Shown: piece after piece, positions 1 through 64,000 of the stretch
Position numbering within the stretch: the stretch's first letter is position 1
Layout: each line of letters begins with the position of its first letter
NCBI GenBank assembly: GCA_942159475.1
Contig: OW804096.1
Span: 38,315,744-38,379,743 of the forward strand
Origin: Sthenelais limicola
Taxonomy: Eukaryota; Annelida; Polychaeta; Phyllodocida; Sigalionidae
Length of the DNA stretch: 64,000 bases
Direction: 5' to 3'
Position numbers and translations under genes: made by a program
The notes under the pieces: generated by a model
What the model was told of the DNA's origin: nothing
Seen by the model: only the letters and a program-made list of their open reading frames with translations
Databases searched by the model: none

Positions 1-848
1 ATTCCAAAACATTCCCAACCAAGTTTGAAAACTCCCATAGAAATGTTGCCTTTAATCAGTCCAGGCCCTGAGGTCGCGAGCTTGGGACCTTATACCCCTC
101 GAGTAGTTGATCTATTGTTTGTGAGATTCTTACAGGAAAGCATCTATTTCATGGGTAGAATCGATGCTTTCCGTCTCTAAAATGTAAAAATCAATATCTC
201 TGAAGGTTACAGTCTAGGCCCAAAGATGAGAGTCTCTTCAAATGGAGAGAAAGCCTCTCGCCTCAAACCACAAAGTGTTATAATAATTCCATTAAGACCA
301 CCGCAAAATGGCATTATAATCACATTAGAACGCCTAGTCCTTGGCCAGGACACCGATTAGCGAAGTAGGCGTTTAATCACTGACATACAATTCTTATCTG
401 GTCTGAGTGTTTGGGTCTAGACTAGTTTGGAGTTTTTTCAGCGCTTGTAGCCCCAAGTGTTCTGTATGATTTCAATATGAAGACGGTTTGAAGTATTGCA
501 GACTCCAATATAAACATCAAAACTGGATTCCCTTGTTGCTTGGTTTTACAAAGAATGTGTTGCCAACGTTTCAGTTTTTCCAAGCCTTCATCGAGGTATT
601 GAAATATTTTCTTGTCTGTCAATTATTCCTGCAAAGCCTCCCAAAATAACCACCGGCGTTTCCTTCTCCTCTTATTTCCAACTATGAACCCGACTCAAAC
701 TACTCTCACTCCTCCATATTGGCTGCTTTCTTCAAAATGAAGAACTTGAGCCGTCAAAACTTTAGGCACTCAAACTAGCAACCACTCTGAGTCGCTCATC
801 GGAAATTGCTCCTAGCTAGAATGTCTTCATTTATGAAAGTGGAGATCA
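1..848. other. No gene recognised
   Basis: AT-rich sequence with only short, unconvincing reading frames. I see no repeat, splice pair or domain that I can support here. Confidence 0.5.
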
Positions 849-1206
849 GGGGCCTGTTTCATAAGCCAAGTAAGGACTTAATTAAGGAGAAGTTGCGAAC
901 ATCCCAACAACTTCTCACCGAGTCCTAACTTCTGTACTGACACAGTGACAGGAGTCTGTGAGAATATTCTCTTGAATCTTGTGACATCTTGTCTCATTTC
1001 AGTCTCGTTCATACATTTTCTTCTTACTCACACATTACAAAAATGTCTAGGCATAAGACAATACAAATTCATGGATACTTATTGGATTTGTTTGTGCTGA
1101 TTTAACTGCCCTTTGCTATTTAATCAGACAGTAGTACAGTAATAATACAGTAATAAGTGATGGAATTCTCCCAAGAAACCCTTCCAAAGATTATGAAACA
1201 GGCCCC
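849..1206. mobile_element. MITE with 16-bp perfect terminal inverted repeats
   Basis: The left end reads GGGGCCTGTTTCATAA (849-864) and the right end is its exact reverse complement (1191-1206). The roughly 358-bp interior has no reading frame of note and carries a second, inner inverted repeat around a loop (GGACTTAATTAAGGAGAAG region against CTTCTCACCGAGTCC). This is the form of a non-autonomous DNA transposon. I cannot name the superfamily from the sequence. Confidence 0.6.
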
Positions 1207-1475
1207 AGGCGCCCATTGCATGGTTTCTTGAGGTATCGTATTGCAAGAATTAAAATAGTGATCCGTTAGCGATCTAATTGTGTTGGTGTTGCATGAGGGT
1301 CTGCATTATCAGATCATTGCATTAAGCCATGATGACCAACAAATAAATCCTGTCCAATATATCAAATTTTCAAAAGAAATGAAAAATTGTTTCTGTCATA
1401 AAAGAGCACTTTCTTCTACTTAGCAACCCGATCTGGGGTGCCCCATGGCACCACGTTAACCAACAACCTTTTAGT
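1207..1475. other. No gene recognised
   Basis: Short AT-rich stretch between two MITEs; nothing supported. Confidence 0.5.
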
Positions 1476-1690
1476 AAAGGGTGGTCTCCACTGGCTGCGG
1501 TAAGCTCTGCGGTGAGCCTTGTAAGCTTTGTGCTGGTTCTGTAGGGGGTGAGGAATGACAAAGTCCTTGCCTTCATGGTCAGTGAACGATGTAGGCAGGG
1601 CCTCGCCACTCCTCAACAACACAGCACCATCGCAAGGCTTACCACAGAGCTTACCGCAGAGCTTACCGCAGCCAGTGGAGACCACCCTTA
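1476..1690. mobile_element. MITE family B, copy 1
   Basis: Inverted-repeat element beginning AAAGGGTGGTCTCCACTGGC and ending in the complementary GTGGAGACCACCCTT. Directly inside the ends are tandem 12-bp units of the form GCGGTAAGCTCT, facing each other. The centre holds another palindromic arm around ATGTAGGCAGG-type sequence. Apparent reading frames (repeats of CGKLCGKLCGKP) come from the 12-mer and are not genes. At least five other copies lie in this window. Confidence 0.75.
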
Positions 1691-2464
1691 ATCCACAGGA
1701 CAACTTATAGCGAAACGCTATTGATAGCGCAACCAGAACGATCCGGATTCCAGTTTAAACAACCTCTTGCACCGGGGCCCAGGAGGTAAAAGCAGCAATA
1801 GTCCAGAGTTGAGACAACCATAGAGGAATACATTCATAGCATAATATTATAGACTTTCACGCCCGATTGGAAGTGCCATTGGCTCTTTTGCTCGGTGAAA
1901 TCGTTTTTGACAGCATGATTGAAGAGATAAGATTGAATGCTTTAGCGTCCTTCTGAGTTTAGAATATAGTCCCAGTCAGCTACAGTAGACAAATATGTAA
2001 TGTGTCACAGATAAAGTAGTCTAAGGTCACAAAAATGATTACTTTTTGAATAGATAAATAGTTCCACAAAAGCTCATTGTCAGAATCTATGGGGCGGAGG
2101 CCTACAGCGCTCTCTGATGTATCAATACATCTGCTTTCTATGAATAGAATTACTAAGTCAGGGCATGGTGAAAATCACAATTATATTAATATTTTTGTGA
2201 AGATTGTAACTGTCTGTTTACCTGAATAAATTTTGTCCCAAATTTTTTTTACATATATATATGTCAAATTTGAACCTGAACTAACTTAAATCAATTTTGT
2301 CTCCACTCGTTGATGACTGAATGTCACATATATTTTGTGTATTTTTATTAAGAAATTAGACCAAATATTAAGTGAAAATCATCAGATATCTCTGAGTAAG
2401 AAAGTGGCTGTGAAAAGGTTATATAGCTAAGTCCCATCAAGAAGGTATTATTTATTAAGGTATA
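1691..2464. other. No gene recognised
   Basis: AT-rich non-coding sequence. No domain, inverted repeat or tandem repeat that I can support. Confidence 0.5.
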
Positions 2465-2575
2465 AAGGGCCTGGTCCACCAAGCCGATTCTCATACGATT
2501 TTGCGCCGCACAGGACTCTTTTACACTAAATTCTATGTGAATCGCATGAGAATCGGCCGAGTGGAATAGGCCTTT
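2465..2575. mobile_element. MITE family D, copy 1
   Basis: Short fold-back of about 110 bp. AAGGGCCTGGTCCACCAAGC at the left is matched by an imperfect complementary right end (GAGTGGAATAGGCCTTT). The arms carry CCGATTCTCATACGATT-type sequence. A second copy is at 5026-5137. Confidence 0.65.
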
Positions 2576-2756
2576 AAAGCTGTATAAGCCTTCTGGGTCA
2601 CATTATCGGTGCTATCTGTATCTGAATATGATGTATTGGGATTGGCGAAGAAAATGTAATCATGGCTTGCTCTGTAGGAAATTAATTATAGAAGGCATGT
2701 GGGTGGTTCTTTCTATTTCAAAGTGAATATGAATATGATATTGATAACCTCCGTTT
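2576..2756. other. No gene recognised
   Basis: Spacer between MITEs; nothing supported. Confidence 0.45.
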
Positions 2757-2975
2757 AAAGGGTGGTCTCCACTGGCTGTGGTAAGCTCTGCGGTAAGCCT
2801 TACGATGGTTTGTGCTGGTTTTGACTGTAGCTGGAGAGGAATGACAAAGCCATGCCTATATGTATCACTGGCAATGTAGGCAGGACCTCGCCACTTCCCA
2901 CCATCACAGCATCATCGCAAGGCTTACCGCAGAGCTTACCGCAGAGCTTACCGCAGCCAGTGGACACCACCCTTA
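2757..2975. mobile_element. MITE family B, copy 2
   Basis: Same ends as copy 1 (AAGGGTGGTCTCCACTGGC and its complement) with inward 12-bp GCGGTAAGCTCT units. The right arm has two 12-mers in tandem (GCAGAGCTTACC). One base in the right terminus differs (GTGGACACCACCC). Confidence 0.75.
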
Positions 2976-3819
2976 AAACAGGCCATTGTGGTCGTGTACG
3001 TTTGTGCCACAAGGTGAAACGGTGTTTTAGCACAGATTATCTTATTTTGATATTGAAAATGTTAATCTACTTTATCCAATCGACTTGTTGATTAGGAATG
3101 TAACTTTTGTAATTTCTTTGGCTTTGTTATCTATATATTACATGAAAGAACTTAAACTTTGCTCAGATTTTTACTATGTCATTTAATTTGATTTCTGTAG
3201 TAGTAGGTTTTCTTACTTGTAATTGCTTGTAAAATGTAATCTAAGAATCTGACTGAGAATAATGTCCTCCAGGCATAATGTTTAAGATAGGTGGAATCGA
3301 GTCATCGATGATTATATTTGGGGCTGACCCAGCATCTAATTATGACGTAATACACCTGCATCATATGGACCAATCAGTGGCCCGCAACTATTACGTCACT
3401 CGTTCCACCTGGACTGTTGGACCATTATTCAACCTGCACCTGAGCTGCATTGACGTGCATGTTATTTGAAAAATTGTAATCTCCCCTTTTTTCTGCTGTG
3501 TATGTATTCTTACATGTGTTTTTGCTTGTATGTATTAATAATATGTATTGGGTGAGAATAAACCCTTGCTTTGCTGGGTTCATGGCCAACCTTGTCTTCG
3601 TTCTATATCATTATTAATGGTAAAGGTAAGTCCCTCCCACATATGATAAACAATTTAAACAAACACACTAAGAAAGGTGACTTTGTAAAGAAGTGTCAGT
3701 GTTAATGTCGTGATGTGTATGACGTACGTGACAATGTGTGTGTAACCTCGCCTCGCCTCAGGGTCTGTCAGATGTTAGTTCGCCTAACACCCACCACGGG
3801 GGCGCAGTCTATAAGTTCC
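2976..3819. other. No gene recognised; CRE-like motifs
   Basis: No coding region supported. A patch at about 3340-3400 contains TGACGTAA and TTACGTCA, which resemble CREB/ATF half-palindromes. A GT-AG-type donor (AAAGGTAAGT) occurs near 3625 without a convincing partner. Confidence 0.35.
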
Positions 3820-3975
3820 TTAAGGGTGGTCTCCACTGGCTGCAGTAAGCTCTGTGGTAAGCATTGCGATAGTGCTGTGTTTTTGAAGAGTGGCGAGGTC
3901 CTGCCTACATCGTTCACTGACCATGTAGGCAAGGACCTCGTCATTCCTCACCACCTACAGAACCACCCACCCTCA
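3820..3975. mobile_element. MITE family B, copy 3 (right end decayed)
   Basis: The left terminus AAGGGTGGTCTCCACTGGC, one diverged 12-mer pair and the central ATGTAGGCA palindrome are present. The right terminal inverted repeat is missing or decayed after the CACCACCTACAGAACC stretch, so this copy is truncated. Confidence 0.65.
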
Positions 3976-4499
3976 ACTGATGACGCTCTTTTTAAACAAC
4001 TACACTTTTATTCTCTACTATAATAAAAAAAATATTCTTATTGCACTTCACTTATTGCACCTCTTGAAGAATAATGCACATATATAACTGTTTCCATCAT
4101 AAAATGCAAATGAAAGAAGTTTTCACAGCGCATCCATTCATCCTCTGGCCCTTGCTATTAGTTCTTGTCTTATTTTTCTTGCAAAATGATTATATCAACG
4201 AGGGGGGAAAGCCCATCAATCAAGGTTAATCTTGGTGCCCTGGGTAAAATCATGCAAGGTACCTGATAAACCTTCACTTTGGATATCAACTCAACTCAAC
4301 ACCAATCAATTGCCAATTTGAATCTTATCCAATCGATCATTTTGGGTGGCACCAGAGTTGTTTTTTTCCCTAACTGCTTTCAAGGGCAAATCCAGGACTT
4401 TACAAACAGGGAAAAACACACCGTGAGTCCATATAGCAGGAACAATGAATTAAATGAATTCAATATTACAACAGGTTAATGAATACAAATGAATTCAAG
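3976..4499. other. No gene recognised
   Basis: AT-rich sequence without supported features. Confidence 0.45.
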
Positions 4500-4620
4500 T
4501 TTATTATATGATTTCTTACTACAGGAAAATGAGTCACAAGTGGCAAAATGGATAGTGAGATATCATCATATCTGAAAAGATGAAATGAAGCCGATTCCAA
4601 TGATAGTGAACAGTTTATTT
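4500..4620 (-). mobile_element. MITE family C fragment
   Basis: Carries the family C terminal block: ACAGGAAAATGAGTCACAAG, then GAGATATCATCATAT and GCCGATTCCAATGATAGTGA. Full copies (for example 27754-28168) have this block at both ends in inverse orientation; only one end is recognisable here. Confidence 0.5.
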
Positions 4621-5025
4621 TCTCTGAATAACTGTTTTGTATAAATAGAACATACATTGAATTGAATGTAACAGAACGTCGCTTATAATAGAAAAGAGTA
4701 GGCTCTCATTTTGTTAGCGTCTTTCCTCCTTCACGATGAAACCAATTATTTACACATGTATAGTGGTATAAACAAACATATATTTTGTTCAGAAATTACA
4801 TGCTTATTCTGTTATCATCTCCATTATAATGTTGCCAAATTAACCTCATTTTACGGAAATCAAACAAATAATGCAACAATGGCTCCATAAACATTTTCAG
4901 AACAAAATAAATGTAGTAGTGTTAGAACAATGTGATCAAAACAGATTCATTGTATCAGTATAGAGTCCTTGAACAATTATTGTGAAACATTTACCAAAAG
5001 CTTTGGCAATAGGTGTGTGACCTGT
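4621..5025. other. No gene recognised
   Basis: AT-rich. A weak inverted pair (TATTTTGTTCAGAAA near 4781, complementary sequence near 4893) may be a decayed fold-back element. Confidence 0.35.
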
Positions 5026-5137
5026 AAGGGCCTTGTCCACTAAGCCGATTCTCGTGCGATTCTCACAGAATCTAGTGCAAAAGAGTCCTCTGTGGTGCAA
5101 AATCGCACGAGAATCGGTTTAGTGGACTAGGCCCTTT
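5026..5137. mobile_element. MITE family D, copy 2
   Basis: Fold-back element. AAGGGCCTTGTCCACTAAGC at the left faces AGTGGACTAGGCCCTTT at the right, and the inner arms CCGATTCTCGTGCGATT and AATCGCACGAGAATCGG are complementary over 17 bp. Better preserved than the copy at 2465. Confidence 0.75.
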
Positions 5138-5263
5138 AGTTCGGATGTTTTATGATGGGTGTGATGTTAGTTATGTTCAGTCTGTATAGTAATTGGGAAA
5201 TTACCAATTGGAGCATGTTCATTTAATTACATGTTTACGCACATGTAGTAAACATGAATACAG

Positions 5264-5504
5264 TGGGTCATGTCGTCAGATAATGTACAATCGCCAGCTC
5301 TACACATTTAGGAAATTATGCTAAATTAGGCTGGAAAATCACGACTACTAGCTGTATCTGTGTATATTTGGTATCGCGTCGATTTAAAGTATTTGTTTTA
5401 TTATGATGAATTGCATTTTGAAGCTCATTTCTGTCTTCATGGTTGTGGTTTATTTGAGAGGATTGGTGAAGGTGAATTGTACATTTTTTGAAGATCTGAC
5501 CCAG
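5264..5504 (+). mobile_element. MITE family A, copy 1
   Basis: About 240-bp element with TGGGTCAG-type ends and complementary CTGACCCA. The left end is diverged (GTGGGTCATGTCGTCAG). The interior is the family-typical AT-rich core containing GGTTTATTTGAGAGGATTGG. It lies 16 bp from copy 2. Confidence 0.65.
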
Positions 5505-5520
5505 CATATGTGTACATGTA

Positions 5521-5777
5521 TATGGGTCAGATTTTCAGAAAATGTACAATTGGCAGCTCTATAGGCAGCTCTTTAGAAAAGACTGTAAATTACTGCTAAA
5601 TTAGGCTGAAAAAGTATGAATACTGGGTATATCTGGGTATATTTGGTATCGCATTGATTTAAAGTATCAGTTCTGTTATGTTAAACAACATTTTGAAGCT
5701 CATTTCTGTCTTAAATGTGGGTTATTTGAGAGTATTGGTGAAGGCGAAGTGTACGTTTTCTGAAGTTCTGACCCATA
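5521..5777 (+). mobile_element. MITE family A, copy 2
   Basis: Left end TATGGGTCAGATTTTCAG and right end CTGAAGTTCTGACCCATA. A TA dinucleotide flanks both ends, fitting a TA target duplication as in Tc1/mariner-type elements. There is no transposase frame. Confidence 0.75.
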
Positions 5778-6460
5778 TGGGCCCTTCAAAGTGAGTCTGC
5801 ATGTCGCGAGTCTGTATCTGTTATGCACCTCTATCTTCCATTTCCTACGAAGGATTTATTGATTTGATTTGAGAACGTTTTAGTTATTAATATACAGGCA
5901 AATTTTATGGATTTCTCTACATTTTCGGCAGTAACCTTGCTACTCAGGTCGCATGTATATTGTATTGTTCTATTCTATTTTTCTATTTATTAGTCTGATG
6001 ATTTAAATTTGATTGGCCTAAAATGAATTTTTTAAAAAAAGGAATTATCCACTTTCCTTCCAGCCATTCATCAGGACGGTTGTGTTCTTTATAGTTACTT
6101 ACCTTGCGTGCTACTATGTGTATTTAATTGTCGATTATACCTTCTTTTACTTGGGCCACACTCTGAGTAAGTGACTCCCCCAAACCTATGATCCACCTTG
6201 TCATTGTTTTCTGTTTTCTCTGAATAACTGTATAAATTTAGAAGATCAGCAAGTACGCCACCTAACTACGAACACAGCTTGAATGTTGTTATTAGATATG
6301 CTCTCCATATACATGATACAGTTGGCTTATCCTTTGTAAACTGGGCGCATTAGAAGAACCCAGACAACTGGGATAATGCTAACCCAGTGGAAATAAAATC
6401 TAGCTTGTAGCTTGTTTAGGCCGACCTTCTCAGTTATTATAAGACAGCAGCAATGCAGGA
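5778..6460. other. No gene recognised
   Basis: Nothing supported in this AT-rich stretch. Confidence 0.45.
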
Positions 6461-6703
6461 TATGGGTCAGATTTTCATAAAACGCACAATTGGCTGCTGT
6501 ACACATTAGGTCAATTCTGCTGAATTAGACTGAAGAATGGCTAATACTAGGTGTATCTGAATATATTTGATATTGCCTTGATTCAAACAGTCTGTTTGGT
6601 TATGGTGATCTGAGTTTTGAACCATATTTTTGTCTTAAATTTGGGTTATTTGAGAGGATTGGTGAAAGTGAATTCTACGTTTTCTTACGATTGCACCCAT
6701 ATA
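6461..6703 (+). mobile_element. MITE family A, copy 3
   Basis: Left end TATGGGTCAGATTTTCAT. The right end is diverged (CTTACGATTGCACCCATA). The interior matches other copies, including the GGTTATTTGAGAGGATTGG block. Confidence 0.7.
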
Positions 6704-7640
6704 CCACATATTATTACTGTTATATGTGGCTGTCCCTCATCTTTAAATACTACCCCGTCCTCCCTCACACCTTCTCTATGGCAAGCATCCCTTGTGCAAA
6801 ATGTACAATAATTATTTAATTATTTATATTAAGAATGAAAACTATACAGTATAAAATTATTCAGTGAGTGTCATATTAGGCCTATAGCGGTCACCCCTTG
6901 GTCGAAGCTCTGAAATAATGCTAGATAATGCTCTGAGATAATGCACTGAATAATGCACGTTCAGGGTGCGACACTGACAGTCCAACTGACAAATCGACTT
7001 CCGGGGGCTTGAGAGCATGACACATGGGGCATCACAAGCTTGAGGCCTCAGCCCCGCCCTCCTCGCACATAGCCTTGGCTCACCTGGAAGCAGGAGGAGA
7101 TTTAGGCTAGGGTAATTTGCATACTAGTGGGCTGATGCAATGTCCCTCTCAGTTGTGGGCATTGCGTGACCCATGCGGCGCTCACATGTACACTTAGTCT
7201 ATAAATACAGCCCTATATGAGCGAAGGTAAAAGAGAAATCAAAATAGTAAAATTGGCAAGATCTTGAATAAATCATATAGCATACGCACGGTATATTTAC
7301 ATTGGCCTTCACTTGACCCATTGCCTATAGCTCAGCTAATATCCAGAGATAACCTTACCAATTTATGCACAAAAACCCTTCAAAACATCTAGTTTCATGG
7401 TATTACAAACACTGCTAAATTAGACCTATTTGAAAAATGACCATTTTTTACCCTCCTGGACGCCAAAAAAATAGAATTGACCATATGGATATGGTGTACC
7501 CATGATACAAGTACATTCTTTAACTCAAATTAGTGGACATGAATCCCATTCGGGAATATAGCTGAGTAGGAGGGGGCGTGGCTTCATTCTCTTGGTCATC
7601 CCAGTGACCATGACAACCTGGACTATCATCCAATCAGACT
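6704..7640. other. No gene recognised
   Basis: AT-rich with a moderately GC-rich patch (about 6990-7160). I see no gene, splice pair or repeat that I can support. Confidence 0.4.
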
Positions 7641-7734
7641 CATTTATTTGCCTCTAATGGAACATATAAACAATGGTAACTTCTGTATAGCCGCTGTACA
7701 GATAAGGTTACATAATTATTTCATCTTTATAAAA

Positions 7735-8483
7735 ATGGATCGGTGTTCTTGCTCCATGTGTGACAACAGACATGATTCTCTTACGGGAAAGAAATGTCAA
7801 TATTTCAATCAATGTCATAGTGACAATTTCCTTGCCAATGAATCTGAAAATCCAGTAGCAGCAAGGTTGACGGCTTTGGAAGAAATTAAGAAGATGTTCA
7901 TAGCATCTAAATCTAGCCCAAGTCGACAAATTATTGATGAAAATGTTTCGGAAGCAGAGGTGGAGATAAGATCTTGGGAATCGCTAGTGGTCATTGACAT
8001 ATGGGTCAGATTTTCAGAAAATGTACAATTGGCAGCTGTACACAAATTTAGTAAATTCTACTAAATTAGGCTGCAATTTGCCCAATATTGAGTAAATTCG
8101 AGTATATTCAGCATTGCATTGGTTCTAACAATCTCTTTGGTTAGGTTGAACTGTATTTTGAACTTTATTTTCGTCTGGAATTTGAAATATTTGAGAAGAT
8201 TGGCGAAGTTGAATTGTACATTTTTCCGAAAATCTGGCCTATATACAGAGTGTCAGATGGGTGGGTTGCCGATGACATTCCCATTCAAGAAGCATCGAGC
8301 ATCGAGCCAAGAAGCCGTTTGATAGGACCAAGGACCTCCAGAGAGGTGAGAGTGTCGATTGAAAAACTGTTATCTTCAGTAAAACTAGCTTTCAATTTTC
8401 TCACTGATAATCGTCCCAGTTCAGACGGTGTCTTTAGGTACACATTGTTGATGTCAGACAAATCAGCCAGTAATATTTATTAA
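7735..8483 (+). pseudogene. Unknown small ORF split by a family A MITE
   Basis: An ATG at 7735 opens a frame starting MDRCSCSMCDNRHDS, with a cysteine/histidine cluster (C-x-C-x2-C, then C, C and H within about 30 residues) followed by a charged helical stretch. The frame runs into a family A MITE at 8000-8243. Immediately after the MITE another frame continues with coding-like composition (GWVADDIPIQEAS to SASNIY) and stops at 8483, in a different phase. The simplest reading is one ancestral reading frame interrupted by the MITE. I do not recognise the protein; it may belong to another transposon rather than to the host. Confidence 0.35.
8000..8243 (+). mobile_element. MITE family A, copy 4
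   Basis: Left end TATGGGTCAGATTTTCAG, right end CCGAAAATCTGGCCTATA. It interrupts the unknown ORF at 7735-8483. Confidence 0.75.
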
Positions 8484-9309
8484 CTCAAAATCAGCTTTTT
8501 TAATGAGTGAGTGAGATTGGTTGCTTTACGCCCTCATCAACTTTGATTATGACTCTTGTGTCTGTGAGTTGGCTAACAGAACAGGTTTTGCTGGGCAGCC
8601 AACCACCAAGCTTTTCCCACTCTGAACGTAGTTGGCTATGTAGCTAACGGCCGCGTGTTTCGTTGGAAAAAAGCTTTAATAAAGGCGGCCACAACCTATG
8701 AACATCTTTCCCATTTTGCTTTCCGAAATTCGACTTGTTAAAGGGGCATCCTCAGCTTTTATATCAAAGGAAAGGTTTTTAGGTTGGTCTTCGATGTGAT
8801 TTTCCTCTACTGACATTTAAATATATTATTACTCTGTAATATATTATACTCATGTATTATTTACTATAATTTGGTCCATAAACTGGGCTCATTCAAAGAT
8901 CCCGGTTATACTCGGAAAATGTTTCACCCAGCTGAAATAAAATCTTTAAGAAGAAAAAGTATATGTCGACTTTTAAGAAGCTTTGAACACATTCCTCTGA
9001 AACCTTGGTCAAATGACTCCGGAGAGAATGAAACAGAGAATCAACAGCAATTCTGCTTTGGGTGTACTGTAAAAATAGAAAATCAATGTTTAACATGTAT
9101 AATCTGTGTCTTTGAAATTGTAAAGCTGGTTAGACTGTTTATCTTCATAACATACAAGATCCTTCTAGATTACATGCCAGACCTCCTGTGCTCTCTCGCT
9201 TGAAACTTCATCCCTAATATATCTTTCCAGCCCTTTCCGATACCATCATATTTTCCCTCTGCTGTCTAGTCTGAAATTGAAGCCTATAGGTCGCTATATG
9301 AAAGAAGTC
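8484..9309. other. No gene recognised; short shared repeat
   Basis: Contains a GAGTGAGATTGGTTGCTTTA block (about 8507-8545) that recurs inverted near 29733-29777 and, diverged, at 35972-36012, so it is a dispersed repeat. A 110-codon frame at 8871-9203 has no recognisable domain and I do not call it a gene. Confidence 0.4.
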
Positions 9310-9421
9310 CCATTTCCAATTAGTAAGGAACACGCTGGAAGACCTGGAATTTACTTCCAAATGCGTGTCTTATTTGTGTACAACTTTCATGTATGAATAA
9401 ATAATACTTTGAATTGAATTG
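9310..9421 (+). mobile_element. Probable non-LTR retrotransposon 3' tail
   Basis: Ends with ATGAATAAATAATACTTTGA followed by two copies of ATTGAATTG. A polyadenylation-like AATAAA just before a short tandem tail is how many LINE 3' ends look. No coding part is recognisable upstream. Confidence 0.3.
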
Positions 9422-10181
9422 CAACCAACCACCTCCACCCCCGGGGTATAGTGGGGAATGGTAGGGGGGGGTGGGTGTCCGAGACAATATGCCACCACCC
9501 AGTCGGGGGTTTCCTTTAGTTTACGGAAGTATTAAGAGGTGGCCCTAGGAGAGGGAATGTCTACCGGAGTTTATATCTTTTATTTGCAAATATTTCTGAA
9601 AAATGTGCCCTATGGGGTCGGGAATTTCACAAAGAGTTCTTGCTCTTGGGGGTTGGAGGTTTCATCATATTTCCAGAAAATGCCTAGGGTTTTCCCCCAT
9701 ACACCTGGGGGGAGGGGGTTGCAATTGACAAGTGCATAATGTGATGTTTATTTTGTTTTAGCGACCAAATTATATGGAAAACTGTAAATATAGATCCTGC
9801 AGTCTAGGTGGTAATGCACTGACATGAATCTGGCAAAATTTAGGGCTTTATTTCCAATTTTACTAGTAGCTGAATTCAGAAGGCATTGTTTTCATTACGT
9901 TTTCTACTTCCTAGACTCAACATGAATTGCAAATTTACAATACATCATGTAATCAATGGAATTTGGAATAATTATATCACAAGTTCAGGTGTTATCATAT
10001 ATAGAAGTGAGCGATTTCTGCCTTTGATATATCACTTGTATGTCACATGCATGTCCTGATATGCCCACAACCGAAGTCACTTTACTTTTGCTGGAATTTG
10101 ATTGACGTTGGGAGAGTCACGTGATAAGGCGCTTAAAGCCTCACTTTAAAATGAAAATACATTTGACCAATAACAGATGCT
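9422..10181. other. No gene recognised; G-rich patches
   Basis: Contains short G-rich runs (about 9460-9500 and 9640-9720). No gene supported. Confidence 0.4.
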
Positions 10182-10330
10182 GGGTCAGTTCGTCAGAAAA
10201 TGTACATTTCACCTGCATGTATACTCTCAAATAACCCAAATTTAAGAGAAAAGTGACATTAAAAATACATTTTCACACGATGAAAGAGATAATTTTAATC
10301 AACACAATGCCAAAGATACTCTTGTAGTGA
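10182..10330 (-). mobile_element. MITE family A, truncated copy
   Basis: Left end TGGGTCAGTTCGTCAGAAAA followed by the reverse-orientation core (CTCTCAAATAACCCAAATTT). The distal half and second terminus are missing. Confidence 0.55.
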
Positions 10331-10627
10331 ATTCCATCGATAGCAAATGCCTCTAATGTCTAGACGATCACCCAACCCAGGTTCTTTCTTCTACGGCTCC
10401 GGATCTTGACAAAGGCAAAGAAAAACACCAAAACAGAACGACTCTTAATTGGGATTTACTGCCACCCACGACCAGACTGCAAGTCTAACCAAGACCAAAC
10501 AACAATACGTTACAGCCAGGAGCAGGTCATGCCTGTCCTCTTGAACTAAAAAGGGTGTTGCACCAGGCATACACGTTATCCATAGACATGATAAACAGGT
10601 CGTACAGGAATACAGCAAAAGGTTATA
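10331..10627. other. No gene recognised
   Basis: Nothing supported. Confidence 0.4.
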
Positions 10628-10870
10628 CACAGATCTTCAGAAAACGTACAATTGTCCTTCACTAATCCTCTCAAATAACCCACTTTTAATATATATAAGA
10701 AGAAACTCAGGTTAAAAATACAGTTCAACATAACCAGACAGATATATTGAATGAATACAATACAAAATCTATACAGATATACCTAGTATATATCAATTTT
10801 CACTCTAATTTAGCAGGATTGGAGAGATGTGTAGAACTGTAGATTGTGCATTTTCTGAAAATCTGACCCT
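10628..10870 (-). mobile_element. MITE family A copy
   Basis: Reverse-orientation copy. CAGATCTTCAGAAAACGTAC lies at the left and TGCATTTTCTGAAAATCTGA at the right, with the CCTCTCAAATAACCCACTTT core next to the left end. Confidence 0.65.
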
Positions 10871-11236
10871 AAAGAAATATTATATTAATGGAGAGAGGAA
10901 CTCGAAGGCACTTGTGATCTGTTTAAGATCTAGAACACAACTGTTTATTAAGTTTAAACATGTACTCTCTGAATAGGCAAGAACCAAAACGCTCTCTTTA
11001 GGTCGAGATACCACAGCTGGCACTGATATCATACAGGCACCGGGGCCTATCTGAGAGTGGGTGTGGCACTGACCACAGCTGTAGGTACACACCCGCTCAA
11101 ACACAGTGCGGGTGCATGCAACATGCACTCAACCTGCACCTACACACAACATTTGTTCCGTTATTTGTTTTCCATAACTATTAAAGGAACATTAAGTAAG
11201 ATGAAGATAGGGCATGGTGTTGTCTCATGTATCCGT
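10871..11236. other. No gene recognised
   Basis: Nothing supported apart from overlapping short frames on both strands. Confidence 0.4.
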
Positions 11237-12356
11237 AAGGGGGACCCACACATGGCTGATTCTAAGCCAATTTGACTCCCGATTTGGGTCTCCCGATGAA
11301 TCCTAGGATTTCATTTCAAATCGGGAGACTAATCGGCTCATTTTTGTCTCCCGATTGAGTTTTTGTCTCCCGATTTAGGTATATTTTGAAAAATCCTGGC
11401 CGATTAGAGATTCTGGCCGATTCTGATTTTTCATATTTGAAATCGGGGCTGGTTATTTGAAATCGGGCAGGTTTTTTTGTAATTGTGTATGTGTGGGTCT
11501 AGCCCAGATGCTTCAGGGGATCCCCCGATGGATCGGGAGGGCACTACTGCCACTAGGATGGATCAGGAGTGCCCTCCCGATGATCCATATAAGGGATCAT
11601 CGGGAGGGCACTGCCGATTTGTGTTAGGATTTTAAAATATTAGTAATTCTGACAGGCAGGCAACTTTGAAAGATTATAACTTCACTAATTGTTGGAGTAT
11701 CAAAACGATTTTTTCACTTTTATAATCCTCCATTCTCCATCTGTACAGGCCTTTTTTCGGTTTATTTTACAATTTTTTTTTTACAAATGTGATGTGTCAC
11801 AAGTCACCAAAGATGGATTTTGAGATATTTGACATATTGGAAAAGCAGTTCCTAATGATAGTAAACTTTAATATTTGTTTTAAAACGTTTTTTTTCCATA
11901 TGTGATGTGCCTCGCAAAAATGAGTCACAAATTGAGAATCGGCCCCCAAATCGGCCCAGAATTGTGTATGTGGGTCAGATTTTCAGAAAATGTACAATTC
12001 AACCTCGCCACTCTTCTCAAAAAACTCAAATTTCAGACAAAAAATAAAGTTCAAAATATAGTTCAATCTGACCAAAGAGATTGCTAGAATCGATGCAATG
12101 CGGAATATACTAGACTTTACTCAGTATTGACCAAATTGCAGTCAAATTTTGCAGAATTTACTAAATGTGTACAGCTGCCAATTGTACATTTTCTGGAAAT
12201 CTGACCCACGTGTGGGCCAAGGCAGGAATCGGGGATCAAATTGGGCATGTTTGGGTCTGAAAACAAGTCCCGATTTCACATTTTTAGTCATCAGGAGTGC
12301 TGAAATCGGCTCTGTTTTGAAATCGGCCCATGTCAATTCATGTGTGGGTCCCCCTT
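11237..12356. mobile_element. 1.1-kb element with 18-bp perfect TIRs
   Basis: AAGGGGGACCCACACATG (11237-11254) is repeated exactly as its reverse complement at 12339-12356. Internal sequence is rich in inverted TCCCGATTT and AAATCGGGA motifs and has GATCGGGAGGGCACT-type repeats near 11530-11610. No transposase frame exists. A family A MITE (11970-12208) and a family C-like fragment (about 11790-11940) are nested inside, so it was a landing site for later insertions. The block with CCCGATTTGGGTCTCCCG is shared with the fold-back at 37776-37974. Confidence 0.7.
11970..12208 (-). mobile_element. MITE family A copy nested in the 11237-12356 element
   Basis: GTGGGTCAGATTTTCAGAAA at the left and TTTCTGGAAATCTGACCCAC at the right. 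The reverse-orientation family core lies inside. Confidence 0.7.
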
Positions 12357-13269
12357 AAAAAAGGTTCGTGGCAATATTAAATGTTTTTCTGTCTCTAAAA
12401 TTAAATTTTATGAAGGGCCCTCTCTGCGTCCATTGGAATCTGCACCCTCATAATATAAACACAGGTGGCTTGACCCCTCTTCCGGTCAAAATTACCCATC
12501 CCCCTCTACTCTCGCCCCAGTCTACCAGTCAGCATGTCCCATTTCGAATCTTGGCTACAGGATGGGATGAGTGAAAGGGGGCGTTGCCCTGTTATGTCTA
12601 ACTTATAAGTAGATTTGCACAGTACTAGGTAGTTAAATATGATTAGCGATTTTCGAAATATGGCTTAATAAATAAAGAGGTGATAATTAATAATTGATAT
12701 GAATATAATGAAGTTATGCAATTTTATGCAATATTTCATAACAATGTTATATTAAATTAAATGGCAGCTTATTAAAGAGATAAACCACAGTTCAACTGGG
12801 AAAAAAACTGAAAATAACATTTTGTTTAAACTTTGCCTCATGAAAGAACAAGGTTATGTGAATTAAAAAAGCCAATAAAAACAATATGTCACCGGGTTAG
12901 TTTTCATTTCAGGGAGCCCTGAAATTTATGGTTGTTCACTATAGAAGTCTATGAGAAAAGGACATTTTTTTTTCGTTTTTTCAGTATAAAAAAATAATTG
13001 AAAATAACTTTTTCCTAAAAATCTCTATAGGCATAGCTAACATATTCCTTTACCCTCTCAAGCAATAAAAAAGGGGGGTCACCAACTTTTTAAAATAGTT
13101 ATTCAACTGAATCTGCATCCAGATGAGTTAAAAACAGGAATATTGAAGATTTTCAATGCTGAATAATATCTTTCAAAATATGTTGATACCCTGTTCTTTC
13201 ATGCTAGAATGGACCTCTGTTAGACATCATACCACGCTCTTGCAGCTGAATCAAGCATTCTCTTATTTG
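12357..13269. other. No gene recognised
   Basis: AT-rich, with several A/T homopolymer runs (for example near 12965). No gene supported. Confidence 0.45.
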
Positions 13270-13625
13270 TGATGAGCGATTTATTCCCAAGATTTGTTGG
13301 TTGGAAAGTTCTGATTTATGGAGGGTTTAGCGCCTTACATCATATAAATACATGTGTCAAATATCAAGACAGTTTATTAAATCCTTCCGTTCCCAAGATC
13401 ATCCTATGGAGCATATTTAATTACTTTACTGATAATTGCCAACCCAGGTATATAGCAAAAAACGTTTTTTCAAACATAAATATATCACACATAAAATATA
13501 GAAATACTTCGTAGATGTCCTACTGTTTAATTGGAATCGGCGTTATCTCATCTTTTCCAATATGATGGTATCTCAAAATCCATTTTTTGCGACTTGTGAC
13601 TCATATCCCTGCAACACATTACATT
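13270..13625 (+). mobile_element. MITE family C copy, partial
   Basis: Contains the internal block ending AAAATATAGAAATACTT, then GGAATCGGCGTTATCTCATC, CAAAATCCATTTTTTGCGAC and the terminal ACACATTACAT. It matches the right half and core of the full copies at 27754 and 41367; the left terminal block is not clear. Confidence 0.55.
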
Positions 13626-13633
13626 TCTATCCT

Positions 13634-13794
13634 CATTACTGGTGACGCCTGGCTTACGAGAGACAAGAGTAAGAGAGGGTTTGGGCTAATTAAAATTTGT
13701 ATTAGGTAAGATTTTAATTATTGTACATATAATGAGATATGACATGTTGATATACATTTTGTTTGTAAACAAGCATATACATGATATATAGGCC
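13634..13794 (-). repeat. Split direct repeat B2 (element 3' end)
   Basis: Matches B1 (14003-14171) from CATTACTGGTGACGCC through ATATATAGGCC. Differences are one substitution (G/T) and an 8-bp deletion relative to B1 in a TA-rich run. It forms the outer downstream end of the DIRS-order element. Confidence 0.85.
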
Positions 13795-13837
13795 CTAGCC
13801 GCGTTAGCCTTAAATAGATTTGGTGAGGGTGGGTGGG

Positions 13838-14002
13838 TGAAAAAGGAGAAGCTGTAGTAGGGTGAAGCGCTGGAGCAGAGTGAGGGGGAGAGACAGGGGT
13901 GAGTAGGTTAAGTAGTAGGACAGCTAGGAAGAGAGAGGGGGTGTTAGTCTCCGACACCAGGTGTCAGCAATGACGCGGTATCTCTTGTCCAGATACCTAT
14001 CC
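13838..14002 (-). repeat. Split direct repeat A2
   Basis: Identical over 165 bp to A1 at 18904-19068. It abuts B1 directly at the 14002/14003 junction (CTATCC|CATTACTGG), the arrangement needed for a circular intermediate resolved by the recombinase. Confidence 0.9.
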
Positions 14003-14171
14003 CATTACTGGTGACGCCTGGCTTACGAGAGACAAGAGTAAGAGAGGGTTTGGGCTAATTAAAATTTTTATTAGGTAAGATTTTAATTATTGTACATATA
14101 ATGAGATATGACATGTTGATATACATTTTGTTTGTAAACAAGCATATGTATATATACATGATATATAGGCC
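14003..14171 (-). repeat. Split direct repeat B1
   Basis: Internal copy of B2. It has 8 extra bases in the GTATATAT run and one substitution. It lies 3' of the recombinase ORF. Confidence 0.85.
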
Positions 14172-14371
14172 AAGAAACCAGAAGTTATGTGTTTAAGGAG
14201 TGGGAGGGAGGGTTTAGATTGAGAGAGTGGAGTTGAGAGAAGAAGGCTGTTTATAGGCGGCTGTAATTGAGAGTTGTTATTTTTTGAGTTTTTGCTAGTG
14301 AAGATTTCTAGGCAAATGTCGAGATTTTTGAGCTTGTTACTTTAAGCTTGTTATTTAGCGATTTTTAATTG

Positions 14372-15358
14372 TTATTTGGCTATGGCTTTTATGATCTTCC
14401 TGTTCGTTTTGGAGTATTTTGTCTTTACGTAGGCTCTGTAGGCCTGTGAAGACCACCCGCCATAATTTTGTACCTCAAGTTCTGTAGCCCCTGCATTGAA
14501 TGCGACAGTTGCTGCTGATTTTCTTAAGCTGTGTAAGCTGAGGTTTTTAGTGTTTATGTTATTGTCTTTTAGGTGCTTTTTCCATCTGCGGCTTACATAT
14601 GTGGCTGGGACCGGTCTTATTGTGGCCTGGAAGCATATAAATGGCTGGTCGGGTTGTGTAGTGGGGTCTTTTCTTAGCATTTCACTTATTGCCCTGACTA
14701 CGCACATTTGCTTGTCCGGGGACTTGGCGAGCTCGATGGTTCTTCGTTGATAAGTTGACTGCATGTTCTTTGCTGATTTTATGTTCACAGATATTCCGTT
14801 CAGATTAGGTTCGACGACCACATCTGATCTAGTGAGGTGTTTCAGGGGGTCAAAGGCTTTGATGGATCGTGGAGTCACCTCTGATTGCCTGAGCGCCCCT
14901 TGAAACATCAACAACACTGCCACTTTAATTATTAGATCATTGAACTCACTTCTGAGGAGGAGTATCATATTTCTGAGCACTTTCGGGTCCAGGGGCTCTT
15001 TTATTCTTGGTATGTAGGCCTTGTTTTTAGTCAGCCCATCTATGAGCCACTTTACCCTCTGATGCTCCCAGGGTGATGTATCAGAGTCACACTTTCTCAG
15101 GTAGGTTTTTATGTTTGCTAGATGGTTTGCGACAGATCTTGGCGATGGTAGATGCTCGGATAGGTATTGCAGGTATGCACATGCCTGTCCGACGGTGGCA
15201 CTGTGTGGGTCGAACTGTGCATAGCGTGCAAATGCGGAGTATGTGGCAACACTCGATTTTCGGTTGGCAGTCGTGCCCTTACTCCATGCACTTTCTTGAG
15301 TGGCCTCAGCTCGCCTTCCCAGAGCTTGTAGTCTTGTCCCTAAAATGGAGAATGTCAT
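14372..15358 (-). CDS. Tyrosine recombinase of DIRS-order element
   Basis: 328 codons from an ATG at 15358. The C-terminal half is a tyrosine recombinase fold: Arg157 in GALRQSEV (first catalytic Arg), His276 and Arg279 in LHSLRKSAA (the HxxR box), Trp302 in GGWSS (in place of the second His) and Tyr310 in YRAYVK as the likely nucleophile. The N-terminal part (about 20-110) resembles a SAM-like core-binding domain with SVANHLANIKTYLRK. It would integrate the circular cDNA in the nucleus. It overlaps the end of the RT ORF by 53 nt in another frame. The low-complexity tail KTNRKIIKAIAK is basic. No break is seen. Confidence 0.9.
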   Translation of the reverse strand: MTFSILGTRLQALGRRAEATQESAWSKGTTANRKSSVATYSAFARYAQFDPHSATVGQACAYLQYLSEHLPSPRSVANHLANIKTYLRKCDSDTSPWEHQRVKWLIDGLTKNKAYIPRIKEPLDPKVLRNMILLLRSEFNDLIIKVAVLLMFQGALRQSEVTPRSIKAFDPLKHLTRSDVVVEPNLNGISVNIKSAKNMQSTYQRRTIELAKSPDKQMCVVRAISEMLRKDPTTQPDQPFICFQATIRPVPATYVSRRWKKHLKDNNINTKNLSLHSLRKSAATVAFNAGATELEVQNYGGWSSQAYRAYVKTKYSKTNRKIIKAIAK

Positions 15359-17354
15359 TGCATGAGTTTACTGCTTCAATATTTGGGTCGATGACCTTTA
15401 GGCCGTAGTGATCGACCCACATCTTAGCTTTATTAAAGTCTTTAGCGCCCATGTGTGCTCTACTTAATGCGTCTGCCACCTCATTATTGGCACCGGCAAT
15501 GTGAGCGTATGAGATGGTGAGATCGAATAGTGCCTGTATCATCCAGGCAATTCGTGCTGCCTTGATGATGACCTTGTTTCTTCCTTTTCCTGTGCTTAGG
15601 ACAGATACACTTGCTTCGTTGTCGCACAGTACTCGTATGTGGGTGCCCCTGTCCTCGGGGCCCACAAAATTTTGCAGTGCTACTGCCACGTTTATTGCCT
15701 CTAGTTCCGAGATGTTCTCCGCCTCTTGATGGTGGGGGCAGACCTGTTTGGAGTATGCATACTCTCCATCAGTACCTCCGATCCCTGACAGGCAGGCATC
15801 CACCATATACACCTTGGAGAACGATGTGTTGGGTATGATCGATACGCCATTCCATTGATCACAGAACTGGCTAAACCACTTGAGGTCCTCCCTCATGGGG
15901 CTATTGATGTTCATGTGCTTGCCCTTGAACTCTCGCAGTCCATCTAGTAGCCTTGACACGAATAGTCGAGCGGGGGCCACGCATTTGCCTATGTGTATCA
16001 GGGTCCCCACGATTGACTGTAGTTCGGTTTTTGTTAGAGATCTGCGTTTGATGTATTTGTCCACCAGGGCCTTTGCCTCCTCAACTTTGTCCTGTGGTAT
16101 GCTTAGGGTCATGTCGTTGGTGTTAATCAGTATGCCCAGCCACCTCACGGATTTGGCTGGTGCCTTGAGTTTTTCTGGGGCCTCAGGTAGCCCTAGATCT
16201 TTTAGGAGGCCTCTGGCGAACTGGTAGGCATCTCGAGTCACTTCTAGGGTCTCACCAACGAGTATGAGGTCGTCGAGGTACATGTATGCACGGTATCCAT
16301 TTTCCCTGACTATCCTCACAATGGTGTTGGCTACCCTTTGCATGTGTGCGCTTGAGGCCCTACTGCCGAGGGGCATTGTCACGTCGCAGAACCACTGGTT
16401 TCCCCACTGCAAGCACAGCAAGCACCAGTCCAGTGGGTCTGATGTAAAGTTCTTATATGCTCTGGAGATGTCGATCGAGGCCAGGTGTATGTCCCCCGTC
16501 ATCGAGCTCAGCTCTGATACCAGGTCTCCTACCGTGGGGAGCGTATGGGGGCGTTCCTGGCCCCAGACCGAGTTCTTTACGATATAGCGATTTATTGAAT
16601 TTTCTTCGGGGAATGTCAAGTCTATTATAACCCTTCTGTCCTCCGACTCACGTTTAGCCCTTGACATTATTGGGGATGTGTGGCACCACTGTTTGAATGG
16701 AGGAGAATCAAATGGTCCTAACAGTCCCTTTAGTGCCACTTCTTTCTTTATAAAATGATCGATTTTGTCACTGAACTTTGTAGCGCTTGGGTGGTTCCTG
16801 ACCTTAGAATTATTAGACACTGGCCCGGAGTAGCCCATGGGAAAGCCATACCTTATGAATGATAGCAGTTCCCTGTCATCACTTGAATCAGATAGTCTGT
16901 CTTCCCATGCCTGTAGATGGAGTCTTGTTGGTAGCACTCGTTTTGCCCCAATCGCATTTGGTACACCATACGATTTAACTTCGTTGTAAATTTCGTCTAA
17001 GTTGCACCATTGCTGGTGTTGTACAGGGTCTGGCCATGTAATCCTTCGGTGTGCAGATAGGTGCTGCGGGGGTGTGTATACTGTGGACGGGTGTGCCTTG
17101 CCCTGGCACACTGCCTCCACTCGCTGGAAATAATCCCTGGTGAGTCCATAGGGTTTGTTGTCTGCCTGCCTTTCACTACATATATTTTTCGGTTGAGGGC
17201 TAAAGCATGTGGCATTTGGATTGAGTCTATGATTCACTTCCGAGCTGTTATGTTTCGAGTTTTTGTTTTGGTGTCCGCCATGATGGATCTCGGCTGAGGT
17301 CTCGCGTGTAGCGCGATCATGTGCGGTAATGTATTCGGCTTTGATCGGGGGCAC
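15306..17354 (-). CDS. Reverse transcriptase/RNase H of DIRS-order element
   Basis: The RT domain covers roughly residues 220-415: Asp295 in LASIDISRAYKNF, then YLDD at 359-362. RNase H lies at about 515-632 with Asp519 (VYMVDACLSG), Glu550/552, Asp578 (VLCDNEAS) and Asp628 (NNEVADALSR). The listed start at 17354 is a GTG; the frame is open further upstream across the gag stop and lies in -1 relative to gag. Translation is therefore probably by ribosomal frameshift at 17420-17426 rather than independent initiation. There is no protease, as usual in this order. The 3' end overlaps the recombinase ORF. Confidence 0.92.
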   Translation of the reverse strand: MPPIKAEYITAHDRATRETSAEIHHGGHQNKNSKHNSSEVNHRLNPNATCFSPQPKNICSERQADNKPYGLTRDYFQRVEAVCQGKAHPSTVYTPPQHLSAHRRITWPDPVQHQQWCNLDEIYNEVKSYGVPNAIGAKRVLPTRLHLQAWEDRLSDSSDDRELLSFIRYGFPMGYSGPVSNNSKVRNHPSATKFSDKIDHFIKKEVALKGLLGPFDSPPFKQWCHTSPIMSRAKRESEDRRVIIDLTFPEENSINRYIVKNSVWGQERPHTLPTVGDLVSELSSMTGDIHLASIDISRAYKNFTSDPLDWCLLCLQWGNQWFCDVTMPLGSRASSAHMQRVANTIVRIVRENGYRAYMYLDDLILVGETLEVTRDAYQFARGLLKDLGLPEAPEKLKAPAKSVRWLGILINTNDMTLSIPQDKVEEAKALVDKYIKRRSLTKTELQSIVGTLIHIGKCVAPARLFVSRLLDGLREFKGKHMNINSPMREDLKWFSQFCDQWNGVSIIPNTSFSKVYMVDACLSGIGGTDGEYAYSKQVCPHHQEAENISELEAINVAVALQNFVGPEDRGTHIRVLCDNEASVSVLSTGKGRNKVIIKAARIAWMIQALFDLTISYAHIAGANNEVADALSRAHMGAKDFNKAKMWVDHYGLKVIDPNIEAVNSCNDILHFRDKTTSSGKAS

Positions 17355-17391
17355 TAGGTCGGTGTGGCCTAGTTTCTTCGGCCCGATGGGT

Positions 17392-17426
17392 AGCAGCGCA
17401 CCAGGTGCGCCGCCTACTGGTTTTTT
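17392..17426 (-). promoter_or_regulatory. Predicted -1 ribosomal frameshift signal (gag to RT)
   Basis: The gag frame ends TCA AAA AAC CAG TAG. The heptamer A AAA AAC (17426-17420) is a canonical -1 slippery site in the correct phase. Five nucleotides later a 9-bp stem GGCGGCGCA / TGCGCTGCT (two G.U pairs) closes a CCTGG loop (17414-17392). The RT frame is -1 to gag and stays open through the site. Spacing and phase match established eukaryotic retroelement frameshift signals; function is inferred. Confidence 0.7.
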
Positions 17427-18742
17427 GAGACACTACTGGCGGAGTTATCCGTAGGGCTTCCCGCCTTGCTCCTGGTGTAGTTGCTGCCATTATATGAGCT
17501 GTTGTTCCCTCCTCGCGCTCCAGGCTTAAAGGCACCTTCGGCTTGCTGGGATGCATGCCTTATTCTTCGTTCACATTCACGCACACTGTGTGGTATTTTC
17601 CTACCAATGGAGTCGCAGTATGTACATATGTGTAGGCAGGAAATGGCTCCCTCCTTGTGATCCCCACTGTGCCTACATCCTTTGTTGGTGTTGTAGGGCC
17701 TGCAGACGGTTTCAATTTGGGCTTTATTTCCATTGTCCTTCTTAGGTAGAGCCGATGAGGATTGGTGGTATTTGGCGTCGTTTGCATTTGCACTGCTTCT
17801 GGATATGCCTCCTCCTGTGAGGCAGATCCTTACTCTCTCATCTTGAATCGATGCTTTATCAGACCATGTGAACCTGCCATTCTCAATTGAATCAAACACA
17901 AACTGAGACCAGCGTCTCACATCATTCCAGGGGCGTTCCATGATATCCCTTGTAACCTGCCTTAAGTGCAGCATAATATCCTCATATTGCTCATCTTTAT
18001 ATGCATCTGGGTCGTTGAGAAGGGTTAGGAAACCATCGATATATTCCACAGAAGTTAATGTAGATCGGGCATCTAGCCTTTGCTTGACGGTTTGGTTACC
18101 ATCACGCTGCACATACATATAAGGTTTCGACATAATATTAGCACGGTGAATATTACCAATAATGTTAACCCTACCATGTAAGCCATCTGCAAATCGCTCC
18201 TGGTCTATCTGCTTCTCAATGAAATCGTCTGTGATCATTTGGCGTCTTAGGATTCTTGGTCCGGGGAATGACTGTCTAGTATTCCTGTGAATCCAGTCCT
18301 CCACTTTTAATTTTCTCTCCTGATATTCGTCGTCGTTTTCTTTCTTCTTTTCTTGGTCGTTAGATTCGGCCTTCCTCTTCCTGGATGGGGAGGATTTCTT
18401 GGTCCGGTGGGAGCGGCCGCTGGACTCTGACCTCCTGCTCCTTGACCGGGAGGAGCGGCTTTCTTTGTCTGACTCGTTATGGCGGGACTTTGTTTCCGAG
18501 TCCTTGTCTCCCTTTAGTTCCTTTCTTATCATGTCCAGTGTGGAAAGTATTGTGGCCACCTGAGACTTAACTTCTTTTATCTCACCCCCTACTCCTGTTA
18601 GCTCCTTCTGTAGGGACATGCAATTTGGTGCCTTGGGTTTGTCCGTTTTCTTCCCAGTCTTTTTCTTGTCTCCTTTCGGCTCCTCGTGTCCGCCCTCAGC
18701 GTGTCCACCATCAGCGTCCCTTTGTTCGTTGTTATCGGCCAT
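17414..18742 (-). CDS. Gag-like protein of DIRS-order element
   Basis: 442 codons from ATG at 18742. Order: acidic/Lys-rich N-terminus; short coiled-coil-like segment (about 43-78, LQKELTGVGGEIKEV); Ser/Arg-rich stretch (about 95-125, RSRRSESSGRSHR); a conserved-looking globular part (about 140-310); then a Cys/His region, C347-x8-C356, C369-x-H-x-C373-x2-C376-x8-H385-x4-C390, similar to the zinc-binding gag C-termini of metazoan DIRS/Ngaro elements. Role: nucleocapsid-like RNA packaging. The stop TAG at 17414 lies directly after the slippery heptamer. The SR-rich segment may serve nuclear localisation (inference). Confidence 0.82.
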   Translation of the reverse strand: MADNNEQRDADGGHAEGGHEEPKGDKKKTGKKTDKPKAPNCMSLQKELTGVGGEIKEVKSQVATILSTLDMIRKELKGDKDSETKSRHNESDKESRSSRSRSRRSESSGRSHRTKKSSPSRKRKAESNDQEKKKENDDEYQERKLKVEDWIHRNTRQSFPGPRILRRQMITDDFIEKQIDQERFADGLHGRVNIIGNIHRANIMSKPYMYVQRDGNQTVKQRLDARSTLTSVEYIDGFLTLLNDPDAYKDEQYEDIMLHLRQVTRDIMERPWNDVRRWSQFVFDSIENGRFTWSDKASIQDERVRICLTGGGISRSSANANDAKYHQSSSALPKKDNGNKAQIETVCRPYNTNKGCRHSGDHKEGAISCLHICTYCDSIGRKIPHSVRECERRIRHASQQAEGAFKPGARGGNNSSYNGSNYTRSKAGSPTDNSASSVSKNQ

Positions 18743-18903
18743 ACTTTATGAGCAGATTCAACTGAGTTCCTTTCAGTCGAATACCTAGGTATATATTTCC
18801 TGAGGTGTGTCGTGAGTATTCCAGTCTCTATTTTGATGTTAGAGGCATGGATGGGCCAAAACTATGTGTGATTAGATGAGATTTAGATGGCGGTCTTGGA
18901 GGC
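18743..18903 (-). promoter_or_regulatory. 5' leader of DIRS-order element
   Basis: About 160 bp between repeat A1 and the gag ATG. No TATA box is evident. The promoter is expected within A1/leader by analogy with the order; this is inference only. Confidence 0.3.
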
Positions 18904-19068
18904 TGAAAAAGGAGAAGCTGTAGTAGGGTGAAGCGCTGGAGCAGAGTGAGGGGGAGAGACAGGGGTGAGTAGGTTAAGTAGTAGGACAGCTAGGAAGAGA
19001 GAGGGGGTGTTAGTCTCCGACACCAGGTGTCAGCAATGACGCGGTATCTCTTGTCCAGATACCTATCC
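18904..19068 (-). repeat. Split direct repeat A1 (element 5' end)
   Basis: 165 bp identical to A2. The outer edge is at CTATCC|AATTG. Contains the palindromic ACACCAGGTGT. Confidence 0.9.
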
Positions 19069-21044
19069 AATTGTACTCATCTATAATGTCCTAGCCAAAC
19101 CATCAACCCCTATACCTTGCTACGGTGTGAATAGGGTCGAAGAGCAGCCCATGCAAAATAAGTACAAAACACTGAGACGACATCTGCACAGAGTTGAGCA
19201 GGCAAACTTTACATGTAGTATCTCATATGATTAATTTGATGCACTGGCACATTATCTAATTGCGGGGGACAATAGGTATTTTGTAATCCTAGGTTTTGTA
19301 ACAAGTCCCGTTGACAATGAGTGTTGTTTATATTCTGCTATGTGCGAATCATGCCTGCTATGACGCATCACCCAATCAAATTTCAGGTCATGACGCGTTG
19401 TCTGTCACCAAGCAACGTCCAAGTGTCCACTCATTCACGCCTGAATGGAGCGTACTGAACCTTTGCCCATAAATGCCCAAAATAAACGGGAAACTGTATT
19501 ATAGTTTTCTCTTATTCTAAACATGGTGAATGTGAGCCATAACTTGCTATATACTAAGTAGAAATGGTGTTTTAAAACACTTCATAGCTTGCCAGCCTCC
19601 GCTGCCACATACGGTAAACCTACTTGCATGCATGGTTATGCATTACGTGCTATCAGCGCCGCGCTTATTGTCTATTTCACCAGTGACTATACTCTGTTTC
19701 AATAGTTGTCCTGAGTTGATTTTACCGCCAGTCAGTCAGATTGTTTAATATAAGTATAGTGCAATATGTATTTTAACTATGCTCCAACTTTGACATAGAC
19801 ATAAGTACATTTACTAGTGATATTTGGAACATTTAATGCACTTAGTGGCGATTTCGGAAATTATTGCATAGGGCACGCTACAGCCCAGTCACTTGAATGG
19901 GTTGTAAGGACAGCTACTAATATCCTGAATCTGTGTAATGTCAGAACATGGCCGACAATCTTAAAAGTACGTTTTTACGGTATATGGTGTCTTAACTTGT
20001 AGAAAATGTAATGGCGGTTGCTTCCGGCTTCCTGGAGGTGGTGGGAGGGGGGGGGGGACGGGAACCGGAACCGGAACCATGCCCGTCTACGTTCCCTCAG
20101 ACTATGTAGAAGCTTTTTACGCCTGCACTCCCAAAGAGTTCCACTCTCAGAACAAGATTTCACCCTAAGCTCTATGGAGCTGGTTAAGCGGGATAGAATT
20201 ACACTGTCAACCGTCATTCCTGGGTCTTGGAACATAGATCTATAGATAGTAGCCTTAAGTTAAGGACTAAAACTCTTCACAAGACTTGTTCCTAAATGTT
20301 GTATAGATCAGGTAGGTGTGTTGGACTTTTTGCTAACTCAGAAAATGTATTTTTTAGGTAACTAAATTCCCCTTTTTCGACATCGTTTCTTTTCATTAAA
20401 TCTGTAGCATAAAACCTCAAATAGATGTGTAGAGAATTTTGGGGAAAAGTCAGTAGACAATTTCTTTTTATGAAATTATAATAAAACTTGAAAAGACTCC
20501 CGTACTAAAGTATTGTTATTGGTGACATATACATTCTTCCCATTTCTTTCTCATATAGAAAGGGAATAATCCCTGAAAGTTTTGTAAAAAATATCAGTGG
20601 ATACTCTTTTACACTGTTATATAGACCTAATGGGCTATTGTAGATGAATATGAGAGAGTAAGCAAGAATGACCCTCACACGATGGTAGTATCTGAATGAG
20701 TCTTTAATGGAACATAAGGCTTGGGCGCTTCTGGTACTGGTACATACGTATTAATGAGTGTGGGTAAACCTACACTACAATGGGAGCTATGGGAAGGCTA
20801 TAATTATGTCTATATAACAACACCCGCATATATATGCCAAGTCATACGACCTTAAAGAGTTTAGAACATTCCTGAGAAGTATGTTAGTGAACTAGAGTGA
20901 AGAAAAAACCATGAGTCACCTCCTTCCTCCTGGGGGATGATAAGGAAAATGTAATAACAATATATATATAATAATAACAAACACAAGTAAGCATGTAAGC
21001 CTTACCCCAAACATTAATGACCATACTGATATACGTGCTTCTCG
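19069..21044. other. No gene recognised
   Basis: About 2 kb without a supported gene. It holds a G-run with a (GGAACC)n triplet near 20045-20085 and a small (TA)n/ATA run near 20965. Frames on both strands at 19975-20245 have no domain. Confidence 0.4.
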
Positions 21045-21304
21045 GTATCTGCGGTAAGGTCTGCGGTAAGGTCTGCGGTAAGGTCTGCGGTAAGGTCTGC
21101 GGTAAGCTCTGCGGTAAGGTCTGCGGTAAGCTCTGCGGTAAGCCTTGCGATGGTGCTGTGATGGTGAGAAGTGGTGAGGTCCTGCCTACATGGCCAGTGA
21201 ACCATGTAGGCAGGACCTCGTCATTCCTCTACACCAACAGAAACAGCACAAACCATCGCAAGCTTATCGCAAAGCTTACCGCAGCCAGTGGAGACCACCC
21301 TTAA
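21045..21304. mobile_element. MITE family B, copy 4, with expanded 12-bp repeat
   Basis: The right terminus (AGCCAGTGGAGACCACCCTT) and the central ATGTAGGCAGGACCTCG palindrome are intact. On the left the usual terminus is replaced by about eight tandem 12-mers (GGTCTGCGGTAA, with some CTCTGCGGTAA variants). Other copies have one or two units. The array stays open in frame as CGKVCGKV but is not a gene. Confidence 0.75.
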
Positions 21305-21799
21305 CACTGAAGTATGTCTATTGTACTGTATCTTATTGACTATTATGTGTTACAAAGATATCAATTATTGTTAGAAGTAGTAGGTCCCGTCGGAAGACCT
21401 GTCCCAGACAGAGACGAGAGGCCTATGTCCTTATAGATGTAATTCAAAAATGGAAATAAAGTTTCAATATATACCTTTAACTTAATAATTGGAAATGTAA
21501 GTCACCAATCGTACAACTTTTGCTGGTCTGCCCCATTAATTACAGGTCGTGTTTATGTGTATTAAACCATGGAACGCAGTATCAAGGCCACCGAGTAGGG
21601 CAGAGTAATGAAATACCTGGGTTTATTGCCATGTCATTGATTACAAGGGAGAGGAGGAGCAGGAATTGCAGCTATTAATGAAGGCACAAGACACGCAACG
21701 GGAGGTATAATGGGCAGCGCACATCCTGATTCTCTCTGTGCACTCGACCTGTTCACAATAATAGGTTCTGTCAGGAGAGATGAAGGACAGTCATATAAT
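21305..21799. other. No gene recognised; possible retroelement 3' end
   Basis: Sequence near 21390-21470 (GGAAGACCTGTCCCAGACAG, then GGAAATAAAGTTTC) resembles a LINE 3' end and is partly matched in inverse near 63935-63960. Otherwise nothing supported. Confidence 0.3.
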
Positions 21800-22043
21800 A
21801 TATGGGTGAAGTTTCCAGAAAGTGTACACTTGGCCTTCACCAATCCTCTCATATAACCCAAATTTACGAGATAAGTAACGTTCAAAATACACTTTAACAC
21901 AATGATTGAGTCATTTCTAATCAACACAATGCCAACGATTCTCTGATATACTCATTTTTCATAATTTTTCAGTCTAATTTAGCAGAAGTTAGCAAATTTG
22001 TAGAGCTGCTAATTTTACATTTTCTGAAAATCTTACCCATATA
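21800..22043 (-). mobile_element. MITE family A copy
   Basis: TATGGGTGAAGTTTCCAGAA at the left and TTCTGAAAATCTTACCCATA at the right. The reverse core CCAATCCTCTCATATAACCC follows the left end. Confidence 0.7.
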
Positions 22044-22943
22044 TATGTTATTCCCTGATTTGGCTGTGAGCGGGCACTAAAATGACAATACCCTGATGTC
22101 CGCCCACGGACTAACAAATATAAACAGGGCTGTAAATTAGCATAGTATCAAAAGTACCCGTATCTAAAGTCACGTTTTTTTGGCCACCTGGTGTGATCGG
22201 AAAGTTGATTTATTGATTTCAGATTAATTCAAGCCCATCTCAAAGGTAAAAATAATACCAGATAAAAAGTGGATAAAAGAGTGGATGAATATCCTAAAAT
22301 TTCAGATACGGCTGGTGAATATCCTAGGATGGTAGATGTCCGGGGTGGTATAGGTGTCCGGCGGGTGGCTGTCCTAGAACCGTACATTATACATAGATCC
22401 TCATACAAAGCCTGTACATGGTGTATGTTTAACATTTGCCTATACTATTAGTTATATATATATATATATAAAGTGAAAGCTACGCAAACCCCCGCAATCG
22501 GTAATCAACCCATGATTCTGGTACTATGATTATAAAAATAGATAATAAGAACCACACCACTATAGAGAATTAAATTCTCTATCGATGATATAAGTTTTAT
22601 TAATGTAGCTCAAGAAATAACCACGATATGAACATTTTAATTCAACAATATCAGTAAATATTGCATGATCACACAGGGCACCGTTGTACTAAGCAGGGTA
22701 GGGGGGCTCTCTGAGACTTGTTTAATATTTTATCAGTGATATCTGATGACATATGATCAAGATTTTATGCACATATATAATGAAATATAGAATGGAACTG
22801 ACCATCATAATTGAAAATTTATTTGACTTGATTCGTCCATGTAATCGTGCTTACACAGATGAATGTCATCCAATAAATTTTCAATTTCTGCCAGCTTGTT
22901 CCATTCTCTCTATGCAGGCCTCAAGATCCCACATGCCTGTACA
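22044..22943. other. No gene recognised; (TA)n microsatellite
   Basis: Contains a short TA microsatellite near 22454-22472. A 112-codon frame starting at 22753 runs into MITE family E and has no recognisable domain, so I do not call it. Confidence 0.35.
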
Positions 22944-23274
22944 AATAGGGGATTTACATGTGCCACTGCGCATGTCTATTACAGTGCATGCTGGGATAGA
23001 TTTAGCTCGGGTCGGTCATACAAATATTTACCAGCAATTGTATAAAAAATTGTATGAATGCTTTCACCAATATTACAGCTTGTATAAATGATCTATGCAA
23101 ACCAAATGCTTGATGGGAAAGATGGAGGCTTGTGCTATGGAAACATGTATAACGCGAGGAGATTGACATGGATAAATAGTCCATGCTGAACATGACATAT
23201 TTTCTATAGATTTTACACTGAATTACAACTGCAATAATTCAATGTTCAAGATGGCGGACATGCAAATCCCCTAT
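22944..23274. mobile_element. MITE family E, copy 1
   Basis: Left terminus AATAGGGGATTTACATG and right terminus CATGCAAATCCCCTAT are inverted repeats. Inside are GCATGCTGGGAT and the inverted-like GCTTGATGGGAAA blocks. A second copy is at 28429-28762. The right end abuts the start of the LINE reading frame at 23277. Confidence 0.7.
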
Positions 23275-23276
23275 AA

Positions 23277-26237
23277 CTGTTTGCTTTTTTTAAAAGTCTT
23301 TATTTTCCGACAGTTTCGCAATGTAATGTTTCTAGGGATAGTCTTAATAGGCAAACGGGTCTTAAAATTGTACACCTGAATATTCGTTCAATTAATCATA
23401 AAATTGACCAGGTTAAAAGAGATATTTTAAGTGCAGACCTTGATATAATATGTTTCTCAGAAACGTGGTTAAAGAATGATGCGACCCTTGACCTATCAAG
23501 TCACCCAAATTATAACCTTATCAATTATAATCGGTCATCAAATAAACATGGTGGAGGACTATGTGTGTATATTAAGAATGAATATCAGTACACTATCGAC
23601 TGGGACCTTTCCACTAGTAATGAAACAATAGAACTACTTCACATAACAGTCAAGAAAGATTTTATGAAACCCATACGGCTAGGACTAATTTATCGGCCAC
23701 CGCAATTGAATATTAATCAATGTTGTATCAAGCTCAGAGAAATCCTTCAATCCCATGAAGAACTTAAACATCCGGGTACAATAATCCTGGTGGGTGACTT
23801 TAATATTGATCTTTGCGACAAAAAAGACCCCAAATATAAAATGATAATTGAATTAGCCCAAGATTTTGACCTTAATATTAATAAAAAATTTACTACACGC
23901 TATGGGCTCCAGAAAGATAGCATATTAGACTACTTTATGTTCAACCCTTTAAGGACGGGAGGCTGCATTAATGCAGTATTTGTATGGAATATCAATACCT
24001 CCCGTCCTTAAAGGGTTAAATGCAATAAAGCTGTCACAGCAGGCACAATAAATTATAACATTTCGGACCACCAAGCCATATATCTTACTATCAAACATAA
24101 GCGTATCAAAAAAACACCAGGGTCGAAAAAGAGAATCAGATCAATGAGAAAATTTAACCAGGAATCAATAAATGCCATCCTTGCAGATATTGATTGGGAC
24201 GATTTTTACGATATTCAGGATGTGGATAGAGCATGGGATAGACTTTTCTCTGTTATATTGGAGATTGCAGATACACTGGCCCCCTGGAAAAAGATACACT
24301 TTCATAGTGGTAGGCCTGTCTGGTACTCAGTTGAAATTGCGGAGGCCTGTAAGACTAGAGACGAATTATATAAAACTTCCAATATTACCAAAGACTCAAA
24401 CGATATCCAAGCTGCTAAGAACCAGAGAAATTATGTCAACACTTTATTTAGAAGGGCTAAATCACAATATTACACCACTCTATTAAGAAATAATTCTCAT
24501 AATAGCAAGAAACTTTGGCGCACCTTAGATGAAATTACCTCGAAAAAGAAAAAAGATCTAACAAATATATGTGACGATAATAATATTGAACTAAATACTT
24601 CTGACTCAGCAAACTTCCTAAATGAGCATTACTGCACTATTGGAGACAAAATACAAAATAAAATTGAAAAAATCCCTATCACATTGCATGACGAAATATT
24701 AAATGAAGACTGCCCTGCTTTTAACCTGTTGACTAACGAATCCCTCTTAGAACTGATTGCAGATATTGATATCACAAAATCATCTGGATGTAAAGAAATC
24801 TCTGCCAGCATTTATAAAGAACTATTTTACCTCTTATCAAGACAACTACTCCATGTCATGAATACGTCTATCAGGCAAGATATATTTCCATCAGCATGGA
24901 AAGTAGCTATTGTAAAGCCAATTCCAAAAAAACCCAACACTATCCATCCTGGGGACACCAGGCCTATAGCACTCACCCATATAGGGGGTAAACTCCTAGA
25001 AAAATTCATCGCAACCCAAATTTGGAACCACTTGGACAATAATAATATCCTAACAGAGCACCAGTACGGTTTCCGTAAAAAAAGATCCACACAAGAAGCC
25101 CTTTACGAATTGATAACATTAATAAACAAGAATAACAATTCGAACCTTTTGACAGCAGCAACGTTTATAGACTTTAGTAAGGCTTTCGATAGTGTAAATC
25201 ATGATATAATTATTAAAAAACTCGAAAAAATTGGCTTTAAGGATCTTGCTCTAAGTTGGTTGAAATCATATCTTCACGAAAGATCGCAGTATGTAAGACT
25301 AGGTGACACATATTCTAAACAACTTCAAATAGGCTGTGGTGTCCCCCAAGGATCGATTCTTGAACCTATTATTTACCTAGTATTCTCCAATGATATAAAT
25401 AAGTTGAATTTGTCATGCAGATTTTTATTGTACGCTGACGACACTGTTTTGTATACTACTGGCGAGAACATTTCTGACCTTAAAAAAAGTATGAACACGG
25501 ATCTGGGCGAATTTTATAAATGGTCAACTGCTAATAAAATACTCATAAATGCCAATAAAACTAAAACAATCCTGTTTGGAGAAAAAAGAAAGACCAATAA
25601 TCAATTACTCCTTAGAATCAATAACACAGAAATTGAATGTGTTAAAAACTATTCATATCTTGGTATTAATATCGATAATAAACTAAGTTTCCAAGAGCAG
25701 AGTAACATTTTAATAAAATCACTAAATTTTAGAATTCACCAGCTTGCAATCATTAGACCAAACTTGAATACTAAAAGCGCCTTACTATTAGTTAAAGCAA
25801 ATATCCTCTCAATCATTGACTATAGTGCCCCCTTTCTCAGCAACTGTAGTAAAAAAATACTAATAAAAATCCAACGATTACAAAACAAAGCGCTGAAAAT
25901 TGCTCTTGGATGCCTACCCAGAACGCCAACCACTGAAATTCATATCCATACTAAAACAATGGCTTTAGAAAATAGAACCGGCTTTCTTCTCTCCAAACTG
26001 GCATTTACCACCGTTGAAAAAAGAAGATTAAATAATGAACTCCAAATCGCTAGAGCAACTCGCCTAATGGATGCCCCGACCCTCCCACTATTCATCCCAA
26101 AGAAAGATTCAGACAAACATTCACTATATTATCAAGTATCTTTTAACTGGAATAAACTGCCTACCAAATTACGTAAAATCCAAAATAAAACCATGTTCAA
26201 AATTCTCATCAAAAAGCACTATCTAGAAAAACCATAA
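23277..26237 (+). pseudogene. Non-LTR retrotransposon ORF2 (endonuclease + RT), one stop from a MITE
   Basis: One frame is open from 23277 to 26237 except for a single TAA at 24009-24011 inside a 71-bp MITE. The N-terminal part is an apurinic-type endonuclease: HLNIRS, SETWL, LIYRPP, VGDFNID and SDH motifs in order. The second part (697 codons from 24144) is a LINE RT: YGFRKKRSTQ, FIDFSKAFD (Asp343), GVPQGSIL and YADD (430-433), then a C-terminal LPTKLRKIQN region. GSILEP replaces the usual GSILGP, a possible damaging change. It resembles the jockey/CR1 superfamily. No ATG lies near the start and no ORF1 is recognisable, so the 5' end is probably truncated. The 3' UTR runs to about 26430. Confidence 0.88.
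23945..24015. mobile_element. 71-bp piggyBac-like MITE inside LINE ORF2
   Basis: Perfect 18-bp inverted ends from CCCTTTAAGGACGGGAGG to its complement, extending to 20 bp with the flanking AA/TT. The right flank is TTAA (24016-24019) and the left is TCAA (23941-23944), reading as a TTAA duplication with one later change. CCC-starting ends and TTAA targets are typical of piggyBac. Insert plus duplication is 75 bp, so the LINE frame is kept but a TAA is introduced. Confidence 0.75.
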
Positions 26238-26859
26238 ATTGGACTACTTGCTCAGCTAGCTCCTCCCCTCACTCCTCACCTCAAAACTTAATGGCATTAG
26301 AGATTTGAATACACCATTACCCATTATTTCTATTTTTTCACCTGTCCATCCAATACTGATGTAACATCTTTGATGATCAACGTGTATTATTATATAAATT
26401 ATAATGAAATTTTCACCCAATTAAATATAACGATACTCAACCGATAGAGAAGTGTGCAGATGACCTATAAAAACGCAAATTGTCTGCGGCGGTTATTTCT
26501 GCATAAATTTTCCTGTTAATCTTAAGTTGAAAATAAACACGTCCAAAAAAAATAAAAAAATTCCGAGCTTGCCCTAAGGTTATAATTATCCTAACTATAC
26601 CAGCATTTGTTCTTTCTTCAATCACAGTCTGCTTGCTGTAGCAATTCCCAACAGCTAAACTCTCAATTACACCTGAAGTATTGTATTTCTATTTAGATTC
26701 ATTGCATCATTAACCTACATCAAGTGCAGTTAAGGAAAAGACCTTTGGCGAGACATTCTAGGAATTGGGGCCTGGGGCTACTGGATCAGAGCGTCATGGA
26801 ATGTACAGTTCGCCTTCACCAATCTTCGCCAAAGTGATGCGTTGCAGAAAAATAAGTTA
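26238..26859. other. LINE 3' flank; no gene
   Basis: The probable LINE 3' untranslated region extends to roughly 26430. A short family A-like scrap (ATGTACAGTTCGCCTTCACC, about 26799-26830) follows. Nothing else supported. Confidence 0.4.
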
Positions 26860-27233
26860 TTATTCGCAAAAGTGATATTTTTCAATGTATTTCATTGACA
26901 AGATTTGTTTGTTGGAATATTCTGGATTTTGTGGGGCTTAGCACTTTAAGTCGTATGAAGATGTGTTTCAAGACAGTGTATTAAATATAATCGAGATGTT
27001 GAGATCAATCCAAAACAAGGCGAAAACAGAACATGGGTCCGACATTTCGGTCAACATACGACCTTTATCAAGGATGGGTTATTAAATATAATCTTGCGTT
27101 TCGAATGTCATCCTATATATGGAGTACTTTACTAGTAATTGTCTCCCCAGAAATATTGCTAAACTTGCAAAATGCAGTTCAACATAAACCATTATATTTC
27201 TCTTTAACATAGCTCAATTCTACTTAGCTCAAT
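26860..27233 (-). mobile_element. MITE family C copy, interrupted
   Basis: Core blocks of family C (GATTTTGTGGGGCTTAGCAC, then ATCCTATATATGGAGTACTT and AGTAATTGTC) are recognisable. They are split by an 87-bp insertion at 26993-27079. Confidence 0.5.
26993..27079 (-). mobile_element. 87-bp retroelement tail with hammerhead-like core
   Basis: Flanked by a perfect 14-bp direct repeat TATTAAATATAATC (26979-26992 and 27080-27093), a target duplication. On the minus strand it reads TCC-TTGATAA, a stem AGGTC/GACC, then GAAA-TGTC-GGA. This matches the hammerhead ribozyme order (CUGAUGA, stem II, GAAA, NUH, stem I) with C3 to U and G8 to A, a pair of changes that keeps the C3-G8 pairing as U-A. Minimal hammerheads with tiny stem III are known from Penelope-like elements. 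Confidence 0.4.
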
Positions 27234-27753
27234 GTTTTAAAAATAATTATCTGGTTTATAAACTCTACACTTTACAATACATAGATATAAACAACTCTTT
27301 GTAGAACTATTGTTGTTGAGCAACTCTGGGGCGGATGGAAAACCCCGTTGGGTATGAATCAAAGAAACAATACTTACACAGAATATAAAAAAGATTACAA
27401 GGAACAACATATATACTGACATTGAGTAGAAGGTGGCCTGGAAGAGCGGCTTGCATTAGCAGAAGGTTATGTGTATTTATACAAGATTTCCTTTTCCTGC
27501 TATTATGAATGTATACATATAGAGCAAGAATAAAAATATTATAATACAATACAATATAATACAACCTGTAGCTGGCTTATCCCATTCTCCTAGCTTACTA
27601 TACTTTACATTTCAACTCTATTGTACTATGAACCCACTAGACGAGCTATGGTGATCATAGAATTAAAATTACATGTATTATTATTATTATTATCTGTATG
27701 TACACATTTCCGGAAATAATACATTATACATACATACAACATGAAATTATGTT
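27234..27753. other. No gene recognised; ATT microsatellite
   Basis: Contains (TTA)n at about 27678-27694. No gene supported. Confidence 0.4.
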
Positions 27754-28168
27754 ATGTGATGTGTTACAGGGAAATTGGTCGCAAAAGGTGGATTTTGAGA
27801 TATCATCATATTTGAAAAAAATAGATTAAGCCGATTCCAATGATGGTGAACATGAAGGACATGAATGCACAAGAATATTTTATGTTTAATATAATTATGT
27901 TTGATATATTTATGTTTGAAAAAAATGTTATTCTAGGTGGATTATTACCAGTATAGTAACTAAATCTACTCCATAGGATGACCTCTGAAATGCATGGATA
28001 TATTTTATACACTGTCTCGGAATTTGGTAAATGTATTAACATGACTTAGGCTAATGTGCTAAGCTCTTAAAAAATCAAAACATTCCAACAAAGAGATGTT
28101 GTCAATGTATCACTTTGGAAAATATCACTTTTGCGACTTGTGACTTATTTACTGAAACACATCACATA
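27754..28168 (-). mobile_element. MITE family C, full copy
   Basis: About 415 bp with inverted ends: ATGTGATGTGTTACAGGGAA (left) and GAAACACATCACAT (right). Inside both are the GTCGCAAAA / TTTTGCGAC blocks. The left arm also has GAGATATCATCATAT and GCCGATTCCAATGATGGTGA. No transposase frame. Other full copies are at 41367 and 41785. Confidence 0.7.
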
Positions 28169-28428
28169 TAAATGCTGATCATTTGCTACACCATGAGGCT
28201 TGCATCTATAGCATTGCAGCTGCCGCTGGATTTCAAATAAGTCTGACTTGGGTAGGTTTCTCAACTGTTTACTTGCTATACTTTTGAGGAAGAGATTGAG
28301 GTTCTAAATATACCTGCAACATAACTGAAGCATAGCAGAATTTATTAAATGTGTACGGCCTCTGATGGTATACTTTTCGATGCCCTGGGGCATGTTGTAT
28401 AAGCTAAGGAAAACAATATGTTTGTGGA
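28169..28428. other. No gene recognised
   Basis: Nothing supported. Confidence 0.4.
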
Positions 28429-28762
28429 AATAGGGGATTTGTATGTCTCACTGCGCATGTCTATTACAATGCATGCTGGGATGGATTCAGTTCACATGTA
28501 AATATTTAGCAGCATTTTTATCGAAAAATGTAAGGATCTTTTCACCAATATGATATATAGCATGTATAAATTATCTATAATAACAAATGCATGATGGGAA
28601 ACATGAAGTCTCGTCTAGGGAAACTTGTCTAACACATGCCTATTTACATGAGATCATTGTTAAATATGCCATGCTGAACATAATAGCTTTCACATTGATA
28701 TACAACTACCCTCATCCAATGCGAATCAAGATTCAAAATAGTGGACATGCAAATCCCCTATT
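28429..28762. mobile_element. MITE family E, copy 2
   Basis: Inverted ends AATAGGGGATTTGTATG and CATGCAAATCCCCTATT (16 of 17 bases complementary), 334 bp. Internal GCATGCTGGGATGG and GCATGATGGGAAAC blocks match copy 1. Confidence 0.75.
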
Positions 28763-29276
28763 CTTTCACCCTTAGAAAGGAAAAGAAACCCCTCCTACAT
28801 TAATATTTCCAGCTGGTATGAATATCCTGTACAAGTAATGGTGGGAAGGAGTCTTTATTATATCTCTCCTGATGTTTTTTGGTGAAAAAATAGTGAAAAT
28901 TCGATGGAAATTCGAGTCGGACAACGAGCTCTGTTCACCATCCTGTATATTTTCTTTCTCACTTCTGGTACACCTCACTCCTTTTCAGGTCTATTTTTCT
29001 ATTTTTCTATTTAAATATGTAATTTCACAGTTGCTTATCATTATAATTATTATCATATCATTACATATGATGTATAACAAGTCTTTTCCCCCCGAAAATA
29101 ATTATTTAGATACCGAAAATAAGGATGCGAACATGGGCCTAATTCTTCCATAAAATTCCGCCAGAGGTAAATATATGCAAATATCGCCCAGCGGGTAGTA
29201 CGATTTTCCAATGCTGTAGCCTATGGATTACCATACCATCCCGCCAAGCGTATAATAAATACAAAATAGACTTCTG
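28763..29276. other. No gene recognised
   Basis: AT-rich with a TTATAATTATTATCA microsatellite-like patch near 29035. Nothing else supported. Confidence 0.4.
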
Positions 29277-29372
29277 ACTGTGTGAGAGGTGGTTAACTCC
29301 CTTGGGCTACGCACCCTTACGAAATCGCTACGCCATGGGAGATAACCACCTCTCACATGGCCAGAGGTCAAT
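29277..29372. repeat. Small fold-back element
   Basis: TGTGAGAGGTGGTTAACTCC (about 29280) faces GGGAGATAACCACCTCTCAC (about 29337), an imperfect inverted repeat with a loop of about 30 bp. Probable short MITE. Confidence 0.5.
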
Positions 29373-30147
29373 TTTGTCTATGTATTCCTACCAACCGAAG
29401 AAAACAACGGTAAACTAGTGTAGGAATTCCCCCGCAAAATGTCCTTTCCTTAACTTATAGGCCTGTAACCAGCTCCATTTCTTATTATATTCAGACTGAG
29501 AATGCACTGCAGAATTCTACTGCTACGTCAATGGAATTGAGAGGTTTAAATCCTGTTCTAGTATGCAATGGCATACCCTGGAAGACCTGACATTAGTTCA
29601 TCAATCATATACAATAGGTCCCTTTCTGTCTCTTTTCTGTCTCTCTCTTCCTTCTTCTCTGTCTCTATTTCCTGGGTATGATCATAAACTGCCTCCCTCT
29701 CAGCTCTCCGCGCCCCTTGATATAACCATATTAAATGTGTTGATAAGGGCGTAAAGCAACCAATCTCACTCACTCAGGTCCCTGACATTTCCGAACTATC
29801 CGTAGTAGTACAGGGAAATGAGAAACATACCCAGGTCCATTAGGCATAGTGTGGGTGATGAGAAGTATAGGAAAAGATGGAAATGGGTCAGGTTTCACTT
29901 CAGTTAAACAGCACTGACTGCTGAAAGCTATTAACATTGCAATACAATGAATATTTGGATGTGTTACAGAAAAAAAAGTCAATTTCACAAATCAATTTCA
30001 AATGTCTGTATCTCAAGAACTCCTTTTAGGAATGTTTTCATTATTTGAGAGTTTAGTGTTCTTAGTGGTGGCAAGACGAGTATTAAATGCCGAGACTGTG
30101 TGCTGAATGCATCTGTGCGTTACTGAGGTCACCCTGCGCAGTATACT
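29373..30147. other. No gene recognised
   Basis: Contains a CT-rich patch (29620-29670) and the inverted GAGTGAG repeat near 29733-29777. No gene supported. Confidence 0.4.
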
Positions 30148-30354
30148 TAAGGGTGGTCTCCACTGGCTGGAGTAAGCTCTGCGGTAAGCCTTGCGATGGT
30201 GCTGTGTTGTTAAGGACTGGCGAGGTCCTACCTATACATTGTTTACTGACCATGTAGGCAAGGATCTCGTCATTCCTCACTACCTACAGAACCAGCACAA
30301 CCATCGCAAGGCTTACCACAGAGCGTACTGCAGCCAGTGGAGACCAATCTTTAA
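30148..30354. mobile_element. MITE family B, copy 5
   Basis: Left end TTAAGGGTGGTCTCCACTGG. The right end is slightly decayed (GTGGAGACCAATCTTTAA). One 12-mer pair per arm is present. Confidence 0.7.
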
Positions 30355-30427
30355 GTAATTTACTAATGATTGACGCTCAAGAAATATAGCTTTTTTTTCT
30401 TCATGCATAGAATAATATAGAAATACT

Positions 30428-30668
30428 TATGGGTCAGATTTTCAGAAAATGTACAATTGGCAGCTGTATACATTTAGTAAATTCTGCCAAATTAGGCTGC
30501 AATTTGGTCAATACTAGGTAAATTCGAGTATATTTGGCATTACATTAATTCTAGCAATCTGTTTGGTTAGGTTGAACTGTATTTTGAATTGTATTTTCGT
30601 CAGAAATTTGGGTTATATAAGAGTATTGGTGAAGTTGAATTGTACATTTTCTGAAAATCTGACCCATA
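30428..30668 (+). mobile_element. MITE family A copy (well preserved)
   Basis: TGGGTCAGATTTTCAGAAAA at the left and TTTTCTGAAAATCTGACCCA at the right, with TA on both sides. One of the best-preserved copies. Confidence 0.8.
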
Positions 30669-30678
30669 TGCTCTTAAT

Positions 30679-30771
30679 GTTTACCATCAATTGGAACCGG
30701 CTTCATCTCATCTTTTCAAATGATTTTTCGGGACCTGTGACTTATTTTTCCAGAACACATCACATCGTGTA
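30679..30771 (+). mobile_element. MITE family C terminal fragment
   Basis: ACCATCAATTGGAACCGGCT, then CATCTCATCTTTTCAAAT and the terminal ACACATCACATC. Only one end is present, directly next to the family A copy. Confidence 0.5.
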
Positions 30772-31334
30772 GATTCTAGGTCGTGTTGGAGAGAGTAACG
30801 ACCAACATGGGGAAAATGGCTGCAGTAGAAATGATTTAATTCCTCTAAAATCTAGATGTCTCTGGTCTGTAGAGTTTGCTGTTATTGTTTTCCAAAGTAG
30901 GTCACCTGTTCAGATGCATATACGCTACAGGCGGTGGTTTTAAGATAAAGAAGAATTCAAGCTTTTATAACTGATTGTAGAGATCACTACCCTTTGTGGT
31001 AAATTGATCAACTACTCGTTAACCGATTCGCAACATTCATTTGTGTATCTCACAATTGTATTTCCTTGACCGTATCACTTGTTTTGTCGTCTTGAATTGT
31101 AAAACCTAGCTCCAAAATTCGGAGGAGACCACGTTTGATTGATTATATATAAAAGAAGTATTAACCGATGTCCATCTTAACAGGACAAGATTGTGAACTC
31201 GCTAAAACAATTAAATCATTGCTAAGAGTTTTAGTTTTGGTCTATTGAGACTCTGTATTGGTAAATAGCACCAACTGTAGTTTAGTCTAGTTTATGAAAC
31301 AAACAGCCAAGAGAAGTTTATCAAGAAGGCATGG
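30772..31334. other. No gene recognised
   Basis: Nothing supported. Confidence 0.4.
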
Positions 31335-31423
31335 GCTGGAAGAGATCTTCCGATAAGCTCATAACCCGTTTTTCCATGTACACCCTTTGGAAATAAAGAA
31401 TGTATTATTATTATTAAGCTTGT
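31335..31423 (+). mobile_element. Probable non-LTR retrotransposon 3' end
   Basis: CCCTTTGGAAATAAAGAATG followed by (TAT)n. An AATAAA signal just before a trinucleotide tail is typical of LINE 3' ends. No coding part is left. Confidence 0.4.
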
Positions 31424-31488
31424 GCTAAAAGCTTGTACGTCCCTTAATGAGGCTCACTGGTTCGCCAGTAGGCCTACTGCTGCATAAT

Positions 31489-31704
31489 AAAGGGTGGTCT
31501 CCACTGGTTGCGGTAAGCTCTGCGGTAAGCCTTGCGATGCTTTGTGCTTGTTCTGTAGGTGGTGAGGAATGACGAGTTCCTTGCCTACATGGTCAGTGAA
31601 TAATGTAGGCCGGACCTCGTCACTTCTCACCAACACAGCACCATCATAAGGCTTACCGCAAGGCTTACCGCAAAGCTTACCGCAGCCAGTGGAGACCACC
31701 CTTA
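31489..31704. mobile_element. MITE family B, copy 6
   Basis: AAAGGGTGGTCTCCACTGGT at the left and CAGTGGAGACCACCCTT at the right. Two to three 12-mers per arm and the central ATGTAGGC palindrome are present. Confidence 0.75.
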
Positions 31705-31973
31705 ATGTAAGCATTCATGCTACTGTCAGCAACGTAATAATACAATATATTATCTTGCTTATGTCTCCGTGATTATTGCCTGTTGTGCATTTTATGATGC
31801 CCTGATCCTACTAATTGAATGTGTACCTAGGATCGTATATTCAATTATCATCTGAATAGCAGCCTAGTATTCACAGCTACACAAATATGGAAACGCAGTG
31901 CTGTTACCAAGAAATATGTGGACAAAACATGATTGGTCACAAATACGATAAGGACCATAATTATACGGGTCAG
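31705..31973. other. No gene recognised
   Basis: Nothing supported. Confidence 0.4.
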
Positions 31974-32206
31974 ATTTTCAGAAAATGTACATTTTGCTGC
32001 TATACACATTTAGTAAATTCTGCAAAATAAGGCTGCAATTTGTTCAATACTAGGTCAATTCGAGAAAATTCGGCATTGCATTGATTCTAGCAACGTGTCT
32101 GGTTAGGTTGAACTGTATTTTTTATTTTATTCTGGTCTCAAATCTGGCTTATTTGAGAGGATTGGTGAAGATGAATTGTACATTTTCTGAAAATCTGACC
32201 CATATA
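31974..32206 (+). mobile_element. MITE family A copy
   Basis: TACGGGTCAGATTTTCAGAA at the left and TTTTCTGAAAATCTGACCCA at the right, with a TA flank. Confidence 0.75.
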
Positions 32207-32645
32207 CCATCATGTATAGTACGGCATGCTTATAGAATGTCCCATTTCCTAATGATTAATGTACCATTTATATAATGCAATCGTGTTCATCTTGTATTTA
32301 TATTCTTTCAATCCTCTCCTGCTGAGTTATAACTGATGGAACGTTAAAACATAGAGCGGAGCCAAATTGCTTCTCAGAATTCATCCATTCATCTGTATGA
32401 TGTCTTTTCGCATCAAAAAGTAATCCATCATATCAACGCAGCATTATATCATCAATCAAACTGTGTCCGTCCAAATGTATTACGTACAGTACAGTGAATA
32501 GGTGCAATAGTATGCATATCTCTCAGAATTATTCACTTCATCGCTATTTTGTTATTCAACATTTATTCATCGCAAATACTATGCTTACAATAGCTCTGTT
32601 CTCAGTCGAGCTAAAAGGAAGGAGGAAGTTTTCTAAGTATATATT
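32207..32645. other. No gene recognised
   Basis: Nothing supported. Confidence 0.4.
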
Positions 32646-32886
32646 TATGGGTCAGATCTTCAGAAAATGTACAATTCGTCTTCAACAATCGTCTCAAATA
32701 ACCCACATTTAAGACAAAAATGAGCTTCAACATCTTGTTGAGCATAACAGAACTGATACTTTAAATCAATGCGATACCAAATATACTCAGATATACCCGG
32801 TATTCATAATTTATCAGCCTAATTTAGCAGAATTCTCTAAATGTGTACAGCTGCCAATTGTATATTTTCTGGCAATCTGACCCTTA
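32646..32886 (-). mobile_element. MITE family A copy
   Basis: Reverse orientation. TATGGGTCAGATCTTCAGAA lies at the left and TTCTGGCAATCTGACCCTTA at the right. Confidence 0.75.
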
Positions 32887-33049
32887 TATAGATACTATAG
32901 GCATTTCGCAAGTAATACATTTCATGTACTCTAAATATTAGCAGAAGGACAGAAGATTTTTTTGTATGCATAGGAATTGGATATAGTTCTTACAACAAAA
33001 TACATCAATTATATGAAATAGATATACATAGAACTCCTTATAATTCTAT

Positions 33050-33086
33050 AGATATCAGATTGCATGAATTAGGCAATCTGATATCT
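33050..33086. repeat. Perfect 14-bp hairpin
   Basis: AGATATCAGATTGC and its exact complement GCAATCTGATATCT, separated by 9 bp (ATGAATTAG). No T-tract follows, so it is not a typical terminator; function unknown. Confidence 0.6.
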
Positions 33087-33275
33087 CTATGTGATGGATG
33101 AAAAACACTTATCATATTCTCCTTTACTGTCTGTACGATTTTGATCAAGGGTCAATATGACCTGAGCTCCAGGGTTACCCCTGATCGAAGGAATAAAGAA
33201 TTTATCAACAGCAGTGTATGGGCAGGCAAAGAAAATCCTGGAACTCTCTTCCAGAAGACAACAGTTCTTTATTTT

Positions 33276-33377
33276 TTATTTTTTTTTTTTTTGTGGTAAA
33301 AATAACTTTTATTCAAGGTACCTGCATGCCCTCGAACTCATACATATCTAGCGCTCTCGCGTAAGCCTAGCCTAAGG
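33276..33377 (-). mobile_element. SINE-like or processed retro-insertion with poly(A) and TSD
   Basis: A run of about 16 T at 33279-33292 (poly(A) on minus) is preceded on the minus strand by GAATAAAAGTT, an AATAAA signal about 20 nt upstream. The insert is flanked by a 16-bp direct repeat AACA(G/A)TTCTTTATTTT (33260-33275 and 33378-33393, one difference). These are hallmarks of LINE-mediated retroposition. The roughly 80-bp body has a GAGTTCGAGGG stretch reminiscent of a tRNA T-arm, but no clear A/B boxes. Confidence 0.55.
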
Positions 33378-33412
33378 AACAATTCTTTATTTTAATTTCT
33401 GTTAATCAGTTT

Positions 33413-33745
33413 TCACCTAGTAACGTCCGATTCATTAAAATGTTCAGGTAGAAACTGGATGCTAGTCGGAAATTTGTTCCGCAAGCCTCCAAAGCCTTCA
33501 AGTACATAACCTGTAAAATCTAAGTGTGTACAGGAATATCGTATATTGTCACTAAAGAATGAATTGTGAAACCTAACCAGGGCTAATTTAACACGAGCTC
33601 CAAATCCTGTATAAGGTAGTAATAAGTCATACACAGAGGTTAAGTTATGTAAGTCTACTATTAAATAGAAAACTAAAGTTATATTGTCTAGATGTATATG
33701 GTGTAACTGAAATAGTATTTGTAATTGGCAAATGAGAATTATCAC
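33413..33745 (-). CDS. Doubtful 110-codon ORF, no recognised domain
   Basis: Minus-strand frame whose C-terminal half (GFGARVKLALVRFHNSFFSD onward) has protein-like composition, while the N-terminal half is hydrophobic and AT-driven. No domain, no convincing splice sites. It could be part of a decayed retroelement or chance. Confidence 0.12.
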   Translation of the reverse strand: MIILICQLQILFQLHHIHLDNITLVFYLIVDLHNLTSVYDLLLPYTGFGARVKLALVRFHNSFFSDNIRYSCTHLDFTGYVLEGFGGLRNKFPTSIQFLPEHFNESDVTR

Positions 33746-33994
33746 TTATGTGAAGCTTCGTCCAATAAAATTTATTTTAAAAGAAAGAAAAAAGAAACTT
33801 CATACATGATAAGAACGGCTCAGTGAAAAACTTTATGAATTATTTTCACGTTAGACGTCTGTTTCCAAGATTCCAAGATTCCAAGACTATTGAGTATAAC
33901 AGTTAAAACAATATACTATATAATATATAATATCATTTGTAATACCATGCTTATTAAATGTTTTGGCTGATTAAGTAATATAAAAAAGAATGAT
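33746..33994. other. No gene recognised; (GATTCCAA)n
   Basis: Three tandem copies of the decamer TTCCAAGATT near 33866-33890. Nothing else supported. Confidence 0.4.
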
Positions 33995-34105
33995 GCCCCC
34001 GTTGCATAACAATCTGCGAGCTCAATATTAACACTGAAAAAGCTACTCGCAGATATTTATGCAACGGGGGTATTGCCCCCGTTGCATAAATATCTGCGAA
34101 TATCA
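33995..34105. repeat. Fold-back repeat and partial second copy
   Basis: CCCCCGTTGCATAACAATCT (33996) faces AGATATTTATGCAACGGGGG (34051-34070). Immediately after, CCCCCGTTGCATAAATATCT (34076) starts a second, truncated copy. A small MITE with a tandem partial duplicate. Confidence 0.6.
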
Positions 34106-34246
34106 GCCAATTTCGGCAGAACAATGGTTTCCAAGGTACCTGAATATATTGGCAATGGGATAGGTGGACCTGGTAATCCTAGCCTCTTTGAAATCATATC
34201 AGTTACAGGGAATCTTCGACACATCAGAAGCATACAATAAGAACAG

Positions 34247-34486
34247 ATGGATCAGATTTTCAGAAAATGCACAATCTTCAGTTCTACACATATCTATCAG
34301 ATTTGGCTAAATTAGAGTGAAAATTGATAAATATTAAGTATATCTGAGTGTATTCTGTATTGTTTTCATTCAATAAATCTGTCTGGTTATGTTGAACTCT
34401 ATTTTGAACCAGATATTCTTCCTAAGTTTGAATTATTTGAGAGGATTTGGGAAGGCCAATTGTACATTTGCTGGCGACTTGACCAA
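34247..34486 (+). mobile_element. MITE family A copy, diverged
   Basis: TGGATCAGATTTTCAGAAAA at the left; the right end is changed (TGCTGGCGACTTGACCAAG). The family core is present. Confidence 0.6.
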
Positions 34487-34699
34487 GATCAAATGTTGCG
34501 AACTCACCTCCTTCTATGTCCTTTCCTTAGTCCTCTGAGCTCTGATATCCTATCCGTTAGCAATCCTATTGTAAATGATTGAACATCCCAACACTATAGA
34601 GGACAATGTAGAGGTTATTTCTAGATGGAATTATTTACCATGACTATGGGGAGTGAAGTCAAACGTGAAACACAGTAAAACCCCTGAATTTAGTACATC

Positions 34700-34960
34700 T
34701 TGGGAGATTAAATGTTCACAGTAGCGAGGTGTTCCGATTAAAGAGAGGTCGCTATGATAGGAGTGTACAGTAAAAGACCTGGCAATAACTGTCCATGATA
34801 GCAAATCGTTTACGTTAGAGAGGTATCCTTATAATCGAGCTGAACTGTATACTCAAGCACTGGCTCTAACTGTTCATTATAGCCAAGCGCTCGGATTAAA
34901 GAGGTTTCTGTATAATGAACATGTACAGTATAATGACTAGCATTAACTATCCGCAGGTGT
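34700..34960. repeat. Diverged tandem repeat, about 80-bp unit
   Basis: Successive blocks GTACAGTAAAAGACCTGGCA, CTGTATACTCAAGCACTGGC and GTACAGTATAATGACTAGCA each precede an AACTGTCC/TTC-ATGATAGC-like stretch and a GATTAAAGAGG-like stretch. Roughly three decayed copies. Confidence 0.5.
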
Positions 34961-35593
34961 CAATAAGTGTCAATAACTATCCAGATCGGAGTTGATGTTT
35001 TATTCCATGTCAACATTGAGTAGACCATTTGAATATAATCAAGGTTTCCAAATATGACCAACGGTTTCACTCCCAGAAACACGATCCATCTAATCGCCAC
35101 CTTTTCAAAGGTGAGGTATATACATCAGTTCATTGTAACAGCACTGATTCACTGATCTATTGATTTTATATTATGTATACCACCCTTGAGAGATTGCCTT
35201 TTGTGCAGTTGGTGCCTATAAAGTCTTATATATTCGCTTGGCAGCTGGCAAGCAAGTCATAATGCGCACAAGGCAGGTTTTCACCTAGGATCAAATACTG
35301 GTCCATTGAAGTGGTCTGCAATCTATAAGTAAATATTGAGTTAACTTTTTATATTCCTCTTGAAATAATTCAATGTCCAGATTATCTCTGGTAGTGTAGT
35401 CATTATCAATATTTCCTCTCCCACTTAATATGGTTTAAAATGCTATTATATCCTTGGCACAACACCTAAACCCAACCAAATCCGACAACTTGCTCAAATA
35501 AATATCAGATTTCAAATGGTCTAGAACTTTGGAGAAATGATCGACTAGTGATGATGGAAACCATAACAAAAAAAACACATCCAATAAGTAAGA
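34961..35593. other. No gene recognised
   Basis: Nothing supported. Confidence 0.4.
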
Positions 35594-35956
35594 TTATGTT
35601 TCCATGACAACGCTTAGCGGGATTCCTCTTGGATGTGTGCCTAAATACCAGTAACTTTTCCTAGCTTCTTCTACTGGAGAGTTCTTGTCAGCTTCTCTCC
35701 AGGGTGATGACAGGCTACTCCTACTCCTACCACTACCTCCTCCTCCTCCTACTCCGGCTCGTGCTCGGGTTGCCGCTTCAGACCAGAGCGGTGGATGGAG
35801 GCATTGTGTTGGGAGGAACAAGTTCTTCTTTCCTCCTCCTCCTCTCCTCGCTCCAGATCTCGGGTAATACCTCGTGACGAGACGATCAGTGCTCCGCCCT
35901 GGCGTCGATAGTGAGAATTGCTGCGTGCAAGAGTGCTGGGCTGGATGGAAGCACAC
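35594..35956 (-). CDS. Doubtful 120-codon ORF with Gly-rich run
   Basis: Higher GC than its surroundings and an imperfect (CCT)n tract encoding Gly/Ser/Arg-rich sequence on the minus strand. The opposite strand is also open. No domain recognised. More likely low-complexity DNA than a gene. Confidence 0.12.
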   Translation of the reverse strand: MCFHPAQHSCTQQFSLSTPGRSTDRLVTRYYPRSGARRGGGGKKNLFLPTQCLHPPLWSEAATRARAGVGGGGGSGRSRSSLSSPWREADKNSPVEEARKSYWYLGTHPRGIPLSVVMET

Positions 35957-36059
35957 TGTAAAAGATTGTTATGTTTGTGAGTGAGTGAGTGATGGTTGCT
36001 TAATGTTTATGACGGTATATAGCAATATAAGTACACTGTAAACTTCCTTGTTTTTCTAT

Positions 36060-36295
36060 AGTCATCTTATAAAGTATATTTAGCTACTTTACTAATAAAT
36101 TGTCACCTAGAAATTGCATTCTTTTTTTAAAAAATAGAAATATCATGCTTAAATATATTTATACTTATAGGCCTTTTAAATGTCCGACTGTTTATTGTAA
36201 TAGGATTTTGCTTGAGCTCATATTTTCAAATATGATGACATCTCCAAATCCACTTTTTGCGACTTGTGACTCATTTGTCTCTACCCCATCACCTT
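36060..36295 (+). mobile_element. MITE family C copy, partial
   Basis: Core TTTAGCTACTTTACTAATAA, then CAAATATGATGACATCTCCA and TTTTTGCGACTTGTGACTCA. The extreme right end is diverged (CCCCATCACC). Confidence 0.5.
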
Positions 36296-37029
36296 TAGTA
36301 GAAGTGGGTAAATTCTGGGTCTAGGATGCGTGAAGGGAGCGTAGTCTGTGATGCTGGAGGTATGTCTCATACAGGTGAGACATCACCGATTATATTGGCG
36401 ACAGAGCCCTTGCAACGCATCCTAGGAACCACGCCCCCCTTGGTCTCCATTATGGCGCCCTTCCAATGTTTACCTATTATGTCCCAATGCCCATGTGTTC
36501 CACGCCCACCGTTGCCCTCAGCTCTCTAATGCCACTCGCCCAAAACTACACATACAATTTTTTTCTTTTATTGCATTGCTATGTATTATGGTAAATAAAA
36601 CCTGCTGTTCAGTGGTTCGAGGCCATTCCTCTCTTCACTTCTTCCTTCCTCACTTAACAGCCAGATATTACATAATATTCCAGCATCACCTGAGTCAATA
36701 GACGTACAATAGTACCATGGCTAGTATCAGCATAATTAGCGGTTGTGGAAATGTGATATGATAATAAAAGGGTGATTATTAAAAATGATGAGACGAGGCG
36801 ACGGGTCCGCTCCCTAATTTAAGAATGCTACCATGCTGGACGACGTTGATATGACGTCATAAGAGGTGCACTTGCTACCTGGATAGGTGTCCAGGTGAAA
36901 TTAGTTGATGCAAATAAAAGCTGTCAACAAATGAGTGTAATTCTGTCAATAAGGTATATCAGCATTAATGGTTCAATGGGGAGATCTCTTATATCTGGTA
37001 CACTCCTTCCATTGCCTGGGGGCAATGTT
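36296..37029. other. No gene recognised; CRE palindrome
   Basis: A patch at 36835-36910 has the TGACGTCA palindrome (36852-36859), E-box-like CAGGTG and an octamer-like ATGCAAAT. No transcript model can be supported. Confidence 0.3.
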
Positions 37030-37672
37030 TGGCACAAAAAAAAAAAAAAATGATTATTAAAAATGAATATGAGAAAATGGTTTACAAGTCGAGAAGAAGA
37101 GATACTATCATGTTTTAAAAGATGAGACAAATTTATTCCCACGGTTTTAACATTTACGAAATCTAAAACCTATTTCTATGTTTGATCTGTCTTATGTTTG
37201 AGAACAAAGTTAGTGTTATTTCTGGGTGGGCAATTACCAGTAAAGTAACTATACATACTCCATAGGATGACTTTCAAAACGCAAGGAGATATATCAATAC
37301 GGGTCAAGTCTCCGGAAAATGTACAATTGGCCTTCACCAATCCTCTCAGATAAACCAAATTTAAGACGAAAATCAGGTTCAAAATGCAGAAAACAGATGT
37401 ATTGAATGAATACAATACAGAATACACTCAGATATACCTAGCATTTATCAATTTGCACTCTAATCTAGCAGAGTTTGATAGATGTGTAGAACTGTAGATT
37501 GTGCATTTTCTGAAAATCTGACCCATACACTGTCCTGAAATTTGATACATGTATTCATGGTGGTAACCGCGCTAGGCAACCCCAATATGGGAACAAAGAA
37601 ATTTGTGAATAAATGACTGAAAAATATCAATTTTGCGATTTCTAACTCATTTTCCTGTAACACATCACAATT
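37030..37672 (-). mobile_element. MITE family C copy split by a family A MITE
   Basis: The left part carries CCAGTAAAGTAACTATACAT and ACTCCATAGGATGACTTTCA. The right part carries TTTGCGATTTCTAACTCATT and CTGTAACACATCACA. A family A element sits between them at 37298-37527, showing that A transposed after C here. Confidence 0.6.
37298..37527 (-). mobile_element. MITE family A copy nested in family C
   Basis: ACGGGTCAAGTCTCCGGAAA at the left and TTTTCTGAAAATCTGACCCA at the right, with TA flanks and a reverse-oriented core. Confidence 0.75.
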
Positions 37673-37775
37673 GAAATTTGATACATGTATGTATTCATAC
37701 ATCATACAGTTATACCCAAAAAAAATTGAATATTCCCACAAAAATTATGAAATCGCCATGCTGCTTCCAAGGGTA

Positions 37776-37974
37776 AAACCCTGCCCACACACAGCCAATT
37801 TGTCCCGCGATTGCCCCCCGATTTGGGTCTCCCGGTGAGTCCTACGATTTCATTTTAAGTGATGGTTTATATTTTTCAAATAACATCAACCAGGATTGGA
37901 AATCCTAGGATTCATCAGGAGACCCAAATCGGGGGGCAATCGGGAGGCAAATCAGCTGTGTGTGGGCAGGGTTT
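37776..37974. mobile_element. 199-bp fold-back MITE
   Basis: Long inverted arms: AAACCCTGCCCACACACAGC at the left and its perfect complement at 37955-37974. The arms continue with GCCCCCCGATTTGGGTCTCC facing GGAGACCCAAATCGGGGGGC. Shares the CCCGATTTGGGTCTCCC block with 11237-12356. Confidence 0.75.
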
Positions 37975-38626
37975 AAGGCGTCGTCCGGACCACCCTGCAT
38001 AACCTCAATTACCATGAATCAATATATATAAGCTACACAGAAACATACAGAAATACAATGAGAGGACTTTGTGGAAGTCCAGAAATTTATCCTGCTAGAG
38101 GTATTATTTTATTTTCTGTTTTGTTCTTATAGTTGTCTCACTTTTAATGACTGCCCACCACCCCGCCCTCCTTCCACCACTCTCTCTTCCTTGTTAGTGT
38201 TAGTGTGTAATACCTGCTGCACACAGTTGGCCTACCGCCTTCAGCCGGTACTGTGTGCAGGCAGAGAGACAAGCGTGTACTAGAGGGGAGGAGGTCCGAG
38301 AGGGGAGGGACTCAAAACAAATTGGGCGCCACTTTTTATATTTAAAATTGCTAGTTTCCTTTACCATATTATACATAAGTCTTCCCATAAAAAGGCATCA
38401 GGAGGAACACGACTTGCCTTTCAGACAATGTAATGGTGCCCATTTACATGGGAATACATAGAAAACAGGGTCATACATATGGGTCTTGTATAAGAGGGAA
38501 ATGACACTGATTGTTTGGGCAACGTAAGGAGGTTTAGAGGTGGGCTAATTCCGCCCTCTAGAGGGCGGGACGGTTGCTCAAAGTCTAGCTTCAAAAGAGC
38601 TATACTCTACCCACTGTGGTGGTAGA
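37975..38626. other. No gene recognised
   Basis: Short palindromic CCGCCCTCTAGAGGGCGG near 38551. No gene supported. Confidence 0.4.
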
Positions 38627-38677
38627 GGGTCAGACTTTCAGAAAATGTACAATCAGCTCTACACATTTAAGAACTTC

Positions 38678-40739
38678 ACCCGACGGGCAAATGAACGCGA
38701 TTATACGCGATTTTTAAAGCGCAATCATCTCGCCATTGTTCTGTGATGAGAGTGGACGCTTTTCACGCAATAATTATTGCGCAATGATTGCGTGATGGTT
38801 GCGCTAAGGATATAACGCAATATTGGTGCAATAATTAGCAAATTCTCATGGCATTTGGACGGGATATTTCATGCACAATTTTCATCTTATTGTATTGCTT
38901 TTTTTGTAAAATAATATCATTCGGAATTACTCATAATTAATTCTCCATGGTAATACATCAATTATTTAACAACATTTTTGTCATCTCTTTCCAATTCACC
39001 AACACAGCAGGTTTAGCTACCTGTAGGTGATATTAGTGTGTGTGCACTTGTACGACAGCTATAGTGCACACATAGCACCCATAGCATTTAGGTATACAGT
39101 TATATGGGGTGTTTCGATTATTACCTGTTTTAAAATTAAAAAAGTAAATTACACTAATGAACTATTTTAAGATATTACTTGTAATGTTTCTAATCAAATA
39201 GTTAGGAACATGTATATAATGTATAAATGCTACATATATGTGTATTAGCGGCACTTTCATTATAAAGCAAATGGTAATTGCACCCCAGTTACCAGTTGCG
39301 CCACCTGCTGACAATGACATTTGTATAATTAGTATTTAGATGTGATTTTGAATGCGCATTTTATGCGCAATTGAGATCACACCCATAATAATAATGTAAT
39401 AATGATAATTTTATTTGAACTAAGTTTGGTGTAGAAAATACCATTTTGGAATATGTGTGTGATCGTTACAACATTTATTAGCTTAAAAACAAAGAAATTT
39501 GGATACTTTTAAATAGCATTTAGTTTTTATTTAGGGAAGCTGGATATATATGTATATGGTCGATTCCAGAAATTTTAGTGCGATTTTGAGATTTTTGGTA
39601 AAAATAAAAATATTCTTTGATTGTTTCCATATTTATAAGGAAGAAAGGACCTGGATCGGGCTATATGACCATCAATTTGCCACGACCTGGGTCAATTATT
39701 TTTTCAGATACAAGCCTCCAACTCATTGGAGCCTGGTCAAAGATTCCATACAAATACATGTATATGTATGGAGTGGTTTTTTTTTCGTCATAACCCAATT
39801 AATTAATAATCCTGATATAAAGATGTGGACTTTTAATACCTTTTCTTGGGAATATATGTTCAAAACATAAGTACCTTTATATAAAACCCCAAAAGCGTTT
39901 CCAACGAATACACCATTCCATACGAATACACCATTCCATACGAATACATCAGTTCAATAATGTATTCGTATGGAATGGTGTATTTATTGATACATGTTTT
40001 CTTAATAAAAATACCTTAATAAAAATGAAGTGAATAGTAAATCCTTTCATCAGGAGACAATGGTTGACAATAAGAACACAGAATTTGTATTTTACAGCCA
40101 GTTTTTGAATGTGTATTCGTCGGCATCGTGTATTCGTATGGATTCTTTTCATAAAATTATATTCTTTTCATAAAATTATAATCTACTGATGGAGGAATGA
40201 AGTTGGAATCATGAGATTTGTTCTGGATATTAAGCTAACGATTTTAAATGTAAATGAAAAAAAGAGTTGATCAAATATGAAAAGTTTTATTTTAATAGAG
40301 GTTAGAACATGTATTCGTTGGTGGGTGTGAATGCCACATGAGTGAACAGTGTCAGGTGTTGCGTCCAGTCGTGGCTGCATTATGATGAGTATTTAGGTGC
40401 AATTTTGAATGCGCATTATATGCGCAATTGAGATCACACCCATATTATTAACTTTTGAAGAAAACATGTATTCACAGATACAATTGGTTGAGTAACATAT
40501 GTTTAATACAAACATAAATGAATATCAACGAGAACTTAATCCAACACAAGTGTGAGACCACCAACAACATGGGAGGAAATAGACGCAATGGATTTCACAT
40601 AATGATGGCTAATGGCATGTCCATTTCACTGTGATTCATAGCCATAAGTATCACACTTCACTAATTTGCGCTCAATCACAAAATGATCGCAGGGATATCA
40701 CATTCAATTGCGCTCAGTAGCTCTCAGTGCCTGTCGGGC
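38678..40739. mobile_element. About 2.06-kb non-autonomous element inserted in MITE A
   Basis: The ends CCCGACGGGCA and TGCCTGTCGGG are inverted with one mismatch. Subterminal regions are rich in TTGCGC/GCGCAA motifs. Two internal direct repeats (about 39331-39395 and 40387-40448, both with TTTTGAATGCGCAT and GCGCAATTGAGATCACACCC) bracket about 1 kb, suggesting a further nested insertion or duplication. No transposase frame is recognisable. Confidence 0.55.
39902..40325. repeat. Cluster of GTATTCGT motifs with palindrome
   Basis: CGAATACACCATTCCATA occurs twice in tandem (39907, 39921) and is mirrored by TATGGAATGGTGTATT (39968-39983), a palindrome around a short loop. Further TGTATTCGT motifs lie near 40110, 40130 and 40312. 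Confidence 0.5.
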
Positions 40740-40925
40740 AGCTAAAATAGGCTGAAATGTGTTAAATGATAGGCACATCTGAGTATATTTACTATTGCCT
40801 TGTTTTAAAAACTCAGTTTGGTACTGTTGGACTTTCTTTTAAACCTCACTTATGTCTTAAATTTGGGATATTTGAGAGGATTGGTGAGGGCAAGTTGTAC
40901 ATTTTCCGACGATCTGACCCTAGAG

Positions 40926-41366
40926 CATAATTAAAGTGAAATCGTGCCTTCGGTCAATGATCCTTGCAGAAAGCCAATAGACAGATGTTCATTATGCATG
41001 ACGACCCCAGCACCAGTGGGACTAGTTTGTGCTGCCGTACCTTTAATGAACGTCAGACAATGTCTGCAGTGAAGCAAGAGCAACTTGCCAACTCGGGTTC
41101 CTGCAACGTCCATGGGTCTGCTTATAAGATTTATTACATACGTATATGATTACATGGGTGCTATTCAGGGTGCTATTTGAAAAGTCAAATAGCAACTATG
41201 TGCTATTTGAGCCAAATATCCACAAGATCGATGGGAAAGTAAGGTAAAATACTATTAAAATAAAGTTCTTATTGATTTAGTATGTAATAAATATTTGGGG
41301 TCTCGTGCGATTTGACCCAATGTCCCGATCGATTACAAACCTCCATCGTGCCATTAGGTATAAGAG
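40926..41366. other. No gene recognised
   Basis: Includes a local GTGCTATTTGA direct repeat near 41160-41205. No gene supported. Confidence 0.4.
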
Positions 41367-41780
41367 TATGTGATGTGTTCCAGGAAAAGTCGCAAATTGG
41401 ATATTATCAAAAGTGGTGTTTTCACAAAATGTCTTTATCAAAATGTTTTGATTCTTAGAGAGTTTAGCTCTTATATATAGTCATATAAATCCATGTAACA
41501 AATTTCAGGAAATCTTATTTAATATATCCTTGCGTTTTGAAGGCCTTCATATGGAATATAATTATTTAGTTACTGTACTGGTAAGTATAACCATTCAGAA
41601 ACATCGCAAACTTTTTTTTTCAAAAATAGAAATATCAAACTTAAAATATAGAAATTCATATTAGGTCTCCTAGTGTTTACTATCATTGGAATCGGTTTGA
41701 TCTCCTCTTTTCAAATATGGTGATATCTCAAAATCCATCTTTTGCGACTTATGACTCATTTCTCTGTAACGCATCACAAT
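41367..41780 (+). mobile_element. MITE family C, full copy
   Basis: Begins ATGTGATGTGTTCCAGGAAA and ends CTCTGTAACGCATCACA, with the GTCGCAAA / TTTTGCGAC inner pair. About 414 bp, as at 27754. Confidence 0.7.
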
Positions 41781-41784
41781 TATA

Positions 41785-42050
41785 TGTGGCCCATTTCAGA
41801 AAAATAAGTCGCAAAAAATGAATTTTTAGATATCATCATTTTTGAAAAGTTAAGATCAAGCCAATTCGAAAGATAGTAAGGATTAGGACATTTAACAAGT
41901 ATTTCTATATTTTAAGTTTGATAATACGTTTGCAACATTTCCTGGTGGACAATTACTATAAAGTCCCACAAAGAAATCTTGTGAATAAATGACTTTGAAA
42001 AATATAAACTTTGCGATTTCTAACTCATTTTCCTGTAACACATCACATAT
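41785..42050 (-). mobile_element. MITE family C, second copy, internally shortened
   Basis: Left block AGAAAAATAAGTCGCAAAAA and GATATCATCATTTTTGAAAA; right block TTTGCGATTTCTAACTCATT and CTGTAACACATCACAT. Shorter than full copies because part of the core after ACTATAAAGTC is missing. Confidence 0.65.
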
Positions 42051-42307
42051 ATACTCGCTATCTTACATGGGCTATAGCCATCCCTCTTGTTCTGAAAATT
42101 ATTATGGACCTCACCATAGTCATACGATGTATTCATGAGAATATTCCTACTGGTAATTAAAGTGACTAAATATACTCCATTGAATGATCCTAGAATCGCT
42201 AGGATATATGTAATACACGGTCTTGAAATTTAGTATATCCCATGTATAATACTAGTGACGTAGCTAAATATACTTTATAGGATGATCCTAGAATCCCTAG
42301 GATATAT
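42051..42307. other. Family C core fragments, no gene
   Basis: Two short related blocks (ACTAAATATACTCCATTGAA and GCTAAATATACTTTATAGGA) resemble the family C core and form an approximate tandem repeat. Confidence 0.4.
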
Positions 42308-42547
42308 ATGGGTCAGATTTTCGGAAAATGTACTATTGGCAGTTCTACACATTTAGGAACTTCTGCTAAATTAGGCTGGAAAATGAAGAATACCGGGTAT
42401 ATCTGAATATATTTGGTATCGCATTGATTTAAAGTATCAGTTATGTTATGTTTAGCTGCATTTTAAAGCTTATTTTTGTCTTAAATGTGGGTTATTTGAG
42501 AGGATTGGTGAAGGTCAATTGTACATATTCTGACGATCTGACCCATA
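42308..42547 (+). mobile_element. MITE family A copy
   Basis: TATATGGGTCAGATTTTCGG at the left and TTCTGACGATCTGACCCATA at the right, with TA flanks. Confidence 0.75.
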
Positions 42548-42779
42548 TACGAGGTCTTGAAATCTAGTACATGCATGTATTCATACAACTTAAAAACGTT
42601 AGATAACTGTTTTTATTGTATCTGGCATCTATTGGAAATCCTGAGCAATCAAAAATGAACAACCAATTTTCGGAAGGAAATAAAGAATACATTCAAATCA
42701 GATATAATCCATAATTAATATCTAAGCTGGTGGTTTAAATACAGGTTAACTAACGAGTTGGTTGAAGGAGCACGACCTC

Positions 42780-43110
42780 TGGACGGTCACCCTCTTCTTC
42801 TTACTGTCTCTCCCCTCCTTTTCTCTCCCTGCCTCTCCCCCTCTCCTTGTCCCTACCCCCTTCTCCTCTTCAGTGCCCTATTCTCTCCCCCTTCTTCTCT
42901 CTTTATCCTCTCCCTCACCTCCCGCTTTCCTCTCCCTTCTGTCTTTTTCTCTCTCCCTCCCCCTCCCCTTTCTCTCTATCCTTTTCTCCCTCTCCCTATC
43001 TGATTCCTCCCACCCTTTCCCTCAGCTTCTTTGCTCTTACCCTCCCCCCTCTCCACTTCCCCCTCACCCCCTCTCTCTTTTTCCTCACCCCCCCCCCTCT
43101 CATCTATCTC
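42780..43110. repeat. Polypyrimidine (CT-rich) tract of about 330 bp
   Basis: The plus strand is almost entirely C/T, with CCCTCTCC-type units. All three plus frames are open and encode Ser/Pro/Leu; this is a composition artefact, not a gene. Such tracts can form triplex (H-DNA) structures. Confidence 0.8.
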
Positions 43111-43611
43111 CCATCAAAAATCGAAAAATAAATCTGAATTTCAGCGGCAATCTTAGTAAAAACAACATATTGTTTGCCATGACAACCCCACATAACTAAC
43201 TTGTGAAGTACGCACTATGTGTAACTCACTCTAGATACGTTGTTCTCAGAGCAATGATTGTATAATAAAGTAATTTGTTTGTATAGAGATGTCTGTAGTT
43301 ACTTTTACCTAATTCGAAATATACTCCGGTATTTTCAATATTATCATCGATATATTATTATTATCTGATTATTATTGATCATTGAATAAATGAAGGACTT
43401 GTTTTGGGTTTAATTCGTTCTTTCTATTTAGCCTGCGTCAAGTAATAATAGGGACAAGTAAACCAGAAATTCACTTCCCATTTTCACCAATTCTCAAATT
43501 GTTATTCCAAGGTCATATTCATACATTCGGAACCTTATGAAATCACGCTTCAATTAATGTAATACAGACATTCTTGCATGTTTTTGTTTATGCAAAAACG
43601 TTCATATACAC
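43111..43611. other. No gene recognised
   Basis: AT-rich; (TTA)n-like patches near 43355. Nothing supported. Confidence 0.4.
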
Positions 43612-43770
43612 TCTTAGCCTGTGGCGTAATAGAGCGGTGCCCTATAGTTTCAATCCGTTTTAGAACAATAACTCACCGATAGCCAATGTTTGTTCCGCGC
43701 GAGAACGGTGCCCTACCCAAAGGTTGGTACCGTTAGGCGGCACCGTCACGCGGTAGAACTCTCCTCACTA
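43612..43770. repeat. GC-rich repeat with GGTGCCCTA motifs
   Basis: TACACTCTTAGC starts a block with GCGGTGCCCTATAG and AACGGTGCCCTACCC. The same terminal motif appears inverted (GCTAAGAGTGTA) at about 63631-63642, next to a block with similar GGTGCC motifs. Probably a shared repeat family. Confidence 0.4.
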
Positions 43771-43853
43771 TGAGGAACAAAAGCTAGGGCAAGATGGCGG
43801 ATCGTTGTTTGCAGGAGTTTTGAACGTGTGGAGCTACGTCACAGTATGTGAAG
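43771..43853 (+). promoter_or_regulatory. Possible host promoter/first exon with YY1-like motif
   Basis: CAAGATGGCGGA (43790-43801) matches the YY1 motif often found at transcription starts of animal genes. A strong donor GTGAAG|GTAAGT follows at 43853/43854. The ATG in this motif gives only a 9-codon frame, so it would be untranslated leader or chance. The Ty3 element would then lie in the first intron. Confidence 0.25.
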
Positions 43854-44259
43854 GTAAGTAGGCCTAGTCTAATTTAATTATCACTTTCTTAACCAGTCAA
43901 ACGTCCAGTGAAACAGACATATTTCTAAAGACCCTATGATCATGGCCTATCGTGCATTATATGTAGTGAAACAAGCTTCTGTGACCGAGCGAAGGGGGGA
44001 CTGTTGATTCTAACGGTTTTCGGTTGCAAGGAGGTAGCTGTACCTACACAACATCGTGGGGGAGTCGATCATTCATTCTATATTGAAAATGAGGACCTGA
44101 GGTTTTTCAGTTGACTCATGATGCTGCTACTATAGGCCTAGAACATATTTAGATGCGTTAATGTAGGAAACGGACATGCAGTACCTATCCTAGGAATGTT
44201 TGTGTACTACTATATAGTAGTAGGCCTAGGTATCCCGGAGGTCGCCGCTATGCCTGTGC
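43854..44259. other. No gene recognised
   Basis: Flank of the Ty3 insertion; no feature supported. Confidence 0.4.
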
Positions 44260-44263
44260 ATAT
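44260..44263. repeat. Target-site duplication ATAT (one side)
   Basis: ATAT directly abuts TGTAAGAA at the left edge of the LTR. The same four bases follow the other LTR at 54298-54301. A 4-bp duplication is usual for Ty3/gypsy integrases. Confidence 0.8.
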
Positions 44264-44499
44264 TGTAAGAAATTAGCCCTTACAGCATCAAGCTACTTAC
44301 TTGCAGATTAGTATGATTGAGAAGATCCCGCGCGTTGAAAGTGCGTGTGCGTCGTTGTGTCGTCGGGAATCGTCTGACCCCACTTGAACCGGCCCGAGCG
44401 GTGATCCTCGCTATGACGTCATCGCGGGGATCCCCGTGAAACGTGTCAGAACGAGGCGCGGCCGTATGACGTCACGGCCGCGGCCGCGAATGTACAACA
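44264..44499 (-). repeat. 3' LTR (236 bp)
   Basis: Identical to 54062-54297. Bounded by TG...CA in either orientation (TGTTGT...TTACA on minus). GC-rich, with two TGACGTCA palindromes (44414-44421, 44467-44474) and a palindromic GCGGCCGCGGCCG block. Confidence 0.95.
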
Positions 44500-44512
44500 C
44501 TCCTCCCCATTC
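44500..44512 (-). promoter_or_regulatory. Polypurine tract
   Basis: On the minus strand AATGGGGAGGAG directly precedes the 3' LTR, the expected plus-strand DNA primer site. Confidence 0.8.
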
Positions 44513-44644
44513 TATATTTGAGTGTTCTGAACTTTGGGAGTGTGGGGTATCCATATATACACATCCTAACGTTACTCCACTTGACCTGACTAACTATGAC
44601 TATATATATACAAGGTGGCGCCAGCTCTAGGCCAGGCAGAGCTC
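44513..44644 (-). other. 3' non-coding region between ORF3 and polypurine tract
   Basis: About 130 bp, no frame. Contains a TATATATA run near 44601. Confidence 0.5.
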
Positions 44645-46411
44645 TCAGAGCTCGAAGAATGCCCTAGCATTCTGTGTAGTGGCCTCTAGGACCACTGCCC
44701 TGGGGACATTGAGTATGCTCCCAATGCGTTGGGCCACTTCTACAATGCTGGCTGGCCCTTGTTGTTTAACATGTCGACCTGGTGGGCAGAGGTATGGGCT
44801 ATCTGTCTCCAAGAGCAGGTGTTGGAGTCCCAGGCGCCGGATAACTTCATCCAGCTCAGGGTGACAGTCCGGCTTCAGCAAGATTGCCGAGATGCTGAAC
44901 ATGACCCTGGGGAAGTTGGCCTGCCAGCGCTGCTGCTCATGTAGGCCCTGGTTGAAGCAATGCAGCTGGATCTTCTGCTCCTTGGGCACCACTGACCTGA
45001 GTACCATTCGGCAGCGCCTCTGTGCCTCCCCATCTCCTCGATCCCTAGCATGAATGACCAAAGGGATCTTCATTTCTGCTGCATGAGCGGCCATGTAGTG
45101 GAGTGCCGCCTCTTGTGCCACAACAGTGTCATCTCCTGAGTGATGGTATAAGTCAATTCCAACCTCTCCCACAGCACAAAGTTTCCCCTGTGCAGCGGCC
45201 TTCGCTCTCTCTGACATGTGCACCATCTCATCTGTGTCGAGTGGCACACTGGTTGGATGCAGGCCAACCGCTTTGTGCACGGTTGCCCCTGGCATCAGGT
45301 GGCGACTACTGGTCTTCCAATCCTCCGGGAAGCAGGCCACGTCAACCACTTCTAGTGAGTTCAGGTTGTGACAAAGGTCCTGGCCCGCAGCTTCAACTGC
45401 CCGTCGAGTGCCTAGCTTGCTCCAGATATTCCTCAGGTGGCAATGGGCATCAAAGCCATCTGGACGGATCATCCGGTCCATCCTGATCCGGTTGTGCCAA
45501 TGGTGCATGTCCTTCCTGTCCTCACTTCGCAGAAGTGCAAGAAGGGTTGCAGCCCACCGCCAGTGTAGCAGACATCCTAGTGTGTTTGGGGGGCTCCAAC
45601 TTCGCTGGACTGGAGTGTCGTAGCAAGCCCGGTCGAATAGATCCAGGAGAACTTGCTGGTTGGCTGACACGGTGACGTTCGCTGGCGCCAGCCCCTCTTC
45701 ACTGACAAATCGTAGTAGGCCATCGAGCCTGGTTCCCAGGCACTCAGCAATTCCTTGTAAGAAGCCCTGGCAGAGCTCAGCCCACTCATCCAGGAAGGCA
45801 TCACTGAAGTACTGGGGGTTCTTGCAGCTCGCTATGTGAACATCCAGGTTTGCCTTTCTCACACACTGTGTCCGGCAGCCCCAACATGTTGTCTCTGGCT
45901 GGAGGTAGTACGGCAGGTGAGATAGCACTACATGTCGGCTGATGTGGTTGTGTCGGCCGCATCCTGTAGTCACAGGGCACAAGCTCTGTTTGGGGATCTT
46001 CCGCTCAACCCTTGGAGATTCAGTGTGGGCCCCGTCTGAGCTGGTGGATTGTTGAGAGTAGCTGGATCGTCTTACTCCGCCAGCTACCTCAATTCGAATC
46101 CGCTTGGTGTTCACTGTGGGGTACTCTTCTTGCGGCCTCTTCAAAGAGCTTTCTTGAGCCGGGTATTGACCCAGCCTATGGCTATAGCCTGTTCTGTGGT
46201 TGGTCTGCTTCTGATTGTGCGCCGGGCCTGAGCCCAGCTGTGCCAGTCTCCTGGCCTCCGGTTTCTGATGTAACGCCGGGCCGTAGCCCAGCTGTGCCAG
46301 TCCCCTGGCGGCATCGATCTTAAATGGTACCCATAGTGTACCATCATGAACAAATGGGCTTGCCTTTGCTTGCTGCTCCCTAGATCCGTGGTCCTGGTAG
46401 CTGGAAGGCAT
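44645..46411 (-). CDS. ORF3: zinc-finger-like region fused to TatD-family nuclease
   Basis: 588 codons from ATG at 46411. Residues 35-66 hold a tandem duplication (ARGLAQLGYGPALHQK / ARRLAQLGSGPAHNQK). Residues 145-196 form two Cys/His clusters, C145-x5-C151-x8-H160-x4-H165 and C176-x2-C179-x12-H192-x3-C196. Residues 318-588 match the TatD metal-dependent DNase family: DAHCH (His323, His325), GEVGID (Glu416), VIHARD (His454), LHCF (His484) and ETDSPYL (Asp537), so every metal ligand is present. TatD proteins are Mg2+-dependent nucleases with exonuclease activity. It starts 103 nt after pol and ends before the polypurine tract. A splice acceptor ends 2 nt before the ATG. Its role in the element (cDNA processing, host-defence counter, R-loop or repair activity) is unknown. 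Confidence 0.9.
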   Translation of the reverse strand: MPSSYQDHGSREQQAKASPFVHDGTLWVPFKIDAARGLAQLGYGPALHQKPEARRLAQLGSGPAHNQKQTNHRTGYSHRLGQYPAQESSLKRPQEEYPTVNTKRIRIEVAGGVRRSSYSQQSTSSDGAHTESPRVERKIPKQSLCPVTTGCGRHNHISRHVVLSHLPYYLQPETTCWGCRTQCVRKANLDVHIASCKNPQYFSDAFLDEWAELCQGFLQGIAECLGTRLDGLLRFVSEEGLAPANVTVSANQQVLLDLFDRACYDTPVQRSWSPPNTLGCLLHWRWAATLLALLRSEDRKDMHHWHNRIRMDRMIRPDGFDAHCHLRNIWSKLGTRRAVEAAGQDLCHNLNSLEVVDVACFPEDWKTSSRHLMPGATVHKAVGLHPTSVPLDTDEMVHMSERAKAAAQGKLCAVGEVGIDLYHHSGDDTVVAQEAALHYMAAHAAEMKIPLVIHARDRGDGEAQRRCRMVLRSVVPKEQKIQLHCFNQGLHEQQRWQANFPRVMFSISAILLKPDCHPELDEVIRRLGLQHLLLETDSPYLCPPGRHVKQQGPASIVEVAQRIGSILNVPRAVVLEATTQNARAFFEL

Positions 46412-46440
46412 TCCTGCAAGATAATATAAAGTTTTATTAT
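46412..46440 (-). promoter_or_regulatory. Candidate splice acceptor for ORF3
   Basis: On the minus strand TTTATATTATCTTGCAG|GA precedes the ATG. AG is at 46415-46414 and the exon would start at 46413, 2 nt before the ORF3 start codon. A pyrimidine-leaning stretch precedes it. This would pair with the donor at 52631/52630, removing gag and pol (about 6.2 kb). Confidence 0.5.
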
Positions 46441-46514
46441 GTAGGTCTCCTTAGCTTCTAACTTAATCTAGGCATTCCACTTAACATACAGCAAGCACTG
46501 CTACCCATGTGAGA

Positions 46515-49500
46515 CTAATGTAGGAGTTTGGTCAGCCGGCGGACTGTGTCCCGAAGTCTTTGGGGCAAGCGAATGTTTCGGCCTGCCCTGGATCTCCTTG
46601 CTGGCTGCACCGGTACCACAGCTTCCTCGTCTGTAGTAGCCTCTTGCGCCACAGATTCCTCATCTGCGGTGTCTTCTCCCTCTTTGTCTCCATCGGTCCC
46701 TACCCTCTCTTTGGAAGGGGGCACTTCCTCAAATAAGGAACCCAAGTCCAGATTGTCAGTGTCTGGGGGGCCTGGTGGAGGGTCCTCCAGGTCATCTCGG
46801 TCTTCATCCTCTGCGTATGGGATAGTTGTGTCTAGATCCATCAGTTGATGGCGCATTCTCCGCATCCAGAGGGGAATAGCCCTATCTTGGCATAGCATCA
46901 GTCTGTCATGGTGCACCACTTCAGACTTGCGGCGACCTTTAATCCTGATGAGTACTGGAGAGAGTATTTCTATTACCAGATATGGGCCTTTCCATACTGG
47001 CTTCAGCTTTGGGCTCTGTCCCTTCTTGCTAGCCGTGTCCTTCTTGTAGGCCAGGTCTCCGATATTGTAGGAGGACTCTGAAAGCTTTGTGTCATACACG
47101 CGTTTCTGCACCGCCTGGGAGTGTTTCAGATTCTCCCTTGCATGCTGGTGTACTTTCTGTAGTGTGTCCCTGAGTTTACTGACATATTCTGGTACAGCTA
47201 GTCCATCTCGAGACGGGTCGACCAAGCCAAATATCAGCTCTTCCGGTTGCCACACTTCACGGCCAAGCATCATCATATTGGGAGAGTATCCTGTCTGTTT
47301 GTGTGGGACAGCCCTCAGTGCTCCTGCCAAAAGTGGGAGGTGTTCATCCCACTCTCTGGATTTCCCTTGCAGATAACACCTCACCATCTGTAGGATGGTC
47401 CGATTATAGCGTTCTACCTGACCATTCGAGGCTGGGTGGTACGGTGTCGTACGTGTCTTTTGAATCTTAAGGAGGTCACAGATGGCCCGAATTAGATTCC
47501 CGTCAACGTTCCTTCCTTGGTCAGTGTGCAGTTGGAGTGGACACCCCAACCTTGCTATGAACTCGTGAACCAACTTGTTGGCTAGCATCTCTGCTTTCTG
47601 ATGTGGAACTGGGAAGCACTCAACCCACTTTGTGAACTGGTCGACAATCATCAAGATGCATGTATTACCCGCATTTGACATTGGCAGTGGGCCTAAAATG
47701 TCCAGGTGTATCCGTTCCAGTGGCGCTCCTGCATGGTATTGGCCCAGTGCCCCTTTGGCTCTTTGACAGGGCTTTTTATTCCGGCTGCACACCGCACACG
47801 TCCGCACATACTCTCTAGTATCCTCGGCCATGTGGTGCCAGATGAATCGGCGTCTCAGTCGGGCGATTGTTTTATCTTGTCCCAAGTGTCCTGCTGTGGG
47901 ATGGTCATGATTCAAGCTGAGTACCTCTTTTTGATAATGTTTTGACACTACCAGCAGTAGGTTAGACCCTTCCATTGTCTCCCATCTGTAGTGTAGGACT
48001 CCCTGTATTGGTACCAGTTGGTTTCGATGCTGCCAGAAGTACTTGGTGGCCAGACTGCTGAGTGCTAGCTCCGCCTGACTAGGTGTGTTGTTCCCTTCAA
48101 CCCAGCGTATCAGCGGGGCTATCTCTGTATCTTCTAGCTGCCGATCCCTCAGTTCCTGTTTAGGGTAACGTGTGACCCATTCGTCTGATGGTTCTGTGTC
48201 ACTTGCTTTTGCTGGTGCTTCATCCTTGTCAGGGGCTTGCACCTCAATTGCCTTCACTGCCAGTGGTACTACATCGTCTACCTCGTCTTCGAATCTGGCC
48301 CATTGCCCATGGGCGCGGACACAGAAAGCACAGCCTCCACAAGGCAACTCAGATGGTGATTTTCCTGCCTGGTAACAGTTGCAGTAGTCTATGGTATCTG
48401 GGATCCTAGACAAACAGTCGGCATTAACATGCTTTTTCCCCTGGCGGTGTAAGATGGTCATATCATATTGGGCCAGCTCCTCTAGCCACCGGGCAAGCTG
48501 TCCCTGAATGTTCTTGAACCCCATGAGCCAGGTGAGGCTATTGTGGTCAGTCCTCACGAGGAATGGACGGCCTAGCAGGTAATGGCGGAATTGTCTAGTT
48601 AGCCGTATAACTGCAAGAAGTTCCTTTCTGGTTGTACAGTACTTGCGCTGTTCTGCACTCAAGACGAAGCTCCCGTATGCAATAATACATATTGATCCAT
48701 CCACCCGCTGTCCCAGCTCCCCTCCGATAGCTGTGTCTGATGCATCGCAGTCTATGATGAATTGATGCTTTGGATCTGGATATGGTAACACAGGAGCGTT
48801 CACTAAGGCCTCTTTTAATCCTATGAATGAGCGGTCTGCCACTTCTGACCATTGAAACCGGGCTTTTGGCCCAGTAAGGGTGTAAAGTGGGGCTGAAATA
48901 TGTGCATATTTCTTCACAAACTCACGATGGTAGTTGGCAAAGCCGAGGAATGATTCGACTTCCTTGACACAGGTTGGTACTGGCCACTTCTTGATGGTGT
49001 CTTCACTCTCCGGGTTTATCGTGATGCCTTCTGGCGTCACCAGCCTGCCCAAGAACATCACTTTATTTTGGAAGAGGGCACACTTCCTAGGCTTCAATTT
49101 GAGGTTATAATGTCTGAATCTTTCAAGGGCCTCTACCAGGTTGTCGCGGGCCTGTTGGAAGCTGTTTCCAAACACCACTACATCGTCCAGGTATGATAGG
49201 GCCTTCTTCCACTGCATGCCATGCAGCACCAGTTGTACCGCTCTTTGGAATGTAGCTGGGGCATTACAAAGGCCGAATCCCATGCGTGTCCATTCAAACA
49301 GTCCATACTTAGTAATGAATGCAGTCTTGTGTTGGTCTGCCTCATCAAGCTGCACCTGCCAGTACCCCGAGTTCATATCCAGCGTGCTGTAGAGCTCACT
49401 GCCCGCAAGTGAATCGAGACATTCCTCAATTTTTGGTAGAGGGAAGGCGTCCTTGACAGTGACATTGTTTAACGCCCGGTAATCAAGGCACCAACGCACA

Positions 49501-50771
49501 GATCCATCCTTCTTTCTGACAAGAACAGGCACTGACGCCCAAGCTGAGCATGACGGCTTGATCACACCAGCCTCAAGCATTCCCTTGAGATGTTTTTCTT
49601 CTTCTTCCTGGAATCCTAAGGGTGTGCGCCGCATGCGTTGCCTGACTGGTCGAGTCTCACCTGTGTCTATCTGGTGTTTTATCGCAGTGAAGCACCCAAG
49701 ATCCTTGTCGTGCTCTGAAAATGTTGTCTGGTGTTCGATCAGTAGTTGAGCCAGCTCTGCTGCCTGACATTCAGTTAACAGACTGGTCGACCTCTTGAAT
49801 AGGTCCTTGAGATGATCCGGGATTTTTGGAACAAGGGATTCAATTTGCTCATCGGTGATGAGTACTTGCGTCCCGGGGTGACCCCAGGTATGGTCTGTGT
49901 GACCATTGGTCCCAGGCTCCAGTGTGGCGCCCACTGTCCTGATTTTTCCCGATTTGTTCGGTTGATCAGTCCCAGTCTCCATTTCCACCGATTCTAGTGA
50001 TCCAATCATCTGGCCCTTTCGAATGGTGATGTGGTGGTCTGTGACATTAGTCAACTCTATTGCCCCTACCTTGGCATGTCCTAGCAGGGCATATGGGCAC
50101 AATACGCCTGGGCAGATATTCGTTGGACTCATCAGAGAGTACCCTGATGGCTCATCTGGAGCCCCAATTTTAATGGGTATCTGGCTCACCGAGTGCGGAG
50201 GTATGACGGTTCTCCTGCTACATTCCACCCTGGCCACATTCTGGTTTCCTCCTCCATTCCGGCGATATATCGCCTTAGATAATTTTCCATCCACTTCCAC
50301 TGTGGCCAGTGTGAGGTCAATCTTGGCTCCGGCTGCTTTTAGAAAGTCCAGCCCAAGGATGACTTTGTCAGTTACTGGCGCTATGTATGTGTGCCAGAGC
50401 TTACAGTTGTCACCGAACCTTATCTCAATAGGTTCAGTCAAGCAGCCAGTCATGAAACAGTCTTCACCTACTTGCTTGAGTCTCACCTCCTCCAACATTT
50501 TTGGGGGCTTCCTCATGATTTGTACAAAGGAGGGACTCAGTACTGACACTTGAGCTCCTAAGTCCACAAGTGCTTCTACCGGCGTGCCATTGATCTGCAC
50601 GGGTAGTACCAGACTCTCTGGGGGTGTATTTGGTGATTTCCGGAACTCAACACTCCGAATACCAGCATGCTCTGTTTCTTGAGGCTGGGCATGATTGGGA
50701 CGGGGGAGCGGTTCTTTTCTGGCATGTTTCTCTTCTTCCGGGGGTCGGCCTTGGTCAGATGGGGACAACAA
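46515..50771 (-). CDS. Pol polyprotein: protease, RT, RNase H, integrase
   Basis: 1418 codons shown from a non-ATG codon; the frame is open about 75 nt upstream into gag, in -1 phase. Protease: residues 56-80 with D70-L-G-A in place of the usual D-S/T-G-A. RT about 370-580: Asp465 (YSTLDMNSGY) and YLDD 527-530. RNase H about 670-790: Asp674/676, Glu717, Asp742, Asp785. Integrase: HHCC zinc site H957-x4-H962-x29-C992-x2-C995; catalytic Asp1024, Asp1084, Glu1120 (DD35E); GPY/F-like GPYLVIEI near 1250. No chromodomain. The acidic C-terminal tail ends in an Arg-rich stretch. No frameshift or stop. Only the protease triad is unusual. Confidence 0.95.
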   Translation of the reverse strand: MLSPSDQGRPPEEEKHARKEPLPRPNHAQPQETEHAGIRSVEFRKSPNTPPESLVLPVQINGTPVEALVDLGAQVSVLSPSFVQIMRKPPKMLEEVRLKQVGEDCFMTGCLTEPIEIRFGDNCKLWHTYIAPVTDKVILGLDFLKAAGAKIDLTLATVEVDGKLSKAIYRRNGGGNQNVARVECSRRTVIPPHSVSQIPIKIGAPDEPSGYSLMSPTNICPGVLCPYALLGHAKVGAIELTNVTDHHITIRKGQMIGSLESVEMETGTDQPNKSGKIRTVGATLEPGTNGHTDHTWGHPGTQVLITDEQIESLVPKIPDHLKDLFKRSTSLLTECQAAELAQLLIEHQTTFSEHDKDLGCFTAIKHQIDTGETRPVRQRMRRTPLGFQEEEEKHLKGMLEAGVIKPSCSAWASVPVLVRKKDGSVRWCLDYRALNNVTVKDAFPLPKIEECLDSLAGSELYSTLDMNSGYWQVQLDEADQHKTAFITKYGLFEWTRMGFGLCNAPATFQRAVQLVLHGMQWKKALSYLDDVVVFGNSFQQARDNLVEALERFRHYNLKLKPRKCALFQNKVMFLGRLVTPEGITINPESEDTIKKWPVPTCVKEVESFLGFANYHREFVKKYAHISAPLYTLTGPKARFQWSEVADRSFIGLKEALVNAPVLPYPDPKHQFIIDCDASDTAIGGELGQRVDGSICIIAYGSFVLSAEQRKYCTTRKELLAVIRLTRQFRHYLLGRPFLVRTDHNSLTWLMGFKNIQGQLARWLEELAQYDMTILHRQGKKHVNADCLSRIPDTIDYCNCYQAGKSPSELPCGGCAFCVRAHGQWARFEDEVDDVVPLAVKAIEVQAPDKDEAPAKASDTEPSDEWVTRYPKQELRDRQLEDTEIAPLIRWVEGNNTPSQAELALSSLATKYFWQHRNQLVPIQGVLHYRWETMEGSNLLLVVSKHYQKEVLSLNHDHPTAGHLGQDKTIARLRRRFIWHHMAEDTREYVRTCAVCSRNKKPCQRAKGALGQYHAGAPLERIHLDILGPLPMSNAGNTCILMIVDQFTKWVECFPVPHQKAEMLANKLVHEFIARLGCPLQLHTDQGRNVDGNLIRAICDLLKIQKTRTTPYHPASNGQVERYNRTILQMVRCYLQGKSREWDEHLPLLAGALRAVPHKQTGYSPNMMMLGREVWQPEELIFGLVDPSRDGLAVPEYVSKLRDTLQKVHQHARENLKHSQAVQKRVYDTKLSESSYNIGDLAYKKDTASKKGQSPKLKPVWKGPYLVIEILSPVLIRIKGRRKSEVVHHDRLMLCQDRAIPLWMRRMRHQLMDLDTTIPYAEDEDRDDLEDPPPGPPDTDNLDLGSLFEEVPPSKERVGTDGDKEGEDTADEESVAQEATTDEEAVVPVQPARRSRAGRNIRLPQRLRDTVRRLTKLLH

Positions 50772-50850
50772 TTGGCCTATTGAGTTGCCCCGGTCAAGTT
50801 TTCCGACCCTGCGGTCTTTGATGGTGCAGGCGATTTTGCTCCCTGGGATG
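50772..50850 (-). promoter_or_regulatory. Gag/pol overlap, -1 frame
   Basis: The pol frame is -1 relative to gag and stays open for about 75 nt upstream of the gag TAG (50779-50777). I find no canonical X XXY YYZ heptamer in phase; GGAAAAC near the stop is the nearest. The mechanism of pol expression is therefore unresolved. Confidence 0.4.
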
Positions 50851-52558
50851 GGCAGTCACGTCTGAAATGTCCTTCCTTCTGGCAATTGAAGCAGGTCATT
50901 GATGATACCGGCGACTTGGCTCGGGGCGAGGGGCAGTCACGTTTGAAGTGGCCCTCTTTTTGGCAGTTGAAGCATGATCCAGGTGAGGCACTTCTGGCCC
51001 GAGCTGGATAAGGACTTGCGGGACGTGATGGTCTGTTACTGCCTAATGCTTCAGCCACGATCTTTTTGATCTCCTCTCGCATATCACTTGACACTCCTAT
51101 ACTGGCCACAGTCGCAATTGGTGCCTCCTCCGGCTTGGCAAAGGAAACGGCCCTAACCCTCTTCTCTCCCAGAATGAAGCGTGCATTGTGGATAGAGTGG
51201 CGTAGGCTATGCAGTGCATCGGACACTGACTTCAGGTCCCTTTCGCCAGCCACAAGTGCTGCTTGTCTGTCGGCACAGCCACGGAGGACAGCATCCACGG
51301 CAGCCCTTTGGACTGTCTTCTCGTGTTCGCCTGGGTGGCCATCTCGAGCCAAGTCAAGGCATCTCTGCCCAAACTTTTCAAGATCCTCCCCAGCGTCCTG
51401 ATTGACACTTTGAAGTGCCCGTCTTGCTGAGGTTGGGGGATTCCGCTTCCCAAATCGGTCCCGCATGCTCCTCTTGATTTTACCCCAGTCCTTCTTGACC
51501 TTCTTGGGTAGTGAGGCAAAATAAACCAGTGCCTCGTCTCGGAGGTTCTGGACCAGCATGTCCACCCGTTTCCTCTCAGTCCAGTGGTTCCGGCGGATAA
51601 TTCTTTTGAACTGCTCCTCGTATATGTCCCACTTAAGGGACCCATCGTAAGTGGGGATTTTTCCTGGGTGACCCCCCTTTCTTCCCCTCTCATCTTCCGA
51701 GATGTCTGACGATGCCGTTGAACTGGCATCTGTGTCCGACTCCTCTGAGTCCGAGCCATCCACTCGGCACGATTGATAAGGGTCTTTCGGTGGCTTGTAC
51801 CTCCGTTTCCCAGACGCTTGGCTGCCTTGCCTGCTTCCGTGGCCCTTTTCGGGACTCTTGGCATCGTGCCTCTGGTGGGTGTCCCACTCGCTGGATCCTT
51901 GGGCCCCTGCTTCTCTTCTCTCGGATCCTGAGAGACTCTGGTACACATTATTTGTGACCTTACCTCGATACGGAGTGCTTGTGGCAATTGGTGGTATGTG
52001 GAAGTGCGATCCCCCAATGGCTTCTCGGTTTGCGGAGCCCGTAGGCCTCAGGTTTGTAAGCGTATATTCCAGCTTTCTCAGGCGCTCCTCCTGTTTCTCA
52101 ATGAACTCCTCCATTCTGGCCTGACGGCTACCTTGATCGGTCTCTTCCTCTGTCAGCGGCCTGCTATCCTGCGACTTGCATAACCAAGTCTGCTTCTCTT
52201 GTCTGAGCTGTGTGTTCTCCTCCTCCAGCTCTTTAAGCCTGGCACACTCTAGCTCCAGTTCGCCCATTTTCCTTTCCATTTCTGACATCTGCGTCACTGT
52301 CTTGTCATCAAGATCGTTTGAGGCCTGACAGGTGAGGTAACCTCTGTCGAACAGTTTTGCGACGATAGTCGGCAGTTGGGGGTCATTATTCCCATGCCCA
52401 TTGTTGAGTGCGGCCACAAACTCATGTGCATCAGCTACTGGACCGATGTCTTTGACTACTGTGCGAATTGTTCTCGCCCTTCCCGGTCCGATGTTCTCCA
52501 ACTGCCGTAGCATTGTCTCATCGGCTGTGTTGACATCAATTGGGAGTACCGGGGACAT
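50777..52558 (-). CDS. Gag with N-terminal helix-hairpin-helix and two zinc knuckles
   Basis: 593 codons from ATG at 52558 in good Kozak context (ACAACCATGT). Residues 5-50 (IDVNTADETMLRQL, then IGPGRARTI) look like a ComEA-type helix-hairpin-helix DNA-binding motif, unusual for a gag. Coiled-coil segments follow at about 92-130 and 145-170, then an acidic/Ser-rich linker (about 255-295). A retrotransposon-gag capsid-like domain follows at about 300-470 (PTYDGSLKWDIYEEQFKRI). Two CCHC knuckles, C-x2-C-x4-H-x4-C, lie at 529-542 and 556-569 and arose by a 27-residue duplication. Function: RNA binding and particle assembly. Confidence 0.9.
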   Translation of the reverse strand: MSPVLPIDVNTADETMLRQLENIGPGRARTIRTVVKDIGPVADAHEFVAALNNGHGNNDPQLPTIVAKLFDRGYLTCQASNDLDDKTVTQMSEMERKMGELELECARLKELEEENTQLRQEKQTWLCKSQDSRPLTEEETDQGSRQARMEEFIEKQEERLRKLEYTLTNLRPTGSANREAIGGSHFHIPPIATSTPYRGKVTNNVYQSLSGSERREAGAQGSSEWDTHQRHDAKSPEKGHGSRQGSQASGKRRYKPPKDPYQSCRVDGSDSEESDTDASSTASSDISEDERGRKGGHPGKIPTYDGSLKWDIYEEQFKRIIRRNHWTERKRVDMLVQNLRDEALVYFASLPKKVKKDWGKIKRSMRDRFGKRNPPTSARRALQSVNQDAGEDLEKFGQRCLDLARDGHPGEHEKTVQRAAVDAVLRGCADRQAALVAGERDLKSVSDALHSLRHSIHNARFILGEKRVRAVSFAKPEEAPIATVASIGVSSDMREEIKKIVAEALGSNRPSRPASPYPARARSASPGSCFNCQKEGHFKRDCPSPRAKSPVSSMTCFNCQKEGHFRRDCPSQGAKSPAPSKTAGSENLTGATQ

Positions 52559-52620
52559 GGTTGTGGCAGATGATAAGCGGTTAATGAACTAGTTAATGCT
52601 GAGAAACCCAGCCAAGGTGT

Positions 52621-52640
52621 CTCCTCTTACCTCGTAGAAA
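52621..52640 (-). promoter_or_regulatory. Candidate splice donor upstream of gag
   Basis: Minus-strand CTACGAG|GTAAGAGG. The exon ends at 52631 and the intron starts at 52630, 72 nt before the gag ATG. Close to the MAG|GTRAGT consensus. Splicing to 46414/46413 would place ORF3 as the first ORF of the message. Confidence 0.5.
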
Positions 52641-54045
52641 ATGCCGGGTGTGCCCAGCAAACTCGTCAGGTATTTTATAATCGCCGGGAATTCCCAGCGG
52701 CTGACAGTAGTGAGTTAGTGAGGGAGCTATTCCTTATCGTATTTTAGTTTTCCCTATTTTTCACGCAATAGGTCCTTATCCTAGATTATTAGTGTCAGGG
52801 TTGCATGCACTTAATGAAGTGTCAAATTTTCCTCAATGAACCTAGATATTTCCGATTTTTATTTTTTTACCTATAAAAATCCACTGAAAATTCACTTCTG
52901 GTCCTTAATTACCAATGTTCAATGATAACCTATGACCTAAGTCAATATGATAAGCAGCAATGACAAAAATCCAGAAAGTTGCCAAAAGTCAGTAAAATGT
53001 GGTTTCTGAACACACCCAATAACTTATAAACTATCAGAATCCTGAAACTTCCAGTGCAAAGTACATTTGGGGGTCAAGTCTAATTAAAAGTGTCTAATTA
53101 ACAATGTTCATGAAATTAAGTTGTCTGATAACACAGATGTTCAGTTAAAAGATGGTTTCTGAATGCAACCAATGATGTCTGAAACAACAGGATATAGCCA
53201 AGGAGGATGCTGAGGTTGGGGTTGCTTTCTCCCACCCCAATATGACTAATCTCCTTCTCTAACTGGTAATCCACATGTGGAAAGAACAGGGAAATAACCC
53301 AACAATTGGTGAAAATAACATGGAAATAGTTAGCCAATATAGTAGTATAATATATTCTCTGTAGATAGATGGTTTCAGAATAGCATTGGAGTTGACAGTA
53401 AATTGGATGTTGGTGGATGAAGATGGTTCCTGTAATCTAACACATTCCTAGAAATCCAAGATGGCTTTCTTTGATCTCCAGTGAATGAAAGAAAAACCCT
53501 CTACAGAACTGAGAAGGCTGCCAACAAAATATCTGTCCAATTAATAAAATACAGTGGCAGAAATGATAGGCAAGTTCCCCTCTCTTTTACACCGGTCTTA
53601 GAATATTCCAAAACCAGTTATTCCATTCAGATGGCAATGGATTAAACAGTTGGTCCTTTGTTTAATGAAGGGTGTAATGGAAGCTTGCTTAAGTCTTAAT
53701 CCTAGCACATGGCATGCTAAGATGGGGGGATGTTGGTAGACCCCTAGCCTGGAGTGTATCCAAGCACACACAAATATAACAAACAATTTGGTGAAAATGG
53801 TCGAAAATATACAGCCCAATGCAACAAAACAAGGTTCCCACTAATTCTGCCACAATAGTGAAAGCCTTCCCTTGATAATTACACCAACCTGTAGTGATGA
53901 GAAATGAAAAGCAACACCCAGTGTCCTATAGTATCCGGTTTGGATGCTCTGCCACTGCACCCCTAATAATCCATTTACTATCCTGAATGAAGGTGATCAA
54001 AAGTTTCAAAAACTTTTGCAATGATAGTCCAATCCACGCAAGTAA

Positions 54046-54060
54046 GCACTCCTGGCACCA
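54046..54060 (-). promoter_or_regulatory. Primer-binding site, probably tRNA-Leu
   Basis: One base after the 5' LTR the minus strand reads TGGTGCCAGGAGTGC. TGG pairs with tRNA CCA. The rest is closest, from memory, to the 3' end of a leucine tRNA (one difference that could pair as G.U). The tRNA identity is inferred. Confidence 0.6.
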
Positions 54061-54061
54061 A

Positions 54062-54297
54062 TGTAAGAAATTAGCCCTTACAGCATCAAGCTACTTACTT
54101 GCAGATTAGTATGATTGAGAAGATCCCGCGCGTTGAAAGTGCGTGTGCGTCGTTGTGTCGTCGGGAATCGTCTGACCCCACTTGAACCGGCCCGAGCGGT
54201 GATCCTCGCTATGACGTCATCGCGGGGATCCCCGTGAAACGTGTCAGAACGAGGCGCGGCCGTATGACGTCACGGCCGCGGCCGCGAATGTACAACA
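54062..54297 (-). repeat. 5' LTR (236 bp) with two CRE palindromes
   Basis: Contains TGACGTCA at 54212-54219 and 54265-54272, the consensus CREB/ATF site, probably in U3. GC-rich, CpG-rich, with no TATA box visible. A GTAAGT splice donor (CAA|GTAAGT, intron from 54098) lies near the downstream end. Confidence 0.9.
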
Positions 54298-55075
54298 ATA
54301 TTCTCGTGAAATGCATAAGGAGCTGGTTTATACTGGACCCTCACCACCGAAATGAACAAAGAATGCAGAAATGGAAATGTAAATAAATGGGAAAATGTAA
54401 TAGGGGGTCATGAGTTAATCTGCTGCTGTATCATGGTGGAAGAAATATAGTTGGAACACTTAACTTGACTCATATAAGTTAACCATTTACGCAAGCTTTC
54501 AACGAGCTTTATTTTGCTATGAAAATCGGTGAAACATTGCGGAAGACATAAATAAATGTACCTGGCATATAGAAAGTAATACACGGGACAAAGTGGGAAA
54601 ATGGGCAAGAGTAATAAGAATAAAAATAAGGTTTGATATAAATGGTTATAAATCTTGATACAAATGACAATAAGGCCTGTGTAGCAATGTTAATGTGGAA
54701 GAAATGTTGCGCGTGAATACCAACACTTGTCACTGTCACTGCCTGTTACCCCTGGTGTTACTCCTGCCGCCCCTGAAGGGGGAGGGACGGTAGAGGTTGG
54801 TGGCGTTACCCCTGCTGCCTTGTAACAATAATAGGTGCAATAATATTATTTCACCGAAAGGTGGATTGTTACAGCCTTAGCATGTATAAATTACAATAGT
54901 GTACTCGGAACGATTAAGAAAATCAATATAAATAATATTCATATAATCTTCAAATGTATCTAGAAATAAGGGTGGTATAGATGAAGTCCTGATCGACCGA
55001 ACTAATAATTTTAAAAAAAGACTATTTGACACAAATGACTATCAAGTGTGCTAAAGGTTAAAAAAAAACCATCAA
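54298..55075. other. No gene recognised; TSD at start
   Basis: Begins with the ATAT duplication (54298-54301). Nothing else supported. Confidence 0.4.
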
Positions 55076-55140
55076 ACGTTTTTGTGTCCTGGTACGTCCA
55101 TTCAGTTTTTTTGTGTCCTGTTACGTCCATTCAGTTAAAA
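55076..55140. repeat. 29-bp tandem duplication
   Basis: TTTTTGTGTCCTGGTACGTC followed by CATTCAGTT, then the same sequence again with one change (CTGTTACG). A recent small tandem duplication. Confidence 0.65.
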
Positions 55141-55379
55141 GGAGACAACTACCAAAGTATCTTAGTATTTAAGCTCTAATTTGAACAATTATGTTCTCTA
55201 AAATGTTTGGCATTTACGAAAAGGGGTTTCAATTGGATCTAGTGGGCCATAGCTGGTCGCTGGTTGGATGTAACAGAAATTTGCTGACAGTGAATTCCTG
55301 CCCATATAAACGATTTATTGAGTAGAGAGGAGAGGTTCACCAACGACACTCAGAACTCAGAAATTCTGCATTCACACAT

Positions 55380-55690
55380 AGCCAATTTTAATCCCAAGTC
55401 AGAGAGGTGTCACAGCTCTGCGGGTCGATCGGGACAAAAAAGGTGGGTCGATTGGGACAAACACTTGACGCACTGGGGAAAGCTGTAAAACATTAGGTAT
55501 TCGCGGTAATTGCGCTACAAATGTACGATTTCTTGTCATGATATGTTACAGCATTGTTGTAACAATCTTTTGGGGTAATTATGACATAGTTGGGGACTCG
55601 TAAATACCAATTTGGTTAATTAATATGTTTTGTCCCGATCGACCCACTTTTTGTCCCGTTTGGTTTTTGTCCCGATCGACCCGACACCCT
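55380..55690. repeat. Inverted repeat element, GGGTCGATCGGGACA arms
   Basis: GGGTCGATCGGGACAAAAA (55423) and GGTGGGTCGATTGGGACAAA are mirrored by TTTTGTCCCGATCGACCCAC (55630) and TTTTTGTCCCGATCGACCCG (55663). Each arm carries two diverged units. Probable MITE. Confidence 0.6.
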
Positions 55691-56499
55691 TTTGAATTAT
55701 AGTAGGCAAATATAGAGTTGTGTTTTCGCTAATCTGAGTTTAATTCTTCGGCCAGTGATGTACAGAAATCTATATAGGCCTATGAATTAACTTTCTTTTT
55801 GTTGACATAATTATAAAAATTATATTACAGAACAACAGGAAATAACATTTGCAAAAAGCCTAACATACGTTTATTATGACTGACAGTGGTCAGCATAGAA
55901 ATGTGGACAGCTGATCAATAATCATTTAACTCCTTTCAAAATCAACCGATTCTTCCACCATGTCACGTAATGTCAGGTCCATATTCTATCTGGGACTGAC
56001 CCATGACTATATTTCCATTAAACATGATATTCATGAATCGTATGCAATTTGATATGTTTATACGAGTGGGGAGGGTAATTATGTAATGCAAAGTGGACAG
56101 GCAGTCTGACGAAGTGGGAGCTAGATCGAAGAGAAGTAGGGAAAGAAAATTTAAGTTTGCAGAAACAAAATGCAACTTAGGAATCGACTAGATGTCAAAT
56201 CGGTGAGAATTAGGAATTAGAATTAGGAATGTTCTATTCAAAATGAGGAGGACAGAACATATGTTGGGACCTATGATCTGAACGTTATTTCGGCAGGAAA
56301 ACAGGAAAAATCATAGGCACACTATGTAATCGCCGCTACGCCGCTACACAAAGCTTTCCCGTGTATTCACCAAATAGTGGGGTTCCTGGCTAATGCAAAA
56401 GTTGATTTTCACTTCAAAATCATGCAAAAGTTTCGTTCTTGGTATCAAATGAAAGCTTAGGTTCTGAATAACAATTTTGGTCCAAGTGGACAACGATCA
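55691..56499. other. No gene recognised
   Basis: Nothing supported. Confidence 0.4.
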
Positions 56500-57067
56500 T
56501 CCCACCAGGGGGGCCGTGGGGGGTTAGGACAATTAGGGGCTGACCCCCCCTTTTAATAATTTAGTAAAAATGTCATAACTTCTGAAATAATAGCCCGATT
56601 TGAACATAATTGGTGTCATAAGCTTTGGAATAAAGAGACAAAATCATATTAGTGAGTACTGTTTAGCTACGGGGGCCCTGGGGCCCTCAATTTAGGGTAG
56701 GGGCTTATCCTGCTCACCAGCTAATGTGTAGCTGTTCAAACTACTAGCAATACAGTAATACTTCTCCAATTTGAACAGATCTCATATTATTAAATCTTCA
56801 ATGAAGCCAAATAATATATTTACAAGTAACATTATGGTAGGGGGTCTGGACCTCCCTATTTCCGGGGGAAGGGGGCCTAATCCATTCTCACAGATAAGGC
56901 TGAAATGTTCAACATGTTATAACCTTCGGAATAAGTGTCCCATCTGAACACAACTGGTGTCACAAGTTCTAAGTTTGAAATTAAGAGATGGAGCAATATT
57001 AATATGTATTGTCTAGCAGGGGTGGGGGGGGGAAGTTATTTAATATTGGGGGGGGGGGGGCTACAGG
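56500..57067. repeat. Diverged tandem repeat and G-rich runs
   Basis: Related blocks TTTGAACATAATTGGTGTCA (56598) and TCTGAACACAACTGGTGTCA (56944), each followed by a GAGACAAAATCATATTAG-like stretch and a GTTTAGC/GTCTAGC end. G runs occur near 56510, 57020 and 57048-57060. Confidence 0.45.
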
Positions 57068-57072
57068 AAGAA

Positions 57073-57933
57073 CAGGGTTCTAACCAGGATTTTTTCTCAG
57101 AGTGGCGCTAGTCGGCGATCCCAGCCCTTTTGTGGAGGGTATGGGAAAATTTTGGACTCACTCTTTAAATGGTGCATTCTAGTGCATTTGCGACAAATAC
57201 ATACATATATTTTTAACACTTGTATTTGAAGGCTATTTTACAGAATCAAATCTTTAGAATCTAAATTTTTAGGGAATCATCAAACTATTAATCATCATGA
57301 TTTATAGTTTGATGTTCTAACCAGATTGAGAAATATTCCTTAGTTGGGGAGCTGGCACATAACTTTGTAAGCGCCAAAGGCACAAAGCCCTTTATCTGGG
57401 TGGGGTCAGGGCGGTTTCCCCAAATTTTGAAAACATAATTGATCATGGTGCATGCTGGTGCATTTGAGACAAGAAACTACCAGAGTTTTCAATATATGTT
57501 TTGATGTTTATCCATTGGAACTATTCATATAGGAATTATTAATAGTCAAATAAATAAATAGCTTCATCAAAACAGGATTTAATGCGATGAATTTAGAGAA
57601 AATTATATAGGGTAGCATGAATTATATTCAGAATATCAATCTCAGGCTCTTTTAGATTCAGCATGCACCACTGTTGGGACAGAGCTGGCGATGCTGTCTA
57701 AGGCTCCATATAATAACTCCTTGTATTAACGAAAGAATAACATTTTTAATTTTCTGTCATGTTAGAACTGAGAAAACATTTGATGTTTCATTTACTTGAT
57801 ATAACATATTAATGCTTCGTCTGTTTTTTAAAAAGAAAATTTTTTTTTTATATTTTTGTCAAATTCTCAGCGTGGCGGCAGCTTCTCTCAGCGCGGTGCT
57901 GTGCCGCAGCGCCACGCTTTAGTTAGAACCCTG
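57073..57933. mobile_element. hAT-like non-autonomous element with 5-bp duplication
   Basis: Ends CAGGGTTCTAAC and GTTAGAACCCTG are perfect inverted repeats; AGTGGCGCT and AGCGCCACGC extend the arms imperfectly. AAGAA lies directly outside both ends (57068-57072, 57934-57938). CAGGG-type ends suggest the hAT superfamily, although hAT duplications are normally 8 bp. No transposase frame. Confidence 0.55.
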
Positions 57934-58097
57934 AAGAATGATCTAAATCCATCTCTACATGTAGTCAAAATTTAATATAAGAAAAAAAATAAGTGTAAAA
58001 TATTGGATCTCTATAGGCCTATGTTTAACAAAAGGCACTGAGTCATGAAGCTGATGGGGAAATTACAATTTTTCATGACTTGGACATTTCTAAGGAC
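57934..58097. other. No gene recognised
   Basis: Short AT-rich spacer. Confidence 0.4.
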
Positions 58098-58997
58098 TTT
58101 TTTTTTTTTTTTTTTATTACAAAGTGGCCAAACAGTTACATTCATTTTCGTTTACAAAAATACGCGTGTCCACCCGGTGGATGTTTTCCTGCGTTGCCTA
58201 CAACCTTTATCAATTACCTCTACAATCTAAACATTATTATAATCATATACGTTATCCACTACAATTTATGTTTATACAATCATTCCTATATCTTAACCTC
58301 AATACAAGTGACCAAACATTCTTAATCATCCTATGTCAATATATCCAGTTTCATATCATGCAGTTATATATATATGCGACAAGACTGATCCAGGCTTTAT
58401 ATCTATGCTGTTAATATTTAATTGCCTAGCCCTTATGAGGGCTGTGTCTAAAAATATGGGATCAATTAAAAACTGCTTTTAGCAGCATCTAGACAATATT
58501 TTCTTCAAATCTCAACCAATACAGGTCCTTCAGTTTTTCACCAAAACCCCTTGGATCATCACAATTCCGAATTTCTTCCGGTAAATTGTTCCAAATACCA
58601 ATACCTCTATAGTAGCTACTCTTCCTCATCCTTTCCGACCTAGGTAAAAAGGTTTTAAATAAAATTCCTCTTTTCCCTCGCCGTTCTTTAACTCTTGGTC
58701 CATGGTCAACGTATTTTCTTTTCTTCCTATATAGGGTTTTTATGAGAGTAATTTCTCTACGGTAACTTAGAGGTAATATTTCCCCCTTTTTTTGTAGCTC
58801 TTTCTTTGACATATCCCATCCAAATGATAGTCTCAGGGCTCTAAAGATTGTTTTCTGTAGCTTGTCCTGTATTCCCAATCTACTATTCATTATTATAGGG
58901 CTTGCGTATTCAGCCAATGGTAGTACGTACGTTTTACATAGTAGCCAGCAGATATCACTATTTAAAAATTTTCTTCTTTTACTTATCCTTATCTTTT
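58098..58997 (-). mobile_element. 5'-truncated non-LTR retrotransposon with poly(A) tail
   Basis: On the minus strand the 3' part of a LINE ORF is followed by about 370 bp of 3' UTR and a poly(A) tail (T run 58098-58115), with AATAAA overlapping the tail. The sequence begins abruptly near 58997, a typical 5' truncation. Confidence 0.75.
58489..58997 (-). pseudogene. C-terminal fragment of LINE reverse transcriptase ORF
   Basis: About 170 codons open from just after a TAA near 58998. Motifs typical of the region after the RT domain of CR1/jockey-type LINEs: LPLAEYASPI, then QKTIFRALRLSFG, a basic RREITLIKTLYRKKRKY stretch and GIWNNLPEEIRNC. The RT catalytic domain and endonuclease are missing, so it cannot be active. 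It is not the same family as the LINE at 23277, whose corresponding region differs. Confidence 0.7.
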
Positions 58998-59169
58998 ACT
59001 TAATGACTTTTTATCAGCAATCCAAATAAGAGCTTGTCTGGGCAATTTGGTAAGAACAAATTGCGGCAGGCAAACTAGCAAGATTCTGGGATAATGATAT
59101 TTTTCCTGAAAATCTTGAAATTGTATATAGTTGTCCAGAGTGATAACACGTTTTTGCACATATTTGCAG
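58998..59169. other. No gene recognised
   Basis: Ends in a good acceptor context for the candidate exon that follows. Confidence 0.35.
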
Positions 59170-59237
59170 GAGGCCAGGAATCATTGTGCGTGATGACAGC
59201 CCCACAGGCAGTAAACAAAACGGGCCAGATCATGGAG
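59170..59237 (+). CDS. Candidate 68-bp internal exon (host)
   Basis: GCACATATTTGCAG|GAGGCC at the left and CATGGAG|GTAAGCAC at the right are both close to consensus. One reading phase is open and continues in frame for about 25 codons into the candidate exon at 59720. No domain recognised. The transcript could be non-coding. Confidence 0.3.
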
Positions 59238-59719
59238 GTAAGCACAATTCTGACTAGATAAAAGCCTTTTCATCAGTTTGCACACAATATTACTGAGGTG
59301 GCTATCATAGGTAAATCATTGCTAGGAAGTTTGTATTATATATGTTATTCTGGGATTAATAGATATTATTCTGGGATTAATAGATACTATTTACCGTGTG
59401 GATATACTTTATTCCTTGTACTTCCTCTCGTTAGAGGGCTGCGTATAAGGCTTTTGATATTATAGTATTATCTCTGGTAAAGACTAGTTAGTCAAAACAT
59501 GTCAGGGCATGTAAAACACTACAATAAAACAAAACCCAAATGTCCTCCCGGAGTTTTATTGAGACATGTCTACCTTTTCCATCTAATTATAGTATTATAA
59601 TGAATTAATAACCACTATATGGCATATACTGTGCCAATCATATATTACATCTGTCCTATTGGTCTAAGTGTCAAATGGTTTACTTCATACTAATGAGCAT
59701 TTTAAACCCATCATTTCAG
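59238..59719. other. Candidate intron; 22-bp tandem duplication
   Basis: ATTCTGGGATTAATAGATA occurs twice in tandem at about 59346-59391. No gene supported. Confidence 0.4.
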
Positions 59720-59930
59720 GTGTGCCAATCTTGAGTTACATTGAGTGCTGGCCATCCCTTGGCCACATGATGGTTGCTTCCTACACACAGAGCTGAAGAG
59801 ATATGCTGAGAAACTCAGAATTATGAAGAGGTGGAAGATAACGTCACAAACCTCAAGACACAGGAAAAAACCCAAACTGTTGAAGTCTGTGCAGGGAGCT
59901 AAGGAGCTGATAGTTGTTTCTTAATGCCAA
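59720..59930 (+). CDS. Candidate terminal exon (host)
   Basis: CCCATCATTTCAG|GTGTGCC is a fair acceptor. In phase with 59170-59237 a short frame runs to a TGA at about 59793. The rest would be 3' UTR. The end is not defined. Confidence 0.22.
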
Positions 59931-60142
59931 GTGTAGTAATCCTGTCGCTAAAGGATTCATAGTGATCCCAGCACCAATGTTAACTTTTATTTCCTGTGTT
60001 GAACCTTTAAGTCTGTATTTGGACAATCAGATGATTTTATCATTGGTCTACATTGCTACAATTATGTATCTTAGATTATGTATAGTCCCAGTTGACTATG
60101 ATATCGAACCCTTTTGTCATATATAAATAGTTCAAATAATGG

Positions 60143-60299
60143 TTTCAAGTGGATGGTAAATGGTATACGGAATAAGCTCCATATTGTTATTACAAGATCA
60201 AATAATCGTTTTTTGCTTATTCTCATTAAAATGGGCCTTAATGGTCTTCCAACTGGTTTTCGGAATCCATTCATCAAAGAGTTGTTAATCCACTTGAAA
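60143..60299. repeat. Possible 157-bp fold-back
   Basis: TTTCAAGTGGAT (60143-60154) and its exact complement (60288-60299). Inner arms are partly complementary (GGTATACGGAAT against TTTTCGGAATCC is weak). Possible MITE. Confidence 0.35.
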
Positions 60300-60757
60300 T
60301 GATATGAGGGGAAATTATGTTACCTTATATTGTTCCACTCATGTAAAGTATTTTGTCTTTAGTTTGGCATATATAAATGGTAAACATACAACAATGGTAT
60401 AAAATTAGCATAATTAGTGATTTTTGAAATATAGCAAAAGGAATAATAAATGAGTATTAATAGATAGTTCATATCATTATGATTATGTCAGGCTGCCCCT
60501 TACATTATGTTATATTACAATATGTGTCTTTCTAAGTATGAATGCATATATTACAAGTTTCCTATCTTAATAATGTTTAGATTTAAAGTAATATTTCCAC
60601 TTTAGGGGCAGTGTTAACTCTTGACTGATTTTAATGAGAGTAATGTTTAACTGATGCATTTTTAATGGCCAGAGCAATGTTTTGTATGCATCTGTGTGTA
60701 TTAGATATGGAATCATAGCTCATCCATGTAAATCTGATATGTTTTGAGAGAGGTGTA
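60300..60757. other. No gene recognised
   Basis: AT-rich; nothing supported. Confidence 0.4.
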
Positions 60758-62815
60758 ACCACCTCCAGTAACCTCCTCCAGTAACTCCCTCAAGTAACTT
60801 CCTCCAGTAACTTCCTGAAGTATCCTCCTCCAGTAACCTCCTCCAGTAACCTCCTCCAGTAACCCCATCCAGTAACTTCCTCCAATAACCACCCCCAGTA
60901 ACCTTTAGTAACCTGCTCCAGCAACCCCTCCCAGTAACTTCCTCCAGTAACCTCCACCAGTAACACCCTCCAGTAACTTCCTGAAGTATCCTCCTCCAGT
61001 AACCCCCTCAGTAACCTCCTCCAGCAACCCCTCCCAGTAACTTCCTCCAGTAACCACCTCCAGTAACCTCCACCAGTAACACCCTGAAGTATCCTCCTCC
61101 AGTAACCCCCTCAGTAACCTCCTCCAGCAACCCCTCCAGTAACCTCCTCCAGTAACCCCATCCAGCAACCCCTCCCAGTAACCCCCTCCAGTAACCCACT
61201 CCAGTAACCCACTCCAGCAATCCCCTCCAGCAACCCCTCCCAGTAACTTCCTCCAGTAACCACATCCAGCAACCCACTCCAGTAACCACATCCAGCAACT
61301 CACTCCAGTAACCCCCTCCAGTAACTCCCTCCAGTAGCCCCCTCCAGTTACTTCCTCGTGCAACCTCCTCCAGTAACGCTCTCCATTAACCCCCTCCAGT
61401 AACCTCCTCCAGTAACCCCCTCCAGTAACCTCCTCCAGTAACCCCATCCAGCAACCCCTCCCAGTAACCACCTCCAGCAAGCCACTCCAGTAATCCCCTC
61501 CAGCAACCCCTCCCAGTAATTTCCTCCAGTAACCACCTCCAGCAACCCACTCCAGTAACCCCCTCCATTAACCACCTCCAGTAACCTCCTCCAGTAACCT
61601 CCTCCAGTAACCTCCTCCAGTAACCACCTCCAGTAACCTCCACCAGTAACACCCTGAAGTATCCTCCTCCAGTAACCCCCTCAGTAACCTCCTCCAGCAA
61701 CCCCTCCATTAATCTCCTCCAGTAACCCCCTCCATTAACCACCTCCAGTAACCTCCTCCAGTAACCTCCTCCAGTAACCACCTCCAGTAACTTCCTGAAG
61801 TATCCTCCTCCAGTAACTTCCTGAAGTATCCTCCTCCAGTAACCCCCTCCAGTAACCCCCTCAGTAACTTCCTCCAGTAACCCCCTCCAGCAACCCCTCC
61901 CAGTAACTTCCTCCAGCAACCTCCTCCAGTAACCTCCTCCAGTAACTTCCTTAAGTATCCTCCTCCAGCAACCTCCTCCAGTAACCACCTCCAGTAACTT
62001 CCTTAAGTATCCTCCTCCAGTAACTTCCTGAAGTATCCTCCTCCAGTAACCCCCTCCAGTAACCCACTCCAGTAACCCCCTCTAGTAACCCCCTCTAGTA
62101 ACTCCCTCCAGTAGCCTCCTCCAGTAACCCCCTCCAGTAACCCCCTCCAGTAACCCCCCCCCCCCCCAGTTACTTCCTCCAGCAACCCCCTCCAGCAACC
62201 TCCTCCAGTAACCCCCTCCAGCAACCTCCTCCAGTAGCCCCCGCCAGTAACCCCCTCCAGTAGCCCCCTCCAGTTACTTCCTCCAGCAATGTCCTCCAGT
62301 AACTACCTCCAGTAGCCCCCTCCAGTTACTTCCTCCAGTAACCCCCTCCAGTAGCCCCATCCAGTAACCCCCTCCAGTGACCTCCTCCAGTAACCCCCTC
62401 CAGTAACCCCATCCAGTAACCACCTCCAGTAATCCTCTCCAGTAACCCCCTCCAGTAACTCCCTCCAGTAACCTCCTCCAGTAACCTCCTCCAGTAACAT
62501 CCTCCATAACTTCCTCCAGTAGCCCCTTCCAGTAACCACTCAAGTAACCTGTATTTTGTATTGAAAATGTATTGATTAATATTTCTCAGGTGTGATCAAT
62601 TTTAAAGTTTAGTAACCACCTCCAGTAACTTCCTGAAGTATCCTCCTCCAGTAACTTCCTGAAGTATCCTCCTCCAGTAACCCCCTCCAGTAACCCCCTC
62701 AGTAACCTCCTCCAGTAACCTCCTCCAGCAACCCCTCCCAGTAACTTCCTCCAGTAACCCCCTCCAGCAACCCCTTCCAGTAACCACTTCCAGTAACCAC
62801 TTCCAGTAACCTGTA
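60758..62815. repeat. 2-kb minisatellite, 13-bp unit ACCTCCTCCAGTA
   Basis: More than 140 variants of a 13-mer, with CCCCTCCAGTA, ACCACCTCCAGTA and TATCCTCCTCC variants and longer-range patterns (for example blocks with TTCCTGAAGTATCC). An interruption at about 62547-62613 (TTGAAAATGTATTG, then TTTCTCAGGTGTGATC) recurs after the array at 62812-62868, showing segmental duplication. Minus-strand frames of up to 200 codons (VTGGGYWRRLLEG repeats, 13 residues per 39 bp) come from the stop-free unit and are not called as genes. Confidence 0.9.
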
Positions 62816-63423
62816 TTGAAAATGTATTGAATGTACTATTTCTCAGGTGTGATCGATTTTAAAGTTTAATTGGATGACAAATTTAGCTATAGGTCTAAAC
62901 TAATGGTGCTTTCTACTTGATTCAATATTATAGGCAGAAATAAATGATCCTTACTTTTTTAATAATATTTATTTTCTCTGTGGATGTTTAGCATTGATTC
63001 TGGTATCAACGACTGGAATATTTTAAATTTCATGATGTTGTTATGTATAAATATGGTATATTGTACAAGGTTATGGTGTTTTTCTCAATGTTATGGGGTT
63101 TATATTATTATTGTATTTATTATCCAAGGTTACATGCCATTATTGAGATTAAGCAACGATTGAGCATAACTTATTGATAGACAAAGCAATGATTAGAGCA
63201 ATAAGTTATTTACTAAAACATTGATGAGATTGACATCCGATTTTCTCTTCTATTCTTGATTAAATGTAAAATGGCCTTTGTTTGTAATAAAAAATAATTC
63301 AATATAACCATTGTCTTGTGTTCTTATACAGCATTAATTCCACCGACATCTTTCTACATATACAGCATAGTATACAGTACAATAATTGCCATGTAAAATC
63401 AGGCTACCCATAGACAGTGCCCA
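62816..63423. other. No gene recognised
   Basis: AT-rich. The first 50 bp repeat the interruption of the minisatellite. Nothing else supported. Confidence 0.45.
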
Positions 63424-63642
63424 TAGACGGTGCCATATATCATTAGAGCGGAGCGGCGCCGTCGCCAGCACGGAGCGGCGCCGTCGCCAGCACGGAGCGG
63501 CGCCGTCACAATCGTCGGAGCCGCACCGTCCTATTGACGGTGCCCTATGACGGTGCCATATCACAGAACCGCACCGGCATTCCGTGTTTCCGGATCGGCA
63601 CCGTCGGCGCACGGATATCCCACGTGATTCCAGCTAAGAGTG
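63424..63642. repeat. GC-rich cluster with 22-bp tandem repeats
   Basis: GGAGCGGCGCCGTCGCCAGC followed by AC is repeated in tandem (63456-63510, about 2.5 units), flanked by GACGGTGCC and GGCACCGTC motifs in both orientations. Ends near GCTAAGAGTGTA, the inverse of the start of the block at 43612. Confidence 0.6.
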
Positions 63643-64000
63643 TACCCACGTGGGGTTCCCGTGGGGATTGCCAAGACGGTTGGAGAATGGATTCGCGGGA
63701 GGCCACTGCCGAGATTGAGCCAGGGATCTCCAATTAAGGTGTATTGATTATGCACGGAACAACAACTTGTTCAATGAATTGTTCTTTCAATCAGACACCA
63801 TCTTCCAATATACAGCACAAAGTATCAAAGAAACAAATGATCGAGAAGAATATATTTTGTGAATGCAGCTTATATATTGATACTTAATTTCCATTTTGTT
63901 ATGGTTCTTTATATGGTTCTATATGGAAAATCTCGTCTCTGTCGAGGACAGTTCTTCGGGCCCGGCCTTTTCCTCCTAGTAACAATAATAAATATTTCTA
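63643..64000. other. No gene recognised
   Basis: The last 80 bp (TCTCGTCTCTGTCGAGGACA) are partly inverse to sequence near 21395 and may be a retroelement 3' end cut by the window edge. Confidence 0.3.

Follow-up and report, generated by a model that had tools for sequence, protein, structure and literature searches.

A Ty3-type LTR retrotransposon of the annelid Sthenelais limicola carries a TatD nuclease-like gene downstream of integrase

The window analysed here, a 64,000-nt stretch of the Sthenelais limicola genome, contains a complete Ty3-type LTR retrotransposon with LTRs, a target site duplication (TSD), gag, pol and a third ORF (ORF3) on its minus strand (44264–54297; all coordinates are positions within the window, Table 1). 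An earlier note had described a Ty3/gypsy element with identical LTRs and a target duplication at this span, which is exact for the element without its TSD; the description holds throughout, and the strand, which the note did not state, is minus. The two LTRs are in direct orientation, have TG..CA ends and are identical at 236/236 nt. Together with the 4-bp ATAT duplication on both sides, this identity shows that the window copy is a young element. The remaining Ty3/Gypsy hallmarks are likewise present: a CCHC-containing gag, pol domains in the order protease (PR), reverse transcriptase (RT), RNase H and integrase (IN), a primer-binding-site (PBS)-like stretch, which we take to be of the tRNA-Leu type, and a polypurine tract (PPT). 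Gag and pol overlap, with pol in the -1 frame at the end of gag. The gag N-terminus contains a helix-hairpin-helix-like stretch (a sub-threshold match), and from residue 7 on the protein aligns with the gag of a related family, B (see below).

Table 1. Features of the element, given as positions within the window
Feature	Positions	Strand	Basis or remark
TSD ATAT, element's 5′ side	54298..54301	.	read from sequence
5′ LTR, 236 nt	54062..54297	-	matches 3′ LTR 236/236 nt
Donor-like CAA/GTAAGTA, within LTR near its 3′ end	54092..54101	-	sequence motif
PBS-like TGGTGCCAGGAGTG	54047..54060	-	directly after 5′ LTR
Second donor-like GAG/GTAAGA, upstream of gag	52625..52633	-	read in window copy
gag, 593 aa	50777..52558	-	Retrotrans_gag and two CCHC knuckles
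pol frame (protease, RT, RNase H, integrase)	46515..50855	-	open from 50855
Splice-acceptor-like tract ending TTGCAG/GA	46412..46440	-	directly before ORF3 ATG
ORF3, 588 aa, zinc-finger-like and TatD nuclease-like protein	44645..46411	-	588 codons
ORF3 finger-like motif 1, C145-x5-C151-x8-H160-x4-H165	45917..45979	-	same four residues in ORF3 and all four relatives
ORF3 finger-like motif 2, C176-x2-C179-x12-H192-x3-C196	45824..45886	-	in ORF3, P0001 and P0002; absent from P0003 and P0004
ORF3 TatD domain, residues 320–586	44654..45454	-	PF01026, E 1.2e-41
PPT AATGGGGAGGAG	44500..44511	-	adjoins 3′ LTR
3′ LTR, 236 nt	44264..44499	-	matches 5′ LTR 236/236 nt
TSD ATAT, element's 3′ side	44260..44263	.	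read from sequence

ORF3 scores 143 bits with the Pfam TatD_DNase model, whose cut-off is 27 (E 1.2e-41), which rules out a chance ORF. The residues H323 and H325 (HxH), E416, H454, H484 and D537 (full-length ORF3 numbering), which we take to be the TatD metal site, do not vary in an alignment of ORF3 with four relatives at 20–42% identity to it. The complete TatD active site that had been claimed for the 588-codon ORF is thus confirmed. A Foldseek search with the ORF3 structure model, which is reliable in the TatD part only (mean pLDDT 57), found TatD TM0667 as its best match (E 9.6e-14). In its complete domain, its site residues and this best solved match, ORF3 resembles cellular TatD proteins (E. 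coli TatD, YcfH and YjjV, and TATDN1–3; PF01026); unlike them, it has ∼320 residues before the domain, contains finger-like motifs and is encoded by a retrotransposon. TatD-fold enzymes are not necessarily nucleases.

Among known Ty3/Gypsy (Metaviridae) elements, the closest counterparts are those of the errantivirus type, with env as a third ORF. The window element shares their LTRs, PBS-like site, PPT, gag and PR-RT-RNaseH-IN order, and like them has an additional ORF that follows integrase and splice-like signals. Its env position and env-like splice signals would suit an entry protein resembling env, with an ectodomain derived from TatD. However, the product differs from that of env-carrying Ty3/Gypsy elements or retroviruses: it is a zinc-finger-like and TatD protein in which hydropathy finds no membrane-like segment (best 19-mer KD mean 1.04), and its finger-like motifs and nuclease fold indicate an intracellular role. 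We therefore reject env identity, and an entry function is scarcely credible.

A whole-genome search found ORF3, whole or partial, downstream of pol at six of six family-A places (window included) and at three further places belonging to family B. In five of the A places, including the window, pol, ORF3 and the LTR directly adjoin one another, and the other four of these are 99.2–99.8% identical to the window across 1396–1397 nt of pol. The sixth has pol and ORF3 without a 3′ LTR in the fetched stretch. ORF3 is broken in two of the six. Family B has the same order, with ORF3 after integrase and before the LTR, and its ORF3 keeps the TatD site residues intact. Two further pol fragments are truncated, with neither ORF3 nor an LTR beyond them. 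Pol runs straight into an LTR at none of these 11 places (six A, three B and the two pol fragments), in searches that scored the best candidates only and could have let ORF3-less copies escape. TSDs and LTR pairs differ from copy to copy and mark independent insertions; with nine ORF3-bearing places, this rules out a single host retrocopy. The earlier note had assigned ORF3 to the element, and had named full-length copies lacking it, or a one-time host retrocopy, as evidence to the contrary. Neither was found among the candidates scored, and the position of ORF3 supports the assignment.

Splice-like signals are shared by the two families. The donor-like motif of the LTR is present in four of five A 5′-end pieces (the fifth has no LTR) and in four of five recognisable B LTRs, and the donor-like CAAGTAAGTAGC common to A and B LTRs is, by eye, among their two best conserved blocks. 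The acceptor-like CAG/GAATG occurs in all six A copies and in all three B loci in which the ORF3 start was located (L010, L012 and L014). The occurrence of both motifs in both families makes it likely that ORF3 is expressed from a spliced, env-like mRNA. We strongly infer a spliced subgenomic RNA, like that of retroviral env, running from the LTR donor to the acceptor at the ORF3 ATG, by which ORF3 would be produced apart from Gag-Pol. A pattern search did not find the second donor-like motif, upstream of gag, in B loci L014 and L028. No spliced retrocopy was found: genome pattern searches gave six matches for A, each with two mismatches and all outside the known copies, and none for B.

Purifying selection acts on ORF3 among the four intact A copies. 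Their six pairwise dN/dS values are 0.21, 0.50, 0.23, 0.30, 0.25 and 0.50 (binomial p, in the same order, 1e-6, 0.057, 6e-4, 3e-5, 4e-6 and 0.052); omega is thus below 1 with p <0.001 in four of the six pairs, and both 0.50 pairs miss p 0.05. This bears out the suggestion, made from the intact frame alone, that ORF3 is under selection. The sole B pair, L009–L010, compared as far as the frame break of L010, has an omega of 0.65. Between A and B (window–L009), dN is 0.41 and dS is saturated near 2.8. If ORF3 were a captured host gene carried as a functionless passenger of one successful family, the cellular origin of TatD genes and the small number of copies (six A places, ORF3 broken in two) would be as expected. 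The dN/dS and binomial tests on intact copies disfavor such a passenger, as do the retention of ORF3 with intact site residues across saturated synonymous divergence and the existence of distant relatives with the full architecture, making it very improbable. Rather, its position in two diverged families, intact TatD domain, N-terminal finger-like motifs and purifying selection indicate that a Ty3-type retrotransposon clade maintains ORF3 as one of its standing genes.

Between A and B, ORF3 is less conserved than pol, with identities of 43–44% in the finger region (L009, L010 and L014) and 66–67% in the TatD domain (L009 and L010), against 85–86% in RT and 72–77% in the integrase core (L014 and L031). 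Among A copies, ORF3 and the LTR are likewise more variable than pol. Synonymous divergence is higher in ORF3 than in pol (Fisher p 1.4e-4, with pol synonymous sites estimated), which points to recombination as a cause of the variability among A copies. Faster divergence and greater variability would be compatible with a counter-defence nuclease degrading the host's small-RNA precursors, guides or defence nucleic acids, in a role like that of silencing suppressors, and Helitrons, which lack reverse transcription, carry TatD too. On the other hand, the omega values denote constraint, not positive selection, and the variability among A copies may stem from recombination; counter-defence is a possible though doubtful function.

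Two groups of relatives found elsewhere, P0001 (nine member sequences) and P0002 (five), known here as proteins only, share the architecture of ORF3 at 41–42% identity. BLAST with ORF3 residues 138–330 matches both (3.6e-50 and 1.9e-35, respectively), so that the empty result of another homology search with the same residues is uninformative. Viral-contig scans with the ORF3 alignment gave 61 pattern-matching stretches, none confirmed, and those with pol and with P0001 gave no match. The bacterial Qat anti-phage system likewise has a TatD outside housekeeping, QatD, whose NCBIfam equivalog model (NF041926) ORF3 matches with E 8.4e-14; its 51 bits fall short of the cut-off of 230, so that ORF3 is not a member, and the setting differs.

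A TatD tree including TATDN1–3 had been proposed in the earlier note. The tree obtained, taken without TATDN1 and TATDN3, places ORF3 in a clade (100/100) separate from the intron-containing TatD gene of the host, presumably TATDN2, on a weak backbone (58/91). The two proteins are 26% identical. ORF3 might, as human TATDN2 reportedly does, act on the RNA of RNA-DNA hybrids, in its case aiding RNase H in reverse transcription. This is unlikely given that ORF3 does not group with the presumed TATDN2 gene on that weak backbone, and that pol encodes its own RNase H.

A different TatD is carried by six Helitron-type loci of the same genome, with an unbroken TatD frame in three; these Helitrons encode OTU plus TatD. 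TatD matches of 25–27% proved to be Helitron genes, and a reading of them as host-like was rejected. Some Helitrons and Helentrons have accessory genes for OTU, RPA or an endonuclease (PMC4067079); the main text of that paper does not mention TatD. Like the ORF3 element, these Helitrons and Helentrons are mobile elements with captured host-type enzymes; unlike it, they are rolling-circle DNA transposons. The Helitron-borne TatD argues against a role specific to reverse transcription. The presence of TatD in two unrelated kinds of element suggests that mobile DNA benefits from enzymes of this type. We lean slightly towards the view that mobile elements of eukaryotes have repeatedly acquired TatD as an accessory gene. 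In this one genome, a Ty3-type clade and a Helitron group, which replicate in unrelated ways, would have captured it independently, each with a different zinc-finger-like N-terminus, which would point to a shared need: processing extrachromosomal DNA ends or disarming host nucleic-acid defence.

From these sequence features, ORF3 probably serves the element as an accessory nuclease gene that is expressed by splicing. Its product would be a metal-dependent nuclease, with the fingers guiding it to nucleic acid. We tentatively conjecture that its likeliest job may be to trim or clear the ends of the element's replication intermediates (3′ ends, flaps or residual RNA on cDNA) before integration, with counter-defence against nucleic-acid-based host silencing as a close second. 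We know of no transposable element in which a TatD enzyme has an established role, and a literature search combining TatD or TATDN2 with retrotransposon or transposable element found no such role in titles or abstract openings.

A conserved nuclease-like gene that stands in place of env, and is probably expressed by splicing as env is, extends the range of genes carried by LTR elements. It raises a testable question, namely which nucleic-acid step, in transposition or in host defence, requires the ORF3 enzyme. A common cause is plausible, given that Helitrons of this genome carry a second TatD. Some invertebrate genes annotated as TATDN2 may be transposon genes.

Spanning 10,034 bp, the Ty3-type LTR retrotransposon of the window is complete, and its two 236-nt LTRs are identical. 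ATAT borders it on either side. A primer-binding-site-like TGGTGCCAGGAGTG directly follows the 5′ LTR, and a leader of 1.5 kb separates it from gag, which encodes 593 aa with two CCHC knuckles. The pol frame overlaps gag in the −1 frame and contains protease, reverse transcriptase (RT), RNase H and integrase domains (Pfam). Pol is followed by ORF3 (588 aa), the polypurine tract and the 3′ LTR. The first residues of Gag (7–48) resemble a helix-hairpin-helix (HHH_3, E 0.00097, below cut-off), and this N-terminus also aligns in the Gag of family B, a related, diverged family of the same clade. Elsewhere in the window, a 200-aa frame was rejected as a gene, being a by-product of a 13-bp tandem repeat.

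Features of the window and of genome contigs C1–C9 (positions in Mb); percentages are identities in the pol-end search
Feature	Location	Strand	Description
Ty3-type element	window 44264–54297	minus	
ORF3	window 44645–46411	minus	
Helix-hairpin-helix-like Gag N-terminus	window 52415–52540	minus	
Second donor-like site	window 52630		upstream of gag
DIRS-like element	window 14372–18742	minus	tyrosine recombinase (Phage_integrase, 3.5e-8) and RT frames; a further frame has no Pfam match
LINE-type RT frame	window 24144–26237	plus	RVT_1, 2.2e-35
13-bp tandem repeat	window 60755–62812		~160 copies
Family B place	C4:136.7M		72%
Family B place	C8:7.17M		three rows, 52–73%
Family B place	C2:148.7M		67%
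Pol fragment	C3:78.5M		89% over 157 aa
Pol fragment	C2:5.17M		two rows, 74–75%
Helitron-type loci with TatD frame (L017–L022, with L029, L030)	C5:97.2M, C9:19.9M, C3:116.05M, C1:70.7M, C5:94.4M, C6:90.15M		
Partial Helitron TatD	C3:116.06M		beside L019
Decayed Helitron TatD pieces	C1:0.8M, C5:40.5M, C2:18.0M		
Host TatD gene	C6:48.87M		intron-containing

Searching the whole genome (1.13 Gb, 161 contigs) with ORF3 gave 31 rows. We read 25 of these, at 17 places, as Ty3-type ORF3s or pieces (C6:94.85M and C1:9.7M by similarity alone, their stretches unfetched) and the other six as Helitron TatDs. Six places, the window included, form family A, with ORF3s 97–100% identical to that of the window. 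In five of them pol lies immediately 5′ and an LTR immediately 3′ of ORF3, which bears out the earlier note's claim that ORF3 belongs to the element; at the sixth, C1:76.1M, both pol and ORF3 are present, and the stretch fetched shows no 3′ LTR. ORF3 is uninterrupted in four A copies (window, L002, L003 and L004, the last missing 36 nt in frame) and broken in L005 (one TAG and a frame break) and L006 (a frame break). The flanks differ, being ATAT (window), ATAC (C8), GTAT (C1:72.8M) and TATA (C2:111M, within a TA run that leaves the duplication length uncertain), and the two LTRs of these copies mismatch at 0, 2, 5 and 4 sites, the third pair having 16 gap bases besides; these A copies therefore inserted independently, and a host retrocopy inserted once, the alternative raised in the earlier note, does not account for them. 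For C4:44.1M, a search where the 5′ LTR should lie found none. Further ORF3 pieces are of B type (L011, L012 and L013) or A type (L015 and L016), with no clade pol, or a 15-residue trace only, nearby in the fetched stretches. L015 (C2:73.0M) has an LTR and leader start near its ORF3 piece, and L011 (C1:157.5M) has a B-type LTR start fused to ORF3 sequence; both seem to have arisen by internal deletion and not by splicing.

Other copies also keep ORF3 in position. Used as a genome query, the end of pol that carries integrase returned at least 84 rows; 83 of 6920 first-look candidates were scored, and the counts are lower bounds. At least 14 rows, at 11 places, are 52–100% identical to the query and form the clade: six A places (98–100%), three B places and two fragments. 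ORF3, whole or partial, lies downstream of pol in all six A and all three B places, with LINE-like frames (by eye) separating the two at C8:7.17M, and with ORF3 ending where the RT of another element starts at C4:136.7M. Sequence fetched past the two fragments (2.5 and 2.8 kb) contains neither ORF3 nor an A or B LTR. Because the A and B places keep ORF3 and neither fragment has an LTR in that sequence, pol runs straight into an LTR at none of the 11 clade places. The remaining 70 rows, 34–38% identical, represent other Ty3-type families, and none adjoins, by coordinates, a match of the ORF3 search. L028 (C1:62.2M), an internally deleted B copy, keeps gag, protease, the TatD end and both LTRs.

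ORF3 residues 320–586 match TatD_DNase (Pfam, E 1.2e-41). The best solved relative is the Thermotoga TatD TM0667 (E 3e-20), which Foldseek also retrieved (E 9.6e-14) with a predicted ORF3 model whose confidence is confined to the TatD part. Six TatD-site residues are invariant across ORF3 and four relatives (20–42% identical to ORF3). Of the proteins found by protein searches, P0001, with 623 aa and 9 member sequences, and P0002, with 528 aa and 5 member sequences, can be aligned with ORF3 through TatD and the two finger-like motifs (41–42%). P0004 and the Lingula anatina protein P0003 have TatD and motif 1 in common with ORF3 but lack motif 2, and P0006, a 290-aa protein on a contig of 1.2 kb, matches the TatD part (47%).

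The Helitron-type loci L017–L022, matched by ORF3 at 25–27%, have TatD frames just 3′ of helicase frames on the same strand in all six cases, the helicases being identified by eye unless Pfam-named. Pfam, run on submitted frames only, found PIF1 (8.6e-40) and OTU (1.9e-11) within one frame of L019, Pif1_2B and OTU in L017, and OTU in L020. Helitron_like_N, tested in two loci, matched L029 (upstream part of L019; E 4.8e-23) and L030 (upstream part of L022; 1.4e-24). The TatD frame is unbroken in L018, L019 and L022 (Pfam TatD E 3.1e-41, 2.3e-41 and 1e-42), where a CCCH-like motif precedes it (by eye), and broken in L017, L020 and L021. Omega (dN/dS) is 0.08–0.33 over 10 pairs of five frames, one pair having two differences only. 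A genome search with a Helitron TatD returned the same six places and a partial seventh, and decayed pieces lie elsewhere. Judged by their sequence, these loci are a second transposon class carrying TatD in Sthenelais limicola. Scanning the genome with the Pfam TatD model returned 22 rows, which we read as 12 Ty3-type, seven Helitron-type and three host rows, the last from one gene that we take to be TATDN2. In the TatD tree, A, B, P0001, P0002 and P0006 form a single clade (support 100/100), the Helitron TatDs form a separate one (100/99), and ORF3 stands apart from the host gene. Independent origins of the Ty3-type and Helitron TatDs are likely, and stop short of proof because backbone support is weak (58/91).

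Comparison of dN/dS among copies, a check proposed earlier, gave omega of 0.21, 0.50, 0.23, 0.30, 0.25 and 0.50 for the six pairs of the four intact A ORF3s (binomial p against neutrality 1e-6, 0.057, 6e-4, 3e-5, 4e-6 and 0.052). The sole B pair gave a weaker 0.65, one copy being broken; in the A–B comparison (L009), dS is saturated and dN 0.41. In 250-nt bins (excluding the first and last of L006, which is broken there), A copies differ from the window at 0–4 sites per bin in pol, 0–6 across the pol end, 1–12 in ORF3 and 2–12 in the final bin, which spans the 3′ end and LTR. Synonymous differences between the window and L002 number 3 in the pol stretch versus 25 in ORF3 (Fisher p 1.4e-4, pol synonymous sites estimated). 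Because the ORF3 and 3′ bins and ORF3 synonymous sites vary more than pol, we read the 3′ part of A copies as probably recombined between variants.

TTATATTATCTTGCAG/GA stands directly 5′ of the ORF3 ATG in all six A copies, and CTGTTACCTTCCAG/GA occupies the equivalent spot in the three B loci with an ORF3 start found (L010, L012 and L014); outside this motif, the inter-ORF sequences of A and B have no clear likeness by eye. CAAGTAAGTAGC occurs in the LTRs of A and of B (L009, L010, L011 and the L028 3′ LTR); the L028 5′ LTR has a 3-nt insertion there, and in L012 no LTR start could be recognised. BLAST does not match A with B LTRs, and CAAGTAAGTAGC and the TGTTGTA start are their best conserved block by eye. 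The second donor-like site, upstream of gag, was looked for in B and not seen. These donor-like and acceptor-like motifs would fit the needs of a spliced, env-like ORF3 mRNA. The conserved CAAGTAAGTAGC could instead be used otherwise than as a donor; a search for spliced retrocopies of the ORF3 mRNA found none.

Among the papers listed by searches of the TatD/TATDN2–transposon literature, no title or abstract opening describes a TatD in an LTR element, although annotation in a Repbase-type library is possible. Beside transposon-type names, a legend to a giant squid Hox cluster figure gives the label TATDN2 to a gene that could be a transposon TatD (PMC6962438), and a TATDN2 retrocopy has been reported (PMC5408686); the portions consulted of these two papers describe no TatD in an LTR element, and PMC2774666, on LTR retroelements, does not mention TatD. 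According to a review, human TATDN2 degrades RNA in R-loops (PMC12754012). ORF3 is quite probably an accessory nuclease of the element, made by splicing. It would be produced separately from Gag-Pol, its finger-like motifs would direct it to nucleic acid, and it may, as our first choice of role, process the ends of the element's nucleic-acid intermediates or, as our second, act in counter-defence.
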